A stretch of 64,000 nucleotides of DNA. Source: Duganella zoogloeoides (GTDB lineage: Bacteria; Pseudomonadota; Gammaproteobacteria; Burkholderiales; Burkholderiaceae_D). Under the pieces are notes generated by a model that was given only the letters and a program-made list of their open reading frames with translations, ran no database searches and was not told the DNA's origin. Numbering within the stretch: the first letter of the stretch is position 1; every line of letters begins with the position of its first letter. The position numbers were made by a program, and so were the translations under genes. Below, one piece after another: positions 1 through 64,000 of the stretch. The stretch lies in NCBI RefSeq assembly GCF_034479515.1, contig NZ_CP140152.1, positions 496,001 to 560,000 on the forward strand, read 5' to 3'.

Positions 1-747
1 GACATTGTGTTCAGCTTTACCGGCTTCGCCATGCGCGGCGGCCGCACCGACCACCACCACGACGGCTGGGGTATCGCCTTCTTCGAGGGCGCCGGCGTGC
101 GCCACTTCGTCGATCACCAGGCCGCGATCGCTTCGCCGATTGCCGAGCTGATCAAGAACTACCCGATCAAGTCCACCAACGTCATCGCCCACATCCGCAA
201 GGCCACGCAAGGCCAGGTCGCACTGGAAAATTGCCACCCGTTCGTGCGCGAGCTGTGGGGGCAATACTGGGTATTCGCCCATAACGGCGACCTCAAGGAA
301 TTCAAACCGCTGCTTAACGGTGCTTTCCGCCCGGTCGGCACCACCGACAGCGAGCGGGCTTTTTGCTATATTTTGCAGCAGCTGCGCGCGCGCTTCGGCG
401 AGCAGCGGCCCACGCGCGACGATTTGCACGCGGCGCTGCAGCCGCTGGTGGCCGAGATCGCCACTCACGGCACCTTCAACATGCTGCTGTCGTCGGGCGG
501 CGAGCTGTTTGCCCATTGCTCCACCCGCCTGTTTTACCTGGTGCGCCAGCACCCGTTCGACACCGCCATGCTGTCGGACGAGGATGTCACCGTCGATTTC
601 GCCCAGGTCACCACGCCGGACGACCGCGTGGCCGTGATCGTCACCGAACCGTTGACCACCAACGAGCGCTGGATTGCCTTCGCCCCGGGCGAGCTGAAGC
701 TGTTTATTGATGGCGCCCCGCAACAAACCATGCAAAGCGGCGATTAA
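1..747 (+). CDS. Class II glutamine amidotransferase (YafJ type), 5'-truncated by window edge
   Basis: The reading frame is open from base 1, so the true start and the N-terminal nucleophile Cys expected of Ntn-type glutamine amidotransferases lie outside the window. What is visible fits a YafJ-like glutaminase domain: HHHDGWGIAF near the start, the NVIAHIRKATQG segment, NCHPF, the FAHNGDL block and the GTTDSERAF motif, all typical of the glutamine-binding pocket. There is no fused synthetase domain, since the gene stops about 249 codons after the edge, so this is probably a stand-alone amidotransferase of unknown acceptor. It ends 83 bp before the next gene on the same strand. Family assignment is strong; substrate is unknown. 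Confidence 0.85.
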   Translation, partial: DIVFSFTGFAMRGGRTDHHHDGWGIAFFEGAGVRHFVDHQAAIASPIAELIKNYPIKSTNVIAHIRKATQGQVALENCHPFVRELWGQYWVFAHNGDLKEFKPLLNGAFRPVGTTDSERAFCYILQQLRARFGEQRPTRDDLHAALQPLVAEIATHGTFNMLLSSGGELFAHCSTRLFYLVRQHPFDTAMLSDEDVTVDFAQVTTPDDRVAVIVTEPLTTNERWIAFAPGELKLFIDGAPQQTMQSGD

Positions 748-830
748 AGCGGCGAAACGCAATCAGCGATCGCCACATGGGCAGGCATTGCTGTCAAAAT
801 GGTAGGCGACCTGCCCAATATCTTTGACTG

Positions 831-2114
831 ATGCACATGATCGATCTTTCCGCCAACGACGACGGCGCCCGCAAGCTGCGCGTGCGCGAATTTTACCTGG
901 GCCGCCAGCCCATCCTGGACCGCAACCAGGCGCTGTTCGGCTACGAGTTGCTGTTTCGTAACGAGCCGGTGGGGCCGGCGCTGGTCACCGACGAGCTGTC
1001 CGCCACGGCGGCCGTGATCGCCCACGCTTCGCAACTGGGCATGGAGCGCACCATCGGCGAGGCCCGCGGCTTCGTCAATGTCGATGCCGACGTGTTGCTG
1101 ACCGATATCTTCGCTTTCCTGCCGCCCCAGCGCGTGGTGCTGGAGATCGCCGACACCATGGTGGCCACGCCGGAGTTGCTTGAGCGCATGCACGAATTGG
1201 CCAGCCACGGTTTCCAGTTCGCCCTGCATGGCAGCCACGAGGCTGGGCAAACCGCCGCCCTGTTGCCGTTGGTGCAATACGTCAAGATGGACGTGCACCA
1301 CACGCCGCTGTCCATTCTGATGCAGCTGGCGCCGCAGTTCCACCAGCAGCGCAAGAAGCTGGTGGCGGAAAAGGTCGAGACGCGCGAGGAATTCAAGAAC
1401 GCGCTCGACCTCGGCTTCGACTATTTCCAGGGCTATTATTTCTCCAAGCCCGTGATCATGAGCGGCAAGAAGCTGTCGCCGTCGCAGCTGGCCGTGATGG
1501 AACTGATGACCCTGGTCACGTCCGACGCCGACAACCCTGAAATCGAGCGCGCCATTAAGCGCGACGTTTCGCTGGCGCTGAACCTGCTGCGACTGGTCAA
1601 CACGCCTGCCGTGGGCGCGCGCCAGCGCATCGATTCGCTGGGCCAGGCCCTGACCCTGCTGGGCCGGCGCCAATTGCAGCGCTGGCTGCAAATCATGCTG
1701 TATGCGGAACCGAGCAAGCGTGGCCACAGCATGACGCCGCTGCTGATGCTGGCCACCACGCGCGGCCGCCTGCTCGAACTGCTGGCCAGCCGGCTGCGCC
1801 CGCGCGAACCGCACGCGGCCGATGTGGCCTTCACGGTCGGCATCATGTCGCTGATGGACACGCTGTTCGGCATGCCGATGTATGAAATCCTCGGCCAGAT
1901 CCCCGTGATCGACGAAGTCGCGGCCGCCTTGCTCGACCGTGCCGGTTTCTATGGCGAGCTGCTGACCCTGGCGGAGTCGCTGGAACGGATCGAGGAACTC
2001 GACCACCAGGTATTGCCCGCGCTGCGCGAACTGGCGATGAGCCCGGAAGAGCTGGTCGAGCTGGAGCTGGCCGCATTCGAATGGAGTGACAACGTCGTCC
2101 GCTACGCTTTGTGA
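831..2114 (+). CDS. EAL-HDOD signalling protein with degenerate EAL domain
   Basis: A 427-residue protein with an EAL-like half (about residues 15-210) followed by an HDOD domain (about 215-410), the layout of the YuxH family. The EAL half keeps E39 and R43 of YELLFR, N83, E105, K152 and the AEKVET segment. The segment that normally carries the paired metal-binding Asp (DDFG) reads ALHGSHEAG around residues 131-139, so cyclic-di-GMP phosphodiesterase activity is unlikely. It more likely acts as a c-di-GMP sensor or protein-interaction module. HDOD domains resemble HD hydrolases without the metal ligands and occur in regulators. The start could be the ATG at 831 or at 837. Confidence 0.85.
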   Translation: MHMIDLSANDDGARKLRVREFYLGRQPILDRNQALFGYELLFRNEPVGPALVTDELSATAAVIAHASQLGMERTIGEARGFVNVDADVLLTDIFAFLPPQRVVLEIADTMVATPELLERMHELASHGFQFALHGSHEAGQTAALLPLVQYVKMDVHHTPLSILMQLAPQFHQQRKKLVAEKVETREEFKNALDLGFDYFQGYYFSKPVIMSGKKLSPSQLAVMELMTLVTSDADNPEIERAIKRDVSLALNLLRLVNTPAVGARQRIDSLGQALTLLGRRQLQRWLQIMLYAEPSKRGHSMTPLLMLATTRGRLLELLASRLRPREPHAADVAFTVGIMSLMDTLFGMPMYEILGQIPVIDEVAAALLDRAGFYGELLTLAESLERIEELDHQVLPALRELAMSPEELVELELAAFEWSDNVVRYAL

Positions 2115-2216
2115 TGGGGCGCTCGCAAACCTGCTGCGCGGCTTGCGCCGGTTTTCGAGGCACCCCGAGACGACTGTTGTATGTTGGGGAAAAACCTGAG
2201 ATTGCTGATTTGTAAC

Positions 2217-2256
2217 TTGCTGCATAGATAGCAAAACGCTATGCTCGTTTGCTATC
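2217..2256 (+). promoter_or_regulatory. Putative promoter with overlapping inverted repeat
   Basis: TTGCTG (2217-2222) and TATGCT (2240-2245) are 17 bp apart, a plausible sigma-70 promoter for the ABC pair. The -10 region sits inside a near-perfect inverted repeat: GATAGCAAA at 2227-2235 and TTTGCTATC at 2248-2256. Such a repeat across a -10 is typical of a repressor operator. No regulator gene is adjacent, so the partner is unknown. Confidence 0.4.
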
Positions 2257-2274
2257 AAAACGGCAAGGATAATC

Positions 2275-3225
2275 ATGGTTGCAGGATTACCGGTATTACT
2301 GCAGGTGGACGGCATCAGCAAATCGTATGGCGAGCGGCGCGCGGTCGATGGCGTGTCGTTCCAGGTGCGGCAGGGCCAGACCGTTGGCCTGATCGGCCCC
2401 AACGGCGCCGGCAAATCGACAACGGTCGGCATGATCTGCGGCCTGCTGCTTCCCGACACCGGCACCATCACGCTGGACGGCGCGCCGGTCGGTCAGGGCG
2501 CCAGTCCCGCCAAGGCCAATATCGGCTACGTGCCGCAAGACCTGGCGCTGTACGAAGACCTGCCCGCCATCGACAACCTCAAACTGTTTGGCGCCCTGTA
2601 TGGCTTGAAAGGCGCGCACCTCAAGCAGCGTTGCGACGCGGTGCTGGCGCTGGTCAACCTGGCCGACCGCGCGCGCGACAAGCCCTCGACCTTCTCCGGC
2701 GGCATGAAGCGCCGCCTCAATATCGCCGCCGCGCTGCTGCACGACCCGCAATTATTGATCCTTGACGAGCCGACCGTGGGCGTCGATCCGCAAAGCCGCA
2801 ACGCCATCTTCGACACCTTGGAGACCCTGCAGGCGCAAGGCCGTGCGCTGATCTACACCAGCCATTACATGGAAGAGGTGGAGCGGTTGGCCGACCATAT
2901 CGTCATCATCGACCACGGCCGCGTGCTGGCCGACGAGACCCCGGCCGCGCTGTACCAGCGCCTGCCCGCGCAGGCGGCGCTGCACGCGGAACTGGCGGTG
3001 CCGCCCACGGCCGCGCTGCTGAGTGCCTTGCGCGCGCAACCGGGTGTGACCGCCATCCGCACCGAGGGGGCTGCGCTCGATATCGATCTCGCTGCCAGCG
3101 TGCACGCGGCGCCGGTGCTGGCCTGGCTGGCCGCGCAAGACATCCCGGTACTGCATTTCGCCACCGCCCGCACGTCGCTGGAAAACATCTTCCTCAACCT
3201 TACCGGCCGCAGCCTGCGCGACTGA
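2275..3225 (+). CDS. ABC transporter ATP-binding protein
   Basis: A 316-residue nucleotide-binding subunit of an ABC-2 type (DrrA/CcmA-like) exporter. The Walker A motif GPNGAGKST is at residues 41-49, the signature is FSGGMKRR, and Walker B is LLILDEPTVGVDP. An extra C-terminal domain of about 80 residues follows, as in DrrA-type subunits. ATG 2275 is preceded by AAGGA at a normal distance. The permease gene starts 12 bp after the stop, so the two form one transcription unit and presumably one exporter. The cargo cannot be read from the sequence; drug, lipid or polysaccharide export are all possible. Confidence 0.92.
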   Translation: MVAGLPVLLQVDGISKSYGERRAVDGVSFQVRQGQTVGLIGPNGAGKSTTVGMICGLLLPDTGTITLDGAPVGQGASPAKANIGYVPQDLALYEDLPAIDNLKLFGALYGLKGAHLKQRCDAVLALVNLADRARDKPSTFSGGMKRRLNIAAALLHDPQLLILDEPTVGVDPQSRNAIFDTLETLQAQGRALIYTSHYMEEVERLADHIVIIDHGRVLADETPAALYQRLPAQAALHAELAVPPTAALLSALRAQPGVTAIRTEGAALDIDLAASVHAAPVLAWLAAQDIPVLHFATARTSLENIFLNLTGRSLRD

Positions 3226-3236
3226 CGGGAACCACC

Positions 3237-4559
3237 ATGACAGCCATCACTCCCTTCCTCGCACTGGTCCGCAAGGACCTGATCCTGTACGTGAACGACA
3301 AGCGCGCGCTGATGCTGCACTTGCTGATGCCGGTGCTGCTGGCGGCGATTTTCGGTTCGCTGTTCGGCGGCGCGTCGAAATCGAATACCGGCAAGATCGA
3401 CATCGGCCTGGTGGTGCTCGACCAGTCGGCCAGCGGCCGCAAGATCGCCGCCGGCCTGAAAGCCGAAAGCACATTGCGGGTCACCGAGCTGACCGAAGCG
3501 CAAGCGCAGGAAAAGGTGCGCGCCGGTAAACTCGCGGTCGCGGTGGTGATCCCCGCCGGCTTCGGCGACGCCGCCGACAGCGCGCTGTTTGCCGGCCCCA
3601 AGGGCAAAAAGCCCGAGCTGCCGCTGTACTACGACCCATCGCAATCGACGGTGCTGGCGATGGTCAAGGGCCTGCTCACGCAGCAGGTGATGCAGACCAC
3701 CAGTTCGGCCGTGATGGGCAGCGCCGGTGCCGCCACCACCGCCAGACAGCTGGCCGAAGTGCGCGCGGCGGCCCGCACCGATCCCGCCGCCGCGCAGCTG
3801 GGCGACTTCCTCGACAGCCTGAAAAAATTCCAGGACCAGCGCGCGGTGGCGGACGCGGAAAAGGCGCGCACCGGCGCCAAAGCCGATTCGGCATCCGAGG
3901 CGGGCGGCATGTCGATGCCATTCGCTACCCGCGACGAGGCCCTGTCCAGCGGCCCCAAATACAACGGCTACGCTCATTCGTTCGGCGGCATGGGCGTGCA
4001 GTTCATCCTGTTCATGGGCATCGAGATGGGCATCGCCATGCTGGCCGCGCGCCGGCTCGGCATCTGGAACCGGCTGCTGGCAGCGCCGATCTCGCTGGCC
4101 ACCGTGGTGGCGGGGCGCGCGGTGTCGGCGACCGTGATCGCGGTCGGCCTGTTGTGCGCGATCTTCCTGTGTGCGGCGCTGATTTTCGGCGTGCAGGTGG
4201 GCAGCCTGGCGGGCTTCCTCGGTGTGGCCGTGGGCTTCGCGCTGGTCACCGCATCGTTCGGCCTGTTGATCGCGGCCTTCGGCAAGACGCCGGAAGCGGC
4301 GCGCGGCATCGCCGTGTTTGCGACCCTGATCATGGTGGTGCTGGGCGGCGCGTGGGTGCCGTCGTTCATCTTCCCGCAGTGGATGCAGACGGCCACGCTG
4401 GTCATGCCCACGCGCTGGGCCATCGATGGTTTCGACGCCGTCACGTGGCGCGGCCTGGGACTGGCCGGCGCGGCGCCGTCGATCGCGGTGCTGCTGGGTT
4501 TTGCGGTACTGTTCGGCGGACTGGCGGTGGCAAAATTTACCCGCGACGGGCGCGGGTAA
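3237..4559 (+). CDS. ABC-2 type transporter permease
   Basis: A 440-residue membrane subunit paired with the ATPase directly upstream. One transmembrane helix lies near residues 24-45. A large soluble loop of roughly 200 residues follows, then a C-terminal cluster of about five helices (from around residue 250 on). This is the ABC2_membrane_3 (YhgE/NatB-like) layout of subunits with an extracytoplasmic loop. The C-terminus converges on metH with only 22 bp between the stop codons. No substrate can be assigned. Confidence 0.9.
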   Translation: MTAITPFLALVRKDLILYVNDKRALMLHLLMPVLLAAIFGSLFGGASKSNTGKIDIGLVVLDQSASGRKIAAGLKAESTLRVTELTEAQAQEKVRAGKLAVAVVIPAGFGDAADSALFAGPKGKKPELPLYYDPSQSTVLAMVKGLLTQQVMQTTSSAVMGSAGAATTARQLAEVRAAARTDPAAAQLGDFLDSLKKFQDQRAVADAEKARTGAKADSASEAGGMSMPFATRDEALSSGPKYNGYAHSFGGMGVQFILFMGIEMGIAMLAARRLGIWNRLLAAPISLATVVAGRAVSATVIAVGLLCAIFLCAALIFGVQVGSLAGFLGVAVGFALVTASFGLLIAAFGKTPEAARGIAVFATLIMVVLGGAWVPSFIFPQWMQTATLVMPTRWAIDGFDAVTWRGLGLAGAAPSIAVLLGFAVLFGGLAVAKFTRDGRG

Positions 4560-4581
4560 GTTTTAATCAGCTCAGCTTAGC

Positions 4582-7500
4582 TCAGCTCAAGTTAGGCGCA
4601 AGCCAGCGCTCCACTTCCAGCTTGTCCACGCCACGGCGGGCGGCCATGTCGCTCACCTGGTCGTCGCCGATCTTGCCGACCACGAAGTATTTCGATTCAG
4701 GATGGGCAAAATAGAAGCCGGAGACGGCGGCGCCCGGGTACATCGCATACGACTCGGTCAGCACCATGCCGATGTCTTCGGCCTGCATGGTGTTGAACAT
4801 CTCGCGCTTGACCGTGTGCTCCGGGTTGGCCGGGTAGCCGGGCGCCGGACGGATGCCCAGGTATTTTTCGGCGATCATCTCGTCGTTGGTCAGTGCCTCG
4901 TCCGGCGCATAGCCCCACAAGTCCTTGCGCACGCGCTCGTGCAGGTATTCGGCAAACGCTTCGGCCAGGCGGTCGGCCAGCGATTTGAGCATGATCGACG
5001 AATAGTCGTCGTGCGCATCCTCGAAGCGCTTTTCGTACTTCTCGATGCCGAGACCGGCCGTCACCGCGAACATGCCGATGTAATCCTTGATGCCGGAGTC
5101 TTTCGGCGCGATGAAGTCGGACAGGCACTGGTTCGGGCGCTGCACGCCATCGACCACCGGTTTCACACCCTGCTGGCGCAGGCCATAGTAGGTGAAGTCC
5201 ACGGTGGTGCGGGTGTCGTCGGTATAGATCTCGATGTCGTCGTCGTTGACAGTGTTGGCCGGCAGCAGCGAGATCACGCCGTTGGCGGTGAGCCAGCGGC
5301 CGTCGATCAGTTTTTTCAGCATGGCCTGGCCTTCTTCATAGACCCTGGTGGCCGCTTCGCCCACCACCTCGTCGGTGAGGATGGCGGGGAACGGGCCAGC
5401 CAGGTCCCAGGTCTGGAAGAACGGACCCCAGTCGATGTATTTCGCGATCAGGGCCAGGTCGATATTGCGGAACTCGCGGCGGCCGATGAACTTCGGCTTG
5501 ACCGGTGCGCAGGCGCCGTCGAACGACAGCTTCATGCGGTTGGCGCGCGCATCCTTGATCGACAAAATCGGCAGCGCCTTCTTGTTGGCGTGCTGCTCGC
5601 GGATGCGCTGGTAGTCGTCGGTGATCTCCTGGATGTACTGCTCGCGGCTCTCGGGCGTGAGCAGCGACTGCGCCACCGACACCGAACGCGACGCATCGGG
5701 CACGTACACTACCGGGCCCTCGTAGTTGTGGGCGATTTTCACGGCCGTGTGGGCGCGGCTGGTGGTGGCGCCTCCGATCAAGAGCGGAATTTTCAGCATG
5801 CGGAAGTGATCGTCGCGCTGCATCTCTTTCGCCACGTACGCCATCTCTTCGAGCGACGGCGTGATCAGGCCGGACAGGCCGATGATGTCGGCGTTTTCCA
5901 GCTTGGCGCGCGCCAGGATTTCGGAGCAGGGCACCATCACGCCCATGTTCACGACCTCGAAGTTATTACATTGCAGGACCACGGTGACGATGTTCTTGCC
6001 GATATCGTGCACGTCGCCCTTGACGGTGGCCATGACGATCTTGCCCTTCGGCTTGGCGACGATGCCGGTGCGCTTTTCCTCGGCCAGCTTTTCTTCCTCG
6101 ATGTACGGGATCAGGTGGGCCACGGCCTGCTTCATCACGCGCGCCGATTTCACCACCTGCGGCAGGAACATCTTGCCCTGGCCGAACAGGTCGCCGACGA
6201 TGTTCATGCCGTCCATCAGCGGGCCTTCGATCACGTGGATCGGGCGGCCGTTGGCAGCGAGCACCTGCTGACGCATCTCTTCGGTGTCGTCGGTGATGAA
6301 CTGGGTGATGCCGTGCACCAGCGCGTGCGCCAGGCGTTTTTCCACTGGCGCGTCGCGCCATTCGAGGTTTTGCGCATCCTGCTTGCCGGCGCCGGCCTTC
6401 AAAGTGCCGGCGATGTCGATCATGCGCTCGGTGGCGTCGTCGCGGCGGTTGAGCACCACGTCTTCCACCCGCTCGCGCAGTTCGGCCGGCAGGTCGTCAT
6501 AGACGCCCACCATGCCGGCGTTGACGATGCCCATGGTCATGCCGGCCTTGATGGCGTGGTACAGGAACACGGTGTGGATCGCTTCGCGCGCCGGGTCGTT
6601 GCCGCGGAACGAGAACGACACGTTCGACACGCCGCCCGAGATCTTCGCGTGCGGCAGGTTGTCCTTGATCCAGCGCGTGGCGTTGATGAAGTCCACCGCG
6701 TAGTTATTGTGCTCTTCGATGCCGGTGGCAATGGCAAAGATGTTCGGATCAAAGATGATGTCTTCGGGCGGGAAGCCAACGGTGTTGGTCAACAGTTTGT
6801 AGGCGCGCTCGCAGATTTCGATCTTGCGCTCGAAGGTGTCGGCCTGGCCCTTCTCGTCGAACGCCATCACGATGACGGCGGCGCCGTAGGCCAGGCACAG
6901 CTTGGCCTGGCGGATGAATTCTTCTTCGCCTTCCTTCATCGAGATCGAATTGACGATCGATTTACCCTGCACGCATTTGAGGCCCGCCTCGATCACCGAC
7001 CACTTCGACGAGTCGATCATGATCGGCACGCGCGAGATGTCGGGTTCGGACGCGATCAGGTTCAAAAAGCGCGTCATGGCGGCGAGCGAATCGAGCATCG
7101 CCTCGTCCATGTTGATGTCGATGACCTGGGCGCCGTTTTCCACCTGCTGGCGCGCCACGCTCAGTGCTTCGTCATACTGCTCGTTGAGAATCATGCGCGC
7201 AAACGCTTTCGAGCCGGTGACATTGGTGCGCTCGCCCACGTTGACGAACAGCGAGCTCTCGTCGATGGTAAAAGGTTCGAGGCCTGACAGGCGCTGCGCC
7301 ACCGGCACTTGCGGCACGGTGCGCGGCTCGGTCTTGGCCAGGATCTCGCCGATGGCCTTGATGTGGTCGGGCGTGGTGCCGCAGCAGCCGCCGGCGATAT
7401 TGACAAAGCCCGCTTCGGCGAATTCGCGCAGCAGCGCCGAGGTGTCGGCCGGCAGCTCGTCGAAGCCAGTGTCGCTCATCGGGTTGGGCAGGCCGGCATT

Positions 7501-8382
7501 CGGGTAGATGCACACGAAGGTATCGGCAATCTGCGACAGCTCCTGGGCGTAAGGGCGCATCAGCGCCGCGCCCAGCGCGCAATTGAGGCCGATGGTGAGC
7601 GGGCGCGCGTGGCGCACCGAGTTCCAGAATGCCGGCACGGTCTGGCCGGACAGGATGCGGCCCGACGCGTCGGTCACGGTCCCGGAGATCATCAGCGGCA
7701 GGCGTTCCTGGCCCGGATTCTCGTCGTAGAATTTTTCGATCGCGAACAGCGCGGCCTTGCAGTTGAGGGTATCGAAAATGGTTTCGACCAGCAGCACATC
7801 GACGCCGCCTTCGACCAGCGCGCGGGTTTGTTCGTGGTATGCAGCGACCAGCTGGTCGAACGTGACGTTGCGGGCGGCGGGGTCGTTCACGTCCGGCGAG
7901 ATCGACGCGGTTTTCGGCGTGGGGCCCAAGGCGCCGGCCACGAAGCGCGGCTTGTCGGCGCTGCTGTACTTGTCGCACGCGGCGCGCGCCAGCCTGGCCG
8001 CCTGCAGGTTCATCTCGTAGGCCAGGTGGGCCATGTGATAGTCGTCCTGGGCGATCGTGGTGGCGCCGAAGGTATTGGTTTCGATCAGGTCGGCGCCGGC
8101 CGCCAGGTAGCGCTCGTGGATTTCCTGGATGATCTGCGGCTGCGTCAGCGTGAGCAGCTCGTTGTTGCCCTTGACGAACAGCTCGCGCGCGCCGCTGTCG
8201 GCCGGCGCGGCGAAGTCGATGAAGCGCCCTGCGGGTCCGCCACGGTACGCGGTTTCATCGAGCTTGTACTGCTGAATGATGGTGCCCATCGCGCCGTCGA
8301 GGATCATGATGCGGCGCGCGAGGATCTCGCGCAGCTGGGCATCGGCCTTGGACATGACGGGACGGAACACGGAGTTATTCAT
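4582..8382 (-). CDS. metH: Cobalamin-dependent methionine synthase
   Basis: A full-length MetH (1266 residues; E. coli 1227) that transfers the methyl group of 5-methyltetrahydrofolate to homocysteine through methylcobalamin. All four modules are present in order. The homocysteine domain has zinc ligands C268, C333 and C334 (GGCCGTTP). The folate-binding domain spans about 370-640. The cobalamin cap and Rossmann module carry DVHDIG with the lower axial ligand H792. The C-terminal activation domain binds S-adenosylmethionine. The single-polypeptide form is kept here, unlike the split metH of some betaproteobacteria. ATG 8382 was chosen; the second Met at residue 10 is an alternative. No B12 or SAH riboswitch was recognised in the short leader. 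Confidence 0.97.
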
Positions 8383-8425
8383 TTGATACCTTCAGAGGAT
8401 GGGGCAGGGACATCGCGGGTCTAAA

Positions 8426-8431
8426 ATTATA
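8426..8431 (-). promoter_or_regulatory. -10 box upstream of metH
   Basis: Read on the minus strand this is a perfect TATAAT, 44 bp before the metH ATG. The -35 is weak (TGAAGC-like with a 16-bp spacer). The implied leader is about 35 nt, too short for a riboswitch. Confidence 0.5.
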
Positions 8432-8551
8432 CGGCATTGCTGAATAAGCTTCAGCGGACCGCTGCGTTGGAACAACAATCTGCGGTTTTCCGGAAGTCCG
8501 AACCGGCTGGCCCGGCGCAGGTAGTGCTATGAAGTAACACCCGCCTACCTT

Positions 8552-8557
8552 TATACT
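8552..8557 (+). promoter_or_regulatory. -10 box for the small secreted protein gene
   Basis: TATACT, 28 bp before the ATG at 8586, with an AAGGA ribosome-binding site at 8574-8578. The -35 is not obvious. Confidence 0.35.
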
Positions 8558-8585
8558 GGCAGCTCCCTCGTTTAAGGAATTTTTG

Positions 8586-9056
8586 ATGACTATTTCGTCT
8601 TTACTCCGCCTGGCGGTCGCCACCGCCGCGCTTGGCCTGACCCTGCAAGCGCAGGCCGAGAGTTTCGCCTCGTCGGCGTCGAGCGCCGGTTCCGCGTCGA
8701 GCGGCAGCGTCTCGGACTCGCTCGGCGATTCGAGCAACAGCTCGAGCGGCGACAAGCGCAAGGTGGCCGACGGTAATTACCGCATCCTCGAGATCGGCAT
8801 CACCCCAGGCGTAAAAGGCGGCGCCGAGCGCACCCGCCTGACCTTGCAGCGTGAAGGCGAGGGCCAGCAGCGCGTGGTGCTCGATATGCCGCAATCGACG
8901 TTCACCCAGCAGAAGCTGGCTGCCGGCGACGCGCTGTATGCGCAGAACCGCGTCTATGGCATCGAGTTCGGCCGCATCGACAACCGCCAGCCGTTCTACC
9001 TGGTGCTGGCCGACGAGTGGTATGGCGAGCTGGCCTCGCGTCCGGTCACGCTGTAA
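8586..9056 (+). CDS. Small exported protein, Ser-rich N-terminus, unknown function
   Basis: A 156-residue protein with a clear signal peptide (MTISSLLRLAVATAALGLT... cleaved after AQA). A Ser/Ala/Gly-rich linker covers about residues 25-55 and is followed by a compact domain of about 100 residues rich in beta-type sequence. I do not recognise the family. The ATG at 8586 has AAGGA 7 bp upstream and is preferred over the in-frame TTG at 8583, which would be too close. The next gene begins 4 bp after the stop, so the two are probably translated together and may work together in the periplasm. Confidence 0.75.
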   Translation: MTISSLLRLAVATAALGLTLQAQAESFASSASSAGSASSGSVSDSLGDSSNSSSGDKRKVADGNYRILEIGITPGVKGGAERTRLTLQREGEGQQRVVLDMPQSTFTQQKLAAGDALYAQNRVYGIEFGRIDNRQPFYLVLADEWYGELASRPVTL

Positions 9057-9060
9057 CGCC

Positions 9061-9987
9061 TTGCAGCGTTTTGCCACGCTGGCGCTGGTCTGGCTGGCCT
9101 GGCTGGCGGCTGCGGGCAGCGCCCACGCCGGCAGCAGTTCGGGCACCTCGCGCTTCTGCGACCGCTCGCAGGAGCTGACGGCCGTCGAACAAAGCCGCCT
9201 GCTGCGCTTTGCCGGCGTGCTGCGCGAAGAGTTGGCCCGAACCGACGGCGAGAGCGTGGCGCTGGTCAGCCGCTCCGGCCTCGACCTCTCGCGCTTTGGC
9301 ATCCGCTATTCGCATGCGGCGCTGGCCTGGCGTTCCGACGCCGGCGTCTGGGCCGCGCGCCAGCTCTATTACGCCTGCGACGAACGCCGTCCGCGCATCT
9401 TCGACCAGGGCCTGGCCGGTTTTGTCATCGGTACCGACGACCCCAGGCTCGGTTACATCAGCATCGTGCGCATGCCGCCCGAGGCGGTGCTGGCGCTGCG
9501 CCCGGCCTTGCTCGACGGCCCGCGCGTGGGCCATTTGCTGGCCGCGCAATACAGCGCCAACGCCTATGCCTTCAGCACGCGCTACCAGAACTGCAACCAG
9601 TGGGTGGTGGAGATGCTGGCCACCGGCTGGGGCGACCTGGCCGACGATGACCAGTTAAGGGAACGGGCCCAGGACTGGCTGCGCACAGCGCGGTACACGC
9701 CGGCGCCGGTGCCGGTCGATTCGTGGTGGCTGATGCAGGCCGGCCGTTTCGTGCCGCTGCTGCACCTGGACGACCATCCCGACCACGACCGCGCGGCGCG
9801 GCAACTGGTGGTCAGCCTGCCGGCGGCGGTCGAGCGGTTTATCCGTGGCCGTTTTCCCGCCAGCGAACGGGTGGAACTGTGCCACGACGACAAGCAGGTG
9901 GTGGTGCGCCACGGCTGGACGCCGATCGCCGACGGCTGTATTCCCGATCCCGAACAGGGCGACCGGGTGATATCGCTAACCGATTAA
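9061..9987 (+). CDS. DUF2145 family exported protein
   Basis: A 308-residue protein I recognise as DUF2145 from its conserved body: the Cys-containing RFCDRSQELT start, LLRFAGVLREEL, SRSGLDLSRFGIRYSHAA, RQLYYACDE, LAGFVIGTDDP and RYQNCNQWVVEM. The function of the family is not known to me; the N-C-N-Q-W block resembles papain-like (NlpC-type) cores, which is an inference. Only TTG 9061 gives a proper signal peptide (LALVWLAWLAAAGSAHA). In-frame upstream starts would lie inside the preceding gene. The 4-bp gap suggests translational coupling with the small exported protein. Confidence 0.75.
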   Translation: MQRFATLALVWLAWLAAAGSAHAGSSSGTSRFCDRSQELTAVEQSRLLRFAGVLREELARTDGESVALVSRSGLDLSRFGIRYSHAALAWRSDAGVWAARQLYYACDERRPRIFDQGLAGFVIGTDDPRLGYISIVRMPPEAVLALRPALLDGPRVGHLLAAQYSANAYAFSTRYQNCNQWVVEMLATGWGDLADDDQLRERAQDWLRTARYTPAPVPVDSWWLMQAGRFVPLLHLDDHPDHDRAARQLVVSLPAAVERFIRGRFPASERVELCHDDKQVVVRHGWTPIADGCIPDPEQGDRVISLTD

Positions 9988-10018
9988 GAGCACCTGGCTG
10001 CGCAGGCGCTCAAGCTTC

Positions 10019-10654
10019 TTACACTTCGGAGACGACCTGCGCCAGCGGACGGCGCACTTTTTTCAGGCCGGCCAGCCAGTCGCCTTCGGCTTCGCGGTAG
10101 CCGAGCGGCAGGATCACCACGCTTTTCAGCTTGCGCTCGCCCAGGTTCAGGATCTCGTCCACGGCTTTCGGGTCGAAGCCTTCCATCGGGGTGCTGTCCA
10201 CGCCGTCGAAGGCGGCAGCAACCATCGCCACGCCCAGCGCGATATAGACCTGGCGCGCGGCGGCTTCGGCATTCTGCGCGTCGGTACGGCCCGCAACAAT
10301 GGCTTTCAGTTGCTTGCGATACGCTTCCCAGCCTTCGTTGATGAAGCCGCGCTGCTCGTTGGTCATGTCGAACATCATGTCGATGCGTTCGTCGGTGATG
10401 TTGTCCCAGGCCGCGAACACCAGCAGGTGCGACGCTTCGCTCACGCCGGACTGGTTCCACGCCACGGCGCGGATCTTGGCGCGCAGGTCGGGGTTTTTCA
10501 CGACCAGCACTTCGAATGGCTGCAAGCCGGAGGAGGTGGGCGCCAGGCGGATCGCTTCCAGGATGCGGTCGAGCTTGTCCTGCTCCAGGGCTTTGGCGGG
10601 ATTGTATTTCTTGGTGGCGTAGCGCCAGTTCAGTTTGTCGATCAGGTCGGACAT
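10019..10654 (-). CDS. Nitroreductase family NAD(P)H-dependent oxidoreductase
   Basis: A 211-residue flavin oxidoreductase of the NfsB/NTR fold. The N-terminal WRYATKKYNP and the APTSSGLQPFEVLVV segment match FMN-binding regions of the family, and PLGYREAEGD near the C-terminus is also characteristic. It probably acts in the cytoplasm as a dimer reducing nitro compounds, quinones or similar electrophiles with NAD(P)H. It is transcribed towards the DUF2145 gene and is separated by 77 bp from fmt upstream on the same strand. Specific substrate is unknown. Confidence 0.9.
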   Translation of the reverse strand: MSDLIDKLNWRYATKKYNPAKALEQDKLDRILEAIRLAPTSSGLQPFEVLVVKNPDLRAKIRAVAWNQSGVSEASHLLVFAAWDNITDERIDMMFDMTNEQRGFINEGWEAYRKQLKAIVAGRTDAQNAEAAARQVYIALGVAMVAAAFDGVDSTPMEGFDPKAVDEILNLGERKLKSVVILPLGYREAEGDWLAGLKKVRRPLAQVVSEV

Positions 10655-10731
10655 GTAAGCTCCAGTTGGATATGGTTGTCCAGTTTAAGGCAACTTGCAA
10701 ATCCGCGTACGCGCCCGCCTGAATTCGACCC

Positions 10732-11679
10732 TCAAGCGAAGGTCTGTCCTTCGAGCGCGAAGCCCTTGATGAATTCCGCCGCCGGCAGGCGCTTGCCGCC
10801 CGGCTTTTGCAGCATGGTCAGGCGCAGCGCACCGCTGCCGCAAGCGACCACGATGCCATGGGCGTCGGCCGCCAGCACCTGGCCCGGATGGCCGGCGCCT
10901 TCGGTGACCTCGGCGCCCCACAGCTTGACGACCACGCCGCCCACGGAACCATGCGCGCCGGGGAACGGATTGAAGGCGCGGATCTTGCGATCGAGTTCGA
11001 TGGCCGGCTGGCTGAAATCGAGCGCCGCTTCTTCCTTGCTGATCTTGGCCGCGTAGTTGACGCCTGCTTCCGGTTGCACCACGGCTTCCAGCTGGCCGTG
11101 CTTCATTTGGTTGAGCGCCTCGACGATCATCTTGCCGCCCAGGGCCGCCAGCTTGTCGTGCACCATGCCGGTGGTGTCGTGCGGACCGATGGCGATTTTT
11201 TCCGTCAGCAGCATCGGGCCGGTGTCGAGCCCTTCTTCCATTTCCATGATGGTGATGCCGGTTTCAAGATCGCCGGCTTCGATGGCGCGGTGGATCGGCG
11301 CGGCGCCGCGCCAGCGCGGCAGCAGCGAGCCGTGGATATTCAGGCAGGGCTTGATGTCGAGCGTACTGACCGGCAGGATCAGGCCATAGGCGGCCACCAC
11401 CATCACCTCGTACGGCGTATTCAAGAGGCGCTCGTGCGCAGCCAGGGCCTGCTCGGCGCGCACGGGGTCGCGGCTGTCGGTGCGCAGCGACAGCGGCTGC
11501 AGCACTTCCATGCCGTGCGCCACCGCGTACTGCTTGACGGCGGACGGCTGCAGCTGCATGCCGCGACCGGCGGGGCGGTCGGGCTGGGTGAGCACCAGCG
11601 CGATCTCGAAGCCTGCTTCGTGCAGGGCTTGCAGGGCGACGGCGGCAAACTCCGGGGTGCCGGCAAAGACGATCTTCAT
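10732..11679 (-). CDS. fmt: Methionyl-tRNA formyltransferase
   Basis: A 315-residue enzyme that formylates Met-tRNAfMet for initiation. The N-terminus [12 protein letters not shown], the formyl-tetrahydrofolate site with [14 protein letters not shown], the [12 protein letters not shown] segment and the C-terminal tRNA-binding domain are all present. ATG 11679 was chosen because it begins exactly at the conserved [10 protein letters not shown]. An open extension of 56 codons upstream reads through def on the same strand in another frame. It lies 14 bp after def in a def-fmt operon, the usual arrangement for the formylation/deformylation pair. Confidence 0.97.
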
Positions 11680-11693
11680 CTGCTCTTTCTTGA

Positions 11694-12236
11694 TTAGTAG
11701 CGGCGACCCTGGGCGCGCAGCGCCGCTTCGCGTTCCATGCCGCGTTCTTCCTTTTGCAGCTTGGCCTTGATGCGGTTGCGCTTGAGCGGCGACAGGTATT
11801 CGACAAAGACCTTGCCCTTCAAATGGTCCATTTCGTGCTGGATGCACACGGCCAGCAGGCCGTCGGCTTCCACTTCGAACGGCTGGCCCTTGACGTCAAA
11901 GGCGCGTACCTTGACCTTCGATGGACGCTCGACGCCGTCGTAGATGCCGGGCACCGACAGGCAGCCTTCGTCATACACCTGCTTGTCGTCGCTGGCCCAC
12001 ACGATTTCCGGGTTGATGTAAGCGACCAGTGCGTTTTTCTCTTCGGTGATGTCGATCACGACCACCTGCTCGTGCACGTCCACCTGGGACGCGGCCAGGC
12101 CGACGCCGGGGGCGTCGTACATGGTCTCGGCCATGTCGGCCACCAGTTGCTCGAGGCGCGCATCGAAAACCGTGACCGGCTTGGCAACCTTGTGCAGGCG
12201 TGGATCGGGGTAACGCAAAATGTTCAGGATGGCCAT
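11694..12236 (-). CDS. def: Peptide deformylase
   Basis: A 180-residue metalloenzyme that removes the N-formyl group from nascent proteins. The three family motifs are intact: GVGLAASQ (residues 44-51), EGCLS with metal ligand C92, and QHEMDHLKG with H134, E135 and H138. Length is slightly above the E. coli enzyme (169). It is the first gene of def-fmt and divergent from the LysM-dprA unit, sharing a 131-bp upstream region that must hold both promoters. Confidence 0.97.
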
Positions 12237-12367
12237 ATATTTAGTCAGTACGGTAAACGCGCAATCACGCCGGAGGCGGGCGCTGTTTTGCTTGCTAGTT
12301 CAGGGGTTTGTGGGCAGAATTTGATTCAATACGGGCAACGCTTGCTGCCGCATCGATTGGATCGCGA

Positions 12368-13456
12368 ATGAAAAATTTTATCACAGTCGGCCCATGCTTA
12401 GCGGCAGCCCTGCTATTTAGCGCGGTCCCGGCCATGGCAGCCCCGACCAGTTGCCAGTTCCGCACCGATGCCCCCGACCGCCACGTGGTCGTGCGCGGCG
12501 ATACCTTGTGGGATATCGCCGGCAAGTTTCTCCAGCAGCCGTGGTGCTGGCCCACCGTGTGGGACATGAACCGCGACGAGATTGCCAACCCGCACTGGAT
12601 TTACCCGGACCAGGTGATCTGGTTCGACCGCGCCGCCGGCCGCCTGCGGCTCGGTGACAACACTGGCGCGCAACATACGCCGGCGGTGCCCACCGAACGC
12701 CGCTCGCCGGCCGTGCGCAGCAGTGCCATCGGCGCCGCTGCCATCCCCTCGATTCCGCCCGGCGCGATCGAGCCGTTCCTGTCGCAGCCCCTGATCATCG
12801 AAAACGACGAACTGGCCCGCGCGCCGCGCATTGTCGCCACCGAAGACGGCCACGTTTTTATTGGCGAAGGCGACAAGGCTTATGTGCGTGGCGATCTCGG
12901 CGGCGCCACCACGTTCCAGGTGTATCGCCCGGGCCGGCCATTGAAAGACCCGGACAGCGGCCAGGTGATCGCCCACGAAGCCTATTATTTAGGCACGGTG
13001 ACGGTGCAGCCGGCCGCGCCCGGCAGCGACGTGCACACGGCGCGCGTGACCAGCACCAAGGAGGAAATGGGCAAGGGCGACCAGTTGAAACCGCTGGCGC
13101 CGGCGCCGGCGCAAAACTACGCACCGCACGTACCCGCCACGCGGATCGATGCGAAGGTGCTGGCCGTGCATGGCGGCGTCACGTATGCCGGGCGGCACCA
13201 GGTGGTCAGCATTAATCGCGGCAAGCTTGACGGACTCGACATCGGCTCGGTGCTGCGCCTGTACCATGCGGGAAGAACTGTGCGCGACGCGACCGCCCCC
13301 ACGGGCTGGTTTGGCCGCGAACAGCAGGTCAGGTTGCCCGACGAACAGGTGGGCAGCCTGTTTATCTTCCGCGTGTTCGGCCGCGTGTCTTACGGCCTGA
13401 TCATGCAGGCGACAGCGCCCGTGGTCGTGGGCGACGCCGCCACCTCGCCGGAGTGA
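12368..13456 (+). CDS. Exported LysM-domain protein
   Basis: A 362-residue protein with a signal peptide (MKNFITVGPCLAAALLFSAVPAMA) and a single LysM peptidoglycan-binding motif near residues 38-85 (HVVVRGDTLWDIAGKFL ... WPTVWDMNR ... IYPDQVI). The rest is a long region without a catalytic motif that I recognise. LysM proteins of this type often sit just upstream of dprA in betaproteobacteria. ATG 12368 was taken because it starts the signal peptide; a start 60 bp upstream would precede it. The TGA stop is already part of the left arm of the inverted repeat that separates this gene from dprA. Confidence 0.85.
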   Translation: MKNFITVGPCLAAALLFSAVPAMAAPTSCQFRTDAPDRHVVVRGDTLWDIAGKFLQQPWCWPTVWDMNRDEIANPHWIYPDQVIWFDRAAGRLRLGDNTGAQHTPAVPTERRSPAVRSSAIGAAAIPSIPPGAIEPFLSQPLIIENDELARAPRIVATEDGHVFIGEGDKAYVRGDLGGATTFQVYRPGRPLKDPDSGQVIAHEAYYLGTVTVQPAAPGSDVHTARVTSTKEEMGKGDQLKPLAPAPAQNYAPHVPATRIDAKVLAVHGGVTYAGRHQVVSINRGKLDGLDIGSVLRLYHAGRTVRDATAPTGWFGREQQVRLPDEQVGSLFIFRVFGRVSYGLIMQATAPVVVGDAATSPE

Positions 13457-13615
13457 GAACCTATGTCAGCAGGGAGCAGGCAGCAGATTGCGATGGATCT
13501 GCATCGGGGCCAAGGCGCGAGGAAGAAGCATGGTCTTCCATGCGATGACGAGCAACGCCGGCCCCGTTGGCGAGACGCGCAAGCAGCGCCTTGCTCGCTG
13601 CTGAGATAGGTTCTC
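13455..13615. repeat. 161-bp structured inverted-repeat element
   Basis: Outer arms GAGAACCTATGTCAGCAG (13455-13472) and CTGCTGAGATAGGTTCTC (13598-13615) pair at 17 of 18 positions. Inside are further stems. GCAGAT pairs ATCTGC (13483-13502). GGGGCC-AA-GGCG (13506-13517) pairs CGCC-GGCCCC (13556-13565). GCATGG-TCTT-CCATGC closes a tetraloop at 13528-13543. A GCAAG/CTTGC stem lies near 13579-13594. Either strand could fold into a multi-branched structure closed by a long stem. It overlaps the LysM stop codon and ends 9 bp before dprA. It may be a dispersed palindromic element, a structured RNA or an attenuator. Confidence 0.7.
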
Positions 13616-13624
13616 GATCACGCC

Positions 13625-14740
13625 GTGCAAGCCACGGAATCTTCTCTACTCCCCACGGCGTCCGCGCTGGCGGCCTGGCTGCGCCTGGAGCAAACCGGCG
13701 GCGTGGGCCTGATGACGGCGCACGCGCTGCTCGAACGCTTCGGCACGCCGGAAGCGATCTTCCAGGCCGGGTACGATGCGCTGCGCGCCGTCGTCAAGCC
13801 CGTCAGGGCCCGCGCCCTGCTGGCACCGCCGTCCGCCAATCTCGATCCGCAAGTGGACGCGGTGCAAGCCTGGCGCGCCCAGCCGGGTAACCTGCTGCTT
13901 ACCTACGATCATCCCGAATATCCGGCGCTGCTGCGGCAGATTGCCGCCGCGCCGCTCATGCTGTACGTCAAGGGCAACCCCGCGCTGCTGCACCGCCTGT
14001 CGGTGGCCATGGTGGGCTCGCGCAATGCCAGCCTGATGGGCATGCAGAACGCCGAGCGCATGGCGCGCGCGCTGTCGGAGGCGAGCGTGACCATCGTCTC
14101 CGGGCTGGCGCTGGGCATCGACGCTGCCGCCCACGCGGGCGGACTGGCGGGCGCGGGCGGTACCGTGGCCGTGATTGGCACCGGCGCCGACCGTATCTAT
14201 CCGGCCAGCAACGAGGCGCTGGCGCGCCGCATCGCCGAGCAGGGCTGCATCGTCAGCGAATATGCGCTGGGCACACCACCCCTGCGCGACAACTTCCCAA
14301 GGCGTAATCGCGTGATCAGCGGCCTGGCGCGCGCGGTGCTGGTGGTGGAGGCGGCCGCCAGGTCCGGTTCGCTGATCACGGCGCGGCTGGCCGTCGCCCA
14401 GGACCGCGACGTGTATGCCATGCCGGGCTCGGTCCACGCAACCTTGTCGAAAGGCTGCCACCGCCTGATCCGCGATGGCGCCAAGCTGGTGGAGACGGCG
14501 GCCGACGTGTTGTCGGAATTGAATATGGGGGTTGATGCGATGGCAACAGGGTCGCATTTTGACGACAGTTTTGTCGATCGCGTGCTGATCGCCATGGGCG
14601 ACGAACCGATCCGCGCCGAGGCCCTGGCTGTGCACTTGCAGCAATCCGCTGCCGAACTGCAAGGGCAGCTGCTGGCGCTGGAGCTCGCCGGCTTGCTGGA
14701 AAGGTTGCCGGGCGGCTGGTTTCAGCGCCTGCGTTCGTAA
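13625..14740 (+). CDS. dprA: DNA-processing protein DprA
   Basis: A 371-residue single-strand-DNA-binding recombination mediator that loads RecA on incoming DNA in natural transformation. The Rossmann-like core is intact: VAMVGSRNASLMG, IVSGLALGIDAAAH, the FPRRNRVISGLARAVLVVEA block and MPGS. An N-terminal HhH/SAM-like part precedes it and a winged-helix domain ends it (from about residue 310). GTG 13625 is the start that keeps the conserved N-terminus; no clear Shine-Dalgarno is visible because the structured repeat ends 9 bp upstream. It is followed by smg and topB. Confidence 0.94.
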   Translation: MQATESSLLPTASALAAWLRLEQTGGVGLMTAHALLERFGTPEAIFQAGYDALRAVVKPVRARALLAPPSANLDPQVDAVQAWRAQPGNLLLTYDHPEYPALLRQIAAAPLMLYVKGNPALLHRLSVAMVGSRNASLMGMQNAERMARALSEASVTIVSGLALGIDAAAHAGGLAGAGGTVAVIGTGADRIYPASNEALARRIAEQGCIVSEYALGTPPLRDNFPRRNRVISGLARAVLVVEAAARSGSLITARLAVAQDRDVYAMPGSVHATLSKGCHRLIRDGAKLVETAADVLSELNMGVDAMATGSHFDDSFVDRVLIAMGDEPIRAEALAVHLQQSAAELQGQLLALELAGLLERLPGGWFQRLRS

Positions 14741-14807
14741 ATAGTGTTGCACACGGTAAATGGGGCGCTACTTGTGCCCGATCTGTTTTAACTGATAGAG
14801 TAGAGCC

Positions 14808-15272
14808 ATGTTCGACATCCTAGTTTATCTCTACGAGACGTATTACCGTCCCGATGCCTGCCCGGAACCGGAGGCATTGGCCAAGAAGCTGTCGGCTGTC
14901 GGTTTTGACGACGTCGAGATCTCCGAGGCGCTGGTATGGCTTAACGATCTCACGGCCATGGCCGGCGTCGAGCACTCGCTCACCGCCGCTTCCACCGGCA
15001 TGCGGATTTACGTCGACGAAGAGCGCGATGTGCTGGGCACCGATGCAATCGGTTTCATCCAGTTCCTCGAATCGGCCAAGGTACTCACGCCGCTGCAGCG
15101 CGAAATCGTCATCGAGCGCGCGTTGTCGCTGGAAGAAGCGCCGGTATCGCTGGGCCAGCTGAAGGTGATCGTGCTGATGCTGCTGTGGAGCCAGGGCAAG
15201 GAACCGGACGCACTGATGTTCGATGACCTTTTTGGCGCCGACGACGACGCTCCTCCCCGTCTTCTCCACTAG
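14808..15272 (+). CDS. smg: Smg family protein (DUF494)
   Basis: A 154-residue acidic protein matching the Smg/DUF494 family ([13 protein letters not shown] at the N-terminus, then the [20 protein letters not shown] segment). Its biochemical role is unknown. The gene is almost always found between dprA (smf) and a topoisomerase gene in gamma- and betaproteobacteria, and that order is kept here. It lies 67 bp after dprA and is followed by 195 bp before topB, so topB may have its own promoter. Confidence 0.92.
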
Positions 15273-15304
15273 GCAAACCCGCGTGTACCGTTAGCCGCCG
15301 CGCC

Positions 15305-15331
15305 GTCATACCCGCGCAGGCGGGTATCCAA
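15305..15331. repeat. Small hairpin repeat (CCCGC...GCGGG type)
   Basis: An 8-bp perfect stem ATACCCGC/GCGGGTAT (15308-15315 and 15320-15327) with loop GCAG, flanked by GTC and CCAA. It resembles the short dispersed hairpins with a CATNCCCGC...GCGGGNAT pattern found in many proteobacterial intergenic regions. There is no T-run, so it is not a classical terminator. A related hairpin lies at 40873-40894. Confidence 0.45.
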
Positions 15332-15467
15332 TTTTCACGCTATCATTCCGACAACACTGTCACGCCACCCCCTTGCCATCGGCGACGCAAAAGTGCAGAC
15401 TGCGGCGCGATCCATGTATGATGCGCATGCTAAACCACCCCAAGTGTTAAAAAACGAGATACCAAAT

Positions 15468-18149
15468 ATGAGCAAAACCCTCATCATCGCCGAGAAGCCA
15501 TCTGTCGCGAACGACATCGCGAAGACGCTTGGCGGCTTTACCAAGCACGATGAGTACTTTGAATCCGACGAGTACGTGCTGTCCTCCGCCGTCGGTCACC
15601 TGCTGGAAATTGCCGTGCCGGAAGAGTACGACGTCAAGCGCGGCAAATGGAGCTTTGCCCACCTGCCGATGATCCCGCCGTACTTCGCGCTCAATCCGAT
15701 CGCCAAGACCGAATCGCGCCTCAAGGTACTGAACAAGCTGATCAAGCGTAAAGACGTGTCCGCCCTGATCAACGCCTGCGATGCCGGGCGCGAAGGGGAA
15801 CTGATTTTCCGCCTGATCGCGCAAAACGCCAAGGCCAAGCAGCCTGTGAAACGCCTGTGGCTGCAATCGATGACGCCGGGCGCGATCCGCGACGGCTTTA
15901 CCCAGTTGCGCAGCGACGAAGAAATGATGCCGCTGGCCGATGCCGCCCGTTGCCGCTCGGAAGCCGACTGGCTGATCGGCATCAACGGCACCCGCGCCAT
16001 GACCGCGTTCAACTCGAAAGAGGGCGGTTTTTATCTGACCACCGTGGGCCGCGTGCAAACGCCGACCCTGTCGATCGTGGTCGAGCGTGAAGAGAAGATC
16101 AAGAAGTTCGTGCCGCGCGATTACTGGGAAGTGCGCGCCGAGTTCGTGTGCGCCGCCGGCGTGTACGAAGGCCGCTGGCTCGATACCAAGTTCAAGAAGG
16201 ACGACAACGATCCGGAAAAACGCGCCGAGCGCCTGTGGAGCAAGGCTGCCGCCGACAGCATCGCGCTGGCTTGCCGTGGCAAGCAGGGCGTGGTCACCGA
16301 AGAAGCCAAGCCCACCACGTCGATGGCGCCGGCATTGTTCGACCTGACCAGCCTGCAGCGCGAAGCGAACTCGCGTTTCGGCTTCTCGGCCAAGAACACC
16401 CTGGGCCTGGCCCAGGCGCTGTACGAAAAGCACAAGGTGCTGACTTACCCGCGTACCGACTCGCGCCACCTGCCCGAAGACTACATGGACACGGTCAAGC
16501 AGGCGCTGGAAACGGTGAAGGAGAATTCGAACTACCACCAGTTCGCCAAGCAGATCCTCGACAAGGGCTGGGTCAAGCCGAACAAGCGGATTTTCGACAA
16601 TACCAAGATCTCCGATCACTTCGCGATCATCCCGACCACGATCGCGCCGAAAAACCTGTCCGAGCCGGAACAGAAGCTCTACGACCTGGTCACGCGCCGC
16701 TTCATGGCCGTGTTCTTCCCGGCTGCCGAGTTCCAGGTCACCACCCGTTACACCGAAGTGTCGGGCCACCAGTTCAAGACCGAAGGCAAGGTCATGACCA
16801 ACCCCGGTTGGCTGGCGGTGTACGGCAAGGAAACCTCGGACGACGAAAAAGGTGACAAAGCCAACGGCAACAAGAACATCGTGCCGGTCGCCAAGGGCGA
16901 AAAAGTGTTGACCGACAAGGTCGATGCCAACGGCCTGGTCACCAAGCCGCCCGCGCGCTACACCGAGGCGACCTTGCTGTCGGCCATGGAAGGCGCGGGC
17001 AAGCTGGTGGAGGACGACGAGTTGCGCGATGCGATGGCCGGCAAGGGTCTTGGTACGCCAGCGACGCGCGCGGCCACCATCGAGGGCTTGATCAGCGAGA
17101 AATACCTGCTGCGTGAAGGCCGCGAGCTGATGCCGACCGCCAAGGCGTTCCAGCTGATGACCTTGCTGCGTGGACTCGGCGTGAACGAGCTGACCGCGCC
17201 GGAACTGACGGGCGAGTGGGAATACAAGCTGTCGCAAATGGAAAAGGGCAAGATTTCGCGCGATGAATTCATGCGTGAAATCGCCCAGATGACGCAGGTC
17301 ATCGTCAAGCGCGCCAAGGAATACGACAACGACACCATCCCCGGCGAGTACGCCACGCTGGTCACGCCTTGCCCGAACTGCAGCAGCGTGGTCAAGGAAA
17401 ACTACCGCCGCTTTGCCTGCACCAAGTGCGATTTCTCGATGAGCAAGACGCCGGGCAGTCGCCAGTTCGAGATCCCGGAAGTGGAACAACTGCTGCGCGA
17501 CCGCACCATCGGCCCGCTGCAAGGCTTCCGCTCGAAAATGGGCCGGCCGTTTGCCGCCATCCTGCGCATCGTCCGCGACGAAGACATCAAGAATTTCAAG
17601 CTCGAGTTCGATTTCGGCCAGAACGACGATTCGGAAGATGCGGAACCGGTCGATTTCACCGGCCAGACCGCGCTCGGACCTTGCCCCAAGTGCAGTGGCG
17701 GCGTGTACGAAATGGGCCTGGCCTATGTTTGCGAACAAACCGTGGCGAAACCGAAAGGTTGCGATTTCCGCAGCGGCCGCATCATCCTGCAACAGGAAAT
17801 CCTGCCCGAGCAAATGGCCAAGCTGCTCAACGACGGCAAGACCGATTTACTGCCGGGCTTTGTCTCGCAGCGCACGCGTCGGCCGTTCAAGGCCTTCCTG
17901 GTAAAAGGCAAGGACGGCAAGATCAGCTTCGAGTTCGAAGAGCGCAAAGCCAAGGCCCCGGCCAAGGGCAAGGCCGCAGCGAAAGCTGAGCCGGAAGCCG
18001 AAGGCGGCGCCGAAGAAGCGGCAGTCGCCAAGAAAGCCCCGGCCAAGAAGGCTCCTGCCAAAAAGGCTGCGGCTACCAAGGCGACCGCTGTCAAGAAGCC
18101 TGCTGTCAAAAAGGCACCTGCCAAGAAAGCGGCCGCCACGGCGGAGTAA
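15468..18149 (+). CDS. topB: DNA topoisomerase III
   Basis: An 893-residue type IA topoisomerase of the TopB class. The TOPRIM domain (IIAEKPSVANDIA; GHLLE; INACDAGREGE around residues 101-111) is followed by the cleavage/strand-passage domains with catalytic Tyr327 in TYPRTDSRHL. Two C-terminal repeats follow; the first holds a Cys4 zinc-ribbon-like motif (CPNCSS...CTKC), the second CPKC. The last 60 residues are a Lys/Ala/Pro tail with KKAPAKKA repeats, a likely DNA-binding extension. ATG 15468 begins the conserved MSKTLIIAEK; an in-frame start 75 bp upstream adds nothing conserved. Decatenation and recombination intermediates are its usual substrates. Confidence 0.95.
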   Translation: MSKTLIIAEKPSVANDIAKTLGGFTKHDEYFESDEYVLSSAVGHLLEIAVPEEYDVKRGKWSFAHLPMIPPYFALNPIAKTESRLKVLNKLIKRKDVSALINACDAGREGELIFRLIAQNAKAKQPVKRLWLQSMTPGAIRDGFTQLRSDEEMMPLADAARCRSEADWLIGINGTRAMTAFNSKEGGFYLTTVGRVQTPTLSIVVEREEKIKKFVPRDYWEVRAEFVCAAGVYEGRWLDTKFKKDDNDPEKRAERLWSKAAADSIALACRGKQGVVTEEAKPTTSMAPALFDLTSLQREANSRFGFSAKNTLGLAQALYEKHKVLTYPRTDSRHLPEDYMDTVKQALETVKENSNYHQFAKQILDKGWVKPNKRIFDNTKISDHFAIIPTTIAPKNLSEPEQKLYDLVTRRFMAVFFPAAEFQVTTRYTEVSGHQFKTEGKVMTNPGWLAVYGKETSDDEKGDKANGNKNIVPVAKGEKVLTDKVDANGLVTKPPARYTEATLLSAMEGAGKLVEDDELRDAMAGKGLGTPATRAATIEGLISEKYLLREGRELMPTAKAFQLMTLLRGLGVNELTAPELTGEWEYKLSQMEKGKISRDEFMREIAQMTQVIVKRAKEYDNDTIPGEYATLVTPCPNCSSVVKENYRRFACTKCDFSMSKTPGSRQFEIPEVEQLLRDRTIGPLQGFRSKMGRPFAAILRIVRDEDIKNFKLEFDFGQNDDSEDAEPVDFTGQTALGPCPKCSGGVYEMGLAYVCEQTVAKPKGCDFRSGRIILQQEILPEQMAKLLNDGKTDLLPGFVSQRTRRPFKAFLVKGKDGKISFEFEERKAKAPAKGKAAAKAEPEAEGGAEEAAVAKKAPAKKAPAKKAAATKATAVKKPAVKKAPAKKAAATAE

Positions 18150-18154
18150 CCGGC

Positions 18155-18184
18155 AAAAAAGGGACGCTGCGGCGTCCCTTTTTT
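18155..18184 (+). terminator. Rho-independent terminator of topB
   Basis: GGGACGC (18161-18167), loop TGCG, GCGTCCC (18172-18178), then six T. It begins 5 bp after the topB stop and also has an A-run on its left side. Confidence 0.9.
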
Positions 18185-18223
18185 CTTGAATGGTGGAAAT
18201 TCGTGGTCTATATTGGAAAGACC

Positions 18224-18709
18224 ATGACTGTCTCCTTCAACCCTTCTTCGCCCAGCACCAGCAGTTTGTTTGCGTCGGCTGCGCCGGTTGCCGCCTCGCG
18301 CAATGCTGCGGCGCTGTCGTCGGAAGCGGTTGACCTGTCGGCGCAAGCGGCCGTGGTGGCCACGCTGGGCGGTAGCGGTAGCGGCGCCCCCGTGTATTCC
18401 GCCGCCGGATTGCTTAATACCCTGGCGCAGGCTGGCGTCAGCGAGGAAACCATCGCGGTGCCCAACGCCGGCAGCGACACCGATTCCTCGCAGCTTGCGG
18501 AACAGGTGCTGGACCAGGGAATATTGTCTGCTTATGCTGCTGCGGCTGGTGCCTCGGGCATCTATACCGCAGGTGGCAGCAGCGGCCTGTCCGATCAGGT
18601 ATCGAGCAACTGGGCCGACATCCTCACATCCAATCCTTCCTACGCCAGCGCCGTTGTCGGCAGCTCGTTTGCCTCCGGCATCATAAGCACCCTCAGCGTC
18701 TCTGCCTGA
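18224..18709 (+). CDS. Ser/Ala-rich hypothetical protein
   Basis: A 161-residue protein made largely of Ser, Ala, Gly and small residues, with no Cys, no signal peptide and no obvious membrane helix. The [14 protein letters not shown] segment (about residues 31-44) resembles the D-x-V-x-LS-x-A signature seen in some flagellar and secretion-related proteins, but I cannot assign a family. ATG 18224 has GGAAAG at 18215-18220. A longer reading from GTG 18203 would overlap the ribosome-binding site. It lies alone between the topB terminator and the chemotaxis receptor gene. Base composition is like its neighbours. Confidence 0.6.
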
Positions 18710-18858
18710 GGTTCTGCCAGTTCAAGCTTTGTAGTGAGGATGTCATTACTGATGGTTACAATAATTGCCGTGTTACACTGTCATGCATAGCGGCAACTAA
18801 TTCACATCGGTTGCATGCGGTTTCCTTCGCTTTATTCCTTTTTGTACTCCCACTCACA

Positions 18859-20397
18859 ATGAAAAATTTGACTATCGGCACCCGCCTGGCGGGCGGCTTC
18901 GGCCTGGTTTTAGCCTTGATGACCCTGGTAACCTGGTTCGGCCTGAGCCATATGCACGGCGTGGCCGAAGCCACGCGCGACATGATGCAGCAGCCACTGG
19001 CCAAGGAGCGCATGATCAGCGACTGGTATCGCCTGATCTACACCAGCGTGCGCCGCACGTCGGCGATTGCCAAGAGCAGCGATCCATCGCTGGGACAGTT
19101 CTTTGCCGAAGAAACCAAGGCGTCGGTGGCGGAAATCGAGGCCTTGCAGAAGAAGATCGTGCCGCTGCTGGACAGCGCCGAGGAAAAGCGCCTGTTCGAC
19201 GCCATGCAGGTCACCCGCAAAACCTACCTGGCCGAGCGCGACCAGATCATTGCGCTGAAAAAGGACGGCAAGGTGGAAGAAGCGGAACAAGTGCTGGTAC
19301 AGCGCTTCATCCCGGTGGCCGCTAACTACCAGAACGCGCTGGCGTCGCTGCTGACCATGCAGCGCCACACCATCGACACCACGGCCGAAGCCATCGAAAC
19401 CAGTTACCAGTCCAGCCGCCGCTTCATGATCCTGTTTGGACTCGGTGTGCTGGCGCTGGGGGCCGGATTCGCATGGCGACTGACGCGCGGCATCACGGTA
19501 CCGCTGAGCCGGGCCGTGGACATTGCCGTGGCCGTCGCCAACAAGGATCTGACCAGCCGCATCGAGGTCGACAGCAGCGACGAGACCGGCCGCCTGCTGG
19601 CGGCATTGCGCACCATGAACGACGGCCTGATGGGCATCGTCAACGAGGTGCGCAACGGTACCGAAAGCATTTCGTCGGCCTCGAGCCAGATTGCCGCCGG
19701 CAACCTCGACCTGTCGGCGCGCACCGAAGAGCAGGCGTCGAGCCTGGAGCAGACGGCCGCGTCGATGGAAGAGCTGACCTCGACCGTGCGCCAGAACGCC
19801 GACAACGCGCGCCAGGCCAACCAGTTGGCGGTCAACGCGTCGGACGTGGCGCGCCGTGGCGGCGCCGTGGTGTCGGACGTGGTGGCGACGATGGAAGCCA
19901 TCAACGGCTCGGCCCGCAAGATTGCCGACATCATCTCGGTGATCGATGGCATCGCCTTCCAGACCAACATCCTGGCGCTGAACGCTGCCGTGGAAGCGGC
20001 CCGCGCGGGCGAGCAGGGCCGGGGCTTTGCCGTGGTGGCCAGCGAAGTACGCACCCTGGCCCAACGCAGCGCCACTGCCGCCCACGAAATCAAGGCCCTG
20101 ATCGACGACTCGCTCGCCAAGGTCGATACCGGCAGCGCCCTGGTCACGCAAGCGGGCATGACCATGAGCGACGTGGTGGACAGCATCCAGCGCGTGACCG
20201 ACATCATGGGAGAGATCAGCTCGGCCACGCTGGAGCAAACCTCGGGCATCGAACAGGTCAACCAGGCCGTGAGCCAGATGGACCAGGTCACCCAGCAGAA
20301 CGCCGCGCTAGTGGAAGAAGCCGCCGCCGCAGCCTCCGCCCTGCACGACCACGCCGACGCCCTGACCGCCGTCGTCCAGGTCTTCAAACTCCGCTAA
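18859..20397 (+). CDS. Methyl-accepting chemotaxis protein
   Basis: A 512-residue receptor. TM1 spans about residues 10-30 and a periplasmic four-helix-bundle ligand domain about 31-190 (MCP_2TM/Tar-like region with long helices). TM2 lies near 194-211 and is followed by a HAMP domain and the coiled-coil signalling domain. The hairpin tip carries [18 protein letters not shown] and [12 protein letters not shown], which contact CheA/CheW. There is no C-terminal CheR-docking pentapeptide (the end is VVQVFKLR). ATG 18859 starts the conserved [14 protein letters not shown]; earlier starts would put extra hydrophobic residues before TM1. Ligand is unknown. Confidence 0.93.
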
Positions 20398-20403
20398 CAC
20401 TTC

Positions 20404-20498
20404 GGGGTCAGTGCCGACATTCGGACATTTTTGAACTTTATCCTCCGGCGTTGGTCGTCACAGTGATGGGTTCGTGTCCAAATGTCGGCACTGACCCC
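20404..20498. repeat. Palindromic element, copy 1
   Basis: Arms of 24 bp (20404-20427 and 20475-20498) are reverse complements at 23 of 24 positions; each contains GTCAGTGCCGACATT or its complement. The loop is 47 bp. It begins 7 bp after the chemotaxis receptor stop. Confidence 0.85.
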
Positions 20499-20509
20499 GA
20501 ACCTTTATA

Positions 20510-20566
20510 TTGGTCGTCACAGTGATGGGTTCGTGTCCAAATGTCGGCACTGACCCCGAACCTTTA
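20510..20566. repeat. Direct repeat of the right half of copy 1
   Basis: These 57 bp are identical to 20451-20507 and follow it after 2 bp. They hold the right arm of the palindrome without its left arm. Confidence 0.9.
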
Positions 20567-20620
20567 CTGACCCCGAACCTTTATAGCTCGACGTTGATCA
20601 TGTTGTCGTCGGGTTTGCGG
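20567..20620. repeat. Duplicated fragment holding the 3' end of the permease-peptidase gene
   Basis: These 54 bp are identical to 20712-20765. The second copy is the real end of the downstream minus-strand gene, so 20581-20620 is a silent duplicate of its last 12-13 codons and stop. Confidence 0.9.
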
Positions 20621-20625
20621 CATTA

Positions 20626-20730
20626 GGGTCAGTGCCGACATTCGGACATTTTTGAACTTTATCCTCCGGCGTTGGTCGTCACAGTGATGGGTTCGTGTCC
20701 AAATGTCGGCACTGACCCCGAACCTTTATA
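20626..20730. repeat. Palindromic element, copy 2
   Basis: 105 bp identical to 20405-20509, 221 bp further on. It overlaps the last bases, including the stop codon, of the permease-peptidase gene. The whole 20398-20725 interval between genes is made of these nested duplications; I see no open frame in it. Confidence 0.9.
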
Positions 20731-23700
20731 GCTCGACGTTGATCATGTTGTCGTCGGGTTTGCGGTCGATCAGCTTGTTGTCGGGGTCGATGCCGGCCTT
20801 GGCGGGGCGGGCTTTGACGATGACCGTGTAGCGGTTGTCCTTCTGGTCGATCAGCTTGCGCTCGCGCAGCAGCGGCGCGCCGTTGTCGTCGTCCACGCCA
20901 ATGTCGATGTAGTCTTTCAAGGTCACGTCGCGTTCCACGCCCTGGCCGCTCGAGCGCGACTTGGCGGCGCTCACCACCAGGTTCACCTCGTAGCGGCCGT
21001 CCGCCAGCTTGCGCGCGGTGCTGGCGACTGCGCGGTTGTCGTACAGGACGATGTGGTTGAACAGGTCGTCGATCAGGTAGGCCTGGTCGGGCGTGACCAC
21101 CTTGCGCAGGGCGTCGATCAGCACCGTCACGCCCGGGTACCGGCCGCTGCCGCCTTTCGTGGCGTGTTCGGCCAGCAGCTGCTTGAGCACGGCGTTGATC
21201 TTGTCCTCGCCCACCAGGTCCTGCAACTGGTACATGGCCAGGCTGCCCTTGCGATAGTGGATATAGTCCTGGTTTTCATTGTCGGCCAGCGGCATTTCTT
21301 TCTTGCGCTCGAGCGCGCGCCCCACCAGGTACTGGTACAGGTCGTAGTACAGGAAGCGCCGCATTTTCGCTTCGCCGTAGGCGTGCTTCATCACCATCAG
21401 CGCCGAATATTCGGCCAGGGTTTCCGACAGCACACTGGCGCCGCGCACGTTGCCGCCAACTAGCTGGTGGCCCCACCACTGGTGCGCCACTTCGTGCGCG
21501 GTCACGTAAAACGGGTAGTCGATATCCTTCGGATTGCTGTCGTTGACGCGGGCGATGAAGCCCAGCGATTCCGAATACGCGATCGTGTTCGGATACGCCT
21601 GCGCATACGTGGCGTAGCGCGGGAACTCGACGATGCGCACCACCTTGTGCTGGTACGGGCCGAAGTTGCGGGTGTAGTAGTCGAGCGACTGCTTGATGCC
21701 CCGGTTCATCCGTTCGAGGTTGGCCTCGTGGCCCGGGTGATAGTAAATCTCGATGCCGACATCCTGCCACCAGTCGCGTTTTACAAGGTAGCGCGCCGAC
21801 TGGAAGGCGTAGAAATTGAGCATCGGCTGCGCCACCCGGTAATGGTAGTAATGGCGCCCCTTGGCGCTCCATTCCTTGACCAGCGTGCCCGGCGCCACCG
21901 CTACCTGGCTGTCGCTGGTGCTGACCACGGCATCGAAGGTAATGGCGTCGGCGTCGTTGGCGGCGAAGTTGTTGGCCAGGCCGCCGGCGTCGTCGCGCGG
22001 CAGCATGCGTTCGCGCGCCGCCAGGCCGTGCTTGCGGCGGTCGCGGGCGTCGGCCAGTTCGTTCGAGGGCTGGTAGCCGATGTGCGGCAGCACGCCGTTG
22101 TTGAAGAAGGTGCCGTTGTTTACCACCGGCGTGTCCTGGCCCATGCCGAGGATGCCACGGGGAATGAACTCCACGTCGAATTCGAGCGCCAAGCGCGCAC
22201 CGGGCGCCAGCGGCGTGGCCAGCCTGTAGCTGTAGAAGCCCAGATTGGCATCCTGCACGCCGGGACGCACCGCCTGGCTGAAGCGCGCGCGCCAGCCGGT
22301 GGCGGTCGGGTCCTGGTGGATGATGATGTCGGCCACCGGCTGCGCAGTCTTGTTCTGCAGGACGTAGCGGCCGTGCACGACCAGGCTGCGTGTTTCGGGC
22401 GTGATGGCCACATCGAGCTTGACGTCGGTGATGCGCGGCTGCGGCAGCACCGCGTACTGCTTGTAGCGGCGCTCGTAGTCGGCGCGGGCCACATCTTTTT
22501 GCCAGGCCGACTGGTAGCGGTTGAGCACGTGAGTGTTATAGAACAGCACGGCGCCGGCGCCGGCGAACACCAGGGTGCCCGCCGCCATTGCCGTCAGTAC
22601 CGGCAAGCTCAGGCGGCGGCGCGCCAGTTGCAGGCGCTGGCGCCAGCCGTCGTTGGTGCCGCGCGCCCAGAACAGTACCGCCAGCACCATCAGCACGATC
22701 GCCGCGCCAAGCCAGTAGGCTTCGAACCAGCGCTCGCGCGGCAGGTAGTGGCCGTAGCCGTTCATGGCCGAGTACACGAAACGCGGCATTTCGCCATACA
22801 GCAGCAGCGGGTCGCCCAGCCCCAGCGAGGAGATGGTCACCGCCGCCACGTAGTACACGATCATGGCGAAGTACGCCAGGTAGCGCTGGTTGATCAGCAC
22901 TTGCAGCGCGACCGCCAGCACGGCGCCCAGCGCATAGCCGGGAAGTTGCAGCAGGAACAGGTGGTACAGGTACAGCCCTGGTTCGAGCACAAAATATCCC
23001 TTGCCGATCTGGATCGCCATGCCGGTCAACATCACCACCAGCATCAAGAGCGCCTGCAGGCCGATCAGCGCGAACAGCTTGGCGAGCAGCGGCAGCCAGC
23101 CCGGCACCGGCAGCGCGTCGAGCATCTGCCCCATGTGCGCTTCGCGTTCGCGCCACACCAGTTCGCCCGCGTAGAACGTGGTGATCACCATCATGAACAG
23201 CGCGAACGTCTCGGATGCCGATTCGAGCACCAGGTACGTGGCAGGGTAGGTGCTGGTGCCGTACAGCGGTGCGAATTCCAGTCCGCTGGCCACCATCATC
23301 AGCACGCCGGCCAGCACCAGCACCAGGAAATAGATGTTCTTGATGGTTTCGCGCAGGTTCAGCCAGCTCATGCGTACCAGCAGCAGGCCCAGGCTGCGCG
23401 AAGCGAAGTCGGGTGTTTCTGCGGTATTGGTGGCGGCGGCAGTCAGCACGCGCGGCGCCTCGGCGCCGCCCTGGCGGCCGCTGTCGCTGGTGGCGATGAA
23501 GTGGAAGCGCCAGTAGCCGAGCAGCAGGCCGGCCAGCGCGAACGACGACCACAGCGCGCGGTTGACCAGGTACACGCCTTCGGGCCAGAACATGCGCGTG
23601 TTGCGCTCGACGATGGGCCAGTATTCGGTGAGGCGGATCACGGCCGTGGTGCCGAACGGATCGATCAGCGCGGCCAGGGTTTTGAAGTCGAGATCGCGCG

Positions 23701-24292
23701 CCAGGCTGGGCGCGATGATGTAGCCGATCAGCATGACCACGCTGCTGATGTACACGGGCAGCATGCGCCGGGTGAGCGCGGCCAGGATGAAGAACACGGC
23801 GCCGAAAATGAAAATGTTCGGCAAAATCACCACCAGGTACGGCACCAGGTAACCGGGCGCGCCGGGCTGGCCCAGCCGTTCCGGATCGATGCCCGGCAGC
23901 AGGCTGCCCAGCCAGGTGCCGAGGATGATGCTGGTGAAAATCACCGCCAGGGTCAGGTAGGCGCCGAGGAAGCGGCCGAAGATGTACTGGTGCTTCCTGA
24001 TCGGCGCGCTGAAGAAGAAGTGCTGCATGTCGTGCTCGAAGTCCTGCTGCACCGAGCGCCCCATCACTGCGGCAATCACGATCACCCCGAGCGAACCGAG
24101 CGCGCTGACGGTAAACATCAGCGAGCGCGGCGAGTTGATGGCGGTGGCGCCGAAGGCGATGCTCGAGCCCTTGAAGTAGCCGCCGGCAGCGGCCATCCAC
24201 AGCAGGGTCAGCGCCAGAAAGCCGGCGAAATACACCCAGGTGGAGAGCAGCCTGAGGCGCTGGCGCGCTTCGAAGAGGGCGATGGCGAACAT
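20726..24292 (-). CDS. ABC permease fused to M1 family metallopeptidase
   Basis: A 1188-residue fusion. The first 560-580 residues form an ABC-2 type permease with about 12 hydrophobic helices in two sets. After a last helix near residues 565-590 comes an M1 aminopeptidase-like domain with the zinc motif [10 protein letters not shown] starting at H933 and the downstream glutamate in [10 protein letters not shown]. The catalytic residues are intact, so an active peptidase on the outer face of the membrane is likely. This permease/M1 architecture recurs in several bacterial phyla; its substrate is unknown. The ATPase gene ends 9 bp upstream, so the two form one operon. The gene's 3' end is duplicated downstream. 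Confidence 0.9.
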
Positions 24293-24301
24293 GATGCAGC
24301 C

Positions 24302-25195
24302 TTAGTCGCAGTTCGCGGCGGCGCGGTGGCGGCCGGCGATGGTGGCGAAGTACACGTCTTCCAGGTCGCCCAGCGCTTCTTCGAAGCCGTCGCCGGGATC
24401 GGTTTCGCTGTACACGTGGATCAGGGTGCGGCCAGACAGCAGGCGCGAGGAAATGACCGGATGGCGGATCTGGAACGAGGGCAGGTCGCGCTTGTCGATG
24501 AAGCGGGCCCAGATCTTGTCGCTGACATCGTGGATCAGTTCCTGGGTGGGGCCGCACAGCAGCAGGTGGCCCTGGTTGATGATGGCCATGTTGGCGCACA
24601 GGTCGGCCACGTCGCTGACGATGTGGGTGGATAAAATCACGGTCTTGTCGTCGCCGATGTCGGACAGCAGGTTGTGGAAGCGTACCCGCTCCTGTGGATC
24701 GAGCCCGGCCGTGGGTTCATCGACGATGATCAGCTTGGGGTCGCCCAGCAGCGCCTGGGCGATGCCGAAACGCTGGCGCATGCCGCCCGAAAAGCCGCCG
24801 AGACGCTGGTGCCGCACCTCGAACAGGTTGGTTTGCTGCAACAAGCCATCGACCACTTCGCGCCGGCGGTTACGATTCGACAAGCCCTTGAGCGTGGCGA
24901 AATGGTCGAGCATCTCGTACGCCGTCACCTTCGGGTACAGGCCGAAATCCTGCGGCAGGTAGCCGAGCACGCGGCGCACCGCGTCTTTTTCGTCGAGCAC
25001 GTCGATATCGTCGAGGAACACCGAGCCGGCATCGCACTCCTGCAAGGTGGCCAGGGTGCGCATCAGCGTCGATTTGCCGGCGCCGTTCGGGCCGAGCAAG
25101 CCGAACATCCCGGCCGGGATGGTGAGCGAAATATTGTCCAGCGCCACCACGCCATTCGCGTAGGTCTTGGACAAGTTGCTGATGCGTAATTCCAT
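24302..25195 (-). CDS. ABC transporter ATP-binding protein (partner of permease-peptidase)
   Basis: A 297-residue ABC ATPase with Walker A (LLGPNGAGKST), signature GFSGGMRQR and Walker B (LIIVDEPTAGLDP), plus a C-terminal extension. ATG 25195 begins MELRISNLSKTY and has GAGGAATT upstream on the minus strand; an in-frame Met 18 codons earlier lacks this. It lies 9 bp before the permease-peptidase gene and presumably powers it. An interval of 171 bp separates it from the next ABC operon; that interval has no recognisable gene and probably carries the promoter. Confidence 0.92.
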   Translation of the reverse strand: MELRISNLSKTYANGVVALDNISLTIPAGMFGLLGPNGAGKSTLMRTLATLQECDAGSVFLDDIDVLDEKDAVRRVLGYLPQDFGLYPKVTAYEMLDHFATLKGLSNRNRRREVVDGLLQQTNLFEVRHQRLGGFSGGMRQRFGIAQALLGDPKLIIVDEPTAGLDPQERVRFHNLLSDIGDDKTVILSTHIVSDVADLCANMAIINQGHLLLCGPTQELIHDVSDKIWARFIDKRDLPSFQIRHPVISSRLLSGRTLIHVYSETDPGDGFEEALGDLEDVYFATIAGRHRAAANCD

Positions 25196-25366
25196 GGTAA
25201 TTCCTCGATTCTGCCTGCGCATGGACCATGTTTCTACAAGGCCATACACTTTTCACATGATGGCATTGTATTGAATTTGTTCCATACATGGGGGGCGCTT
25301 GCGACAGGCGGCCGAAACCGCCGGCCAGACTGCGCAAACTGCCCACCAAAACGAGGTTCCCGGGCC

Positions 25367-26563
25367 TTAATTCCTGAACAGGACCTGCTCGCGGTTGAAC
25401 CACCACCGGCACATGGCCAGCAGCAGCCCGGCCGTGACCGTGGACGAGAGCATGATGGCGGACAACATGCGGTATTCCATGGTGCCCTTGACCAGCTCCT
25501 TCATGGCCAGCGCCACGTTGGTCAGCGGCACCATGGCCCAGCCCCAGTTCATTTCCACGCCGGGCAGCAGCGCCACCATGGTGGGCAGGATGATGACGAT
25601 GATCAGCGGCGAGATCATGCCGGCCGCCTCCTTGTAGCTCTTGGCGTAAATCGAGATCGCCAGCAGTATGGCGGCAAAGATGGCTGCCGTGGGCACCAGC
25701 ATTACTGCCAGCAGTGCCAGGTCGAGCATGTTAATCGAACGCACCACCTGGGCCAGGTCGCCGCTGAACAAGTGGCCGCCAAAGGTGAGCACCGCGCCCA
25801 GGCTCGCGATCATCAACAGCGCCGAGGTCAGTCCCACCGTAAACAACATCAGGAACTTGGCCAGCACGATGGCCGTGCGCGAGACTGGCGCGAGCAGCAA
25901 GGTTTCCAGCGTGCCTCTTTCCTTTTCGCCAGCGCCGGTGTCGATGGCCGGGTACATGGCTGCCAGCAGGCACACCATCAATAGCAAATACGGCACCATG
26001 CCGCCCATCATCGCGCCCATTTGTTCGCGCTTGTTGGCAGTAGAGCGGTCGAGCAGGGCGACCGGGTCGAGCACGTAGCGCTGCTGCGGCGCGGAGAGGC
26101 CCATGTCGGCCAGCGCCTGCTGGCGCAAGGCATTGTTTTCAACGGCCAGCACCGCCATCACCCGCTTGCGGGTGACGTCGATGGTGGCGGCGCTGTTGTA
26201 ATGCAGCTCGATTTGCGATTGTTCGCGGCGCGCCAGGGTATTCTGCGCCGCTGCCGGGATCACCAGCGCGAACTTGATCCGTTCGTCGGCAATCGCGGCG
26301 CGGATGTCGGCAGGCGCGGCCAGCGCCACCCGCTTGAAGCTCGGTTCGGCGGCGAAGCGCTGCGCCAGCGCGGGCGCGTGCTCCTGGCCGAAGATTGCGT
26401 ATGCCATCTCCGCTTCGCGCGCCTGCTTGAACATCGACGAGGACAGCATGCCGAAGGCGGCAAAGATCAGCGGCATGGCAAACACCGGGATGACGATGGT
26501 GAAAATGAAAGTCTTGCGGTCGCGTATCAGCTCCAGCAATTCTTTCAGGTAGATGGTCCACAT
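25367..26563 (-). CDS. ABC-2 transporter permease (NatB-like)
   Basis: A 398-residue membrane subunit. One N-terminal helix (about 20-42) is followed by an extracytoplasmic domain of about 140 residues, then a GAGEKERGTLETLLLAPVSR motif between helices and four or five C-terminal helices. The EKERGTLE loop is characteristic of the NatB/YhaP class of Na+ or drug exporter permeases. It starts 3 bp after the stop of its ATPase gene, so they are one transporter. Substrate is not determined by sequence. Confidence 0.92.
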   Translation of the reverse strand: MWTIYLKELLELIRDRKTFIFTIVIPVFAMPLIFAAFGMLSSSMFKQAREAEMAYAIFGQEHAPALAQRFAAEPSFKRVALAAPADIRAAIADERIKFALVIPAAAQNTLARREQSQIELHYNSAATIDVTRKRVMAVLAVENNALRQQALADMGLSAPQQRYVLDPVALLDRSTANKREQMGAMMGGMVPYLLLMVCLLAAMYPAIDTGAGEKERGTLETLLLAPVSRTAIVLAKFLMLFTVGLTSALLMIASLGAVLTFGGHLFSGDLAQVVRSINMLDLALLAVMLVPTAAIFAAILLAISIYAKSYKEAAGMISPLIIVIILPTMVALLPGVEMNWGWAMVPLTNVALAMKELVKGTMEYRMLSAIMLSSTVTAGLLLAMCRWWFNREQVLFRN

Positions 26564-26566
26564 GGT

Positions 26567-27346
<780 letters not shown>

Positions 27347-27478
27347 AAAGTTGTCCTTTTTTTAAAATGTGCCCAAGAGTAACATGAGAAAAAACATTCG
27401 TCCAAGCCACACTTTGCTACCTGGCGCGCTACAAATCGCCCCCGGTGCTTGCTATAGTGATTACAAAGAAAGGCGCTC

Positions 27479-27913
27479 ATGTTGACTCCCCAAATCAAAG
27501 ACAAAATGTTGGCGGTCATGCAGGCCGGCGTGGATCGCAGCGAAGCGACGGGATTTTTTCGCACCGCCCTCGGGCTGTTCTACCTGTCTAGCCTGATGAC
27601 CAAGGAGACCCTGGACTTCAAGCAGATCGACCGCGACTACAACCGCTTCATCTATCACGCAATCGGCAAGGGCCACACCATCACCAGCATCCTGCAATAC
27701 ATGAGCGGGGAAAAAGTGGTGCGGGTGGTGGAATCGAAGCGCTTTCTCAAATCGTTCGGCGAACTGTGTACCGAGGTGCCGGTGGAAAGCATTCCGTTTT
27801 TGCTGGGACTGAACCTGGGCGTGGCCAAGGACATCTCGAAAATCGACGTGCGCGGCCCGGTGGCCGACTACATCGAGCGCCAGCGGCAGCTGCGCGAAGA
27901 GGCGGATTCGTAA
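27479..27913 (+). CDS. Hypothetical cytoplasmic protein
   Basis: A 144-residue protein, mostly helical by composition, without signal peptide, membrane helix, Cys pair or known motif. Notable conserved-looking parts are a [19 protein letters not shown] stretch and a charged C-terminus ([14 protein letters not shown]). I do not recognise it. ATG 27479 has AAGAAAGG a few bases upstream and a TATAGT (27453-27458) that may be its -10. It sits 40 bp before coq7 on the same strand. Whether it is cotranscribed is unclear, because coq7 has its own TATAAT. Confidence 0.65.
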
Positions 27914-27922
27914 CCGGCGTCT

Positions 27923-27928
27923 TATAAT
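27923..27928 (+). promoter_or_regulatory. -10 box of coq7
   Basis: Perfect TATAAT 25 bp before the coq7 ATG at 27954. The upstream in-frame ATG at 27927 overlaps this box and would lie before the transcript start, which supports the 27954 start. Confidence 0.5.
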
Positions 27929-27953
27929 GGCGCTTTCAACAAGCGAGTTGACC

Positions 27954-28595
27954 ATGGCTGCCCATTTCCACAATCCCCTCGACCGTTTTATCTCCGGCGC
28001 CGACAAGGCCCTGCGCGTGATCGCTGGCGTTGCCTCGGCTTCGCGACCGACCCCGGGCCAGTTTGCGCCTGATGCCGAGCTCAGCGAAGAAGAACGCCGC
28101 CACGCCGCCGGCCTGATGCGGGTGAATCATGTGGGGGAAGTGTGTGCGCAGGCGCTGTACAACTCGCAGGCGCGCTTTGCCCGCACCGAGCAAATCCGCC
28201 AGCAGTTCGAGCACTCGAGCCGCGAGGAAGAAGACCACCTGGCCTGGACCGCGCAGCGACTGGGCGAACTCGGTTCGCATACCAGCGTGCTCAATCCCCT
28301 GTTCTACGCCGGTTCGTATGCGCTGGGCACGGTAGCAGCCTTGCTGGGCGATCCGAAAAGCCTGGGGTTTGTGGTAGAAACCGAACGCCAGGTGGAAGCC
28401 CACCTGCAAAGCCACCTGGAAAAACTGCCGCCGCAGGATATCAAATCGCGCGCGATCGTGGACCAGATGCGGCTCGATGAAATCGAACACGGCGCGGCCG
28501 CGCAGGCGCTGGGCGCGGCAGAGATGCCGGCGCCGGTGAAAGCAGTCATGGCAGTCATGGGCAAGGTGATGACCACGACTGCTTACCGCGTCTAA
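27954..28595 (+). CDS. coq7: Demethoxyubiquinone hydroxylase (2-polyprenyl-3-methyl-6-methoxy-1,4-benzoquinone monooxygenase)
   Basis: A 213-residue di-iron monooxygenase for the C6 hydroxylation in ubiquinone synthesis. The carboxylate-bridged iron ligands are visible as [23 protein letters not shown] and [10 protein letters not shown] short membrane-associating stretch ([12 protein letters not shown]) is typical. Coq7 replaces the flavin enzyme UbiF in many beta- and alphaproteobacteria. ATG 27954 gives the conserved [15 protein letters not shown] start. It would act at the inner membrane with the other Ubi proteins. It converges on the OsmC-like gene, stops 7 bp apart. Confidence 0.95.
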
Positions 28596-28602
28596 ATAAT
28601 AA

Positions 28603-29028
28603 CTAAGCGACCTCTACTATTTCAAACGAGTGGGTGATCTCGGCGGTCTTGCCGATCATGATCGATGCCGAGCAATACTTGTCGTGCGACAGCGAGATCG
28701 CCCGTTCTACCGCTTCCGGTTTCAGGCCCTTGCCGGTCACCGTGAAGTGGAAGTTGATCTTGGTGAACACCTTCGGATCGGTCTCGGCGCGGTCGGCCTT
28801 GAGCGTGCATTCGCAGCCGCGAATGTCGGCGCGGCCTTTTTTCAGGATCAGCACCACGTCATAGGCGGTGCAGCCACCGGTACCCAGCAACACCATTTCC
28901 ATCGGCCGTGGCGCCAGGTTGTTGCCGCCGCCCTCGGGCGCGCCATCCATGTTGACCAGGTGGCCCGAACCGGTCTGGGCCAGGAAACTCATGCCCGACG
29001 GGCCATTCCAGCTGACTTTGCATTCCAT
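28603..29028 (-). CDS. OsmC family protein
   Basis: A 141-residue protein of the OsmC/YhfA fold. The conserved segments are the N-terminal SWNGPSGMSF, PMEMVLLGTGGCTAYDVV with the first reactive-type Cys, and SHDKYCSAS with the second. The two Cys are spaced as in OsmC/Ohr peroxidases, although YhfA-like members are of uncertain function. ATG 29028 is preceded by TTGGAG on the minus strand. The frame stays open far upstream but there is no ribosome-binding site or conserved sequence in that part. Probably a cytoplasmic dimer in peroxide or osmotic stress defence. Confidence 0.9.
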   Translation of the reverse strand: MECKVSWNGPSGMSFLAQTGSGHLVNMDGAPEGGGNNLAPRPMEMVLLGTGGCTAYDVVLILKKGRADIRGCECTLKADRAETDPKVFTKINFHFTVTGKGLKPEAVERAISLSHDKYCSASIMIGKTAEITHSFEIVEVA

Positions 29029-29108
29029 CGCATTCTCCAAGTTATGTGGCCTTATTGTAATGGCCCGCGCCCAGCCTGTGTTTTCAGGGCCTGCACGCCA
29101 CAGCGGGC

Positions 29109-29138
29109 TTGACGCCGCCAGTCGTTGCCGCTTATACT
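29109..29138 (+). promoter_or_regulatory. Promoter of rplM-rpsI
   Basis: TTGACG (29109-29114), 18-bp spacer, TATACT (29133-29138). The transcript would carry a leader of about 95 nt before rplM, long enough for structure-based control, though I did not recognise a known L13 leader. Confidence 0.6.
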
Positions 29139-29241
29139 TGTCGGCTTTCCGTTCGCTCAGGAAAGTAAATAAGAAGGCCGAGTCCGCTGAAACCATGGCG
29201 GAACCACCATTTGAGCGTGTTTTAATATTTAGGAAGTCAAC

Positions 29242-29670
29242 ATGAAAACTTTTTCCGCTAAGGGCCATGAAGTCCAGCGTGATTGGTTCGTGATTGACGC
29301 GACGGACAAAGTCCTCGGACGTGTTGCCAGCGAAGTGGCACTCCGACTGCGCGGCAAACACAAGCCAGAATTTACTCCTCACGTCGATACCGGCGATTAC
29401 ATCGTCATCATCAACGCAGGCAAACTGCGCGTGACCGGCACCAAAGCAACCGAGAAGACCTACTACCGTCACTCGGGCTACCCAGGTGGCATCTACGAGA
29501 CCAACTTCCTGAAAATGCAACAGCGTTTCCCAGGTCGCGCTCTGGAAAAAGCCGTCAAGGGCATGCTGCCAAAAGGCCCACTGGGCTACGCCATGATCAA
29601 GAAGCTGAAAGTGTACGCCGAAGGTTCGCACCCGCACGCTGCCCAGCAACCTAAAGCACTCGAAATCTAA
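29242..29670 (+). CDS. rplM: 50S ribosomal protein L13
   Basis: A 142-residue protein that matches L13 throughout ([20 protein letters not shown], then [18 protein letters not shown]). It is an early assembly protein of the large subunit. AGGAAG lies just upstream of ATG 29242. The codon choice is noticeably more biased than in the neighbouring genes, as expected for a highly expressed gene. rpsI follows after 9 bp, the near-universal rplM-rpsI operon. Confidence 0.99.
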
Positions 29671-29679
29671 GGAACTGAC

Positions 29680-30072
29680 ATGATCGGTAACTACAATTAC
29701 GGCACCGGCCGTCGCAAGAGTGCAGTAGCTCGTGTGTTCATCAAAGTTGGCACTGGCCAAATCATCGTTAACGGCAAGCCAGCTGCTGAGTACTTCTCGC
29801 GCGAAACCGGCCTGATGGTTATTCGTCAACCACTGGAACTGACCGGCAACGTCGAGCGTTTTGACATCAAAGTCAACGTGCACGGCGGCGGCGAGTCGGG
29901 CCAGGCAGGTGCTGTGCGTCACGGCATCACCCGCGCCCTGATCGACTACGATGCAGCGCTGAAACCGGACCTGGCCAAAGCCGGCTTCGTGACCCGCGAT
30001 GCACGTGAAGTTGAGCGTAAAAAAGTTGGTCTGCGCAAAGCACGTCGCGCAAAACAATTCTCGAAGCGTTAA
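29680..30072 (+). CDS. rpsI: 30S ribosomal protein S9
   Basis: A 130-residue S9 with the usual [15 protein letters not shown] start, the [10 protein letters not shown] loop and the basic C-terminal tail ending [11 protein letters not shown], which reaches the P-site tRNA. AAGGAA precedes the ATG. It is cotranscribed with rplM and followed by a strong terminator. Confidence 0.99.
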
Positions 30073-30113
30073 TTTTTCGCTTCCGGCATGCGGGCTTGCC
30101 CCGCGTGCCGTAC

Positions 30114-30148
30114 AAAAAGCCGCCGGCCTTGTGTCGGGCGGCTTTTTT
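30114..30148 (+). terminator. Terminator of rplM-rpsI
   Basis: AAAAAGCCGCC (30114-30124), an unpaired loop, GGCGGC (30137-30142) and six T (30143-30148). It lies 41 bp after rpsI. Confidence 0.9.
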
Positions 30149-30239
30149 GCTATCTGGCTACTGTCATGCGGCGGTAGTCGTTGCCTGATAAAATGGCATT
30201 CGAATATTTCTCCACGCATCACTACTCAAGGATTAGAAC

Positions 30240-31277
30240 ATGATCAAAGTTGGCATCGTCGGCGGCACCGGATACACCGGAGTGGAATTGCTGCGACTGT
30301 TGGCAGTCCACCCTGACGTGCAGTTGACGGCCATTACGTCGCGCAAGGAAGATGGCTTGCCGGTTGCCGATATGTTCCCTTCGCTGCGCGGCAGCGTGGA
30401 CATCGCTTTCTCGTCGCCCGACAAGGCCGACCTGACCCAGTGCGACGTGGTGTTCTTCGCCACCCCGCACGGCGTGGCCATGGCCCAGGCGCCGGCGCTG
30501 TTGGCGGCCGGCGTCAAGGTCATCGACCTGGCGGCCGACTTCCGCATCAAGGACAAGGCCGTCTTTGAAAAATGGTACAAGATCGAGCACACCTGCCCGG
30601 AACTCCTGGAAGAAGCCGCCTATGGCCTGGCCGAACTGAACCGCGCAGCGATCCAGGGCGCGCGCCTGGTCGCCAATCCTGGCTGCTATCCGACCACCAT
30701 GCAGCTCGGCTACTACCCGCTGCTCAAGGCCGGCCTGATCGACGCCGGCGGCCTGATCGCCGACTGCAAGTCGGGCGTGTCCGGCGCCGGTCGCAAGGCG
30801 GAAATCGGCACCCTGTTCTCCGAGTCGAGCGACAACTTCAAGGCCTACGGCGTAGCCGGCCACCGCCACACGCCGGAAACCTCGGCCCAGCTGCAAAAGT
30901 TCACCGAAGATAAAGTGGCCCTGGTCTTCACGCCGCACCTGGTACCGATGATCCGTGGCATGCATTCCACGCTGTACGGTCGCCTGACCAAAGATGTCAC
31001 CAACGAGGAACTGCAGGCATTGTTCGAAGAGCAGTACAAGGACAGCCCGTTCGTCGACGTGATGCCGTTCGGCTCGCATCCTGAAACCCGCTCCACCCGC
31101 GGCTCGAACATGCTGCGCCTGGCGCTGCACCGTCCGGACAACGGCAATACCGTGATCGTGCTGGTAGTGCAGGACAACCTGGTCAAGGGTGCATCCGGCC
31201 AGGCCGTGCAGTGCATGAACCTGATGTTCGGCCTGGAAGAGACCACCGGACTGAAACAAATCGCGCTGTTGCCTTGA
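30240..31277 (+). CDS. argC: N-acetyl-gamma-glutamyl-phosphate reductase
   Basis: A 345-residue enzyme of the long ArgC type, the third step of arginine synthesis: NADPH reduction of N-acetylglutamyl phosphate. The nucleotide-binding start [18 protein letters not shown] and catalytic C149 in VANPGCYPT are intact. ATG 30240 has AAGGA 8 bp upstream and a TAAAAT hexamer about 46 bp upstream that may be its -10. It lies alone between the rpsI terminator and erpA; arginine genes are not clustered here. Confidence 0.97.
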
Positions 31278-31335
31278 TTTGTGGGTTTTCGATGCCAAAT
31301 CTGAGGGTGTCGGAGCAGGAAACCCGGCAGGGGTC

Positions 31336-31341
31336 TATAAT
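31336..31341 (+). promoter_or_regulatory. -10 box of erpA
   Basis: Perfect TATAAT 33 bp before the erpA start, followed by AGGAG at 31364-31368. No good -35, which suggests activator dependence or an extended -10; no IscR site was identified. Confidence 0.5.
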
Positions 31342-31374
31342 GGCCGCTAAATGCTTAACTCGTAGGAGTCTCAA

Positions 31375-31737
31375 ATGAATGCTGTTGCTGAAAGTCTGGA
31401 CGTAATGCCAGCTCCTATCGTGTTTACCGATAGCGCTGCCGAAAAAGTCGCCCAACTGATCGAGGAAGAGGGCAATCCCGACCTGAAATTGCGCGTGTTC
31501 GTGCAGGGTGGCGGTTGCTCCGGCTTCCAGTACGGTTTCACGTTTGATGAAATCGTCAACGAAGACGACACCACCATGGTCAAGAACGGCGTCGAGCTGT
31601 TGATCGATTCGATGAGCTACCAGTACCTGGTCGGCGCGGAAATCGACTACAAGGACGACCTCGAAGGCGCCCAGTTCGTGATCAAGAACCCGTCGGCCAC
31701 CTCGACCTGCGGTTGCGGTTCGTCGTTCTCGGTGTAA
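31375..31737 (+). CDS. erpA: Iron-sulfur cluster insertion protein ErpA
   Basis: A 120-residue A-type carrier that delivers Fe-S clusters to apoproteins, including those of isoprenoid synthesis and respiration. The three cluster-binding cysteines are present: C48 in [11 protein letters not shown] and C112/C114 in the TCGCGSSF end. Length and N-terminal extension fit ErpA better than IscA. It stands alone with its own promoter and terminator. Confidence 0.95.
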
Positions 31738-31771
31738 GTTTCGGACATACACGCGGCGCCCGGCGCCATGT

Positions 31772-31808
31772 AAAAAGGCGGTACAACCTCGGTTGTGCCG
31801 CCTTTTTT
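31772..31808. terminator. Bidirectional terminator between erpA and anmK
   Basis: GGCGG-T-ACAACC (31777-31788) pairs with GGTTGT-G-CCGCC (31791-31802), with A-run on the left and six T on the right. It can serve both erpA (plus) and anmK (minus), which converge here. Confidence 0.9.
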
Positions 31809-31827
31809 ATGCGTGGTCCTGAAACAG

Positions 31828-32925
31828 TCAGCGCGGGTACAGCGCGCCCAGCACCCGTTCGCCGGCAGCGCCGGTAACAGCCGGCAGGTTGCCCGCCAGC
31901 CGCTCGGTGAACCGGAAACCGAGCCAGGCAAACGCCAGCGCCTCCACCCGGTTCGGCGCCACGCCCAATGCCTGAGTGGACGCCACCATCACCTGCTTGC
32001 CCAGCGCCGCACCGAGTTCGCTCATCAGGACGCTGTTGTAGGCGCCGCCGCCGCACACATACACGGCGTCCGCGCCGCTGCCGTGGGCCTGGATGGCCTG
32101 GGCCAGCGACAAGGCCGTCAAGCGGGTGAGCGTGGCTTGCACGTCCGCGGGCGCGGCCTCGCGGTATACGGCCAGGCGCGCGTCGAGCCAGTCGAGGTGG
32201 AACAGGTCGCGGCCCGTGCTTTTCGGCGGCGGCAGGGCCAGGTATGGTTCGCGCAGCAGTTCCGCGAGCAACTCCGGCAGCACCGCGCCGCTGGCGGCCC
32301 AGGCGCCGTCGGCGTCGTACTCCTTGTCCTGGTGGCGGGCGATCCAGGCGTCCATCAGTACATTGCCCGGACCGGTATCGAAGCCGGTGACCGCGCCATC
32401 GCCGCCCAGCACGCTGATATTGGCGATGCCGCCGATATTGGCCACTACCCGGGTGCTGCCGGCCTTGCCGAACAGCGTCTGGTGGAAGGCTGGCACCAGC
32501 GGCGCGCCCTGGCCGCCGGCGGCTACGTCGCGACTGCGGAAGTCGGCAATCACGTCGATGCCGCACAACTCGGCCAGCAGGGCGGGGTGGTTGACCTGGC
32601 GAGTAAAGCCCAGTTCGGGGCGGTGGCGGATGGTCTGGCCATGCACGGCCACCGCAGTGATCTCTGCGGCGGCGAGACTGGCATCGGCCAGCAGGGCCGC
32701 CACGCAGTCGGCATAGTGCCGCGCGAGTTGAATCGCCGCAGCCGCTTCGCGCTCGATCTCGTTGTCGCCGGGCGCCTGCAGCGCCATCAGCTCGGCGCGC
32801 AGCGCGGGCGGGAAGGCGATGTAGGCGGCGCCACGCGTGGTGATGTCGGCACCGGAAAAGTCCGCCAGTGCACCATCAACACCGTCGAGGCTGGTGCCCG
32901 ACATCAAACCGATATACAGAGCCAT
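31828..32925 (-). CDS. anmK: Anhydro-N-acetylmuramic acid kinase
   Basis: A 365-residue sugar kinase that phosphorylates and opens 1,6-anhydroMurNAc during peptidoglycan recycling. The start [15 protein letters not shown] holds the ATP/phosphate loop, followed by [12 protein letters not shown] and [12 protein letters not shown], all AnmK signatures; [11 protein letters not shown] is also intact. Its neighbour on the same strand, 156 bp upstream, is an M23 cell-wall endopeptidase with its own terminator, so the link is functional rather than operonic. Confidence 0.96.
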
Positions 32926-33021
32926 GTCGCGTCCTTACGTCATTCGTTGGGAAAAATGTATTTTGCCTGAGCTTGCGTGTGCTGTCGCACGGAAGCGGAC
33001 GCCGTGGCGGCGCATGATGAT

Positions 33022-33052
33022 AAAAAAACAGGCCGATGCGGCGGCCTGTTTT
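33022..33052 (-). terminator. Terminator of the M23 endopeptidase gene
   Basis: On the minus strand ACAGGCC pairs with GGCCTGT and is followed by seven T. It lies 30 bp after the stop of the gene. Confidence 0.85.
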
Positions 33053-33081
33053 CTAGAGTGAAGATTTACAGCGGGAAAAAA

Positions 33082-34476
33082 TTACTTGGCAGCCATGCGG
33101 GTGTTGCCGCCGTTGAAGCCGGACTGGCCCGATTGCAGCAGGGCGATGCGGTGCGTCATGTCCGAAGCATAGACCTTGAAACGCGACATTTCTGCGGCGG
33201 TCAGAGGGGCCTGGGCTTGCACGTTCATCTTGTTCGGATCACGGGCTTCGCCGCCAACACGGAATTCATAGTGCAGGTGGGCGCCGGTGGACCAGCCAGT
33301 GTTGCCTACGTAACCGATGATGTCGCCCTGGCTCACTTTACCGCCCTTTTTGATGCCCGAACCAAAACGGCTCATGTGGGCGTAGGCGGTGCTGTAGTTG
33401 TTCCAGTGCTTGATGGTGACCAGGTTGCCATAGCCATTCTGGGTACCGGCAAATTCGATCGTGCCATCGCCAGCGGCGCGGATCGGCGTGCCGATAGGCG
33501 CTGGGAAATCGATGCCCTTGTGGGCTTTCCACTGGCCCGAGACAGGGTGCACGCGCATCGAGAATCCCGACGAAATGCGGGTGAACTCCACCGGCGACTT
33601 CAGGAATGCTTTTTTCAGCGACTTGCCGTCGAAGCTGTAGTAGCCGCCACCTTGCTTGCTTTGCGGATCTTCGTACCAGACCGACTGGTACGTCGTACCA
33701 CGGTTGGTGAATTCGCCAGCCAGGATGCGGCCTGCCTTGACGAATTCGCCATCTTGCCAGAAGGTTTCGTACACCACGTTGAAGCGGTCGCCACGTTTCA
33801 CATCGCCGCGGAAGTCGATATTGGTGGAGAACATTTCAATGATTTGCTTGACGATGGCGTCAGGCAGCTTGGCGCCATCCTTGTCGGAATCGGTTGCCGC
33901 GTACAGGTTGCTCGAAATGGTGCGCGCGTGCATTTCAACGCGGCGTTCCAGCTTCGCAGCTTCTTCCTGTGCAACAAAACTGTCGCCCTTGCGGGTGACC
34001 GTGATGTTTTTCACTGGCATGTCCTTGCCATCGACCACCGTCGCCCGCAGCCATTGCAGATTGCCGATTTCATCGGTTTGCGCTTGAACGCGCTTGCCGG
34101 TTTTCAGCTGCATGACGCCTTTGGCGATCTTGTCCTTCTTGATGAAGGACTCGGCGTCGTTGTCGTCCACGCCGAGGCGGGTCAACAGCGTTGCCAGCGT
34201 ATCGCCGGAGCGTACGCGTTCTTCATGGACGAACTGTTCGGTGGAGGATTGCTGCTCGAGTGCGGAGATTTGCTTGCCGAGATCCGGCATGGCAACGGCT
34301 TCCTGAATCGATGTCACTGGCAAATCCGACGCGTCGGGAGCGAGTGGCGCCACTGCGGCAGCGCCAAAAGCACATACTGTGAGGGCGAAAGCCGAAGCGG
34401 AGATGATGCGCTTCTTCGGCGTGGAACCGACCAGTTTATATAAGCGTGAGCTCGTGAATTTATGTATTTGGTTCAT
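33082..34476 (-). CDS. M23 family murein endopeptidase (MepM-like)
   Basis: A 464-residue cell-wall hydrolase. An N-terminal hydrophobic anchor (about residues 24-45) is followed by a LysM/OapA-like region (RVRSGDTLATLLTRLGV), a Csd3-type middle domain and a C-terminal M23 lysostaphin fold. The zinc ligands H319 and D323 (HKGIDFPAPIG) and the catalytic pair H400/H402 (GAHLHYEF) are present, so it should cleave peptidoglycan cross-links. It resembles MepM (YebA), which makes room for new glycan strands during growth. It is divergent from tyrS, as is common in betaproteobacteria next to anmK. Confidence 0.93.
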   Translation of the reverse strand: MNQIHKFTSSRLYKLVGSTPKKRIISASAFALTVCAFGAAAVAPLAPDASDLPVTSIQEAVAMPDLGKQISALEQQSSTEQFVHEERVRSGDTLATLLTRLGVDDNDAESFIKKDKIAKGVMQLKTGKRVQAQTDEIGNLQWLRATVVDGKDMPVKNITVTRKGDSFVAQEEAAKLERRVEMHARTISSNLYAATDSDKDGAKLPDAIVKQIIEMFSTNIDFRGDVKRGDRFNVVYETFWQDGEFVKAGRILAGEFTNRGTTYQSVWYEDPQSKQGGGYYSFDGKSLKKAFLKSPVEFTRISSGFSMRVHPVSGQWKAHKGIDFPAPIGTPIRAAGDGTIEFAGTQNGYGNLVTIKHWNNYSTAYAHMSRFGSGIKKGGKVSQGDIIGYVGNTGWSTGAHLHYEFRVGGEARDPNKMNVQAQAPLTAAEMSRFKVYASDMTHRIALLQSGQSGFNGGNTRMAAK

Positions 34477-34636
34477 GCAATCAGTTAGAATTTACCGCTT
34501 GAACTATTCAGGAACGTTTATTTTCTTCTAATTCTAATCGTTGTTCGTTTTCGTAGAGCAAGATTGATGGGATCACGGATTATAACAAAGTCCTGGCAAC
34601 TGCTACCTTTTTCTGAAAAAAAACCTCTCAAAAGTT

Positions 34637-35887
34637 ATGACTACCTCTTCCTCGACGCCGGCCCCTTCGAAAGCACTGCCCTTGAGCGACAATGTACAGG
34701 AGGCACTCGCGATCACCAAGCGCGGTGTCGACGAGTTGCTCATTGAAAGCGAGTTCGCCCAAAAGCTGGCCCGCTCCGAGCAATCGGGCGTACCGCTGCG
34801 CATCAAACTGGGCCTGGACCCGACCGCGCCCGACCTGCACCTGGGCCACACCGTGGTGCTCAACAAGATGCGCCAGCTGCAAGACCTGGGCCACCAAGTG
34901 ATTTTCCTGATCGGCGACTTCACCTCGATGATCGGCGACCCGTCCGGCCGCAACGCCACCCGTCCGCCGCTGACGAAAGAGCAGGTCGAGCAAAACGCCA
35001 TGACCTACTTCAAGCAGGCTTCGCTGGTACTTGACGCTGCCAAGACCGAAATCCGCTACAACTCCGAGTGGTGCGACCCGCTCGGTGCGCGCGGGCTGAT
35101 CCAGCTGGCCTCGCGCTACACGGTGGCGCGCATGATGGAGCGCGACGATTTCACCAAGCGTTTCAAGAGTGGGACACCGATTGCGGTCCACGAGTTCCTT
35201 TATCCTTTGATGCAGGGTTACGATTCGGTCGCGCTCAAGGCCGACCTCGAGCTGGGCGGCACCGACCAGAAGTTCAACCTGCTGGTGGGCCGCGAACTGC
35301 AAAAAGACTACGCGCAAGAGCCGCAATGCATTTTGACCATGCCGCTGCTCGAAGGTTTGGACGGCGTGGAAAAAATGTCGAAGTCCAAGAACAACTACAT
35401 CGGCATCACCGAGCCGGGCAACACCATGTTCGCCAAGATCATGAGCGTGTCCGACGAGATGATGTGGAAATACTATGATTTGCTGTCGTTCCGCTCGATT
35501 GCCGACATTGCGGCATTGAAGGCGACAGTCGCCGGCGGCGCCAACCCGCGCGACGCCAAGGTGGCAATCGCCCAGGAAATCGTCGCCCGTTTCCACTCGC
35601 AGGCCGCTGCCGAGGAAGCGTTGAACGACTTCGTCAACCGCTCCAAGGGCGGCATCCCGGACGACGTGGCCGAAGTCGCGCTTACCGGCGCGCCGCTGGG
35701 CCTGCCGCAACTGCTCAAGCAGGCCGGCCTGTGCCCTTCGACCTCGGAAGCGATGCGCATGGTCGATCAAGGCGGCGTACGCCTCGACGGTACCGTGCTC
35801 AGCGACAAATCGTTAAAAGTTGAAGCCGGCACCTTCGTGCTGCAAGTGGGCAAGCGCAAGTTCGCCCGCGTTACGCTCACAGTATGA
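34637..35887 (+). CDS. tyrS: Tyrosyl-tRNA synthetase
   Basis: A 416-residue class I synthetase. The HIGH-type motif is DLHLGH (H68-H71), the KMSKS motif is intact at residues 246-250, and a C-terminal S4 domain ([15 protein letters not shown]) binds tRNA. The KMSKS and HLGH forms fit the TyrZ-like subgroup rather than E. coli TyrS. ATG 34637 starts after a 160-bp region shared with the divergent endopeptidase gene. It is the first gene of a compact four-gene unit with dtd, a PEBP-like gene and a phosphatase; its stop overlaps dtd by 4 bp. Confidence 0.97.
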
Positions 35888-36342
35888 TCGCGCTGTTGCA
35901 ACGGGTGTCCAGCGCCAGCGTGGTGGTCGATGGCGCCACCATCGGCGCCATCGACGCCGGCCTGATGGTGCTGGTTTGCGCCGAGCGCGGCGACACCGAA
36001 AAGGAGGCCGACACCTTGCTGGCCAAACTGCTCGGCTACCGCGTGTTCGGCGACGATGCCGGCAAGATGAACCGCAGCGTCGCCGACGTTGGCGGCGGTG
36101 TGCTGCTGGTGCCGCAATTTACGCTGGCCGCCGACACCCGTTCGGGCACGCGACCGTCGTTTACGCCCGCCGCCGCGCCGGCCGATGGCTTGCGCCTGTT
36201 TTCCCATTTCGTGGACCAGGCCAGGCTCAAGCATCCGGTGGTGCAGACCGGCCAGTTCGGCGCCGACATGAAAGTAACGCTTACCAACGACGGGCCGGTA
36301 ACGTTCTGGTTACAAGTATCGGCGAAACCGAGTCCCACATAA
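35884..36342 (+). CDS. dtd: D-aminoacyl-tRNA deacylase
   Basis: A 152-residue proofreading enzyme that removes D-amino acids (for example D-Tyr) from tRNA. The conserved [27 protein letters not shown] and GPVTFWL segments (SQFTL- and NXGPXT-type active-site loops) are present. The ATG overlaps the tyrS TGA as ATGA, so translation is coupled. The pairing with tyrS is biologically sensible because D-Tyr-tRNA is a main substrate. Confidence 0.96.
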
Positions 36343-36353
36343 AGGAAGCAGCA

Positions 36354-37022
36354 ATGAAGCTGGTGAGTGACAGTGTGCGTAATGGCCGCCCCTTGCCGGC
36401 CGAATTCGCGTTTGGTGCGTTGGACCGCGGCGGCAAGGTGGTGCTGTCAAGCAACCGTAACCCGCACCTGGCCTGGTCCGACGTGCCAGCCGGCGCCGAG
36501 TCGCTGGTGCTGCTGTGCATCGACGGCGATGCGCCGGTCGATGTTATCCACGCCAACCGCGCCGATGCGTCGCTGTCCGCGCTTGAGCCTCGCGGCGATT
36601 TTTTCCACTGGAGCCTGGTCGATATTCCCGTGTCGCGCCGCGAAATGCCGGCTGGCGCGTTTTCAAACGGCATCACGCCGCATGGCAAGCCGGGGCCCGA
36701 GGTCACCATGGGCGACCTGGCGCTGCGCCAGGGACTCAACGATTACACCGGCTGGTTCGCGCACGACGCCGCCATGGCTGGCGACTACTACGGCTACGAT
36801 GGCCCGTGCCCGCCGTGGAACGACGAACGCGTGCACCACTACATTTTTCGCCTGTACGCGCTCGACGTGCCGCGCCTGGACCTGGCCGCGCGGTTTACCT
36901 GCGCCGACGTATTGAATGCCATCCACGGCCACATCATCGATGAAGCGCAACTGATCGCCACCTACACCCTCAATCCCGCCCTGGCGCCCCACGCTGCCAA
37001 GGGCAAACCGAAGACTGCATGA
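36354..37022 (+). CDS. YbhB/YbcL (PEBP) family protein
   Basis: A 222-residue phosphatidylethanolamine-binding-protein-like protein. Family blocks are NPHLAWSDVPAGAESLVLLCIDGDAP, HWSLVDIP, and GPCPPWNDERVHHYIFRLYALD. No signal peptide, so it is cytoplasmic, as for E. coli YbhB. The function of bacterial members is not established. AAGGAAG precedes ATG 36354. Its stop overlaps the next gene by 4 bp (ATGA), placing it firmly in the tyrS operon. Confidence 0.92.
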   Translation: MKLVSDSVRNGRPLPAEFAFGALDRGGKVVLSSNRNPHLAWSDVPAGAESLVLLCIDGDAPVDVIHANRADASLSALEPRGDFFHWSLVDIPVSRREMPAGAFSNGITPHGKPGPEVTMGDLALRQGLNDYTGWFAHDAAMAGDYYGYDGPCPPWNDERVHHYIFRLYALDVPRLDLAARFTCADVLNAIHGHIIDEAQLIATYTLNPALAPHAAKGKPKTA

Positions 37023-37666
37023 ACACTACCAAGATAGTACTGATTCGCCATGGCGAAACGGCGTGGAACGCCGTGCGCCGCCTGCAAGGCCATATCGATA
37101 TTCCGCTCAACCTCGAAGGCGAACGCCAGGCGCGTGCCCTGGCCGAGGTGCTGGCGGGGGAGGGGCTGGACCTGGTCGTCTCGAGCGACCTGCAACGCGC
37201 GCTGCAAACGGCGCAGGCGGTGGCGGTGCACTACGACCACGCCACCGTGCACACTGACGCCGCCTTGCGCGAGCGCGGTTATGGCGCGTTCGAAGGCATG
37301 TTGTACACCGAGATCGAGCAGCAATACCCGCAGGATTTCGTGCTGTGGCAGGCGCGCGATATCGACGCGGTGATGCCGGCCGGCGACCGCGTGGCCGAAA
37401 GCTTCCGCCAGTTTTATGCGCGCGCGATTGGCGCCATCGGCCGCTGGGCGGAGCAACATCCGGGCAAGACGATTGCCATCGTGGCCCACGGCGGCGTGCT
37501 CGAATGCGCGTACCGCGAGGCGGTCGGCATGCAGCTCGACAGCCCGCGCGATTTCCAGGTCAAGAATGCCAGCATCAACCGGTTTCATTATGCCGACGGC
37601 AAGCTGGTGCTCGACAGCTGGGGCGAGGTGGCGCACCTGGCCATCGCCCTGGACGACATCATCTGA
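37019..37666 (+). CDS. Histidine phosphatase (phosphoglycerate mutase-like)
   Basis: A 215-residue branch-2-free histidine phosphatase. The catalytic RHG motif is in LIRHGETAWN (phospho-His at residue 11), with SSDLQRALQTA, ERGYGAFEG and the second His in VAHGGVLE. Substrate could be a phosphosugar, alpha-ribazole phosphate or another phosphomonoester; members annotated as phosphoglycerate mutases in this clade are often broad phosphatases. Start ATG 37019 overlaps the preceding stop. Last gene of the tyrS unit. Confidence 0.9.
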   Translation: MNTTKIVLIRHGETAWNAVRRLQGHIDIPLNLEGERQARALAEVLAGEGLDLVVSSDLQRALQTAQAVAVHYDHATVHTDAALRERGYGAFEGMLYTEIEQQYPQDFVLWQARDIDAVMPAGDRVAESFRQFYARAIGAIGRWAEQHPGKTIAIVAHGGVLECAYREAVGMQLDSPRDFQVKNASINRFHYADGKLVLDSWGEVAHLAIALDDII

Positions 37667-37693
37667 ACAAAGTCAAGCGCACACCCTTGCCGA

Positions 37694-37725
37694 TTTAATA
37701 AAAAAATAGTGCTTATTAAATGAGC
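37694..37725 (+). promoter_or_regulatory. Fis-type site and inverted repeat upstream of dusB-fis
   Basis: GCTTATTAAATGAGC (37711-37725) matches the Fis core consensus G-N3-A-W5-T-N3-C at every fixed position. It overlaps a perfect 8-bp inverted repeat TTTAATAA/TTATTAAA (37694-37701, 37713-37720). It lies about 50-65 bp before the dusB start codon, in an AT-rich patch of a GC-rich genome, where autoregulation by Fis would be expected. Confidence 0.5.
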
Positions 37726-37775
37726 AGTCCTTGGGTTAAAATAGAAGGTTCCTCCTTTCCCACCAGGTAACGTCT

Positions 37776-38792
37776 GTGCAAATCGGTCCTCATTTACTGC
37801 GTAACAACGTATTTGTCGCTCCCATGGCGGGTGTGACCGATCGGCCGTTCCGCCAGCTGTGCAAGCAGTTGGGGGCTGGCTACGCGGTATCCGAGATGGC
37901 GGCGTCCAATCCACGCCTGTGGGCGACCGAAAAAAGCTCGCGCCGCACCGACCACGCGGGCGAAATGGAGCCGAAAGCCGTGCAAATCGCCGGCGCCGAT
38001 CCGCAAGACCTGGCCGACTGCGCGCGTTTCAATGTCGAGCGTGGCGCCCAGATCATCGATATCAACATGGGTTGCCCGGTTAAAAAAGTGTGCAACAGCT
38101 GGTGCGGTTCGGCCCTGCTGCAAAACGTGCCGCTGGTGCGCGAGATACTCGCTGCCGTGGTCGGCGCGGTGGATGTGCCGGTCACACTGAAATTCCGTAC
38201 CGGCTGGAACCGCGAGAACAAGAACGCGCTGGCGATTGCCCGCATCGCGGAAGACGCCGGCATCGCCATGCTCACCCTGCATGGCCGTACCCGCGCCGAC
38301 GGCTACACCGGCGACGCCGAGTACGACACCATTGCTGCCGTCAAGCAATCGGTGCTGATCCCGGTGGTCGCCAACGGCGACATCACCACGCCCGAAAAAG
38401 CCAAATTCGTACTCGATTACACGGGCGCGGATGCGGTGATGGTGGGACGCGCGGCGCAGGGCCGGCCGTGGATCTTCCGCGAGATCGACCATTTCCTGCA
38501 AACCGGCAACCACCTGCCGGCACCGACTATCGCCGAGGTACGTGCGCTGATGGACGAACACCTGCGCGCCCACTACGGTTTCTACGGCGACTATCTGGGC
38601 GTGCGCACCGCACGCAAGCACATCGGCTGGTACGTGCGCGACCTGCCTGGCGGCGAGGAATTCCGGCAACGGATGAACCTGCTGGAGTGCACCGAGGCGC
38701 AGCTCGAAGCGGTGGACCAGTTCTTCGAATCGCAGCGGCAGTGGGGCGAGCGGTTACAATACCGCCTCTCCGAAGATTTGCAAGCCGCATAG
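37776..38792 (+). CDS. dusB: tRNA-dihydrouridine synthase B
   Basis: A 338-residue flavoenzyme reducing uridine to dihydrouridine in the tRNA D-loop. The FMN barrel starts with FVAPMAGVTDRPFR; the catalytic Cys is in INMGCPVKKVCNSWCGSALL; LHGRTRADGYTG and NGDITTPEKA follow. GTG 37776 is the start, with CAGGT upstream. fis follows on the same strand after 124 bp, the dusB-fis order known from E. coli, where the two are cotranscribed. Confidence 0.96.
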   Translation: MQIGPHLLRNNVFVAPMAGVTDRPFRQLCKQLGAGYAVSEMAASNPRLWATEKSSRRTDHAGEMEPKAVQIAGADPQDLADCARFNVERGAQIIDINMGCPVKKVCNSWCGSALLQNVPLVREILAAVVGAVDVPVTLKFRTGWNRENKNALAIARIAEDAGIAMLTLHGRTRADGYTGDAEYDTIAAVKQSVLIPVVANGDITTPEKAKFVLDYTGADAVMVGRAAQGRPWIFREIDHFLQTGNHLPAPTIAEVRALMDEHLRAHYGFYGDYLGVRTARKHIGWYVRDLPGGEEFRQRMNLLECTEAQLEAVDQFFESQRQWGERLQYRLSEDLQAA

Positions 38793-38916
38793 CCTGTCGT
38801 GATCAGCGAGCCGCAAGCCAGCCAGCACTAAAAAAGTCATATCAAAAGGGTAAGCGCCCGGGCCACAAGCCTGGTGATGATTTACCAGCGTCAACAGATT
38901 ATTGAGAACGTACAAA

Positions 38917-39150
38917 ATGAGCAAAGAAAGTATCCAGGAAGTAGTGCAGAAAAGCCTTGAAGACTACTTCAACGACCTGGGCGAGCAGCAGGCGTCGAAT
39001 ATCTACGACATGGTCGTGCTGACCGTCGAGAAGCCGATACTGGAAGTGGTCATGACGCGCGCGGACGGCAACCAGTCGCACGCGGCGCAGATGCTGGGCA
39101 TCAACCGCAATACTTTGCGCAAGAAATTGCAAGAGCACGGCCTGCTGTAA
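38917..39150 (+). CDS. fis: DNA-binding protein Fis
   Basis: A 77-residue nucleoid protein that bends DNA and activates rRNA promoters. It has the Fis dimer core (VEKPILEVVMTRADGNQSHAAQ) and helix-turn-helix (AAQMLGINRNTLRKKL). It is shorter than E. coli Fis (98), lacking the beta-hairpin arm that stimulates DNA invertases, as usual in betaproteobacteria. ATG 38917 begins MSKESIQEV; a start five codons earlier is possible but less conserved. A Fis consensus site lies upstream of dusB. Confidence 0.96.
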   Translation: MSKESIQEVVQKSLEDYFNDLGEQQASNIYDMVVLTVEKPILEVVMTRADGNQSHAAQMLGINRNTLRKKLQEHGLL

Positions 39151-39248
39151 CGGCCTGCGTTTTCCGGCGTGGACGGCTGGGGATCGGCCGTTGTGCCGAT
39201 TGTTTCTCCTCATTCAAACCACCTAGCTAAACGACTTAGCCTTCAGCC

Positions 39249-40835
39249 ATGATTAAATCAGCTCTCATCTCCGTTTCCGACAAAACCGGTGTGCTGGACT
39301 TCGCCCGCGCGTTGTCCGCCATGGGCGTCAAGCTCCTGTCCACCGGCGGCACCGCCAAAATGCTGGCCGACAACGGCCTGGCCGTGACCGAAGTGGCCGA
39401 CTACACCGGCTTCCCGGAAATGCTCGATGGCCGCGTCAAGACACTGCACCCGAAAGTGCACGGTGGCATCCTGGCCCGCCGCGATTTCCCCGAGCACATG
39501 GCCAAACTGGCCGAGCACGACATTCCGACCATCGACATGGTGGTGGTCAACCTGTATCCGTTCCAGGCGACTGTTGCCAAGGAAGACTGCTCGCTCGACG
39601 ACGCCATCGAAAACATCGACATCGGTGGCCCGGCCATGCTGCGCTCGTCGGCCAAGAACCACAAGGACGTGGTCGTGATCTGCGATCCGGCCGACTACGG
39701 CGTGGTGCTGGCGGAAATGAAAACCACCGACAACACCCCCGGGTTCGTCAGCTACGAAACCCGCTTCCGCCTGGCCACCAAGGTGTATGCCCACACGGCC
39801 CAGTACGATGGGGCCATCGCCAACTACCTGACCAGCCTGGGCCCGGACCGCGCCCATGCCACCCGTGGCGCGTATCCGAAGAACCTGAACGTGGCGTTTG
39901 AAAAAGTGCAGGACATGCGCTACGGCGAGAACCCGCACCAGTCGGCCGCGTTCTACCGCGACGTGATGGCAACGCCGGGCGCGCTGGCCAACTATCGCCA
40001 GCTGCAAGGCAAGGAACTGTCGTTCAACAATATCGCGGACGCCGATGCTGCATGGGAATGCGTGAAGAGCATGGGCGGCTTCGACCAGAGCGCCGCGTGC
40101 GTGATCGTCAAGCACGCCAATCCGTGCGGCGTGGCCCTGGGCACCGACGCTGCCGACGCTTACAAGCGCGCGCTGCAAACCGATCCGACCTCGGCATTCG
40201 GCGGCATCATCGCCTTCAACGTGGAAGTCGATGCGGCTGCTGCCGTGGAACTGGCCAAGCTGTTCGTCGAAGTGCTGATCGCGCCAGTGTTTACCGCTGA
40301 AGCGAAACAGATCCTGTCGGCCAAGCAGAACGTGCGCCTGCTGGAAATTCCTTTGGGCGATGGCGTCAACGCCATGGACTTCAAGCGCGTCGGTGGCGGC
40401 TTGCTGGTGCAGTCGGCCGATTCGAAAAACGTGCTGGTCGGCGACCTGAAAGTGGTCTCGAAGCTGCAACCGACGCCGCAGCAACTGCAAGACCTGATGT
40501 TCGCCTGGCGCGTGGCCAAGTACGTCAAATCGAACGCCATCGTCTTCTGCGGCAACAACATGACGCTGGGCGTGGGCGCCGGCCAGATGAGCCGCATCGA
40601 CTCGGCCCGCATCGCATCGATCAAGGCGCAAAACGCCGGCCTGTCGCTGACCGGTTCGGTCGTGGCGTCGGACGCGTTCTTCCCGTTCCGTGACGGCCTC
40701 GACGTGGTGGTCGATGCGGGGGCGACCTGCGTGATTCATCCTGGTGGTTCGATGCGTGACCAGGAAGTGATCGATGCGGCTGATGAGCGCGGCGTAGTAA
40801 TGGTTTATACGGGCGTTCGCCATTTCCGTCATTAA
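39249..40835 (+). CDS. purH: Bifunctional AICAR formyltransferase / IMP cyclohydrolase
   Basis: A 528-residue enzyme for the last two steps of IMP synthesis. The N-terminal MGS-like cyclohydrolase domain ([28 protein letters not shown]) covers about residues 1-200, the formyltransferase domain the rest, with KHANPCGVA (catalytic Lys-His) and [10 protein letters not shown]. All parts are full length. The stop lies in a CATTAAT triplet tandem repeat (40830-40850). Confidence 0.97.
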
Positions 40836-40850
40836 TCATTAATCATTAAT
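40830..40850. repeat. Three tandem CATTAAT units
   Basis: Three perfect 7-bp units covering the purH stop codon. Short slippage-type repeat; no function assigned. Confidence 0.7.
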
Positions 40851-40872
40851 CTTTAGCGACAGTTTGATCCTT

Positions 40873-40905
40873 CATCCCCGCTTTTGCGGGGATGGTCATT
40901 TTTAG
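40873..40905 (+). terminator. Hairpin after purH, probable terminator
   Basis: CATCCCCGC/GCGGGGATG 9-bp perfect stem with a TTTT loop (40873-40894), followed by GTCATTTTT. It could end purH, but the T-run is offset by four bases and the stem resembles a dispersed CCCGC-type hairpin like that at 15308-15327. Confidence 0.55.
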
Positions 40906-40923
40906 CCATAGTACAATCCCGGC

Positions 40924-41496
40924 ATGATTATTCTCGGCATCGACCCCGGCCTGCGCACCACTGGCTTTGGCGTCATCCACAAGCAGGGCGCCAAGTTGCG
41001 CTACATTGCTTCCGGCACCATCAAGAGCGGCGAGGGCAATTTGCCTACCCGTCTCAAGGTGATCCTGGACGGCGTGGCTGAAGTCGCGCGCATTTACCAG
41101 CCCGAGTGCTCGGCCATCGAGCAGGTGTTCGTCAACGTCAATCCGCAATCGACCTTGCTGCTGGGCCAGGCCCGTGGCGCGGCCATTTGCGCGCTGGTGT
41201 CGGCCAACCTGGCGGTGGCCGAATATTCGCCGACCCAGATCAAGCAGGCCGTCGTCGGCACGGGCCGCGCCGTCAAGTCGCAGGTGCAGGACATGGTGGC
41301 GCGGTTGTTGTCGCTGCCCGGCCTGCCCGGCACCGACGCAGCGGATGCGCTCGGCATTGCCATCTGCCACGCCCACAGCCGCGACACGCTGACCCTGATC
41401 GCCAGCGCCGGCATCAAGACCACTACTGCTGGCGCCACCGCGCTCGGTGGTCCGCTGGCTGGCATGCGCATGAAGCGCGGCCGCCTAGTTGGCTAA
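40924..41496 (+). CDS. ruvC: Crossover junction endodeoxyribonuclease RuvC
   Basis: A 190-residue Holliday-junction resolvase. The RNase H-like fold begins [15 protein letters not shown] with the first catalytic Asp (D7); the glutamate in AIEQVFVN and the aspartates of [15 protein letters not shown] complete the site. First gene of ruvC-ruvA-ruvB, in the standard order. Confidence 0.97.
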
Positions 41497-41525
41497 TTTA
41501 TCCCCATTCACAAGGTGTACACACG

Positions 41526-42104
41526 ATGATCGGTCGTCTCTCCGGTATTTTGCTTGAAAAAAATCCGCCGCAATTGCTGGTCGATTGCGGCGGCGTCGGC
41601 TACGAAGTCGATGTCTCGATGAGCACGTTCTACAACCTGCCCAACGTGGGCGAGAAGGTGGTGCTGTTCACCCACCAGGCCATCCGTGAGGATGCCCATT
41701 TGCTGTTCGGCTTTGGCCACGCCGACGAGCGCGCCGTGTTCCGTTTGCTGATCAAGATCAGCGGCGTCGGCGCGCGCACCGCGCTGTCGATCCTGTCCGG
41801 CATGTCGATCGCCGACCTGGCGCAGGCGGTGACGCTGCAGGAATCGGGCCGCCTGATCAAGGTACCCGGCATCGGCAAGAAAACCGCCGAACGCCTGCTG
41901 CTGGAACTCAAGGGCAAGCTGGGCCCGGACCTGGGCTCGGCCGGTTCGCCCTCGGTACCCGACTCGCAATCGGACATCCTCAACGCGCTGCTGGCGCTGG
42001 GCTACTCCGACAAGGAAGCGTTGCTGGCGCTCAAAACCGTTCCGGCCGGCGCCGGCGTGTCGGATGGTATCAAGCAGGCGTTGAAGGCGTTGTCCAAGGG
42101 GTGA
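41526..42104 (+). CDS. ruvA: Holliday junction DNA helicase subunit RuvA
   Basis: A 192-residue junction-recognition subunit. OB-fold N-terminus ([23 protein letters not shown]), two helix-hairpin-helix motifs ([16 protein letters not shown] and [17 protein letters not shown]) and a C-terminal domain III that contacts RuvB. ATG 41526 is 29 bp after ruvC. The long open frame upstream of this Met runs through ruvC in another phase and is not used. Confidence 0.97.
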
Positions 42105-42213
42105 TGTTCTGGCTGGGCGGTTTGCGCAAACTAGCCTACACTGTGCATAGGCAGGCCGGGCATCCGCCTGTTTTGCATGCATTTCGCACCAATTCACCAC
42201 GACCAAGTAACGC

Positions 42214-43272
42214 ATGAGCATCCAGACCGACAGCTTCACCGAACAGCGCATTATCGACGCAGCGCCTACGTCGCCCAACGAAGAGGCCATCGAACGGGCC
42301 TTGCGTCCCAAGCTTCTCGATGAATATGTCGGGCAGTCCAAGATCCGCGACCAGCTCGAGATTTTTATTGCCGCCGCGCGCAATCGCAGCGAGGCGCTCG
42401 ACCACACTCTGCTGTTCGGCCCGCCCGGTCTCGGTAAAACCACGCTGGCCAACATCATTGCCCGCGAGATGGGCGTCAACCTGCGCCAGACGTCGGGCCC
42501 GGTGCTCGAGCGTCCCGGTGACCTGGCCGCGATTCTGACCAACCTCGAAGCGAACGACGTGCTGTTCATCGACGAGATCCACCGCCTGTCGCCGGTGGTC
42601 GAGGAAATCCTGTACCCGGCGCTCGAAGACTACCAGATCGATATCATGATCGGCGAAGGGCCGGCTGCGCGCTCGGTCAAGCTCGACCTGCAACCGTTTA
42701 CCCTGGTCGGCGCCACCACCCGCGCCGGCATGTTGACCAATCCGCTGCGCGACCGCTTCGGCATCGTCGCCCGCCTCGAGTTTTATAATACCGAGGAACT
42801 GACCAGGATCGTCACCCGCAGCGCCGCGCTGCTCAAGGCCAATATCCATCCGGACGGCGCGGTGGAAATCGCCCGCCGCGCGCGCGGCACGCCGCGTATT
42901 GCCAACCGCCTGCTGCGCCGCGTGCGCGACTACGCGGAAGTGAAAAGCAATGGCGACATTACCAAGGCCACGGCCGATGCCGCGCTGGTCATGCTCGACG
43001 TCGATACCGTCGGCTTCGACGTGATGGACCGCAAACTGCTCGAAGCGGTGCTGTTCAAGTTCGGCGGCGGCCCGGTGGGCATCGGCAACCTGGCGGCAGC
43101 CATCGGCGAAGCGGCCGACACCATCGAGGACGTGCTCGAACCCTACCTGATCCAGCAAGGCTTTTTGCAGCGCACGCCGCGCGGCCGGGTCGCCACGCCG
43201 GCCGCCTACCGCCACTTCGGCGTCACGCCGCCGCGCACCAGCCCCAACGGTGAACTGTGGACGGACCTGTGA
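42214..43272 (+). CDS. ruvB: Holliday junction DNA helicase subunit RuvB
   Basis: A 352-residue AAA+ motor for branch migration. Walker [12 protein letters not shown], Walker B FIDEIHRL, sensor [17 protein letters not shown] with the arginine finger region, and a C-terminal winged helix ([18 protein letters not shown]) are intact. It follows ruvA after 109 bp. Its TGA overlaps the next start by one base (TGATG). Confidence 0.98.
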
Positions 43273-43730
43273 TGCAGATCTGGGTCGATGCCGATGCCTG
43301 TCCGGCGGTGGTAAAAGATATCCTGTACCGGGTAGCCGACCGCATGCAGTTGCAGGTCACGCTGGTAGCCAACCAGTTACTTAGAGTGCCGCCGTCGCGC
43401 TTTATCCGTTCGGTGCAAGTGCCGTCCGGCGCCGACGTGGCCGACCAGGAAATCGTGCGCCTGCTGGCGCCGGGCGACCTGGTGGTAACGGGCGACATTC
43501 CGCTGGCGTCCGATGTATTGAAGAAGGGCGGCTTTGCGCTCAACCCGCGCGGCGAGTTCTACACCAACGACAACATCGCCCAGATGTTGACCATGCGGGC
43601 CTTCATGGACGAACTGCGCGGCAGCGGGGTGGACACCGGCGGCCCGGCAGCCTTCAGCCAGAGCGATCGCCAGAGCTTTGCCAACAGCCTCGACCGGCAC
43701 TTGCGCAAGCATGCGACGCCGCCAGCTTAG
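43272..43730 (+). CDS. YaiI/YqxD family protein (DUF188)
   Basis: A 152-residue protein of the DUF188 family, recognised by [18 protein letters not shown], the [14 protein letters not shown] block and [12 protein letters not shown]. The fold is PIN-like, with Asp residues placed as in metal-dependent nucleases, but no activity is established. The ATG shares one base with the ruvB stop, so it is translationally coupled to the ruv operon. It converges with the YbaN-like gene with a 4-bp overlap of the ends. Confidence 0.9.
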
Positions 43731-44107
43731 TCCGGCTTTTTCGCCAGCGCCATGGTCGGTACAAAGCGCGTCAGATAGATCGTCACACCCGCGCCGATCA
43801 CCACCAGCAGCACTTGCAACGTCGGCAAATGCTGCAAGCGCCACATCGAATACCCCATCGAGCACCACATGAAGATCAGCACCCAGACCTTGGCGCGCAG
43901 CGGCATGCCGTGGCCGTTTTCGTAGTCGCGCAGGTATTTGCCGAACACGCGGTTGGTTTGCAGCCAGTTGTGCATGCGCGAGGAGCCGCGCGCGAAGCAG
44001 GCGGAAGCGAGCAGCAGGAATGGCGTGGTGGGCAGCAGCGGCAGGAAGATGCCCAGCACGCCCAGCGCCACGGCGATCCACCCCACCAGGATCAGGAATA
44101 TTTTCAT
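43727..44107 (-). CDS. YbaN family inner membrane protein (DUF454)
   Basis: A 126-residue membrane protein with a strong N-terminal hydrophobic segment containing [20 protein letters not shown], the family signature, followed by ACFARGS and [17 protein letters not shown], then two further helices (about 73-90 and 95-115). Function unknown. Ends overlap DUF188 tail to tail by 4 bp. Confidence 0.92.
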
Positions 44108-44205
44108 CGTCGCAATCGTAGCACCTGTATCACTTACTTGGCGAAAACGTGTATATTGATCAGTCCGATGTTAGCGCTAACTAGATCAAAATCACGGAGA
44201 CAACC

Positions 44206-44973
44206 ATGCGAAAAATCCTGCTGGCCGTGCTGGCTATCGCCGCCTTGCTGCTGGCCGCGCCCAGCCGCGCCGACACCCAGTACAAGATCCTGGTGTTTGC
44301 CATGCCCGGCAAATACCACTACGAATACATTCCGATCGCGCGCGACAGCCTGGAACAGCTGGGCAAGCTGCACGCGTTCGAGGTGGTGTACACGCACCGC
44401 CCGGAGATGTTCGACGGCGACCTCAAGCAATACGCCACCATCATGTTCCTCAACACGCCGGGCGAGGAACTGAACGAAGCGCGTCGTAAAAAGTTCGAGG
44501 ACTACATGCGCGGCGGCGGCAACGCCATGCTGGTGCACCGCTCGCTGATTATTCCGCCCAACACCTGGCCATGGTTCGAAAAGCTGGTGGGCCGCCGGGT
44601 GGGCAACCATCCGATGCTGCAAACCGGCGTGGCGTACGTGGTCGATAAAAAATTCCCGGCCACGTTCGGCATTCCCGACCGCTGGATCTGGAGCGACGAA
44701 TGGTACATCTTCGACAATCCCCACAACGTCGCGATCCACCCGGTGCTGAACGTCGATGAAAGCACCTACGACCCGACCAAAATCTGGCCCGGCCAGACCA
44801 CGCAAGGCATGGGCCGCGACCACCCGGTGGCGTGGTATCACCAGGTTGAAAAGGGGCGGGTATTCGTCACCTCGCTCGGTCACAACGGCGAAATGTACCG
44901 CGACCCGCAATACCTGGCGCACCTGATGGGCGGCATTTACTGGACTGCCACCGGCAAGGGCATACAGCAGTAG
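44206..44973 (+). CDS. Exported ThuA-like protein
   Basis: A 255-residue protein with a signal peptide (MRKILLAVLAIAALLLAAPSRA) and a ThuA/glutamine-amidotransferase-like fold: ILVFAMPGKYHYEY at the start, a TIMFLNTPGEELNEARRKKFEDYMRGGG segment, HPVAWYHQVEKGRVFVTSLGH and a C-terminal LMGGIYWT. ThuA-type proteins are linked to sugar use (trehalose/sucrose) in rhizobia; the exported ones occur with carbohydrate degradation in other bacteria. No such genes are adjacent, so the substrate is open. Confidence 0.88.
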   Translation: MRKILLAVLAIAALLLAAPSRADTQYKILVFAMPGKYHYEYIPIARDSLEQLGKLHAFEVVYTHRPEMFDGDLKQYATIMFLNTPGEELNEARRKKFEDYMRGGGNAMLVHRSLIIPPNTWPWFEKLVGRRVGNHPMLQTGVAYVVDKKFPATFGIPDRWIWSDEWYIFDNPHNVAIHPVLNVDESTYDPTKIWPGQTTQGMGRDHPVAWYHQVEKGRVFVTSLGHNGEMYRDPQYLAHLMGGIYWTATGKGIQQ

Positions 44974-45006
44974 GCCGGAGCTGAACGCATCGTTTCCCTC
45001 AGTGAT

Positions 45007-45034
45007 ATAAAAAAAGCCGGCATCACGCCGGCTT
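45007..45034 (-). terminator. Terminator of the DUF2147 gene
   Basis: AAGCCGGC/GCCGGCTT perfect 8-bp stem with ATCAC loop; on the minus strand it is followed by seven T. It lies 22 bp after the gene end; on the plus strand it may weakly end the ThuA-like gene. Confidence 0.85.
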
Positions 45035-45056
45035 GGTGTCGTTGCAGGCAGTTCAA

Positions 45057-45515
45057 TCAGTCTTGCCGTACCCAGGTCTTCGAACGGCCCAGCATCGGCG
45101 TGCCGATGTAGCCGCGTACGCTGAGCTTTTTACCGCCGTCGGTCAGGTGCATCTTGCTCTTGTAGGTTTTGCCCTTGGCCGGGTCGAGGATTTCACCGCC
45201 CGTGTATTCGTCGCCGTCTTTCTTCAGGCCGGTGAGGATGACCATGCCGGTGATCGGCTGGTCCTTCCTGGCGCCTTCGCATTTCACGCACAGCGGATTC
45301 TGGTCTTCGCCGGCATCTCGGTACAGTTTTTCGATCTGGCCTTGCAGCACACCGTTGCTGTCGGTAATGCGGATCAGCGCCTTGGGCTTGTTGGTCTCGT
45401 CGTCGATGTTTTGCCACAGTCCCACCGGCGACGCCAGGTCGGCAGCGTGGGCAAGCGGGGCGGTAAAAGCAAGCAGGGCGGTGGCGGCGGCAGCCGTGGC
45501 GGCAAGCAGTTTCAT
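45057..45515 (-). CDS. DUF2147 family exported protein
   Basis: A 152-residue protein with a signal peptide (cleavage after AHA) and a DUF2147 beta-barrel-like domain: PVGLWQNIDDETNKPKALIRI, an NPLCVKCEG Cys pair, GMVILTGLKKDGDEYTGGEILDPAKGKTYKSKM and VRGYIGTPMLGRSKTWVR. Function unknown; proteins of this family are periplasmic and sometimes annotated as signal-peptide proteins. Stands alone with its own terminator. Confidence 0.9.
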   Translation of the reverse strand: MKLLAATAAAATALLAFTAPLAHAADLASPVGLWQNIDDETNKPKALIRITDSNGVLQGQIEKLYRDAGEDQNPLCVKCEGARKDQPITGMVILTGLKKDGDEYTGGEILDPAKGKTYKSKMHLTDGGKKLSVRGYIGTPMLGRSKTWVRQD

Positions 45516-45631
45516 GATCGGTCTCCAATGGTTGTTGTGGGACCATTATACGAACTGTCCCGCGCTGCGGCGCACCGCTACGCCTGGATTAGAGGACGGT
45601 GTCAAAAACCGCACACCGGTCCGCCGCCCGG

Positions 45632-46633
45632 TTAGCGCTTGACGTGACGACCGAGAAAATCGCGCATCAGGGCGCCAATGGCGGCGCTGTCTTCTTCCAG
45701 CGCGAAGTGGCCGGTGTCGAGCAGGTGCAGCTCGGCCTTGGGCAAGTCGCGCAGGTAAGGATGGGCGCCGGCCGGCGGGAAGATCTTGTCGTTCTTGCCC
45801 CAGGCGATCAGCATCGGCGGCTGGTACTTGCGGAAGTACGCCTGCCAGGCCGGATAGTGCGGCGGATTGGTGCCGTAGCTGTGCAGCAGTTCAAGCTGGA
45901 TGGCGCCGTTACCGGGACGATCGAGGTAGGCCTGGTCCACGGTCCAGGCGTCGGGGCTGACCCGTTGCGGGTTGCGCGCGCCTTCCAGGTATTGCCACTT
46001 GGTCGCTTCCAGCGCTACGAGCGGGCGCAGCTTGGCGGCGTTGGCTTCGCTCTTGTCGGCCCAGTACGCCTTGATCGGTTGCCAGAATTCGTTGTCGAGT
46101 CCTTCGTCGTAGGCATTGCCGTTCTGGACCACGATGGCGGTCACGCGCTCGGGATGGGCGGCGGCCAGGCGGTAGCCGACCGGCGCGCCATAATCCTGCA
46201 CGTACAGCGCGTAGCGGTTCACGCCCACTGCCGTGGTGAACTTGTCGATGGTGGCGGCCAGGTTATCGAAGCTGTAGGTGTAGCTGGACATCGAGGGCAT
46301 GTCGCTCTGGCCGTAGCCGGGATAGTCGGGCGCGATCACGTGGTACTTGTCGGCCAGCAGCGGGATCAGGTTGCGGAACATTTGCGACGACGTGGGGAAA
46401 CCGTGCAGCAGCAACAGGGTAGGTGCGTTTTTCGGTCCCGCCTCGCGGTAAAAGATATTCACGCCATCGACCTTGACGGTGCGGTAGCTGACGGCAGCGG
46501 TGTTGGCGACATTGGCGGCGTCCTGCGCGACCGGAGCGGCCGCAGGGGCGGCAGAAGCAGCAGGGGCAAACTGGGTCAACAGGGCCAGGCTCAGTGCAGT
46601 GGCGCTGCGGGCAAGAAGGCGGGAGGCAGACAT
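45632..46633 (-). CDS. Exported alpha/beta hydrolase (epoxide hydrolase / haloalkane dehalogenase-like)
   Basis: A 333-residue enzyme with a signal peptide (to about residue 29). The fold carries the [17 protein letters not shown] oxyanion region, the nucleophile elbow VQDYGAPVG with Asp147 as nucleophile (not Ser) and a C-terminal TGHFALEED histidine. An Asp nucleophile is characteristic of haloalkane dehalogenases and epoxide hydrolases rather than esterases. Periplasmic location is unusual for dehalogenases. ATG 46633 is preceded by AAAGGAAAT on the minus strand. It lies downstream of a LysR-type regulator on the same strand, which may control it. Confidence 0.85.
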
Positions 46634-46717
46634 GGCGATTTCCTTTCGAATGGTGGCCGCCGGGTAGCGGTGATGCCATTCTAGGCACTCAGGCATGATA
46701 GAAAAACAATGCCAGCG

Positions 46718-47650
46718 TCAATTCATCGTTTCGCCAGCCGCAACGATGCTCGAGTTTACGTACGGATGCGCGCGCAGGTGGGCCACCAGCAGGTCGATGA
46801 AGTACCGCACCTTCGATGAGCCGAATTTGCCCTCGCGGTGCACCACGTGCACCGGCCACGGGGGTTCCTCGTGCTCGGCCAGGAGGATGCGCAGGCGCCC
46901 GGCAGCGACATCGTCGGCCACCTGGTACGACAGCAGGCGGCAAATGCCGAGCCCGGCGACGGCTGCGGTGATGGCTGCATCATTGCTGGTGACCGTCAGG
47001 CGCGCGTGCAGGCGTACCGTGGTCGGGTTGTCCTGCGCGCCGAACTTCCACTCCACGCGCGGCGACATGTGATTGGCGGAGATGATGGTGTGCCGTGACA
47101 GGTCGGCCGGGTTGGCGGGCACGCCGTGGCGGTCGAGATAGGCGGGCGCCGCGCACAGCACGCGCCGCACCTGGCCCACGCGCGCCGCTTTCAGGCCGGA
47201 GTCGGGCAGGTGGCCGATGCGCACGGCCACGTCGATGCCTTCATCGACCAGGTTGACCACCCGGTCGAGAAACCAGGCGGACACGTCCACCTCGGGATAC
47301 GTGTCCAGGAATTGCACGATGCCGGGCATGACGAACAATTTTCCGAACAGCACCGGCGCCGTCACCGACAGATTGCCGCGGGGCGCTGCGTTGATGCCGG
47401 CCGCAGCCTGGTTGGCTTCCTCGAGGCTGGCCAGGATGGTGCGGCTGTCGTCGAGGTAGCGCTGGCCCGCCTCGGTCAGGCGCACGTGGCGCGTGGTGCG
47501 CTGCAAGAGCTTGACGCCCAGCAGTTCCTCGAGCGCGGCAATGGCGCGGGTAACGGCCGCCGGCGACAGGTCCAGGCGCCGCGCCGCCCTGGCAAAGCTG
47601 GCTTCCTCGCCCGTGGCAACAAAAACATTCATCAGGTGAAACTGGTCCAT
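46718..47650 (-). CDS. LysR-type transcriptional regulator
   Basis: A 310-residue regulator with an N-terminal winged helix (SFARAARRLDLSPAAVTRAIAALEELLGVKLLQR) and a type-2 periplasmic-binding-like effector domain. It belongs to the AaeR/YhjC-like clade that often regulates oxidoreductases and hydrolases. ATG 47650 has TGGAGAAAGA upstream; further upstream in-frame starts would run into the divergent promoter. It is divergent from the flavin-nucleotide-binding-type gene at 47752 and 84 bp upstream of the hydrolase. Confidence 0.92.
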   Translation of the reverse strand: MDQFHLMNVFVATGEEASFARAARRLDLSPAAVTRAIAALEELLGVKLLQRTTRHVRLTEAGQRYLDDSRTILASLEEANQAAAGINAAPRGNLSVTAPVLFGKLFVMPGIVQFLDTYPEVDVSAWFLDRVVNLVDEGIDVAVRIGHLPDSGLKAARVGQVRRVLCAAPAYLDRHGVPANPADLSRHTIISANHMSPRVEWKFGAQDNPTTVRLHARLTVTSNDAAITAAVAGLGICRLLSYQVADDVAAGRLRILLAEHEEPPWPVHVVHREGKFGSSKVRYFIDLLVAHLRAHPYVNSSIVAAGETMN

Positions 47651-47669
47651 TCTTTCTCCAGGCGAAACG

Positions 47670-47722
47670 GTGATTGTCGCGGCACGGCTATTCTCGCGTG
47701 GCCCATTATTTCGCACAATCAC
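47670..47722. promoter_or_regulatory. Inverted repeat in the LysR divergent region
   Basis: GTGATTGT (47670-47677) and ACAATCAC (47715-47722) are perfect 8-bp inverted copies 37 bp apart in the 101-bp region between the regulator and the divergent gene. Position suits LysR half-sites; spacing is larger than the usual palindrome, so this is tentative. Confidence 0.3.
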
Positions 47723-47751
47723 AACATCAGCAATCGATCGGGAGACAGACC

Positions 47752-48690
47752 ATGGACGACCATACTTTTCATGCGGGCGAGCTGGCAGTGCAGCAACGCG
47801 CTGGGCAGCGCCATATCGCCGAGCAGCGCACCGGGATGGTGTCGGCCACCGTGATGGCGGGCGCGCGGCCGTTCATTGCCGGCCAGTTCATGGTCGTGCT
47901 GGCCAGTGCGGACAGCGCCGGACGGATGTGGTCGTCGCTGCTGTTCGGCCAACCGGGCTTTGCTCACGCCGAGGGCGACGCGGTGCTGATCGAGGCGCCG
48001 GCTGCCGCGCGCGATGCCGCCGATCCGCTGTGGGCCAACCTGGTGGTGGGCGGGCAACTGGGCATGCTGTTCATCGACCTGGGCAAGCGCCGCCGTTACC
48101 GCGTCAACGGCGTGGTCCGCCATCTCAATGGGCGCCATGTCGAGGTTGACGTGCGGGAAGCGTATCCGAACTGCCCGCAGTACATCCAGCGCCGCCAGCT
48201 GCGCCAGCGCAGTGACCCACGCCTGCCGGTGCAGGCGGAGCTCGCCGTACGCGGCACCACGCTCGGCGGCACCGTGGCAGAGATCGTGCGCCAGGCCGAC
48301 ACCGTGTTCGTCGCCAGCCACCACGCCGACAGCGGCGCCGATGCCTCGCACCGGGGCGGCAACCGGGGCTTTGTGCAACTGCTGGACGACAGCACCTTGC
48401 GCATCCCCGATTACCACGGCAACAGCCTGTTCAACACGCTGGGCAACTTCGCGGTCGATCCCCATGCGGGGCTGATCATTCCCGACTTCGAGCAGGGCCG
48501 CCTGCTGCAACTGACCGGCACCGTCACGCTGCAATGGCACGAGCTTGCCCCCGGCCATCTCGACGGCGACACCGGGCGTTCGCTCGATTTCAAGGTGGAG
48601 CAATGGCTGCTGCGCGACATGCCACTGGCGCTGGAATGGGAATACCTCGACGCATCGCCATTCAATCCAGGTATTGTACAAAAAGTCTAA
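47752..48690 (+). CDS. Pyridoxamine 5'-phosphate oxidase-like (flavin-nucleotide-binding) protein
   Basis: A 312-residue protein with a split-barrel PNPOx-like domain. The FMVVLASADSAGRMWSSLLFG strand pair, then LGMLFIDLGKRRRYRVNG, and CPQYIQRR are typical of the COG3576-type flavin-binding proteins. A second half (LDDSTLRIPDYHGNSLFNTLGN ... GLIIPDF) repeats the fold. Probably a cytoplasmic flavoprotein in redox or stress metabolism. GGGAGA precedes ATG 47752. It is divergent from the LysR gene, a common regulator-target layout. Confidence 0.82.
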   Translation: MDDHTFHAGELAVQQRAGQRHIAEQRTGMVSATVMAGARPFIAGQFMVVLASADSAGRMWSSLLFGQPGFAHAEGDAVLIEAPAAARDAADPLWANLVVGGQLGMLFIDLGKRRRYRVNGVVRHLNGRHVEVDVREAYPNCPQYIQRRQLRQRSDPRLPVQAELAVRGTTLGGTVAEIVRQADTVFVASHHADSGADASHRGGNRGFVQLLDDSTLRIPDYHGNSLFNTLGNFAVDPHAGLIIPDFEQGRLLQLTGTVTLQWHELAPGHLDGDTGRSLDFKVEQWLLRDMPLALEWEYLDASPFNPGIVQKV

Positions 48691-48709
48691 AACAAGATAA
48701 TATGTTTGG

Positions 48710-49336
48710 ATGAAAAAAACTTCCGAACACCAGAACCTGCTGGCCCAGCTCCAGCAGGTGGCCGATGGCCTGGGCAAGACGCTGGCGCCTTTTTGCGAAG
48801 TGGTGCTGCACGACCTGACCGAGCCCGAACATGCCATTCTGGCGATCCATAACAACCTGTCCGGGCGCAGCGTGGGCGAGCCCGCCACCGAGCTGGGCCT
48901 GGCGCGCGCGGCCGATCCCGACTTCGACCAGGTGATCGCCAACTACCCCAATACCTTCCCGGACGGCCGCCTGGCCAAGAGCACGTCGGTCGGCATCAAG
49001 GACAGCGACGGCCGTTACGTGGCTGCGCTGTGCCTGAATGTCGATCTCACCGTGTTCCGCAGCCTCAACACCATGCTGACGCAATTCGGCAGCGTGGACA
49101 CGGCCGCCGCCGTCAACGATACCTTGCAGCCCACCGGCGCCGACGCCATCCGCCTGCGCATCGACGACTTTGCCGCCCGCCACGGCACCACGCCGCGCGC
49201 GCTCAAGGCCGACGAGCGCCGCGCGCTGATGCGCGAGCTCAAAGACAGCGGCCTGTCCGACGTGCGGCGGGCGATGGATATCGTAGCTGCCTATCTCAAT
49301 GTTTCCCGCGCCACCGTGTACAACGATGCCCGCTGA
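48710..49336 (+). CDS. YheO/DauR-like transcriptional regulator
   Basis: A 208-residue regulator with an N-terminal PAS-like YheO domain (FCEVVLHDLTEPEHAILAIHNN ... TSVGIKDSDGRYVAALCLNVDLT) and a C-terminal helix-turn-helix (RRAMDIVAAYLNVSRATVYNDAR). The family includes DauR, repressor of D-arginine catabolism. ATG 48710 lies 19 bp after the previous gene. The ammonia-lyase gene follows on the same strand, suggesting that this protein controls amino-acid use. A half-copy of the dispersed palindrome sits between the two. Confidence 0.88.
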   Translation: MKKTSEHQNLLAQLQQVADGLGKTLAPFCEVVLHDLTEPEHAILAIHNNLSGRSVGEPATELGLARAADPDFDQVIANYPNTFPDGRLAKSTSVGIKDSDGRYVAALCLNVDLTVFRSLNTMLTQFGSVDTAAAVNDTLQPTGADAIRLRIDDFAARHGTTPRALKADERRALMRELKDSGLSDVRRAMDIVAAYLNVSRATVYNDAR

Positions 49337-49363
49337 CCAAGCCGGCTACGGAGAGCGAAGAGC

Positions 49364-49393
49364 TCGTGTCCGAATGTCGGCACTGACCCCGAA
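49364..49393. repeat. Half-copy of the dispersed palindrome
   Basis: Contains TGTCCGAATGTCGGCACTGA followed by CCCCGAA, the same as the right arm of the element at 20404-20498 (one base nearer a perfect complement of the left arm). The left arm is missing. Confidence 0.85.
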
Positions 49394-49414
49394 GTGTATT
49401 GAAAGGAGTGGATC

Positions 49415-50383
49415 ATGAACCAACAGAGTTTGCCAACTTATGCTGACGTGGTGGCGGCGTCGGAGCGGATTGCCGGCGTTGCCCACCGCACGCCGGTAAT
49501 GACTTCGCGCACCGCCAACAGCGAGCTGGGCGCCGAGGTGTTTTTCAAGTGTGAAAACTTGCAGCGCATGGGTGCGTTCAAGTTCCGCGGCGCGTATAAC
49601 GCGCTGGCCAAGTTCGATGCCGGGCAGCGCCGTGCCGGTGTCGTGGCTTTCTCGTCCGGCAACCATGCGCAGGGCATCGCGCTGTCGGCGCAGTTGTCCG
49701 GCATTCCGGCCACCATCATCATGCCGCACGATGCGCCGCCATCGAAAATCGCCGCCACCCGTGGCTATGGCGCGGACGTGGTGCTGTACGACCGCTACAC
49801 GCAAGACCGCGAACAGATCGGCCGCGACCTGGCGCAGCAGCGTGGCATGACCCTGATTCCACCGTATGACCACTTCGATGTGATCGCCGGCCAGGGTACG
49901 GCCGCCAAGGAGCTGTTCGAGGAAGTCGGCCAGCTCGACGCGCTGTTCGTGTGCCTCGGTGGCGGCGGGTTGCTGAGCGGCTCGGCCCTGTCCACGCGCG
50001 CGTTGTCGCCCGCGACCAAACTGTACGGTGTGGAGCCGGAAGCGGGCAATGACGGCCAGCAATCGTTCCGCAGCGGCAGCATCGTTCACATCGATACTCC
50101 GAAGACGATCGCCGACGGCGCCCAGACCCAGCACCTGGGCAACCTGACGTTCCCCATCATCCGCCGCGATGTCGACGACATTGTGACCGTGAGCGATGAG
50201 CAGTTGCGCGCGGAAATGCGTTTCTTTGCCGCGCGCATGAAGCTCGTGGTGGAACCGACCGGCTGCCTGGGCCTGGCTGCCGCGCGCGCCATGAAGGAGC
50301 AATTGCAAGGCCAGCGCGTGGGCGTCATCATCAGCGGCGGCAACGTCGACGTGGCGCGTTACGCCGAGTTGCTGGCGCAATAA
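49415..50383 (+). CDS. Threonine/serine dehydratase family, likely threo-3-hydroxyaspartate ammonia-lyase
   Basis: A 322-residue PLP enzyme of fold type II. The Schiff-base Lys is K56 in GAFKFRGAYNAL; SSGNHAQGIAL binds the substrate carboxylate and GGGGLLSG the PLP phosphate. There is no C-terminal ACT regulatory domain, so it is a catabolic or racemase-type member. The closest recognised type is threo-3-hydroxy-L-aspartate ammonia-lyase; serine racemase or catabolic threonine dehydratase are alternatives. AAAGGAG lies upstream of the ATG at 49415. It follows a DauR-like regulator. Confidence 0.88.
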   Translation: MNQQSLPTYADVVAASERIAGVAHRTPVMTSRTANSELGAEVFFKCENLQRMGAFKFRGAYNALAKFDAGQRRAGVVAFSSGNHAQGIALSAQLSGIPATIIMPHDAPPSKIAATRGYGADVVLYDRYTQDREQIGRDLAQQRGMTLIPPYDHFDVIAGQGTAAKELFEEVGQLDALFVCLGGGGLLSGSALSTRALSPATKLYGVEPEAGNDGQQSFRSGSIVHIDTPKTIADGAQTQHLGNLTFPIIRRDVDDIVTVSDEQLRAEMRFFAARMKLVVEPTGCLGLAAARAMKEQLQGQRVGVIISGGNVDVARYAELLAQ

Positions 50384-50391
50384 CTGGGCGA

Positions 50392-51930
50392 TCAGGCGAT
50401 GACGCGCAGCGCCAGGTATATCGCCAGGAAATCTTTTTCGAAGCGTTCGGCCTGCAGCGTGATTTCGGCAATGCTGTCGGCCGGGTCATCGAGCCGCACG
50501 CCGTCCCTGACTATGCGGTGATCCTGCGACGACAGCGTGTTCCACACGAAGTCGGTGAGGGCGGCCACGCCGCGCAAGCCTTGCGCGTGCGCCAGCAGGA
50601 ACAGCTGCACGATGCGCGGCGCCGACACGCCCGCGCCCAGCACCGGCGACGCGACAAAGGCGATTTCCTCGCTGCTGCGCGCATGCTCGAACAGGGCCAG
50701 GTTCAGGCGCTGGGCAGTCGCAGTAGCCGCCTCGATGGCATCCGGTTCCTGCGCCAGCATCAGGTTGCCTTTGCCGATCATCACCAGCATTGCCTCGAAC
50801 ACCTGCGTCAGCGTCAGGCCCTGGTCCGCCAGCGCCGCTTCCAGTTCGCCCACCGTGTGCGGCTGGTAGTCCGCCAGCAGTTGCAGCAGCGGCAGGTAGA
50901 TCGCTTCGCTCAACTGGCCTTCGATGGCGCGGCCCGTGATTTTCAGCTCGAACAAATGCGGTGGCGCCACCAGCACCACGCGCTGGCGGCGCATGGTTTC
51001 GGCCTTTTCCAGCAGCAACAGCGGGCGCGCGCCCTTGACCCAGTAATCGCAGCGGAAATTCTGGTTGACCATGAAGTCGCGCACGCTCTGGAAGAAGACC
51101 GGGTCGGTCAGCTCGGCCAGCAGCGCATGCTGGGGCTGGCTCAAGTTCAGTTCGACGATGTGGTCGAGATACTGGGCCGAGCAGGCATAGGTGAGCTTGG
51201 CTTCCCCAAGGATGTCCGCCATCTCGGCAAAGCTCGTCGGCTGCCAGTCGCGGCCGAAGTATTCGTGCACCAGGTATTGACGGTTTTGCGCACGCAGCGA
51301 CTTCAATCGTTCCGCCACGCGCGGATAAGCGGCGAAATAGGCGGGTGTGGTGTCCAGCAGGCGGTCGGTGAAATCGAGCGCGCTGTCGATGCGCTGGGCG
51401 CGGCCGGCGCCGGGGGCGGTCATGGTATTGGTGTAGCTGGTGAGCAAGCCGCGCACCGGCGCCATCGGCGCCCAGCCGGGCTGGCAGTTGTAGCTGATGA
51501 AGAGCACGCCGCCCACCTTGAGCTTGCGGCGCACGAAGTCGACGATCAGCGCCTGGTTCGCGGGCGACACCCAGCACCAGATGCCGTGCACGCAAATGTA
51601 GTCGAAGTCGGGCAGGTCGTCGCGGGCGGCGAATTCGGCAAACGACTGGTCCACCAGTTGCGCGCCATTGCCCGAGACTGCGGCCAGGTCGCGCGCGAAC
51701 GCCGCCTGTGCCGGATTGAAGTCGGTGCCGTGCCAGCGCGTGATGCCGGCGGCCGCGTGGATATTGGCGGAGACACCCTGGCCGAAGCCGAGTTCGCAGG
51801 CTGTCCCGCTCGCCGGCGTTTGCAGACCGGCGCTGGCAAAAGCCATGCCAATCCGCAAGGGGCTGAGTTCCTGGTAGTAGCCGTGGGTGTAGTTGAGATC
51901 TGCGACATAGCCGCCGGTCCAGTCGTTCAT
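50392..51930 (-). CDS. SAM-dependent methyltransferase with regulatory domain (paralogue B)
   Basis: A 512-residue protein. Residues about 1-200 form a class I methyltransferase (NYTHGYYQELSPLR, motif I GTACELGFGQGVSANIHAA, DYICVHGIWCWVS, LKVGGVLFISYNC), followed by the methyltransferase regulatory domain (MethyTransf_Reg) and a C-terminal all-alpha segment. ATG 51930 starts MNDWTGGYV, matching the start of the upstream paralogue; the open frame beyond it lies over that paralogue in another phase. Substrate unknown. Fourth-position gene tail to tail with the ammonia-lyase, 8 bp apart. Confidence 0.88.
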   Translation of the reverse strand: MNDWTGGYVADLNYTHGYYQELSPLRIGMAFASAGLQTPASGTACELGFGQGVSANIHAAAGITRWHGTDFNPAQAAFARDLAAVSGNGAQLVDQSFAEFAARDDLPDFDYICVHGIWCWVSPANQALIVDFVRRKLKVGGVLFISYNCQPGWAPMAPVRGLLTSYTNTMTAPGAGRAQRIDSALDFTDRLLDTTPAYFAAYPRVAERLKSLRAQNRQYLVHEYFGRDWQPTSFAEMADILGEAKLTYACSAQYLDHIVELNLSQPQHALLAELTDPVFFQSVRDFMVNQNFRCDYWVKGARPLLLLEKAETMRRQRVVLVAPPHLFELKITGRAIEGQLSEAIYLPLLQLLADYQPHTVGELEAALADQGLTLTQVFEAMLVMIGKGNLMLAQEPDAIEAATATAQRLNLALFEHARSSEEIAFVASPVLGAGVSAPRIVQLFLLAHAQGLRGVAALTDFVWNTLSSQDHRIVRDGVRLDDPADSIAEITLQAERFEKDFLAIYLALRVIA

Positions 51931-51970
51931 GGTGCGAATCCTTGGTTTGACTTGATAATATTCAAATGCA

Positions 51971-53518
51971 TCACGCAGTATCGGCAATGCCCAGCAGTTG
52001 GTACATGGCCAGGTACGCGCTTTCGAAAATTTCCGCCTTGCGCCGCAGTTCGGCCAGCTGGTCGGCGGCGGTGGCCAGCGGCCCGCCGTCGCGTTGTAGC
52101 GGCACATCCTGGCCGGCCACGATGGCCCACGCAAACTCGCTCCAGGCCGCCGCACCGCGCACGCCTTGCGACTGTGCGAGCAGAAACAGTTGCGGAATGC
52201 GGGGCATGGCCAGGCCGCCGCCCACGACCGGCGACGCCAGGTAATGGATGTCGTCGCTGCCGCGCGCATGGGCCCACAGCGCCAGGTTCAGCCGGCGGCT
52301 GCTCGCCTGCGCGGCAGCCACCGTGGCCGGTGTCTGCGCGGGCGCCAGCACGCCGGTGCCGCACAGGATGAAGATTGCCTCGTACAGCTGGCGCAAGCCA
52401 CCGCGCATCGGCACCGCGCGCTCGATTTCGGCCACTGTGCGCGGCTGGTGGTCTTGCAGCAGGTCGAGCAGCGGCGTGTAGGCGGCCTGGTTCAGGGCGA
52501 TATCGAAGGTGCTGGTCCGCACCCGCAGTTCGACGTCGGTGCGCGGCATCACCATCACCACGCGCTGGCCGCGCAGCGCGGCGTCGTGCTCGGCGGGAGC
52601 CAGGCGCTGCCGGTCTGCGCTCTTGACCCAGTAGTCGCGGCGGAAGTTCTGGTTCATCATCAAGTCGCGCACGCCCTGGCACAGCACCGGGTCGGGCAAT
52701 TGCGCCAGCAATGCGCGTTGCGCTGCGCTCAGGTTGAGCAAGCCGATCTGATCGAGGTGGTGGGCGTCACACGCGAATTCGAGGCCTGCCGCGCGCAGCG
52801 CGGCCGCCTGCTCGGCAAAACTGACCGGTTGCCAGTCCTGGTTGAAATATTCATGGGCCAGGTAGCGGCGGTCCTGCTGTTGCAGGGCTGCCACGCGTTC
52901 GGCCAGTTGCGGATGCGCTTCCAGGTAGGCGGGGCGGGTGGCCAGCAACTTGCCGGCAAACGCCAGCGCGGCGTCGATGCGGCGATCGATGCCGGCGCCC
53001 GGCGCCGTCATGCGCGCGGCATAGCCGCTCAGCAGTTCGCGCACCGGCACCATCGGTGCGCCGCCGGGATGGCAGTTGTAACTCAGGTAGAGCACGCCGC
53101 CGGGTTTGAGCTTGCGTTGCACGAAGTCGAGCAGCAGCGCCCGGTTCTCTGGCGACACCCAGCTCCAGATGCCGTGCAGCGCGATGAAGTCGAAATCGGG
53201 CAGATCAGGGCGTGCGCAATAGTCGGCAAACGACTGGTCCACCAGTTGCGCGCCGCTGTCGGCCGCCTGCGCCAGGTGGGCGGCAAACCGGGCCTGCGAC
53301 GGATTGAAATCGGTGCCGTACCAGGCGACGCTGCTGGCGGCCGCGTGGATGTTGGTGGACAGGCCCTGGCCGAAACCGAGTTCGCACGCATGGCCGACCG
53401 TGGGCATGCGCACGCCGGCATGGGCCAGCGCCATGGCCGCGTGCAACGGACCGAGTTCGCGATAGTAGCCGTGGGTGTAGTCGATCCCTTCCACATAGCC
53501 ACCGGTCCACTGCGTCAT
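51971..53518 (-). CDS. SAM-dependent methyltransferase with regulatory domain (paralogue A)
   Basis: A 515-residue paralogue of the next gene on the strand: MTQWTGGYVEGIDYTHGYYREL, motif I GHACELGFGQGLSTNIHAAA, DFIALHGIWSWVSPENR, then the same regulatory domain (HEYFNQDWQPVSF; MMNQNFRRDYWVKSA). The two share a common layout over the full length and lie 40 bp apart, so they arose by tandem duplication and have since diverged clearly. They may form a heteromer or act on different targets. ATG 53518 is preceded by AAAGGA-like sequence at a longer spacing. Confidence 0.88.
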   Translation of the reverse strand: MTQWTGGYVEGIDYTHGYYRELGPLHAAMALAHAGVRMPTVGHACELGFGQGLSTNIHAAASSVAWYGTDFNPSQARFAAHLAQAADSGAQLVDQSFADYCARPDLPDFDFIALHGIWSWVSPENRALLLDFVQRKLKPGGVLYLSYNCHPGGAPMVPVRELLSGYAARMTAPGAGIDRRIDAALAFAGKLLATRPAYLEAHPQLAERVAALQQQDRRYLAHEYFNQDWQPVSFAEQAAALRAAGLEFACDAHHLDQIGLLNLSAAQRALLAQLPDPVLCQGVRDLMMNQNFRRDYWVKSADRQRLAPAEHDAALRGQRVVMVMPRTDVELRVRTSTFDIALNQAAYTPLLDLLQDHQPRTVAEIERAVPMRGGLRQLYEAIFILCGTGVLAPAQTPATVAAAQASSRRLNLALWAHARGSDDIHYLASPVVGGGLAMPRIPQLFLLAQSQGVRGAAAWSEFAWAIVAGQDVPLQRDGGPLATAADQLAELRRKAEIFESAYLAMYQLLGIADTA

Positions 53519-53577
53519 CGCTAGCCTTGTTAAAGGAATATCATATTATTCTAGCAGTGAAGGCTGGGCGCGTGGGC

Positions 53578-53605
53578 GAAAAAAAAGCCGCCCGCAGGCG
53601 GCTTT
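53578..53605 (-). terminator. Terminator of valS
   Basis: AAAGCCGCC/GGCGGCTTT perfect 9-bp stem with CGCA loop; the minus strand continues into a T-run of eight or more. It lies 26 bp after valS. Confidence 0.9.
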
Positions 53606-53630
53606 CGTGCCGGGAGCCGGAATCGCGGTA

Positions 53631-56438
53631 TCAGGCCGCCGGCAGCTTGGCCAGCTGCTCGCGCATCTTGTCCAGCGTGGCCGAGAAGTTGGCGACGCGT
53701 TCCTTCTCCTGCGCCACCACTTCCACCGGCGCGCGGGCGACGAAACTCTCGTTCGACAGCTTGCCGTTGGCCTTGGCGATCTCGCCCTCCACGCGCGTGA
53801 TTTCCTTGGCCAGGCGCTCGCGCTCGGCTTTCACATCGATCTCGACCTTGAGCATCAGCTTGGTCGTGCCGACAATCGCGACTGCTGCCGGCGAATCGGG
53901 CAGGGCATCGACGATCTGCACTTCAGCCAGCTTGCCCAGCGCCTGGATGTACGGTGCGCACAAGGCCAGCGCCTCTTTGTCGGCAGCGTTGGCTGGCTCG
54001 ACGATCAGCGGCACGCGCAGCGACGGCGCCAGCTGCATTTCGCCGCGCAGGTTGCGGGTGGCGTCGATCAGCGATTTCAGTTGCAGCATCCACGTTTCGG
54101 CTGCTTCGTCGATGTAGTCGGTGTTGGCGATCGGGTACGGCTGCATCATGATCGACGCATTGGTGTCACCGGCCGATTTGCCGGCCAGGGGCGCCACCGC
54201 CTGCCACAGCGCTTCGGTCACGAACGGGATGATCGGATGGGCCAGGCGCAGCACCACTTCGAGCACGTGCAGCAGCGTGTGGCGGGTAGCGCGCTGCTGG
54301 CCTTCGGTGCCGTGTTGTACCTGCACCTTGGCTACTTCCAGGTACCAGTCGCAATATTCGTCCCACACGAACTTGTAGATGGTGGAAGCGATATTGTCGA
54401 AGCGGTAGTCCTCGAAACCCTTGGCCACGTCCAGCTCGGCCTTTTGCAGCAGCGAGATGATCCATTTATCGGCGTTCGACAGGTCGGCGTCGCTGGCGCT
54501 GCAATCCTTCTCTTCCGTGTTCATCAGCACGAAGCGGGTGGCGTTCCACAGCTTGTTGCAGAAGTTGCGGTAGCCTTCGGCGCGGCCGAGGTCGAAGTTG
54601 ATGTTGCGGCCCAGCGAAGCGTACGACGCCATGGTAAAACGCACGGCGTCGGTACCGTAGGCGGCGATGCCTTCCGGGAATTCCTTGCGCGTGGCCTTTT
54701 CGATCTTGACCGCGTCTTTCGGGTTCATCAGGCCGGTGGTGCGTTTGGCCACCAGCGCATCGATGCCGATGCCGTCGATCAGGTCGATCGGGTCGAGCGT
54801 ATTGCCCTTCGACTTGGACATTTTCTGGCCGGTCGAGTCGCGCACCAGGCCGTGCACGTACACGGTCTCGAACGGCACCTTGCCGGTGAAGTGCAGGGTG
54901 AACATCACCATGCGCGCCACCCAGAAGAAGATGATGTCGAAGCCGGTGACCAGCACCGACGACGGCAGGAACGCTTTCAGGTCGGGCGTTTCTTCGGGCC
55001 AGCCCAGGGTGGAGAACGGCACCAGCGCCGACGAGAACCAGGTATCGAGCACGTCGGCGTCGCGGCGCAGCGGACCGGTGCTGCCGGCTGCCTGCTGCTT
55101 GACCAGCGCTTCGGCTTCGGTCTTGGCGACAAAGATATTGCCGGCTTCGTCGTACCACGCCGGGATTTGATGGCCCCACCACAGCTGGCGCGAGATGCAC
55201 CAGTCCTGGATGTTGTTGAGCCACTGGTTGTACGTGTTGCTCCAGTTTTCAGGGACGAACTTGATGTCGCCGCTGGCCACTTTTTCCAGTGCGGTTTCAG
55301 CGATCGATTTGCCGGGGAAGAACGTGCCTTCCGGCGCCGGCTTGCTCATGGCGACGAACCACTGGTCGGTGAGCATCGGCTCGATGACCACGCCGGTCCG
55401 GTCGCCGCGCGGCACCATCAGCTTGTGCTTTTTGACTTCTTCGAGCAGGCCGGCAGCTTCGAGGTCGGCAACGATCTGCTTGCGGGCGACAAAACGGTCC
55501 ATGCCGCGATATTGCTCGGGCGCTTCGTCGTTGATCTTCGCTTCGAGCGTGAAGATCGACAGCATCGGCAACTGGTGGCGCTGGCCGACCGCGTAGTCGT
55601 TCTGGTCGTGCGCCGGGGTGATTTTCACGCAGCCGGTACCGAACGCCTTGTCGACGTATTCATCGGCGATGATCGGGATTTCGCGGCCGACCAGCGGCAG
55701 GGTCAGCATCTTGCCGACCAGCGCAGCATAGCGTTCGTCGGTCGGATCGACCGCCACGGCGACGTCGCCCAGCATGGTTTCCGGACGGGTGGTGGCCACC
55801 GTGATGGTGCCCGAACCGTCGGCCAGCGGGTACTTGATGTACCACATCGAGCCGTCTTCTTCTTCCGACACCACTTCGAGGTCGGAGACGGCGGTGCCCA
55901 GTACCGGGTCCCAGTTGACCAGGCGCTTGCCCCGGTAGATCAGGCCCTGCTCGTGCAGGCGCACGAAGACGTCGGTCACGACCTTCGAGCGGGTGTCGTC
56001 CATGGTGAAGTATTCGCGCTGCCAGTCGGGCGAGGCGCCCAGGCGGCGCATCTGGCCGGTGATGGTGGAGCCCGATTTTTCCTTCCACTCCCACACGCGC
56101 TTGATGAATTCGTCGCGGCCGAGGTCGTGGCGCGAAATCTTTTGCGCGTCGAGCTGGCGCTCCACCACGATCTGGGTGGCGATGCCGGCGTGGTCGGTGC
56201 CCGGGATCCAGGCCGTGTTATGGCCCAGCATGCGGTGGTAGCGCGTCAGGCCATCCATGATGGTCTGGTTGAACGCGTGGCCCATGTGCAGGGTGCCGGT
56301 GACGTTCGGCGGCGGCAGCTGGATGCTGAAAGAAGGTTTGCCGGCGTCGAGGGTGGCGGTGTAGTAACCGCGCGATTCCCACTCCGTACGCCAGAATTGT
56401 TCAATGTCGGCGGGCTCGAAAGACTTGGCTAATTCCAT
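53631..56438 (-). CDS. valS: Valyl-tRNA synthetase
   Basis: A 935-residue class I synthetase. HIGH motif HMGH at residues 51-54 in [13 protein letters not shown], an editing (CP1) domain in the middle, KMSKS at residues 539-543, the anticodon-binding domain, and a C-terminal coiled-coil arm that ends KLPAA. Length fits bacterial ValRS. ATG 56438 begins MELAKSFEP; the Met 18 codons upstream would place start and -10 box together. A TATAAT box lies 31 bp upstream. Confidence 0.98.
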
Positions 56439-56468
56439 GATTGGGCAGAGTAATTTGCGAAAACAGCC

Positions 56469-56474
56469 ATTATA
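56469..56474 (-). promoter_or_regulatory. -10 box of valS
   Basis: Perfect TATAAT on the minus strand, 31 bp before the ATG at 56438. No clear -35. Confidence 0.45.
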
Positions 56475-56534
56475 GATGACGCGGCGCGGCATGGGCTGGC
56501 GACTGGCGCCAGCCCGGCGCTTTCAGAGAGCTTC

Positions 56535-57632
56535 TTACTGTCCGCAGGCGTTGGTGTTGATATCCCAGGTCCAGTTGTTGTTGATCGCATCATAGACGCG
56601 CGGCGCCTGCCAGCGTTCCTTGCGGCCATTCTCGAAAGTGCGCACGCAGCTGCCGTTGGTGCACGAGTTGGAGCAGCGCACCACGTTGCGTTGCGTGCTG
56701 GCCACCCGGGTTGCGGCGCGCTTTTCGGCGGCGGCGCGGGCTACGGCAGCGGCCCGTTTCTTGGCCACGGCGGCGATATCGGGCAGCGGCACACCATCTT
56801 CGCGGGTTTTGTCGAAGCCGTTGAACGCGCCGGCCTTCGTCCATGGCTGGTCCAGGGTGGCCCGGATGGCCGCGAGCGAGGCGCCGCGCGCGCAAGTGGC
56901 TTCGTCATCACCGACATACAGCCCGGCCGAATTGTCCGCAGGCAAGCGCGGCGCGCGATCGGACGGCGGTCGCGCGCTGAGGCCGAACAAGGCGAAACAG
57001 ACTCTCTCATTGTCCTTCTTCATGGTAAAACTGCTGTTGTACAGCACAGCAGTAACGTGGCGGTAATCAACCGCGGCGCCCAGGTCGTAGCCGTGCAGTG
57101 CATCGAAGGCGGCTGCTTTGGTACTGTCGCTGACGTCCTGCGAGGACAGATTGATCATGCCGTTGTCTGCCTTTTGATTGGCGCGCGTGCCGCCGCTGCC
57201 AAGCAGCCGGCGCATCGCCTCGACAGACGGCACCGGCGCCCTGGCCAGCGTCGCAATGGCTTCGCGCAGCGCCTCGGCGCGGCAGTCGCCGCTGTCCCAA
57301 TCCTTGGTCACGTTTTCGTAGCGCATGATGGTGTCGTGCGTGGCCGCTGGCCGGCGCGCCATGCGCCCGTCCGCGCTGGCGATGGTGAGGCCAGCCACGG
57401 CCACGCAATAGCCGTTGTTTTGCACGCGAATCGCGCTGGTGATCGCCCACGTGGCCAATCCGCGCTCGGCCATGGTTGCCTTCATCGACGCCGGCAGGTT
57501 GGTGTCGAGGTAATCCTGTAAGCCGTTCAGACCGGTCTGGTCGATCACGGCAGGCTTGGCGGCCATGGCCGGGCCAGCCAGGCACAGCGCGGACAGCAGG
57601 GCAGCGAAGAACAGTTTGCTGTGATGTTTCAT
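56535..57632 (-). CDS. Exported Cys-containing protein, unknown
   Basis: A 365-residue protein with a signal peptide (MKHHSKLFFAALLSALCLAGPAMAA). No family is recognised. The body holds several Cys (for example NNGYCVAV, DSGDCRAE, ERVCFAL, EATCARG), then a basic Ala/Arg/Lys helix (KKRAAAVARAAAEKRAATR) and a Cys-rich end (VVRCSNSCTNGSCVR ... NACGQ). The even pattern of Cys suggests disulfides in the periplasm. GAGGAG lies upstream of ATG 57632; the frame is open further upstream but only as a shadow of the lipoprotein gene. It follows that lipoprotein gene by 38 bp, probably one operon. Confidence 0.7.
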   Translation of the reverse strand: MKHHSKLFFAALLSALCLAGPAMAAKPAVIDQTGLNGLQDYLDTNLPASMKATMAERGLATWAITSAIRVQNNGYCVAVAGLTIASADGRMARRPAATHDTIMRYENVTKDWDSGDCRAEALREAIATLARAPVPSVEAMRRLLGSGGTRANQKADNGMINLSSQDVSDSTKAAAFDALHGYDLGAAVDYRHVTAVLYNSSFTMKKDNERVCFALFGLSARPPSDRAPRLPADNSAGLYVGDDEATCARGASLAAIRATLDQPWTKAGAFNGFDKTREDGVPLPDIAAVAKKRAAAVARAAAEKRAATRVASTQRNVVRCSNSCTNGSCVRTFENGRKERWQAPRVYDAINNNWTWDINTNACGQ

Positions 57633-57670
57633 GGTGCGGAACTCCTCGTATTGAAATGATTGTTCTGGAA

Positions 57671-58459
57671 TCAGCGCGGCGCGCTGGAATTGAGCAGGTA
57701 CACGCCCTGTTGCAAGCCGTCCTGCGACAGGCGCCAGTAGTTGCCGGCGTCGGCCACGGTGGGCTGGCGGCAGTCCCACCTGGTGCCGGCCGGCGCCAGG
57801 TGGCACAGCGACAGCGCTTGCGTGCTCGGGAAGCGGCTCTTGGCGATGGTGAACACCACGCTGCCGCTGGCCGGCGTAAAGTTGCTGACGAATTCGAAGC
57901 CATCGACGTGGTAGCCTCCGGCCTGCGCCATCGGCAGCGCCGGTTGCCAGTAGCTGGTCCAGGTCAGTTGCGGCAAGTTGTAGCCCGGTGTGGCGCCCGG
58001 CAGCCAGGCGGGCGTCGTGTAGCGCAACCGCGCCACCTGCGACACGCAGGCCACCGAGTTGCGGCCCAGCGCCGACGACATCCGCACGCCCATGCCGGTG
58101 GCCGCGTCGGCGACGCCGCTGGAGACGACGCTGCCTTCGATGCCACGATAATCCTCGATCGACACATTCATGGCGAATGGACCGGTGCTGGTCTCGGTGT
58201 TGCCGCCGGCCGAGACGACGGCATGCGAGTAGTAGGTCGGATTGCCGGTGTGCATGGGGCGTTCCTGGCTCCAGCCGTTGGCGGCGGCATCGGCGGCCGT
58301 CGGGGTGCGGGCGCCGCAATACTCGACCAGCGGCAGGAAGCTGGCGCTGTCGCCGGGCGGCAACTGCACCTCGTCGCCGGCTGCGGCGCCGCAGCCGGCC
58401 AGCAGGCCGGCCATCATGGTGGTCAGGATCAGGGAGAAGCAAGGCAGGGCAGGTTTCAT
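57671..58459 (-). CDS. Putative lipoprotein, unknown
   Basis: A 262-residue protein with a lipoprotein signal (MKPALPCFSLILTTMMAGLLAGCG; lipobox LAGC, acylated Cys at residue 23). The mature part has three or four Cys (VEYCGART, SVACVSQ, LSLCHLA, RWDCRQP) and many aromatic/Thr residues, compatible with a beta-rich surface or secreted domain. I do not recognise the family. It is upstream of the 56535-57632 gene and divergent from the Crp-like regulator, separated by 193 bp. Function unknown; coregulation with the divergent cassette is possible. Confidence 0.7.
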   Translation of the reverse strand: MKPALPCFSLILTTMMAGLLAGCGAAAGDEVQLPPGDSASFLPLVEYCGARTPTAADAAANGWSQERPMHTGNPTYYSHAVVSAGGNTETSTGPFAMNVSIEDYRGIEGSVVSSGVADAATGMGVRMSSALGRNSVACVSQVARLRYTTPAWLPGATPGYNLPQLTWTSYWQPALPMAQAGGYHVDGFEFVSNFTPASGSVVFTIAKSRFPSTQALSLCHLAPAGTRWDCRQPTVADAGNYWRLSQDGLQQGVYLLNSSAPR

Positions 58460-58575
58460 GGAGCGCTTTCGGACAAGTTGGAAGGTTGGCGACTGGTAAC
58501 CATTCTCGTCCTTGTACGCGCTCCTGCCACGGGCGCAATCGACACCCGCAGTGTCGAATATTCTACAACACGAAG

Positions 58576-58605
58576 TTGTTGAAAAGAAATAACATAGTTT
58601 ATAAT
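58576..58605 (+). promoter_or_regulatory. Promoter of the Crp-cyclase-CHAT cassette
   Basis: TTGTTG (58576-58581), 18-bp spacer, TATAAT (58600-58605), about 48 bp before the Crp-like start. ACAAC-ACGAA-GTTGT (58565-58579) forms a small inverted repeat on its upstream edge, a possible self-binding site, though it is not a classical Crp palindrome. Confidence 0.5.
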
Positions 58606-58652
58606 CGGCAATATTTTTTGCCGGTATGATCCCGGCCTAGCCGGAGAACTCC

Positions 58653-59285
58653 ATGCCCGCACTCCCCGCCGACCACGTCTCGCCCGCCATGCTGGCGCTG
58701 GCCGCCAGCGGCGAGCGGCGCCATTACCCGCGCCGCACCCGCTTCATCAGCGAGGGCGACGAAGGCGACGCCATCTTCGTGATCCTATCCGGCCGGGTCA
58801 AGGTGTTTGCCAGCGACGAACAAGGCAAGGAATTCCTGTTCGGCACCTACGATGCCGGCACCATCCTCGGCGAGATGGCGCTCGACGGCCAGCGCCGCAG
58901 CGCCTCGGTCGAGGCGCTCACCGACGTGCAGTGCGCCGTGGTGCCGATCACCGTGCTGCGCCAGCGTATCGCCGACGATCCCGTGTTCACGCTGGAACTG
59001 ATCCGCACGCTGATCCAGCGCAGCCGCAATACCACCACTTTTTCGCGCCGGCTGGCGCTCGACAGCGCCTACCAGCGCCTGGCCGCCATGCTCAACGAAC
59101 GCGCTGTCATGCGCGACGGCCAGCGCGTGGTGGCCGAGGCGCTGAGCCAGCAGGCCATCGGCGAGCGCATCGGCGCCTCGCGCGACATGGTCTCCAAGCT
59201 GTTCAAGGAACTGGTCAAGGGCGAATACCTGCGCCACGACAAGCAGCAGATCGTGTTGCTGCGGCCGTTGCCGGCGCGGTGGTAG
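58653..59285 (+). CDS. Crp/Fnr family transcriptional regulator
   Basis: A 210-residue regulator. The cyclic-nucleotide-binding beta-roll covers about residues 15-115, with the phosphate-binding cassette GEMALDGQRRSASV (G73, E74, R82, S83), close to the cAMP-binding consensus. The dimer helix is followed by a winged helix-turn-helix (SQQAIGERIGASRDMVSKLFKEL, residues 165-187). No Cys cluster for an Fe-S centre is present, so it is Crp-like rather than Fnr-like. CGGAGAAC precedes ATG 58653. It is the first gene of a tightly packed four-gene cassette whose second gene is a nucleotide cyclase homologue. Confidence 0.92.
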   Translation: MPALPADHVSPAMLALAASGERRHYPRRTRFISEGDEGDAIFVILSGRVKVFASDEQGKEFLFGTYDAGTILGEMALDGQRRSASVEALTDVQCAVVPITVLRQRIADDPVFTLELIRTLIQRSRNTTTFSRRLALDSAYQRLAAMLNERAVMRDGQRVVAEALSQQAIGERIGASRDMVSKLFKELVKGEYLRHDKQQIVLLRPLPARW

Positions 59286-59305
59286 CGCGCCGGATACGCG
59301 GTGCC

Positions 59306-61165
59306 ATGGGGCGCTGGCGTGACGGTCGTCGCGCTGTGCTGGCGCGCCTGGCAGGTCGGCGCGAGTCAGCGTGGGCGCCGCGGTTGCGGCGACTCGCGCT
59401 GGTGCCGGCCGTGGTGCTGGCCTGCCTGGCGCTGGCTGCCACGGCGCCGCTGCAGCGGCTGGCGCTGCCATGCCTGGACCTGGGCTGGCAGCTGTTGCGC
59501 GGCCTGCCGCCTGCCAACGATGAGGACAAGGGCCGGCAGGTGCTCATCGTCGGCATCGATGAGGCGTCGATTGCCGCCAGCGGCAAGCCATTTGCCCTGA
59601 TGCACGGCGAACTGGCGCAATTGCTCGATGGCCTGCGTCTCGGCGGGGCCAGCGCGGTCGGCCTCGATCTCGTGCTGCCGCCCCGCAGCCACGCCGCGCT
59701 GCTGCCCGGCGCCAGCCGGCAACTGGCGCTGGCGCTGGCATCGGTGCGCGATCACGGCATGCCGCTGGTGATCGGCGCGCCGCCCACGGCTGCGGCTGCC
59801 GCCGATGATGCGGCGCGCCTGTATGCCGCCATCGTTGGCGAAGCGGGGCTGGCATCGTTGCAGGTGCCGCAGGACGCGGACGGCGTGCTGCGCCGGGCGC
59901 CGGTGGTGGCGGCGGGCGCGGGCGCCGCCACGCAGGGCGGCTGGCCGGCGCTCAGCGCGCAACTGGCGGCGCAGCTGGGCGCGCCGGTGCGCGCCGGTTA
60001 CGTCGATTTCCGCCTCGGCGCACCATTCGATTACGTGTCGCTGGCGCATGTACTGGCGTTGGTGCGCCAGGGCGACCATGACCGCCTGCGCGCCCTGTTC
60101 GGCGCCCGCGCGGTACTGGTCGGCGCCATCCTGCCCGACCAGGACCGGCAACGCTTGCCCGTGGCGCTGGCCGGGTGGGAACGGGGCACGACAACGGCAG
60201 GCGTGGTATTCCAGGCGCAATTGCTGCGCAGCCAGCTGGCGCAGCGCATGGTGCAGCCGCTGTGGCTGGCCGAGGCGGGCGCCGCGCTGGTGGCGGGGCT
60301 GCTGCTATGGCGGCTGCGCCACCGGCCGCGTGCCGCCACCGTGGCTGCTGCCAGCGTGGCCGTGCTGGCAGCGATGTTGACGCTGCTGGGCCTGTACTAC
60401 CGGTGGCTGGCCCTGCCGCTGGCCTGCTGGCTGGTGCTGCTGGCGGGCGTAACCTGGTGCTGGTGGCGCGCCTACCGCGACCAGCGCGCCGGCCAGCGCC
60501 GGCTGCGCAGCATCTTTGCCGGCTACGTCAGCCCGGCCATACTCGAGACCATCGTCAGCGGCGACCTGCGCGCCGGCCTGGCCAGCCAGCGCCAGCCGCT
60601 CGCCTTCCTGTTCGCCGACCTGCGCGGCTTTACCGCCCTGTGCGCAGTGCTGCCGCCGGAACAGGTGATCGCGCTGCTGAACCGCTACTACGCCGCCATC
60701 ACGGTGCCGCTGCACCACCACGGCGGCACCATCGACAAGTTCAGCGGCGATGGGGTGATGGTGTTTTTCGGCGCCCCCGCACCCAGCGCCAATCCTTGCC
60801 GCGACGCGCTGCTGGCGGCCCACGGCGTGCTCGCTGCCCTGGCGCTGCTCAATGCCGAACTGGCGCGCGAAGGCAGGGCGCCGCTGCGCGCGGGCATTGG
60901 CATCGCCTACGGCGACGCCGTGCTCGGCAACGTGGGTACGCCCGAGCGCCACGATTACACAGCCACGGGCGCCGCCACCGCGCTGGCTGCCCACATCCAG
61001 CAACACTGCAAGCGCACGCCCCACGCGCTGCTGATGGCGCGCGAAGTGCTGGTGCGCGCTGCGCTGGCGCCCGCAGCTGCCGCCGGCTACGTGCTGCTGG
61101 ACTGCCATCTCGACAAGCATGGCCAGGTGGCGCTGGCCGCCTACCCCGATGTGAAAGGAAGCTGA
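59306..61165 (+). CDS. CHASE2 domain - class III nucleotide cyclase
   Basis: A 619-residue membrane protein. One helix near residues 28-47 is followed by a periplasmic CHASE2 sensor (about 50-310, with IVGIDEASIA, ADGVLRRAPV, AVLVGAIL). Three close helices (about 319-337, 344-364, 367-388) lead to a cytoplasmic cyclase domain (about 430-600). The metal-binding D438 (FADLRGF) and D482 (SGDGVM) and K478 are kept. The segment that normally reads GDxVNxAARL is GAATALAAHI, with A559 and H563 replacing the transition-state Asn and Arg. Activity is therefore doubtful. ATG 59306 is used; a GTG at 59279 that overlaps the previous stop is an alternative. Stop and next start share a base. Confidence 0.9.
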   Translation: MGRWRDGRRAVLARLAGRRESAWAPRLRRLALVPAVVLACLALAATAPLQRLALPCLDLGWQLLRGLPPANDEDKGRQVLIVGIDEASIAASGKPFALMHGELAQLLDGLRLGGASAVGLDLVLPPRSHAALLPGASRQLALALASVRDHGMPLVIGAPPTAAAAADDAARLYAAIVGEAGLASLQVPQDADGVLRRAPVVAAGAGAATQGGWPALSAQLAAQLGAPVRAGYVDFRLGAPFDYVSLAHVLALVRQGDHDRLRALFGARAVLVGAILPDQDRQRLPVALAGWERGTTTAGVVFQAQLLRSQLAQRMVQPLWLAEAGAALVAGLLLWRLRHRPRAATVAAASVAVLAAMLTLLGLYYRWLALPLACWLVLLAGVTWCWWRAYRDQRAGQRRLRSIFAGYVSPAILETIVSGDLRAGLASQRQPLAFLFADLRGFTALCAVLPPEQVIALLNRYYAAITVPLHHHGGTIDKFSGDGVMVFFGAPAPSANPCRDALLAAHGVLAALALLNAELAREGRAPLRAGIGIAYGDAVLGNVGTPERHDYTATGAATALAAHIQQHCKRTPHALLMAREVLVRAALAPAAAAGYVLLDCHLDKHGQVALAAYPDVKGS

Positions 61166-61986
61166 TGGACAAGCGATGGACTGGATGGCTGCTATTCTCG
61201 GCGCTGACCGGCTCGGTGCTGGCGGCACACGCCGCGCCGCTGCAGGTAACGCAAGTGCACGGCACGGTACAGCAAGGTGCGCGCAGCGTGCGCCTGCTCG
61301 ACATGCTCGACGATGGCGCCAGCCTGACGCTGGCCGAGGCCGCCATACTGGTGGGGTGGGACGCGCAGTCGGACCGGCGCTATGTGTTTGCCGGTCCCTC
61401 CCGCGTAACGCTGACCGTCAACGGCCCGGTACTGGCCGGATCCGGCAGCATGCAGGTGCTGGCGCCGCGCCGCCCGCTGCGCGCCGCCCCGAACGAGGCG
61501 ACGGTCATGGCCGGCGCCATCATGCGCTCGGCCACGCCGTCCGCGCCGGCGCCAGCCCATGCCGCGTTGTCACCGGCATCGACTGGCGCGCCGGCACAGC
61601 AGGCGGACCGGGTGCTGCCGCTGGCGCTGGCGACGTTCAACTGGCGCAACCGGCCACACATCGGTGACTGGATTTTCCGGCTCCACGACGGCAGCGGCGC
61701 GCTCGTGCACGAGGCCACGGTGGCGGCGCCGCGCTACCGCCTGCCGCCACAGCTGCTGCTGGCGCCTGCGCAGGCTTACCGCTGGTCGGTGGCCTGGCAC
61801 GATGGCAGCGCCGTGGTGCAGGGCCCTTCCCAGCCGGTGCAGACGATGGCGCGGCAGCCGGTGGTCATGCCGGGTGCGCACGCCAGCGCCGCTGAACGCG
61901 CCGGCGCGGCGCTGCTGTTGCGCGACAACGGCCAGCTCGAACAGGCGCGCCAGCTGGCGCCGGCGCTGCTGGATGACACGCCATGA
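61165..61986 (+). CDS. Exported FecR-like protein
   Basis: A 273-residue protein with a signal peptide (MDKRWTGWLLFSALTGSVLAAHA). The first mature half (TQVHGTVQQGARSVRLLDMLDDGASLTLAEAA ... VFAGPSRVTLTVNGP) resembles a FecR-type beta domain. After an Ala/Pro linker comes an Ig/Fn3-like part (WIFRLHDGSGALVHEATV ... AYRWSVAWHDG). No transmembrane anchor remains, so it would be soluble in the periplasm. AAAGGAAG precedes the ATG, which overlaps the cyclase stop by one base; the CHAT gene overlaps its end by 4 bp. FecR-like proteins are commonly found beside CHASE2 proteins; role is unknown. Confidence 0.78.
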   Translation: MDKRWTGWLLFSALTGSVLAAHAAPLQVTQVHGTVQQGARSVRLLDMLDDGASLTLAEAAILVGWDAQSDRRYVFAGPSRVTLTVNGPVLAGSGSMQVLAPRRPLRAAPNEATVMAGAIMRSATPSAPAPAHAALSPASTGAPAQQADRVLPLALATFNWRNRPHIGDWIFRLHDGSGALVHEATVAAPRYRLPPQLLLAPAQAYRWSVAWHDGSAVVQGPSQPVQTMARQPVVMPGAHASAAERAGAALLLRDNGQLEQARQLAPALLDDTP

Positions 61987-64000
61987 GCGGGCCGGCCTGG
62001 CCCGGGTCGCATTCACTGCGCCGGCAGCAGGGCCGCGCTGCGCTGGCGCTGGCCGTGCTGCTGTCGCCAGCCATGGCGCCAGCGTCGGTCGCAGCCGCGC
62101 CCGTGTCCGCGCCCGTGTCGGCAGCACCATTGCGGGCGCAGGTCGAAGACCTGGCCGGTTCCGGGCGCTACCGTGCGGCGCTGGCGCAAGCGGAACCGGC
62201 GCTGGCGCTGGCCGAGCGCAATTTCGCATCCGGCACGCCGGCGGCGCAGATGGCGCTGCTAGAAGCCCTGTACGCCGTTGGCCACCTGCGCTACCTGGCC
62301 GGCGACGCGCAACTGGCACTGCAGCATTACAGTCGTGCGCTGGCCGTCAGCCAAGGCGTTGCGCCGCAGCTGGCGCTGCGCTGGGCACCGATCCTGGTGC
62401 CCGCTTTTGACGAGCTGGCGAAACGGCGCGGCGCCCATGCGCTGGCCGTGCAACAGCTCGCACCCGTGCTGGCCTACCCCGGCATGGAGTCCGCCGCCGC
62501 CTGGTCGTTGCGCTTCGATGTGCGCAGCCGCCTCGGACGCGCCGCCCTGCGCGCCGGCGACGCGGCAGTGGCGCAGCGCGAGCTGGCGCTGGCCTTCGAG
62601 GAGCGCGTGGCGGCGATCGGCATCACGCTGCAAACACCGATCATGGTGGCGCACCAGCGCCAGGTGCGCGGCGACCTGACCACCTTGCGCAACGTCCAGC
62701 AGCGCATGCTGGAAACCGTGGGCGCCCTGGGCCAGACCCGCCAGATCAGCCGTGACGATGGCCGGCCTGCACGCGATTATGCGGTGCGCCATGACTGGCT
62801 CGAAGCCGATACCCCCGCCGCCAACCTGGTACGGCTGCACGCAGCCGAGCCGGAATGGCTGCTGGCGTTTTATCACGGTGCGTTTGCCGACTACGCGCGC
62901 AAGATGCAGCAGGTGCCGCAGGAGGAGGGCTATGTCGAACTGGAAATGGAATACGCCGTATTCGGCGCCTACCTGTCGGCTGCGGGCCGCTGGGCGCCGG
63001 CCGCCGAGGCCATCGTCCAGGCATTGCGCCTGAATGCGCTGCGCTTGCCGGCAGAGCAGGCGTACCTGACGCCGGATCACATGGTGGCGGCATTGGCCAC
63101 GCGCCGCGCGCTCGTGCACCTGGCCGTATCGCACCAGCTGGCAGCCGATGCTGCCGATGCAGCCGGTACTGCAGGCGCCGCCGGCGTGCGCACCGTGGTC
63201 GGCGAACTCATGCAGATCAAGGAACTGTCCGGCGCTGTACGCCTGGGCCGCGCCGCCGCCCTGCGGCAGGCACTGGCGGCAGGTTCGGACCCTGTCGAGG
63301 TCGTGCTGGCGGCGCTGAACCGGCTCGACCCCAATGCCTCGTTCGAGGCGTATGCGCAGTACAGCAACCTCGACTTGCAACTGCAGACGCTGCTCGTGCC
63401 CTATACGGCGCCGTTGACGCTGACGCCCGGCGCCCGCCTGCTGGCCCAGGTGCAGGGCGCACTCGGTGACGAGGTGCTGCTTGCCTACAGCGTCCATCAA
63501 CCGCTCGACTTTGCCACGATGACGTGGCAGCCGCCGCGCTACCTGGGCCAGCTGGTCAGCGCGCAGCGCGTCACCATGGCGGAGCTGGGGCCGGCCGCAG
63601 CCATCAACGCGGAGCTGGCCGACTGGCGCGCGGCCCTGCTGGCGGGCGCCGCCACCGAGCACGCAGGCGGCGCAGCAGCAGCCACTCCCGTTGCCGCCGT
63701 TGCTGGCCTTGCCGACGCATTCGGCGTCGAGGCTGTCGCCGCGGGCGGTTCCGACGTGCCGTATCGGCGCCTGTTACAGCCCTTGCTGGGCAAGCGCGCC
63801 GCCGCCGCGTCCTACGTGGTGTGGCCCGATGCCGAACTGGCGCAACTGCCGTTCGAGGCGCTGGTCGATGACAGCGGCCAGTACCTGCTGGCGCGCGGTC
63901 CGTGGCGTTACCTGGGCGCGGTGCGGCAGTTGCTGGCGGCGCCGTCCGCCAGTCGCAGCGGCGGCGCTGCCGTGGTGCTGGGCGCCCCTGATTTTGACGC
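61983..64000 (+). CDS. Exported helical-repeat CHAT domain protein, 3' end beyond window
   Basis: An open frame of 672 codons from ATG 61983 (overlapping the previous stop as ATGA) to the window edge, without a stop. A signal-peptide-like segment (GRAALALAVLLSPAMAPASVAAAP) follows a basic stretch. Residues about 50-580 are Ala/Leu-rich amphipathic helices, TPR-like in places (LAGDAQLALQHYSRALAVS). From about residue 590 a CHAT domain begins: ASYVVWPDAELAQLPFEALVDDSGQYLLARG, then the YLGAVRQLL strand and AVVLGAPDF. CHAT domains are caspase-like peptidases of clan CD. The catalytic His and Cys are expected beyond base 64000 and cannot be checked. Confidence 0.85.
   Translation, partial: MSGPAWPGSHSLRRQQGRAALALAVLLSPAMAPASVAAAPVSAPVSAAPLRAQVEDLAGSGRYRAALAQAEPALALAERNFASGTPAAQMALLEALYAVGHLRYLAGDAQLALQHYSRALAVSQGVAPQLALRWAPILVPAFDELAKRRGAHALAVQQLAPVLAYPGMESAAAWSLRFDVRSRLGRAALRAGDAAVAQRELALAFEERVAAIGITLQTPIMVAHQRQVRGDLTTLRNVQQRMLETVGALGQTRQISRDDGRPARDYAVRHDWLEADTPAANLVRLHAAEPEWLLAFYHGAFADYARKMQQVPQEEGYVELEMEYAVFGAYLSAAGRWAPAAEAIVQALRLNALRLPAEQAYLTPDHMVAALATRRALVHLAVSHQLAADAADAAGTAGAAGVRTVVGELMQIKELSGAVRLGRAAALRQALAAGSDPVEVVLAALNRLDPNASFEAYAQYSNLDLQLQTLLVPYTAPLTLTPGARLLAQVQGALGDEVLLAYSVHQPLDFATMTWQPPRYLGQLVSAQRVTMAELGPAAAINAELADWRAALLAGAATEHAGGAAAATPVAAVAGLADAFGVEAVAAGGSDVPYRRLLQPLLGKRAAAASYVVWPDAELAQLPFEALVDDSGQYLLARGPWRYLGAVRQLLAAPSASRSGGAAVVLGAPDFD

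Follow-up and report, generated by a model that had tools for sequence, protein, structure and literature searches.

A conserved five-gene module of Duganella zoogloeoides combines a CHASE2 sensor bearing a rewritten cyclase motif with a Crp-family regulator and a predicted exported CHAT protein

The window, a 64,000-nucleotide stretch of Duganella zoogloeoides DNA (contig NZ_CP140152.1, positions 496,001 to 560,000), ends in four closely packed plus-strand genes encoding a Crp-family regulator, a CHASE2 membrane sensor with a class III cyclase domain, a 273-aa protein and a CHAT protein (Table 1). Their spacing agrees with the earlier note on this DNA: 20 bp separate the Crp and cyclase genes, the cyclase and 273-aa genes overlap by 1 bp, and the 273-aa and CHAT genes overlap by 4 bp. 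The cassette of four genes described there stands, but it overlooked a divergent lipoprotein gene next to Crp. The CHAT gene runs 709 bp beyond the window, and this final part was taken from the same chromosome (locus L003). No further same-strand gene follows CHAT; the next gene is convergent and 7 bp away. The N-termini of the 273-aa and CHAT proteins resemble signal peptides as judged by eye, and this manner of predicting export counts against the circuit proposed below.

Table 1. Positions of the module genes and related features in the window
Feature	Position	Strand	Description
Lipoprotein gene	57671..58459	-	262 aa, lipobox LAGC; divergent from Crp; fifth module member
Intergenic region shared by lipoprotein and Crp genes	58460..58652	.	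Candidate control region
Crp-family regulator	58653..59285	+	210 aa; cNMP_binding and HTH_Crp_2
CHASE2 membrane sensor with class III cyclase domain, 'H-type'	59306..61165	+	619 aa; CHASE2 and Guanylate_cyc
Rewritten catalytic helix of the H-type cyclase	60962..61003	+	Residues 553-566, ATGAATALAAHIQQ; alignment of 127 sequences
Predicted exported 273-aa protein ('FecR-like' in the earlier note)	61165..61986	+	273 aa
CHAT protein	61983..64709 (window ends at 64000)	+	908 aa; PF12770; equals L003:5983-8709

Pfam searches assigned CHASE2 (1.3e-27, 97 bits, cut-off 26.3) and Guanylate_cyc (1.6e-9) to the sensor, cNMP_binding (1.6e-20) and HTH_Crp_2 (2.5e-7) to the regulator, and PF12770 (6e-64, 217 bits, cut-off 24) to the CHAT protein. 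Reading beyond position 64000, as had been advised, uncovered the CHAT dyad, His747 (LATHGFF) and Cys821 (LSACESG), both past the window edge; the dyad is kept in 53 of 53 aligned CHAT proteins (42/42 and 11/11 further). Comparison of CHAT with solved structures gave four matches, all weak (0.009 to 0.99), among them proteasome S5a/RPN10, a design and a consensus TPR, which were taken as chance or helix likeness. No CHASE2 gene adjoined CHAT in the four annotated stretches among five opened for its plasmid matches (the unannotated H4 was left out). The 273-aa protein had no match in Pfam, NCBIfam or PADLOC, and none in Pfam even at E≤10; its earlier 'FecR' label thus lacks a profile match and was based on resemblance only. 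Four homologues (L067, L068, L091 and L130) gave sub-threshold matches to PF06051 (DUF928; 16-24.9 bits, cut-off 26), the window protein none, and the 273-aa protein is related to such sub-threshold DUF928 proteins. Its predicted layout comprises an N-terminal beta domain, an FN3-like second domain and C-terminal helices. The lipoprotein was without a Pfam match, and a Foldseek search returned nothing at E≤0.001; its lipobox cysteine and four other cysteines are invariant in 10 of 10 aligned homologues.

All five genes occur together in at least 4 of 392 genomes of the family, and form a conserved module wider than the four-gene cassette. In the same genomes, again at least 4 of 392 for each query, the H-type cyclase scored 862-967 bits (next best 433), the Crp orthologue reached at least 68% identity (next 46%) and the lipoprotein 406-416 bits (next 263), the lipoprotein gene lying near the module in 4/4 H-type loci. 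M. brevitalea is one Massilia relative with the module. These counts are lower bounds, with 3 (cyclase), 6 (lipoprotein) or 7 (Crp) candidates scored per genome, as are those of a further genome search that scored 4. Because the H-type genomes form two same-genus pairs, the co-occurrence does not amount to four independent events. Variation of gene order among relatives and the absence of some members might suggest genes that are neighbors by chance and work apart. This reading was already disfavored and is hardly credible, as the same five genes recur in three arrangements with differing surroundings, and for two sets of four among 392 genomes a chance overlap would have a probability of 1e-9 if genomes were independent. 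Within the genus, the H-type cyclase and Crp were found in at least 2 of 74 genomes, the same two for both, among the matches listed; no Crp orthologue above 39% identity was among the matches listed for the other 72, and Crp was rejected as a housekeeping gene.

The association extends beyond the family. Among 15 genomes other than our own with a cassette-type cyclase in the order, 11 were opened, and Crp, cyclase, a FecR/DUF928-like protein and CHAT were clustered in 4 of these 11 loci, all from other families. Looser versions there contain the cyclase, the FecR/DUF928-like protein, often CHAT and sometimes Crp. The cyclase lacks an adjoining CHAT gene in 3/15 canonical family loci and 4/11 order loci, which tells against the circuit. 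Seven database protein pairs of module type were found on equal-size contigs (five CHAT-cyclase, one cyclase-273 aa and one CHAT-273 aa), and a DNA-pattern scan of genome contigs for relatives returned only 2 distant loci. The co-occurrence in the family and order supports the earlier proposal that the four genes are one unit, and the two findings that were to have overturned it, families never adjacent and a CHAT domain without His/Cys, are the reverse of what was seen. Another CHASE2-cyclase type (3 of 19 rows in the cyclase survey, G257, G173 and G115, 207-210 bits; two of their loci, L132 and L133, were opened) was excluded from module counts, and the lipoprotein survey left out a G125 match (E 7.5e-4) and a second G334 fragment. 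Genes in relatives' loci were called with a home-made caller; the low-GC loci L123-L129 were read by tblastn, and L074, L152 and L153 were left out.

The Crp protein was compared with the E. coli CRP sequence and a list of its cAMP contacts. It keeps Gly71, Glu72, Arg82, Ser83 and Thr127, and Thr replaces Ser128. In the region upstream, all 3 relatives aligned have a TATAATC box ahead of Crp, yet a sigma-70 scan for the single promoter assumed earlier found 0 sites (0.2 expected). The 12-mer TGTCGAATATTC is common to this intergenic region and that of relative G399, a length reached by 2 of 500 shuffles. A Crp site was not found, and a palindrome scan upstream of Crp listed none in the G399 region; these empty promoter and Crp-site scans speak against the circuit. 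Terminator-like sites numbered 3 against 2.2 expected, all within CHAT.

The cyclase domain has a rewritten active site. It keeps the metal-binding Asp438 and Asp482 and the substrate-binding Lys478 of canonical class III enzymes, and has Ala556, Ala559 and His563 where these have the substrate Asp, Asn and the transition-state Arg; residues 553-566 read ATGAATALAAHIQQ against a canonical ~AIGDTVNxAARxE. The window cyclase and 56 relatives (~41-97% identical) are monophyletic in the tree. In this H-type clade Arg is replaced by His in 57/57, the substrate Asp is gone in 57/57 and the Asn in 47/57, whereas Lys478 is present in 57/57 and both metal Asp in 127/127 aligned cyclases. The canonical residues are mostly retained in the module's more distant relatives, and the motif pattern had no match in loci L118, L119, L120, L180 and L181. 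The G491 cyclase reads Asp-Asn-His for the trio. Decay of the cyclase was ruled out because the rewritten motif is itself nearly invariant by column conservation. With the clade-wide exchange of Arg for His, the retained metal Asp and Lys, and the cAMP contacts kept in Crp, the H-type sensor-cyclase therefore looks re-tooled rather than decayed. The class III assignment of the earlier note holds for the metal Asp and Lys; because the canonical Asp/Asn/Arg trio is absent, production of a cyclic nucleotide cannot be assumed.

The same substitutions would fit a pseudo-enzyme that binds Mg-nucleotide without forming a product; it would pass on the CHASE2 signal through its shape or by pairing with another cyclase, while Crp reads cAMP made elsewhere in the cell. 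The pattern left in the H-type clade, metal Asp kept and Asp/Asn/Arg lost, is like that of the C1 half in mammalian cyclases, and the genome encodes a second class III cyclase (G000:C1:1368069-1368593) as a possible alternative source of cAMP; together with the missing Arg, this also counts against the circuit. We consider the pseudo-enzyme unlikely, though the strongest of the alternatives, given that the metal Asp and Lys478 persist down to 41% identity and that Crp and the H-type cyclase share their genomes. Also against it, Ala stands opposite the Asp position in the solved cyclase 2w01, and active Ma1120 carries Ala for Asn (PMC4215837). The title of a paper cited there terms Asn and Arg essential for the mammalian cyclase, which weighs against the circuit.

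Our preferred reading, to which we give about an even chance from sequence comparison, is an envelope-sensing, Crp-controlled circuit for a protease that is predicted to be exported. The CHASE2 domain would receive an envelope cue, with the 273-aa FecR/DUF928-like protein as a possible intermediary. The cyclase domain would still bind Mg-nucleotide and, with His standing in for the transition-state Arg, form a nucleotide signal for Crp. The least secure step is that the altered cyclase still catalyzes, and we put it slightly short of even. Crp may then act on the shared intergenic region, so that sensor and regulator would switch on the putative exported CHAT protease and the predicted lipoprotein. 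The site of CHAT action would be the periplasm or the surface, and the lipoprotein would serve as its anchor, regulator or substrate. PADLOC matches to PycC on the cyclase domain (3.7e-17) and PycTIR on Crp (1.4e-11) could instead indicate Pycsar-type anti-phage defense, in which infection triggers a cyclase signal and the protease kills or blocks. These matches are limited to shared domains (cyclase residues 429-569, Crp cNMP 15-128), no TIR or other Pyc effector matched in the four proteins, CHAT had no PADLOC match and family membership places the sensor part outside the cytoplasm, which makes defense very improbable.

No description of this gene combination was found in open-licence PMC papers. 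The nearest studied pathway to the proposed envelope circuit is that of Sinorhizobium meliloti, in which CHASE2 class III cyclases (CyaD1, CyaD2 and CyaK), with the outer-membrane NsrA, are established to feed the CRP-family regulator Clr in response to an envelope cue (PMC13001267). Those cyclases raise cAMP, whereas the window cyclase lacks the canonical trio, and a CHAT protease or lipoprotein is not described in the available part of that account. In combining a CHAT domain and its His-Cys dyad with an N-terminal helical part, the window protein recalls TPR-CHAT (Csx29) of the type III-E Craspase, but Csx29 is part of a CRISPR complex (PMC9729208), and the window protein, which is linked to a CHASE2 sensor, is predicted to be exported. 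In Anabaena, the putative CHAT protease HetF has a role in cell division and in forming heterocysts, and its active site is required for function; gene partners like those here are not described in the portion of the source available (PMC8406250). A Nostoc cluster places a CHASE2 sensor beside a DUF928 gene, with two WD40 genes instead of CHAT, Crp and lipoprotein, as far as the available text goes (PMC5587647).

The same family also contains TpsB-CHAT-TpsA-cyclase-DUF928-like clusters (L066, L123-L129), whose cyclase, CHAT and 273-aa-type protein are homologous to those of the module. What sets them apart is a cyclase with canonical residues together with genes for two-partner secretion; the Crp and lipoprotein queries had no match there. 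Membership in a CHAT-unit family tied to two-partner secretion could mean a surface-attachment or matrix circuit in which CHAT processes or releases surface proteins. We regard this as improbable: no TpsA/TpsB query matched among genes called near the H-type modules other than the window locus L003, and the 5ix9 match spans one small domain.

The module joins two poorly understood parts, CHASE2 signaling and exported-looking CHAT proteases, in one small unit, and if the proposed circuit is true, a cell could answer envelope signals with a protease. The conserved helix rewrite beside a Crp with an intact pocket raises the question of whether a class III cyclase can stay active once the canonical Arg is gone, or whether such proteins have turned into nucleotide sensors. 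A bolder version, which we think quite doubtful, would have a new cyclase class with His for Arg make an unusual cyclic nucleotide for its partner Crp, arming an exported caspase-like protease with a GAIN/FIIND-like surface lipoprotein as partner or substrate, a bacterial envelope counterpart of NLRP1/CARD8-type protease sensing. Elsewhere, the lipoprotein adjoins CHAT with a two-component-like pair in place of the cyclase and Crp.

Re-reading of the coordinates bore out the four plus-strand genes of the earlier note, which had proposed that a Crp-family regulator, a CHASE2-cyclase, a 'FecR-like' protein and a CHAT protein form a cassette acting as an envelope sensing circuit. The window is the 496001-560000 stretch of a chromosome whose sequence is complete (6.32 Mb); thus the CHAT gene (908 aa), cut by the window edge, could be read on past 64000 to its end. 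The next gene is convergent and encodes a propeller/Y_Y_Y/GGDEF protein. Pfam matched cNMP_binding and HTH in the Crp protein, CHASE2 and Guanylate_cyc in the cyclase and CHAT in the last protein; the 273-aa third protein had no match in Pfam or other profile searches. Reading of the four loci with a cyclase of the window's type (H-type, with His for the transition-state Arg; source genome G000 and genomes G399, G218 and G306) revealed a fifth gene common to all, encoding a lipoprotein.

Linkage of the module genes is strongly supported. With the cyclase profile, the H-type genomes scored 862-967 bits (at least 4 of 392 family genomes) and the next genome 433 bits. The same genomes (at least 4/392) carried a Crp of at least 68% identity, the next best being 46%, and scored 406-416 bits with the lipoprotein profile, for which at least six more genomes gave 212-263 bits and one a weak match. 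Within the genus, a Crp of that level was found in G000 and G218 of 74 genomes, other matches listed being at most 39%. The CHAT query matched at least 18 of 195 family genomes, the window's own protein being the only spanning match among those listed, and at least 12 of 74 genus genomes, where G218 alone besides the source had a long match (39%, residues 104-907). Were the genomes independent, two sets of 4 among 392 would coincide by chance with a probability of 1e-9; they are not, since the H-type genomes form two same-genus pairs. Pairwise identities among the four modules were 70-78% for Crp, 57-70% for the cyclase, 33-55% for the lipoprotein, 38-60% for CHAT and 34-53% for the 273-aa protein, and the gene surroundings differed from module to module. 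The observation of the earlier note stands. Relatives among the database proteins are labelled Duganella, Telluria or Massilia. Seven pairs of database proteins (P0014/P0154, P0020/P0155, P0024/P0158, P0018/P0166, P0021/P0169, P0128/P0135 and P0010/P0126) come from contigs of equal length and so probably lie on the same contigs.

The module site is flanked by genes that we take to be valS and thiC. Seven genus relatives were searched besides the source genome and four complete ones were opened; the valS-thiC distance was 1.0-2.5 kb in all four. In the window's genome it is 11.6 kb, a span that holds the module as well as the GGDEF gene. GC was ~0.70-0.73 across the module and GGDEF gene versus 0.64-0.66 on both flanks. 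A TPP riboswitch precedes thiC, downstream of the insert.

All four module Crp proteins retain Gly71, Glu72, Arg82, Ser83 and Thr127 relative to E. coli CRP, with Ser128 replaced by Thr; they share the recognition helix SRDMVSK. From these residues, the module Crp would be expected to bind cyclic nucleotides.

The cyclase active site was compared across 127 sequences, comprising an H clade (the window protein and P0131-P0186, n = 57) and 70 others. The transition-state Arg position was His in 57/57 clade members; among the others, Arg was retained in 68 and was Lys in 2. We know of no active enzyme with His for this Arg. The substrate Asp position was Ala in 55 of the 57 (Phe in P0132, Ser in P0169), and the Asn position was Ala or Thr in 47, with Asn retained in 10. 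Both metal Asp were retained in 127/127 and Lys478 in all 57, and few stretches of the H-type cyclase vary as little as the motif ATGAxxxxAAHxQQ. The clade was monophyletic (support 1.0; 100/100 after masking the motif columns). Its sister, with moderate support (89/77), was the Asp-Asn-His cyclase of G491, a position suggesting that Arg-to-His preceded loss of Asp, and that Asn was lost repeatedly or regained. Inactivity of the H-type cyclase is made less certain by two precedents: Ma1120 is described as active with Ala for Asn in excerpts of PMC4215837, and the solved cyclase 2w01 has Ala aligned at the substrate Asp position. Elsewhere in the source genome lies a second class III cyclase gene.

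As far as excerpts of these sources go, signalling from CHASE2 cyclases to Clr in S. meliloti (PMC13001267) is nearest to the module in logic, Craspase TPR-CHAT (PMC9729208) and HetF (PMC8406250) are the nearest known systems for the CHAT protease, and a Nostoc cluster containing CHASE2 and DUF928 genes has been published (PMC5587647). Literature searches of open-licence PMC found no paper on the module's gene combination. The proposed mechanism stands in part: the unit has one gene more and its cyclase is not canonical. We read the unit as a likely CHASE2/Crp envelope circuit, a variation on known ones in which both the output and the enzyme are unusual.

Canonical-type relatives of the cyclase were identified by motif in at least 12 other family genomes of 392 and, from the genus survey, in G198, G214 and G240. 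Near the cyclase, 15/15 of these loci had a DUF928-like protein related to the 273-aa one, and CHAT lay within the fetched stretch in 12 (absent from it in G081, G198 and G240); eight, all from one genus, read TpsB-CHAT-TpsA-cyclase-DUF928-like. Order-wide, at least 15 of 194 other genomes had such a cyclase (E≤1e-60). Among 11 order loci opened, CHAT was near the cyclase in 7, a FecR/DUF928-like protein in 8, and Crp, cyclase, FecR/DUF928-like protein and CHAT occurred together in 4 (G491, G421, G431 and G558). In G010 and G051, too, a Crp (46%) was found close to CHAT, at a distance of 1.2-1.6 kb. CHAT was not found near the lipoprotein in G403, G311 and G045. In G257, G334 and G198 the lipoprotein had both CHAT and a response-regulator-like/kinase-like pair as neighbours; in G091 it adjoined a pair of this kind, but no CHAT. 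These two-component labels come from our own reading of the sequences rather than from a profile. A CHASE2-cyclase unit of another kind occurs in L077 and L078; counted by eye, no fewer than 11 of the 74 genus genomes place a CHASE2-type cyclase 1.5-1.9 kb from a Crp-like gene.

Features of the source genome (window numbering unless a locus is named; L003 is a stretch of its own chromosome that runs on past the window edge), module arrangements and related loci
Feature	Position	Strand	Description
365-aa ORF	56535-57632	minus	Exported-looking, adjoins lipoprotein gene; Pfam none up to E 0.1; as query, unmatched in the module loci of G399, G218 and G306
Lipoprotein gene	57671-58459	minus	
CHAT gene	L003:5983-8709	plus	End at 64709
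TPP riboswitch	L003:11965-12073		
Second CHAT match, G000	C1:779898-780287 (L002)		E 3.5e-4, below family cut-off
Module, G000 and G399			Crp-cyclase-273 aa-CHAT, with the lipoprotein gene divergent
Module, G218			Cyclase-273 aa-CHAT-Crp, lipoprotein ~2.3 kb further
Module, G306			Crp-cyclase divergent from lipoprotein-273 aa-CHAT
L091	3527-13039		CHAT, MlaE, MlaD and TPR genes (Pfam), DUF928-like gene, CHASE2 cyclase
L092	6633-16105		Order of L091 repeated, judged by gene position
L155	5659-11661		CHAT and lipoprotein with LytTR-like response regulator and kinase-like gene replacing cyclase, Crp and 273-aa protein; second version of system
L160	7236-13005		As L155
L089	9429-15122		As L155
L077	9636-12827		CHASE2-cyclase unit of another kind
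L078	9100-12378		As L077; M48 peptidase gene
L148	4775-9605		Crp 44% identical to window's, adjoining 1366-aa protein with weak cyclase-like part
L167 (Caballeronia)	7705-17923		CHAT, ShlB/FhaC and haemagglutinin-type genes within type VI secretion cluster
L090 (G221)	7728-15635		Set similar to that of L167
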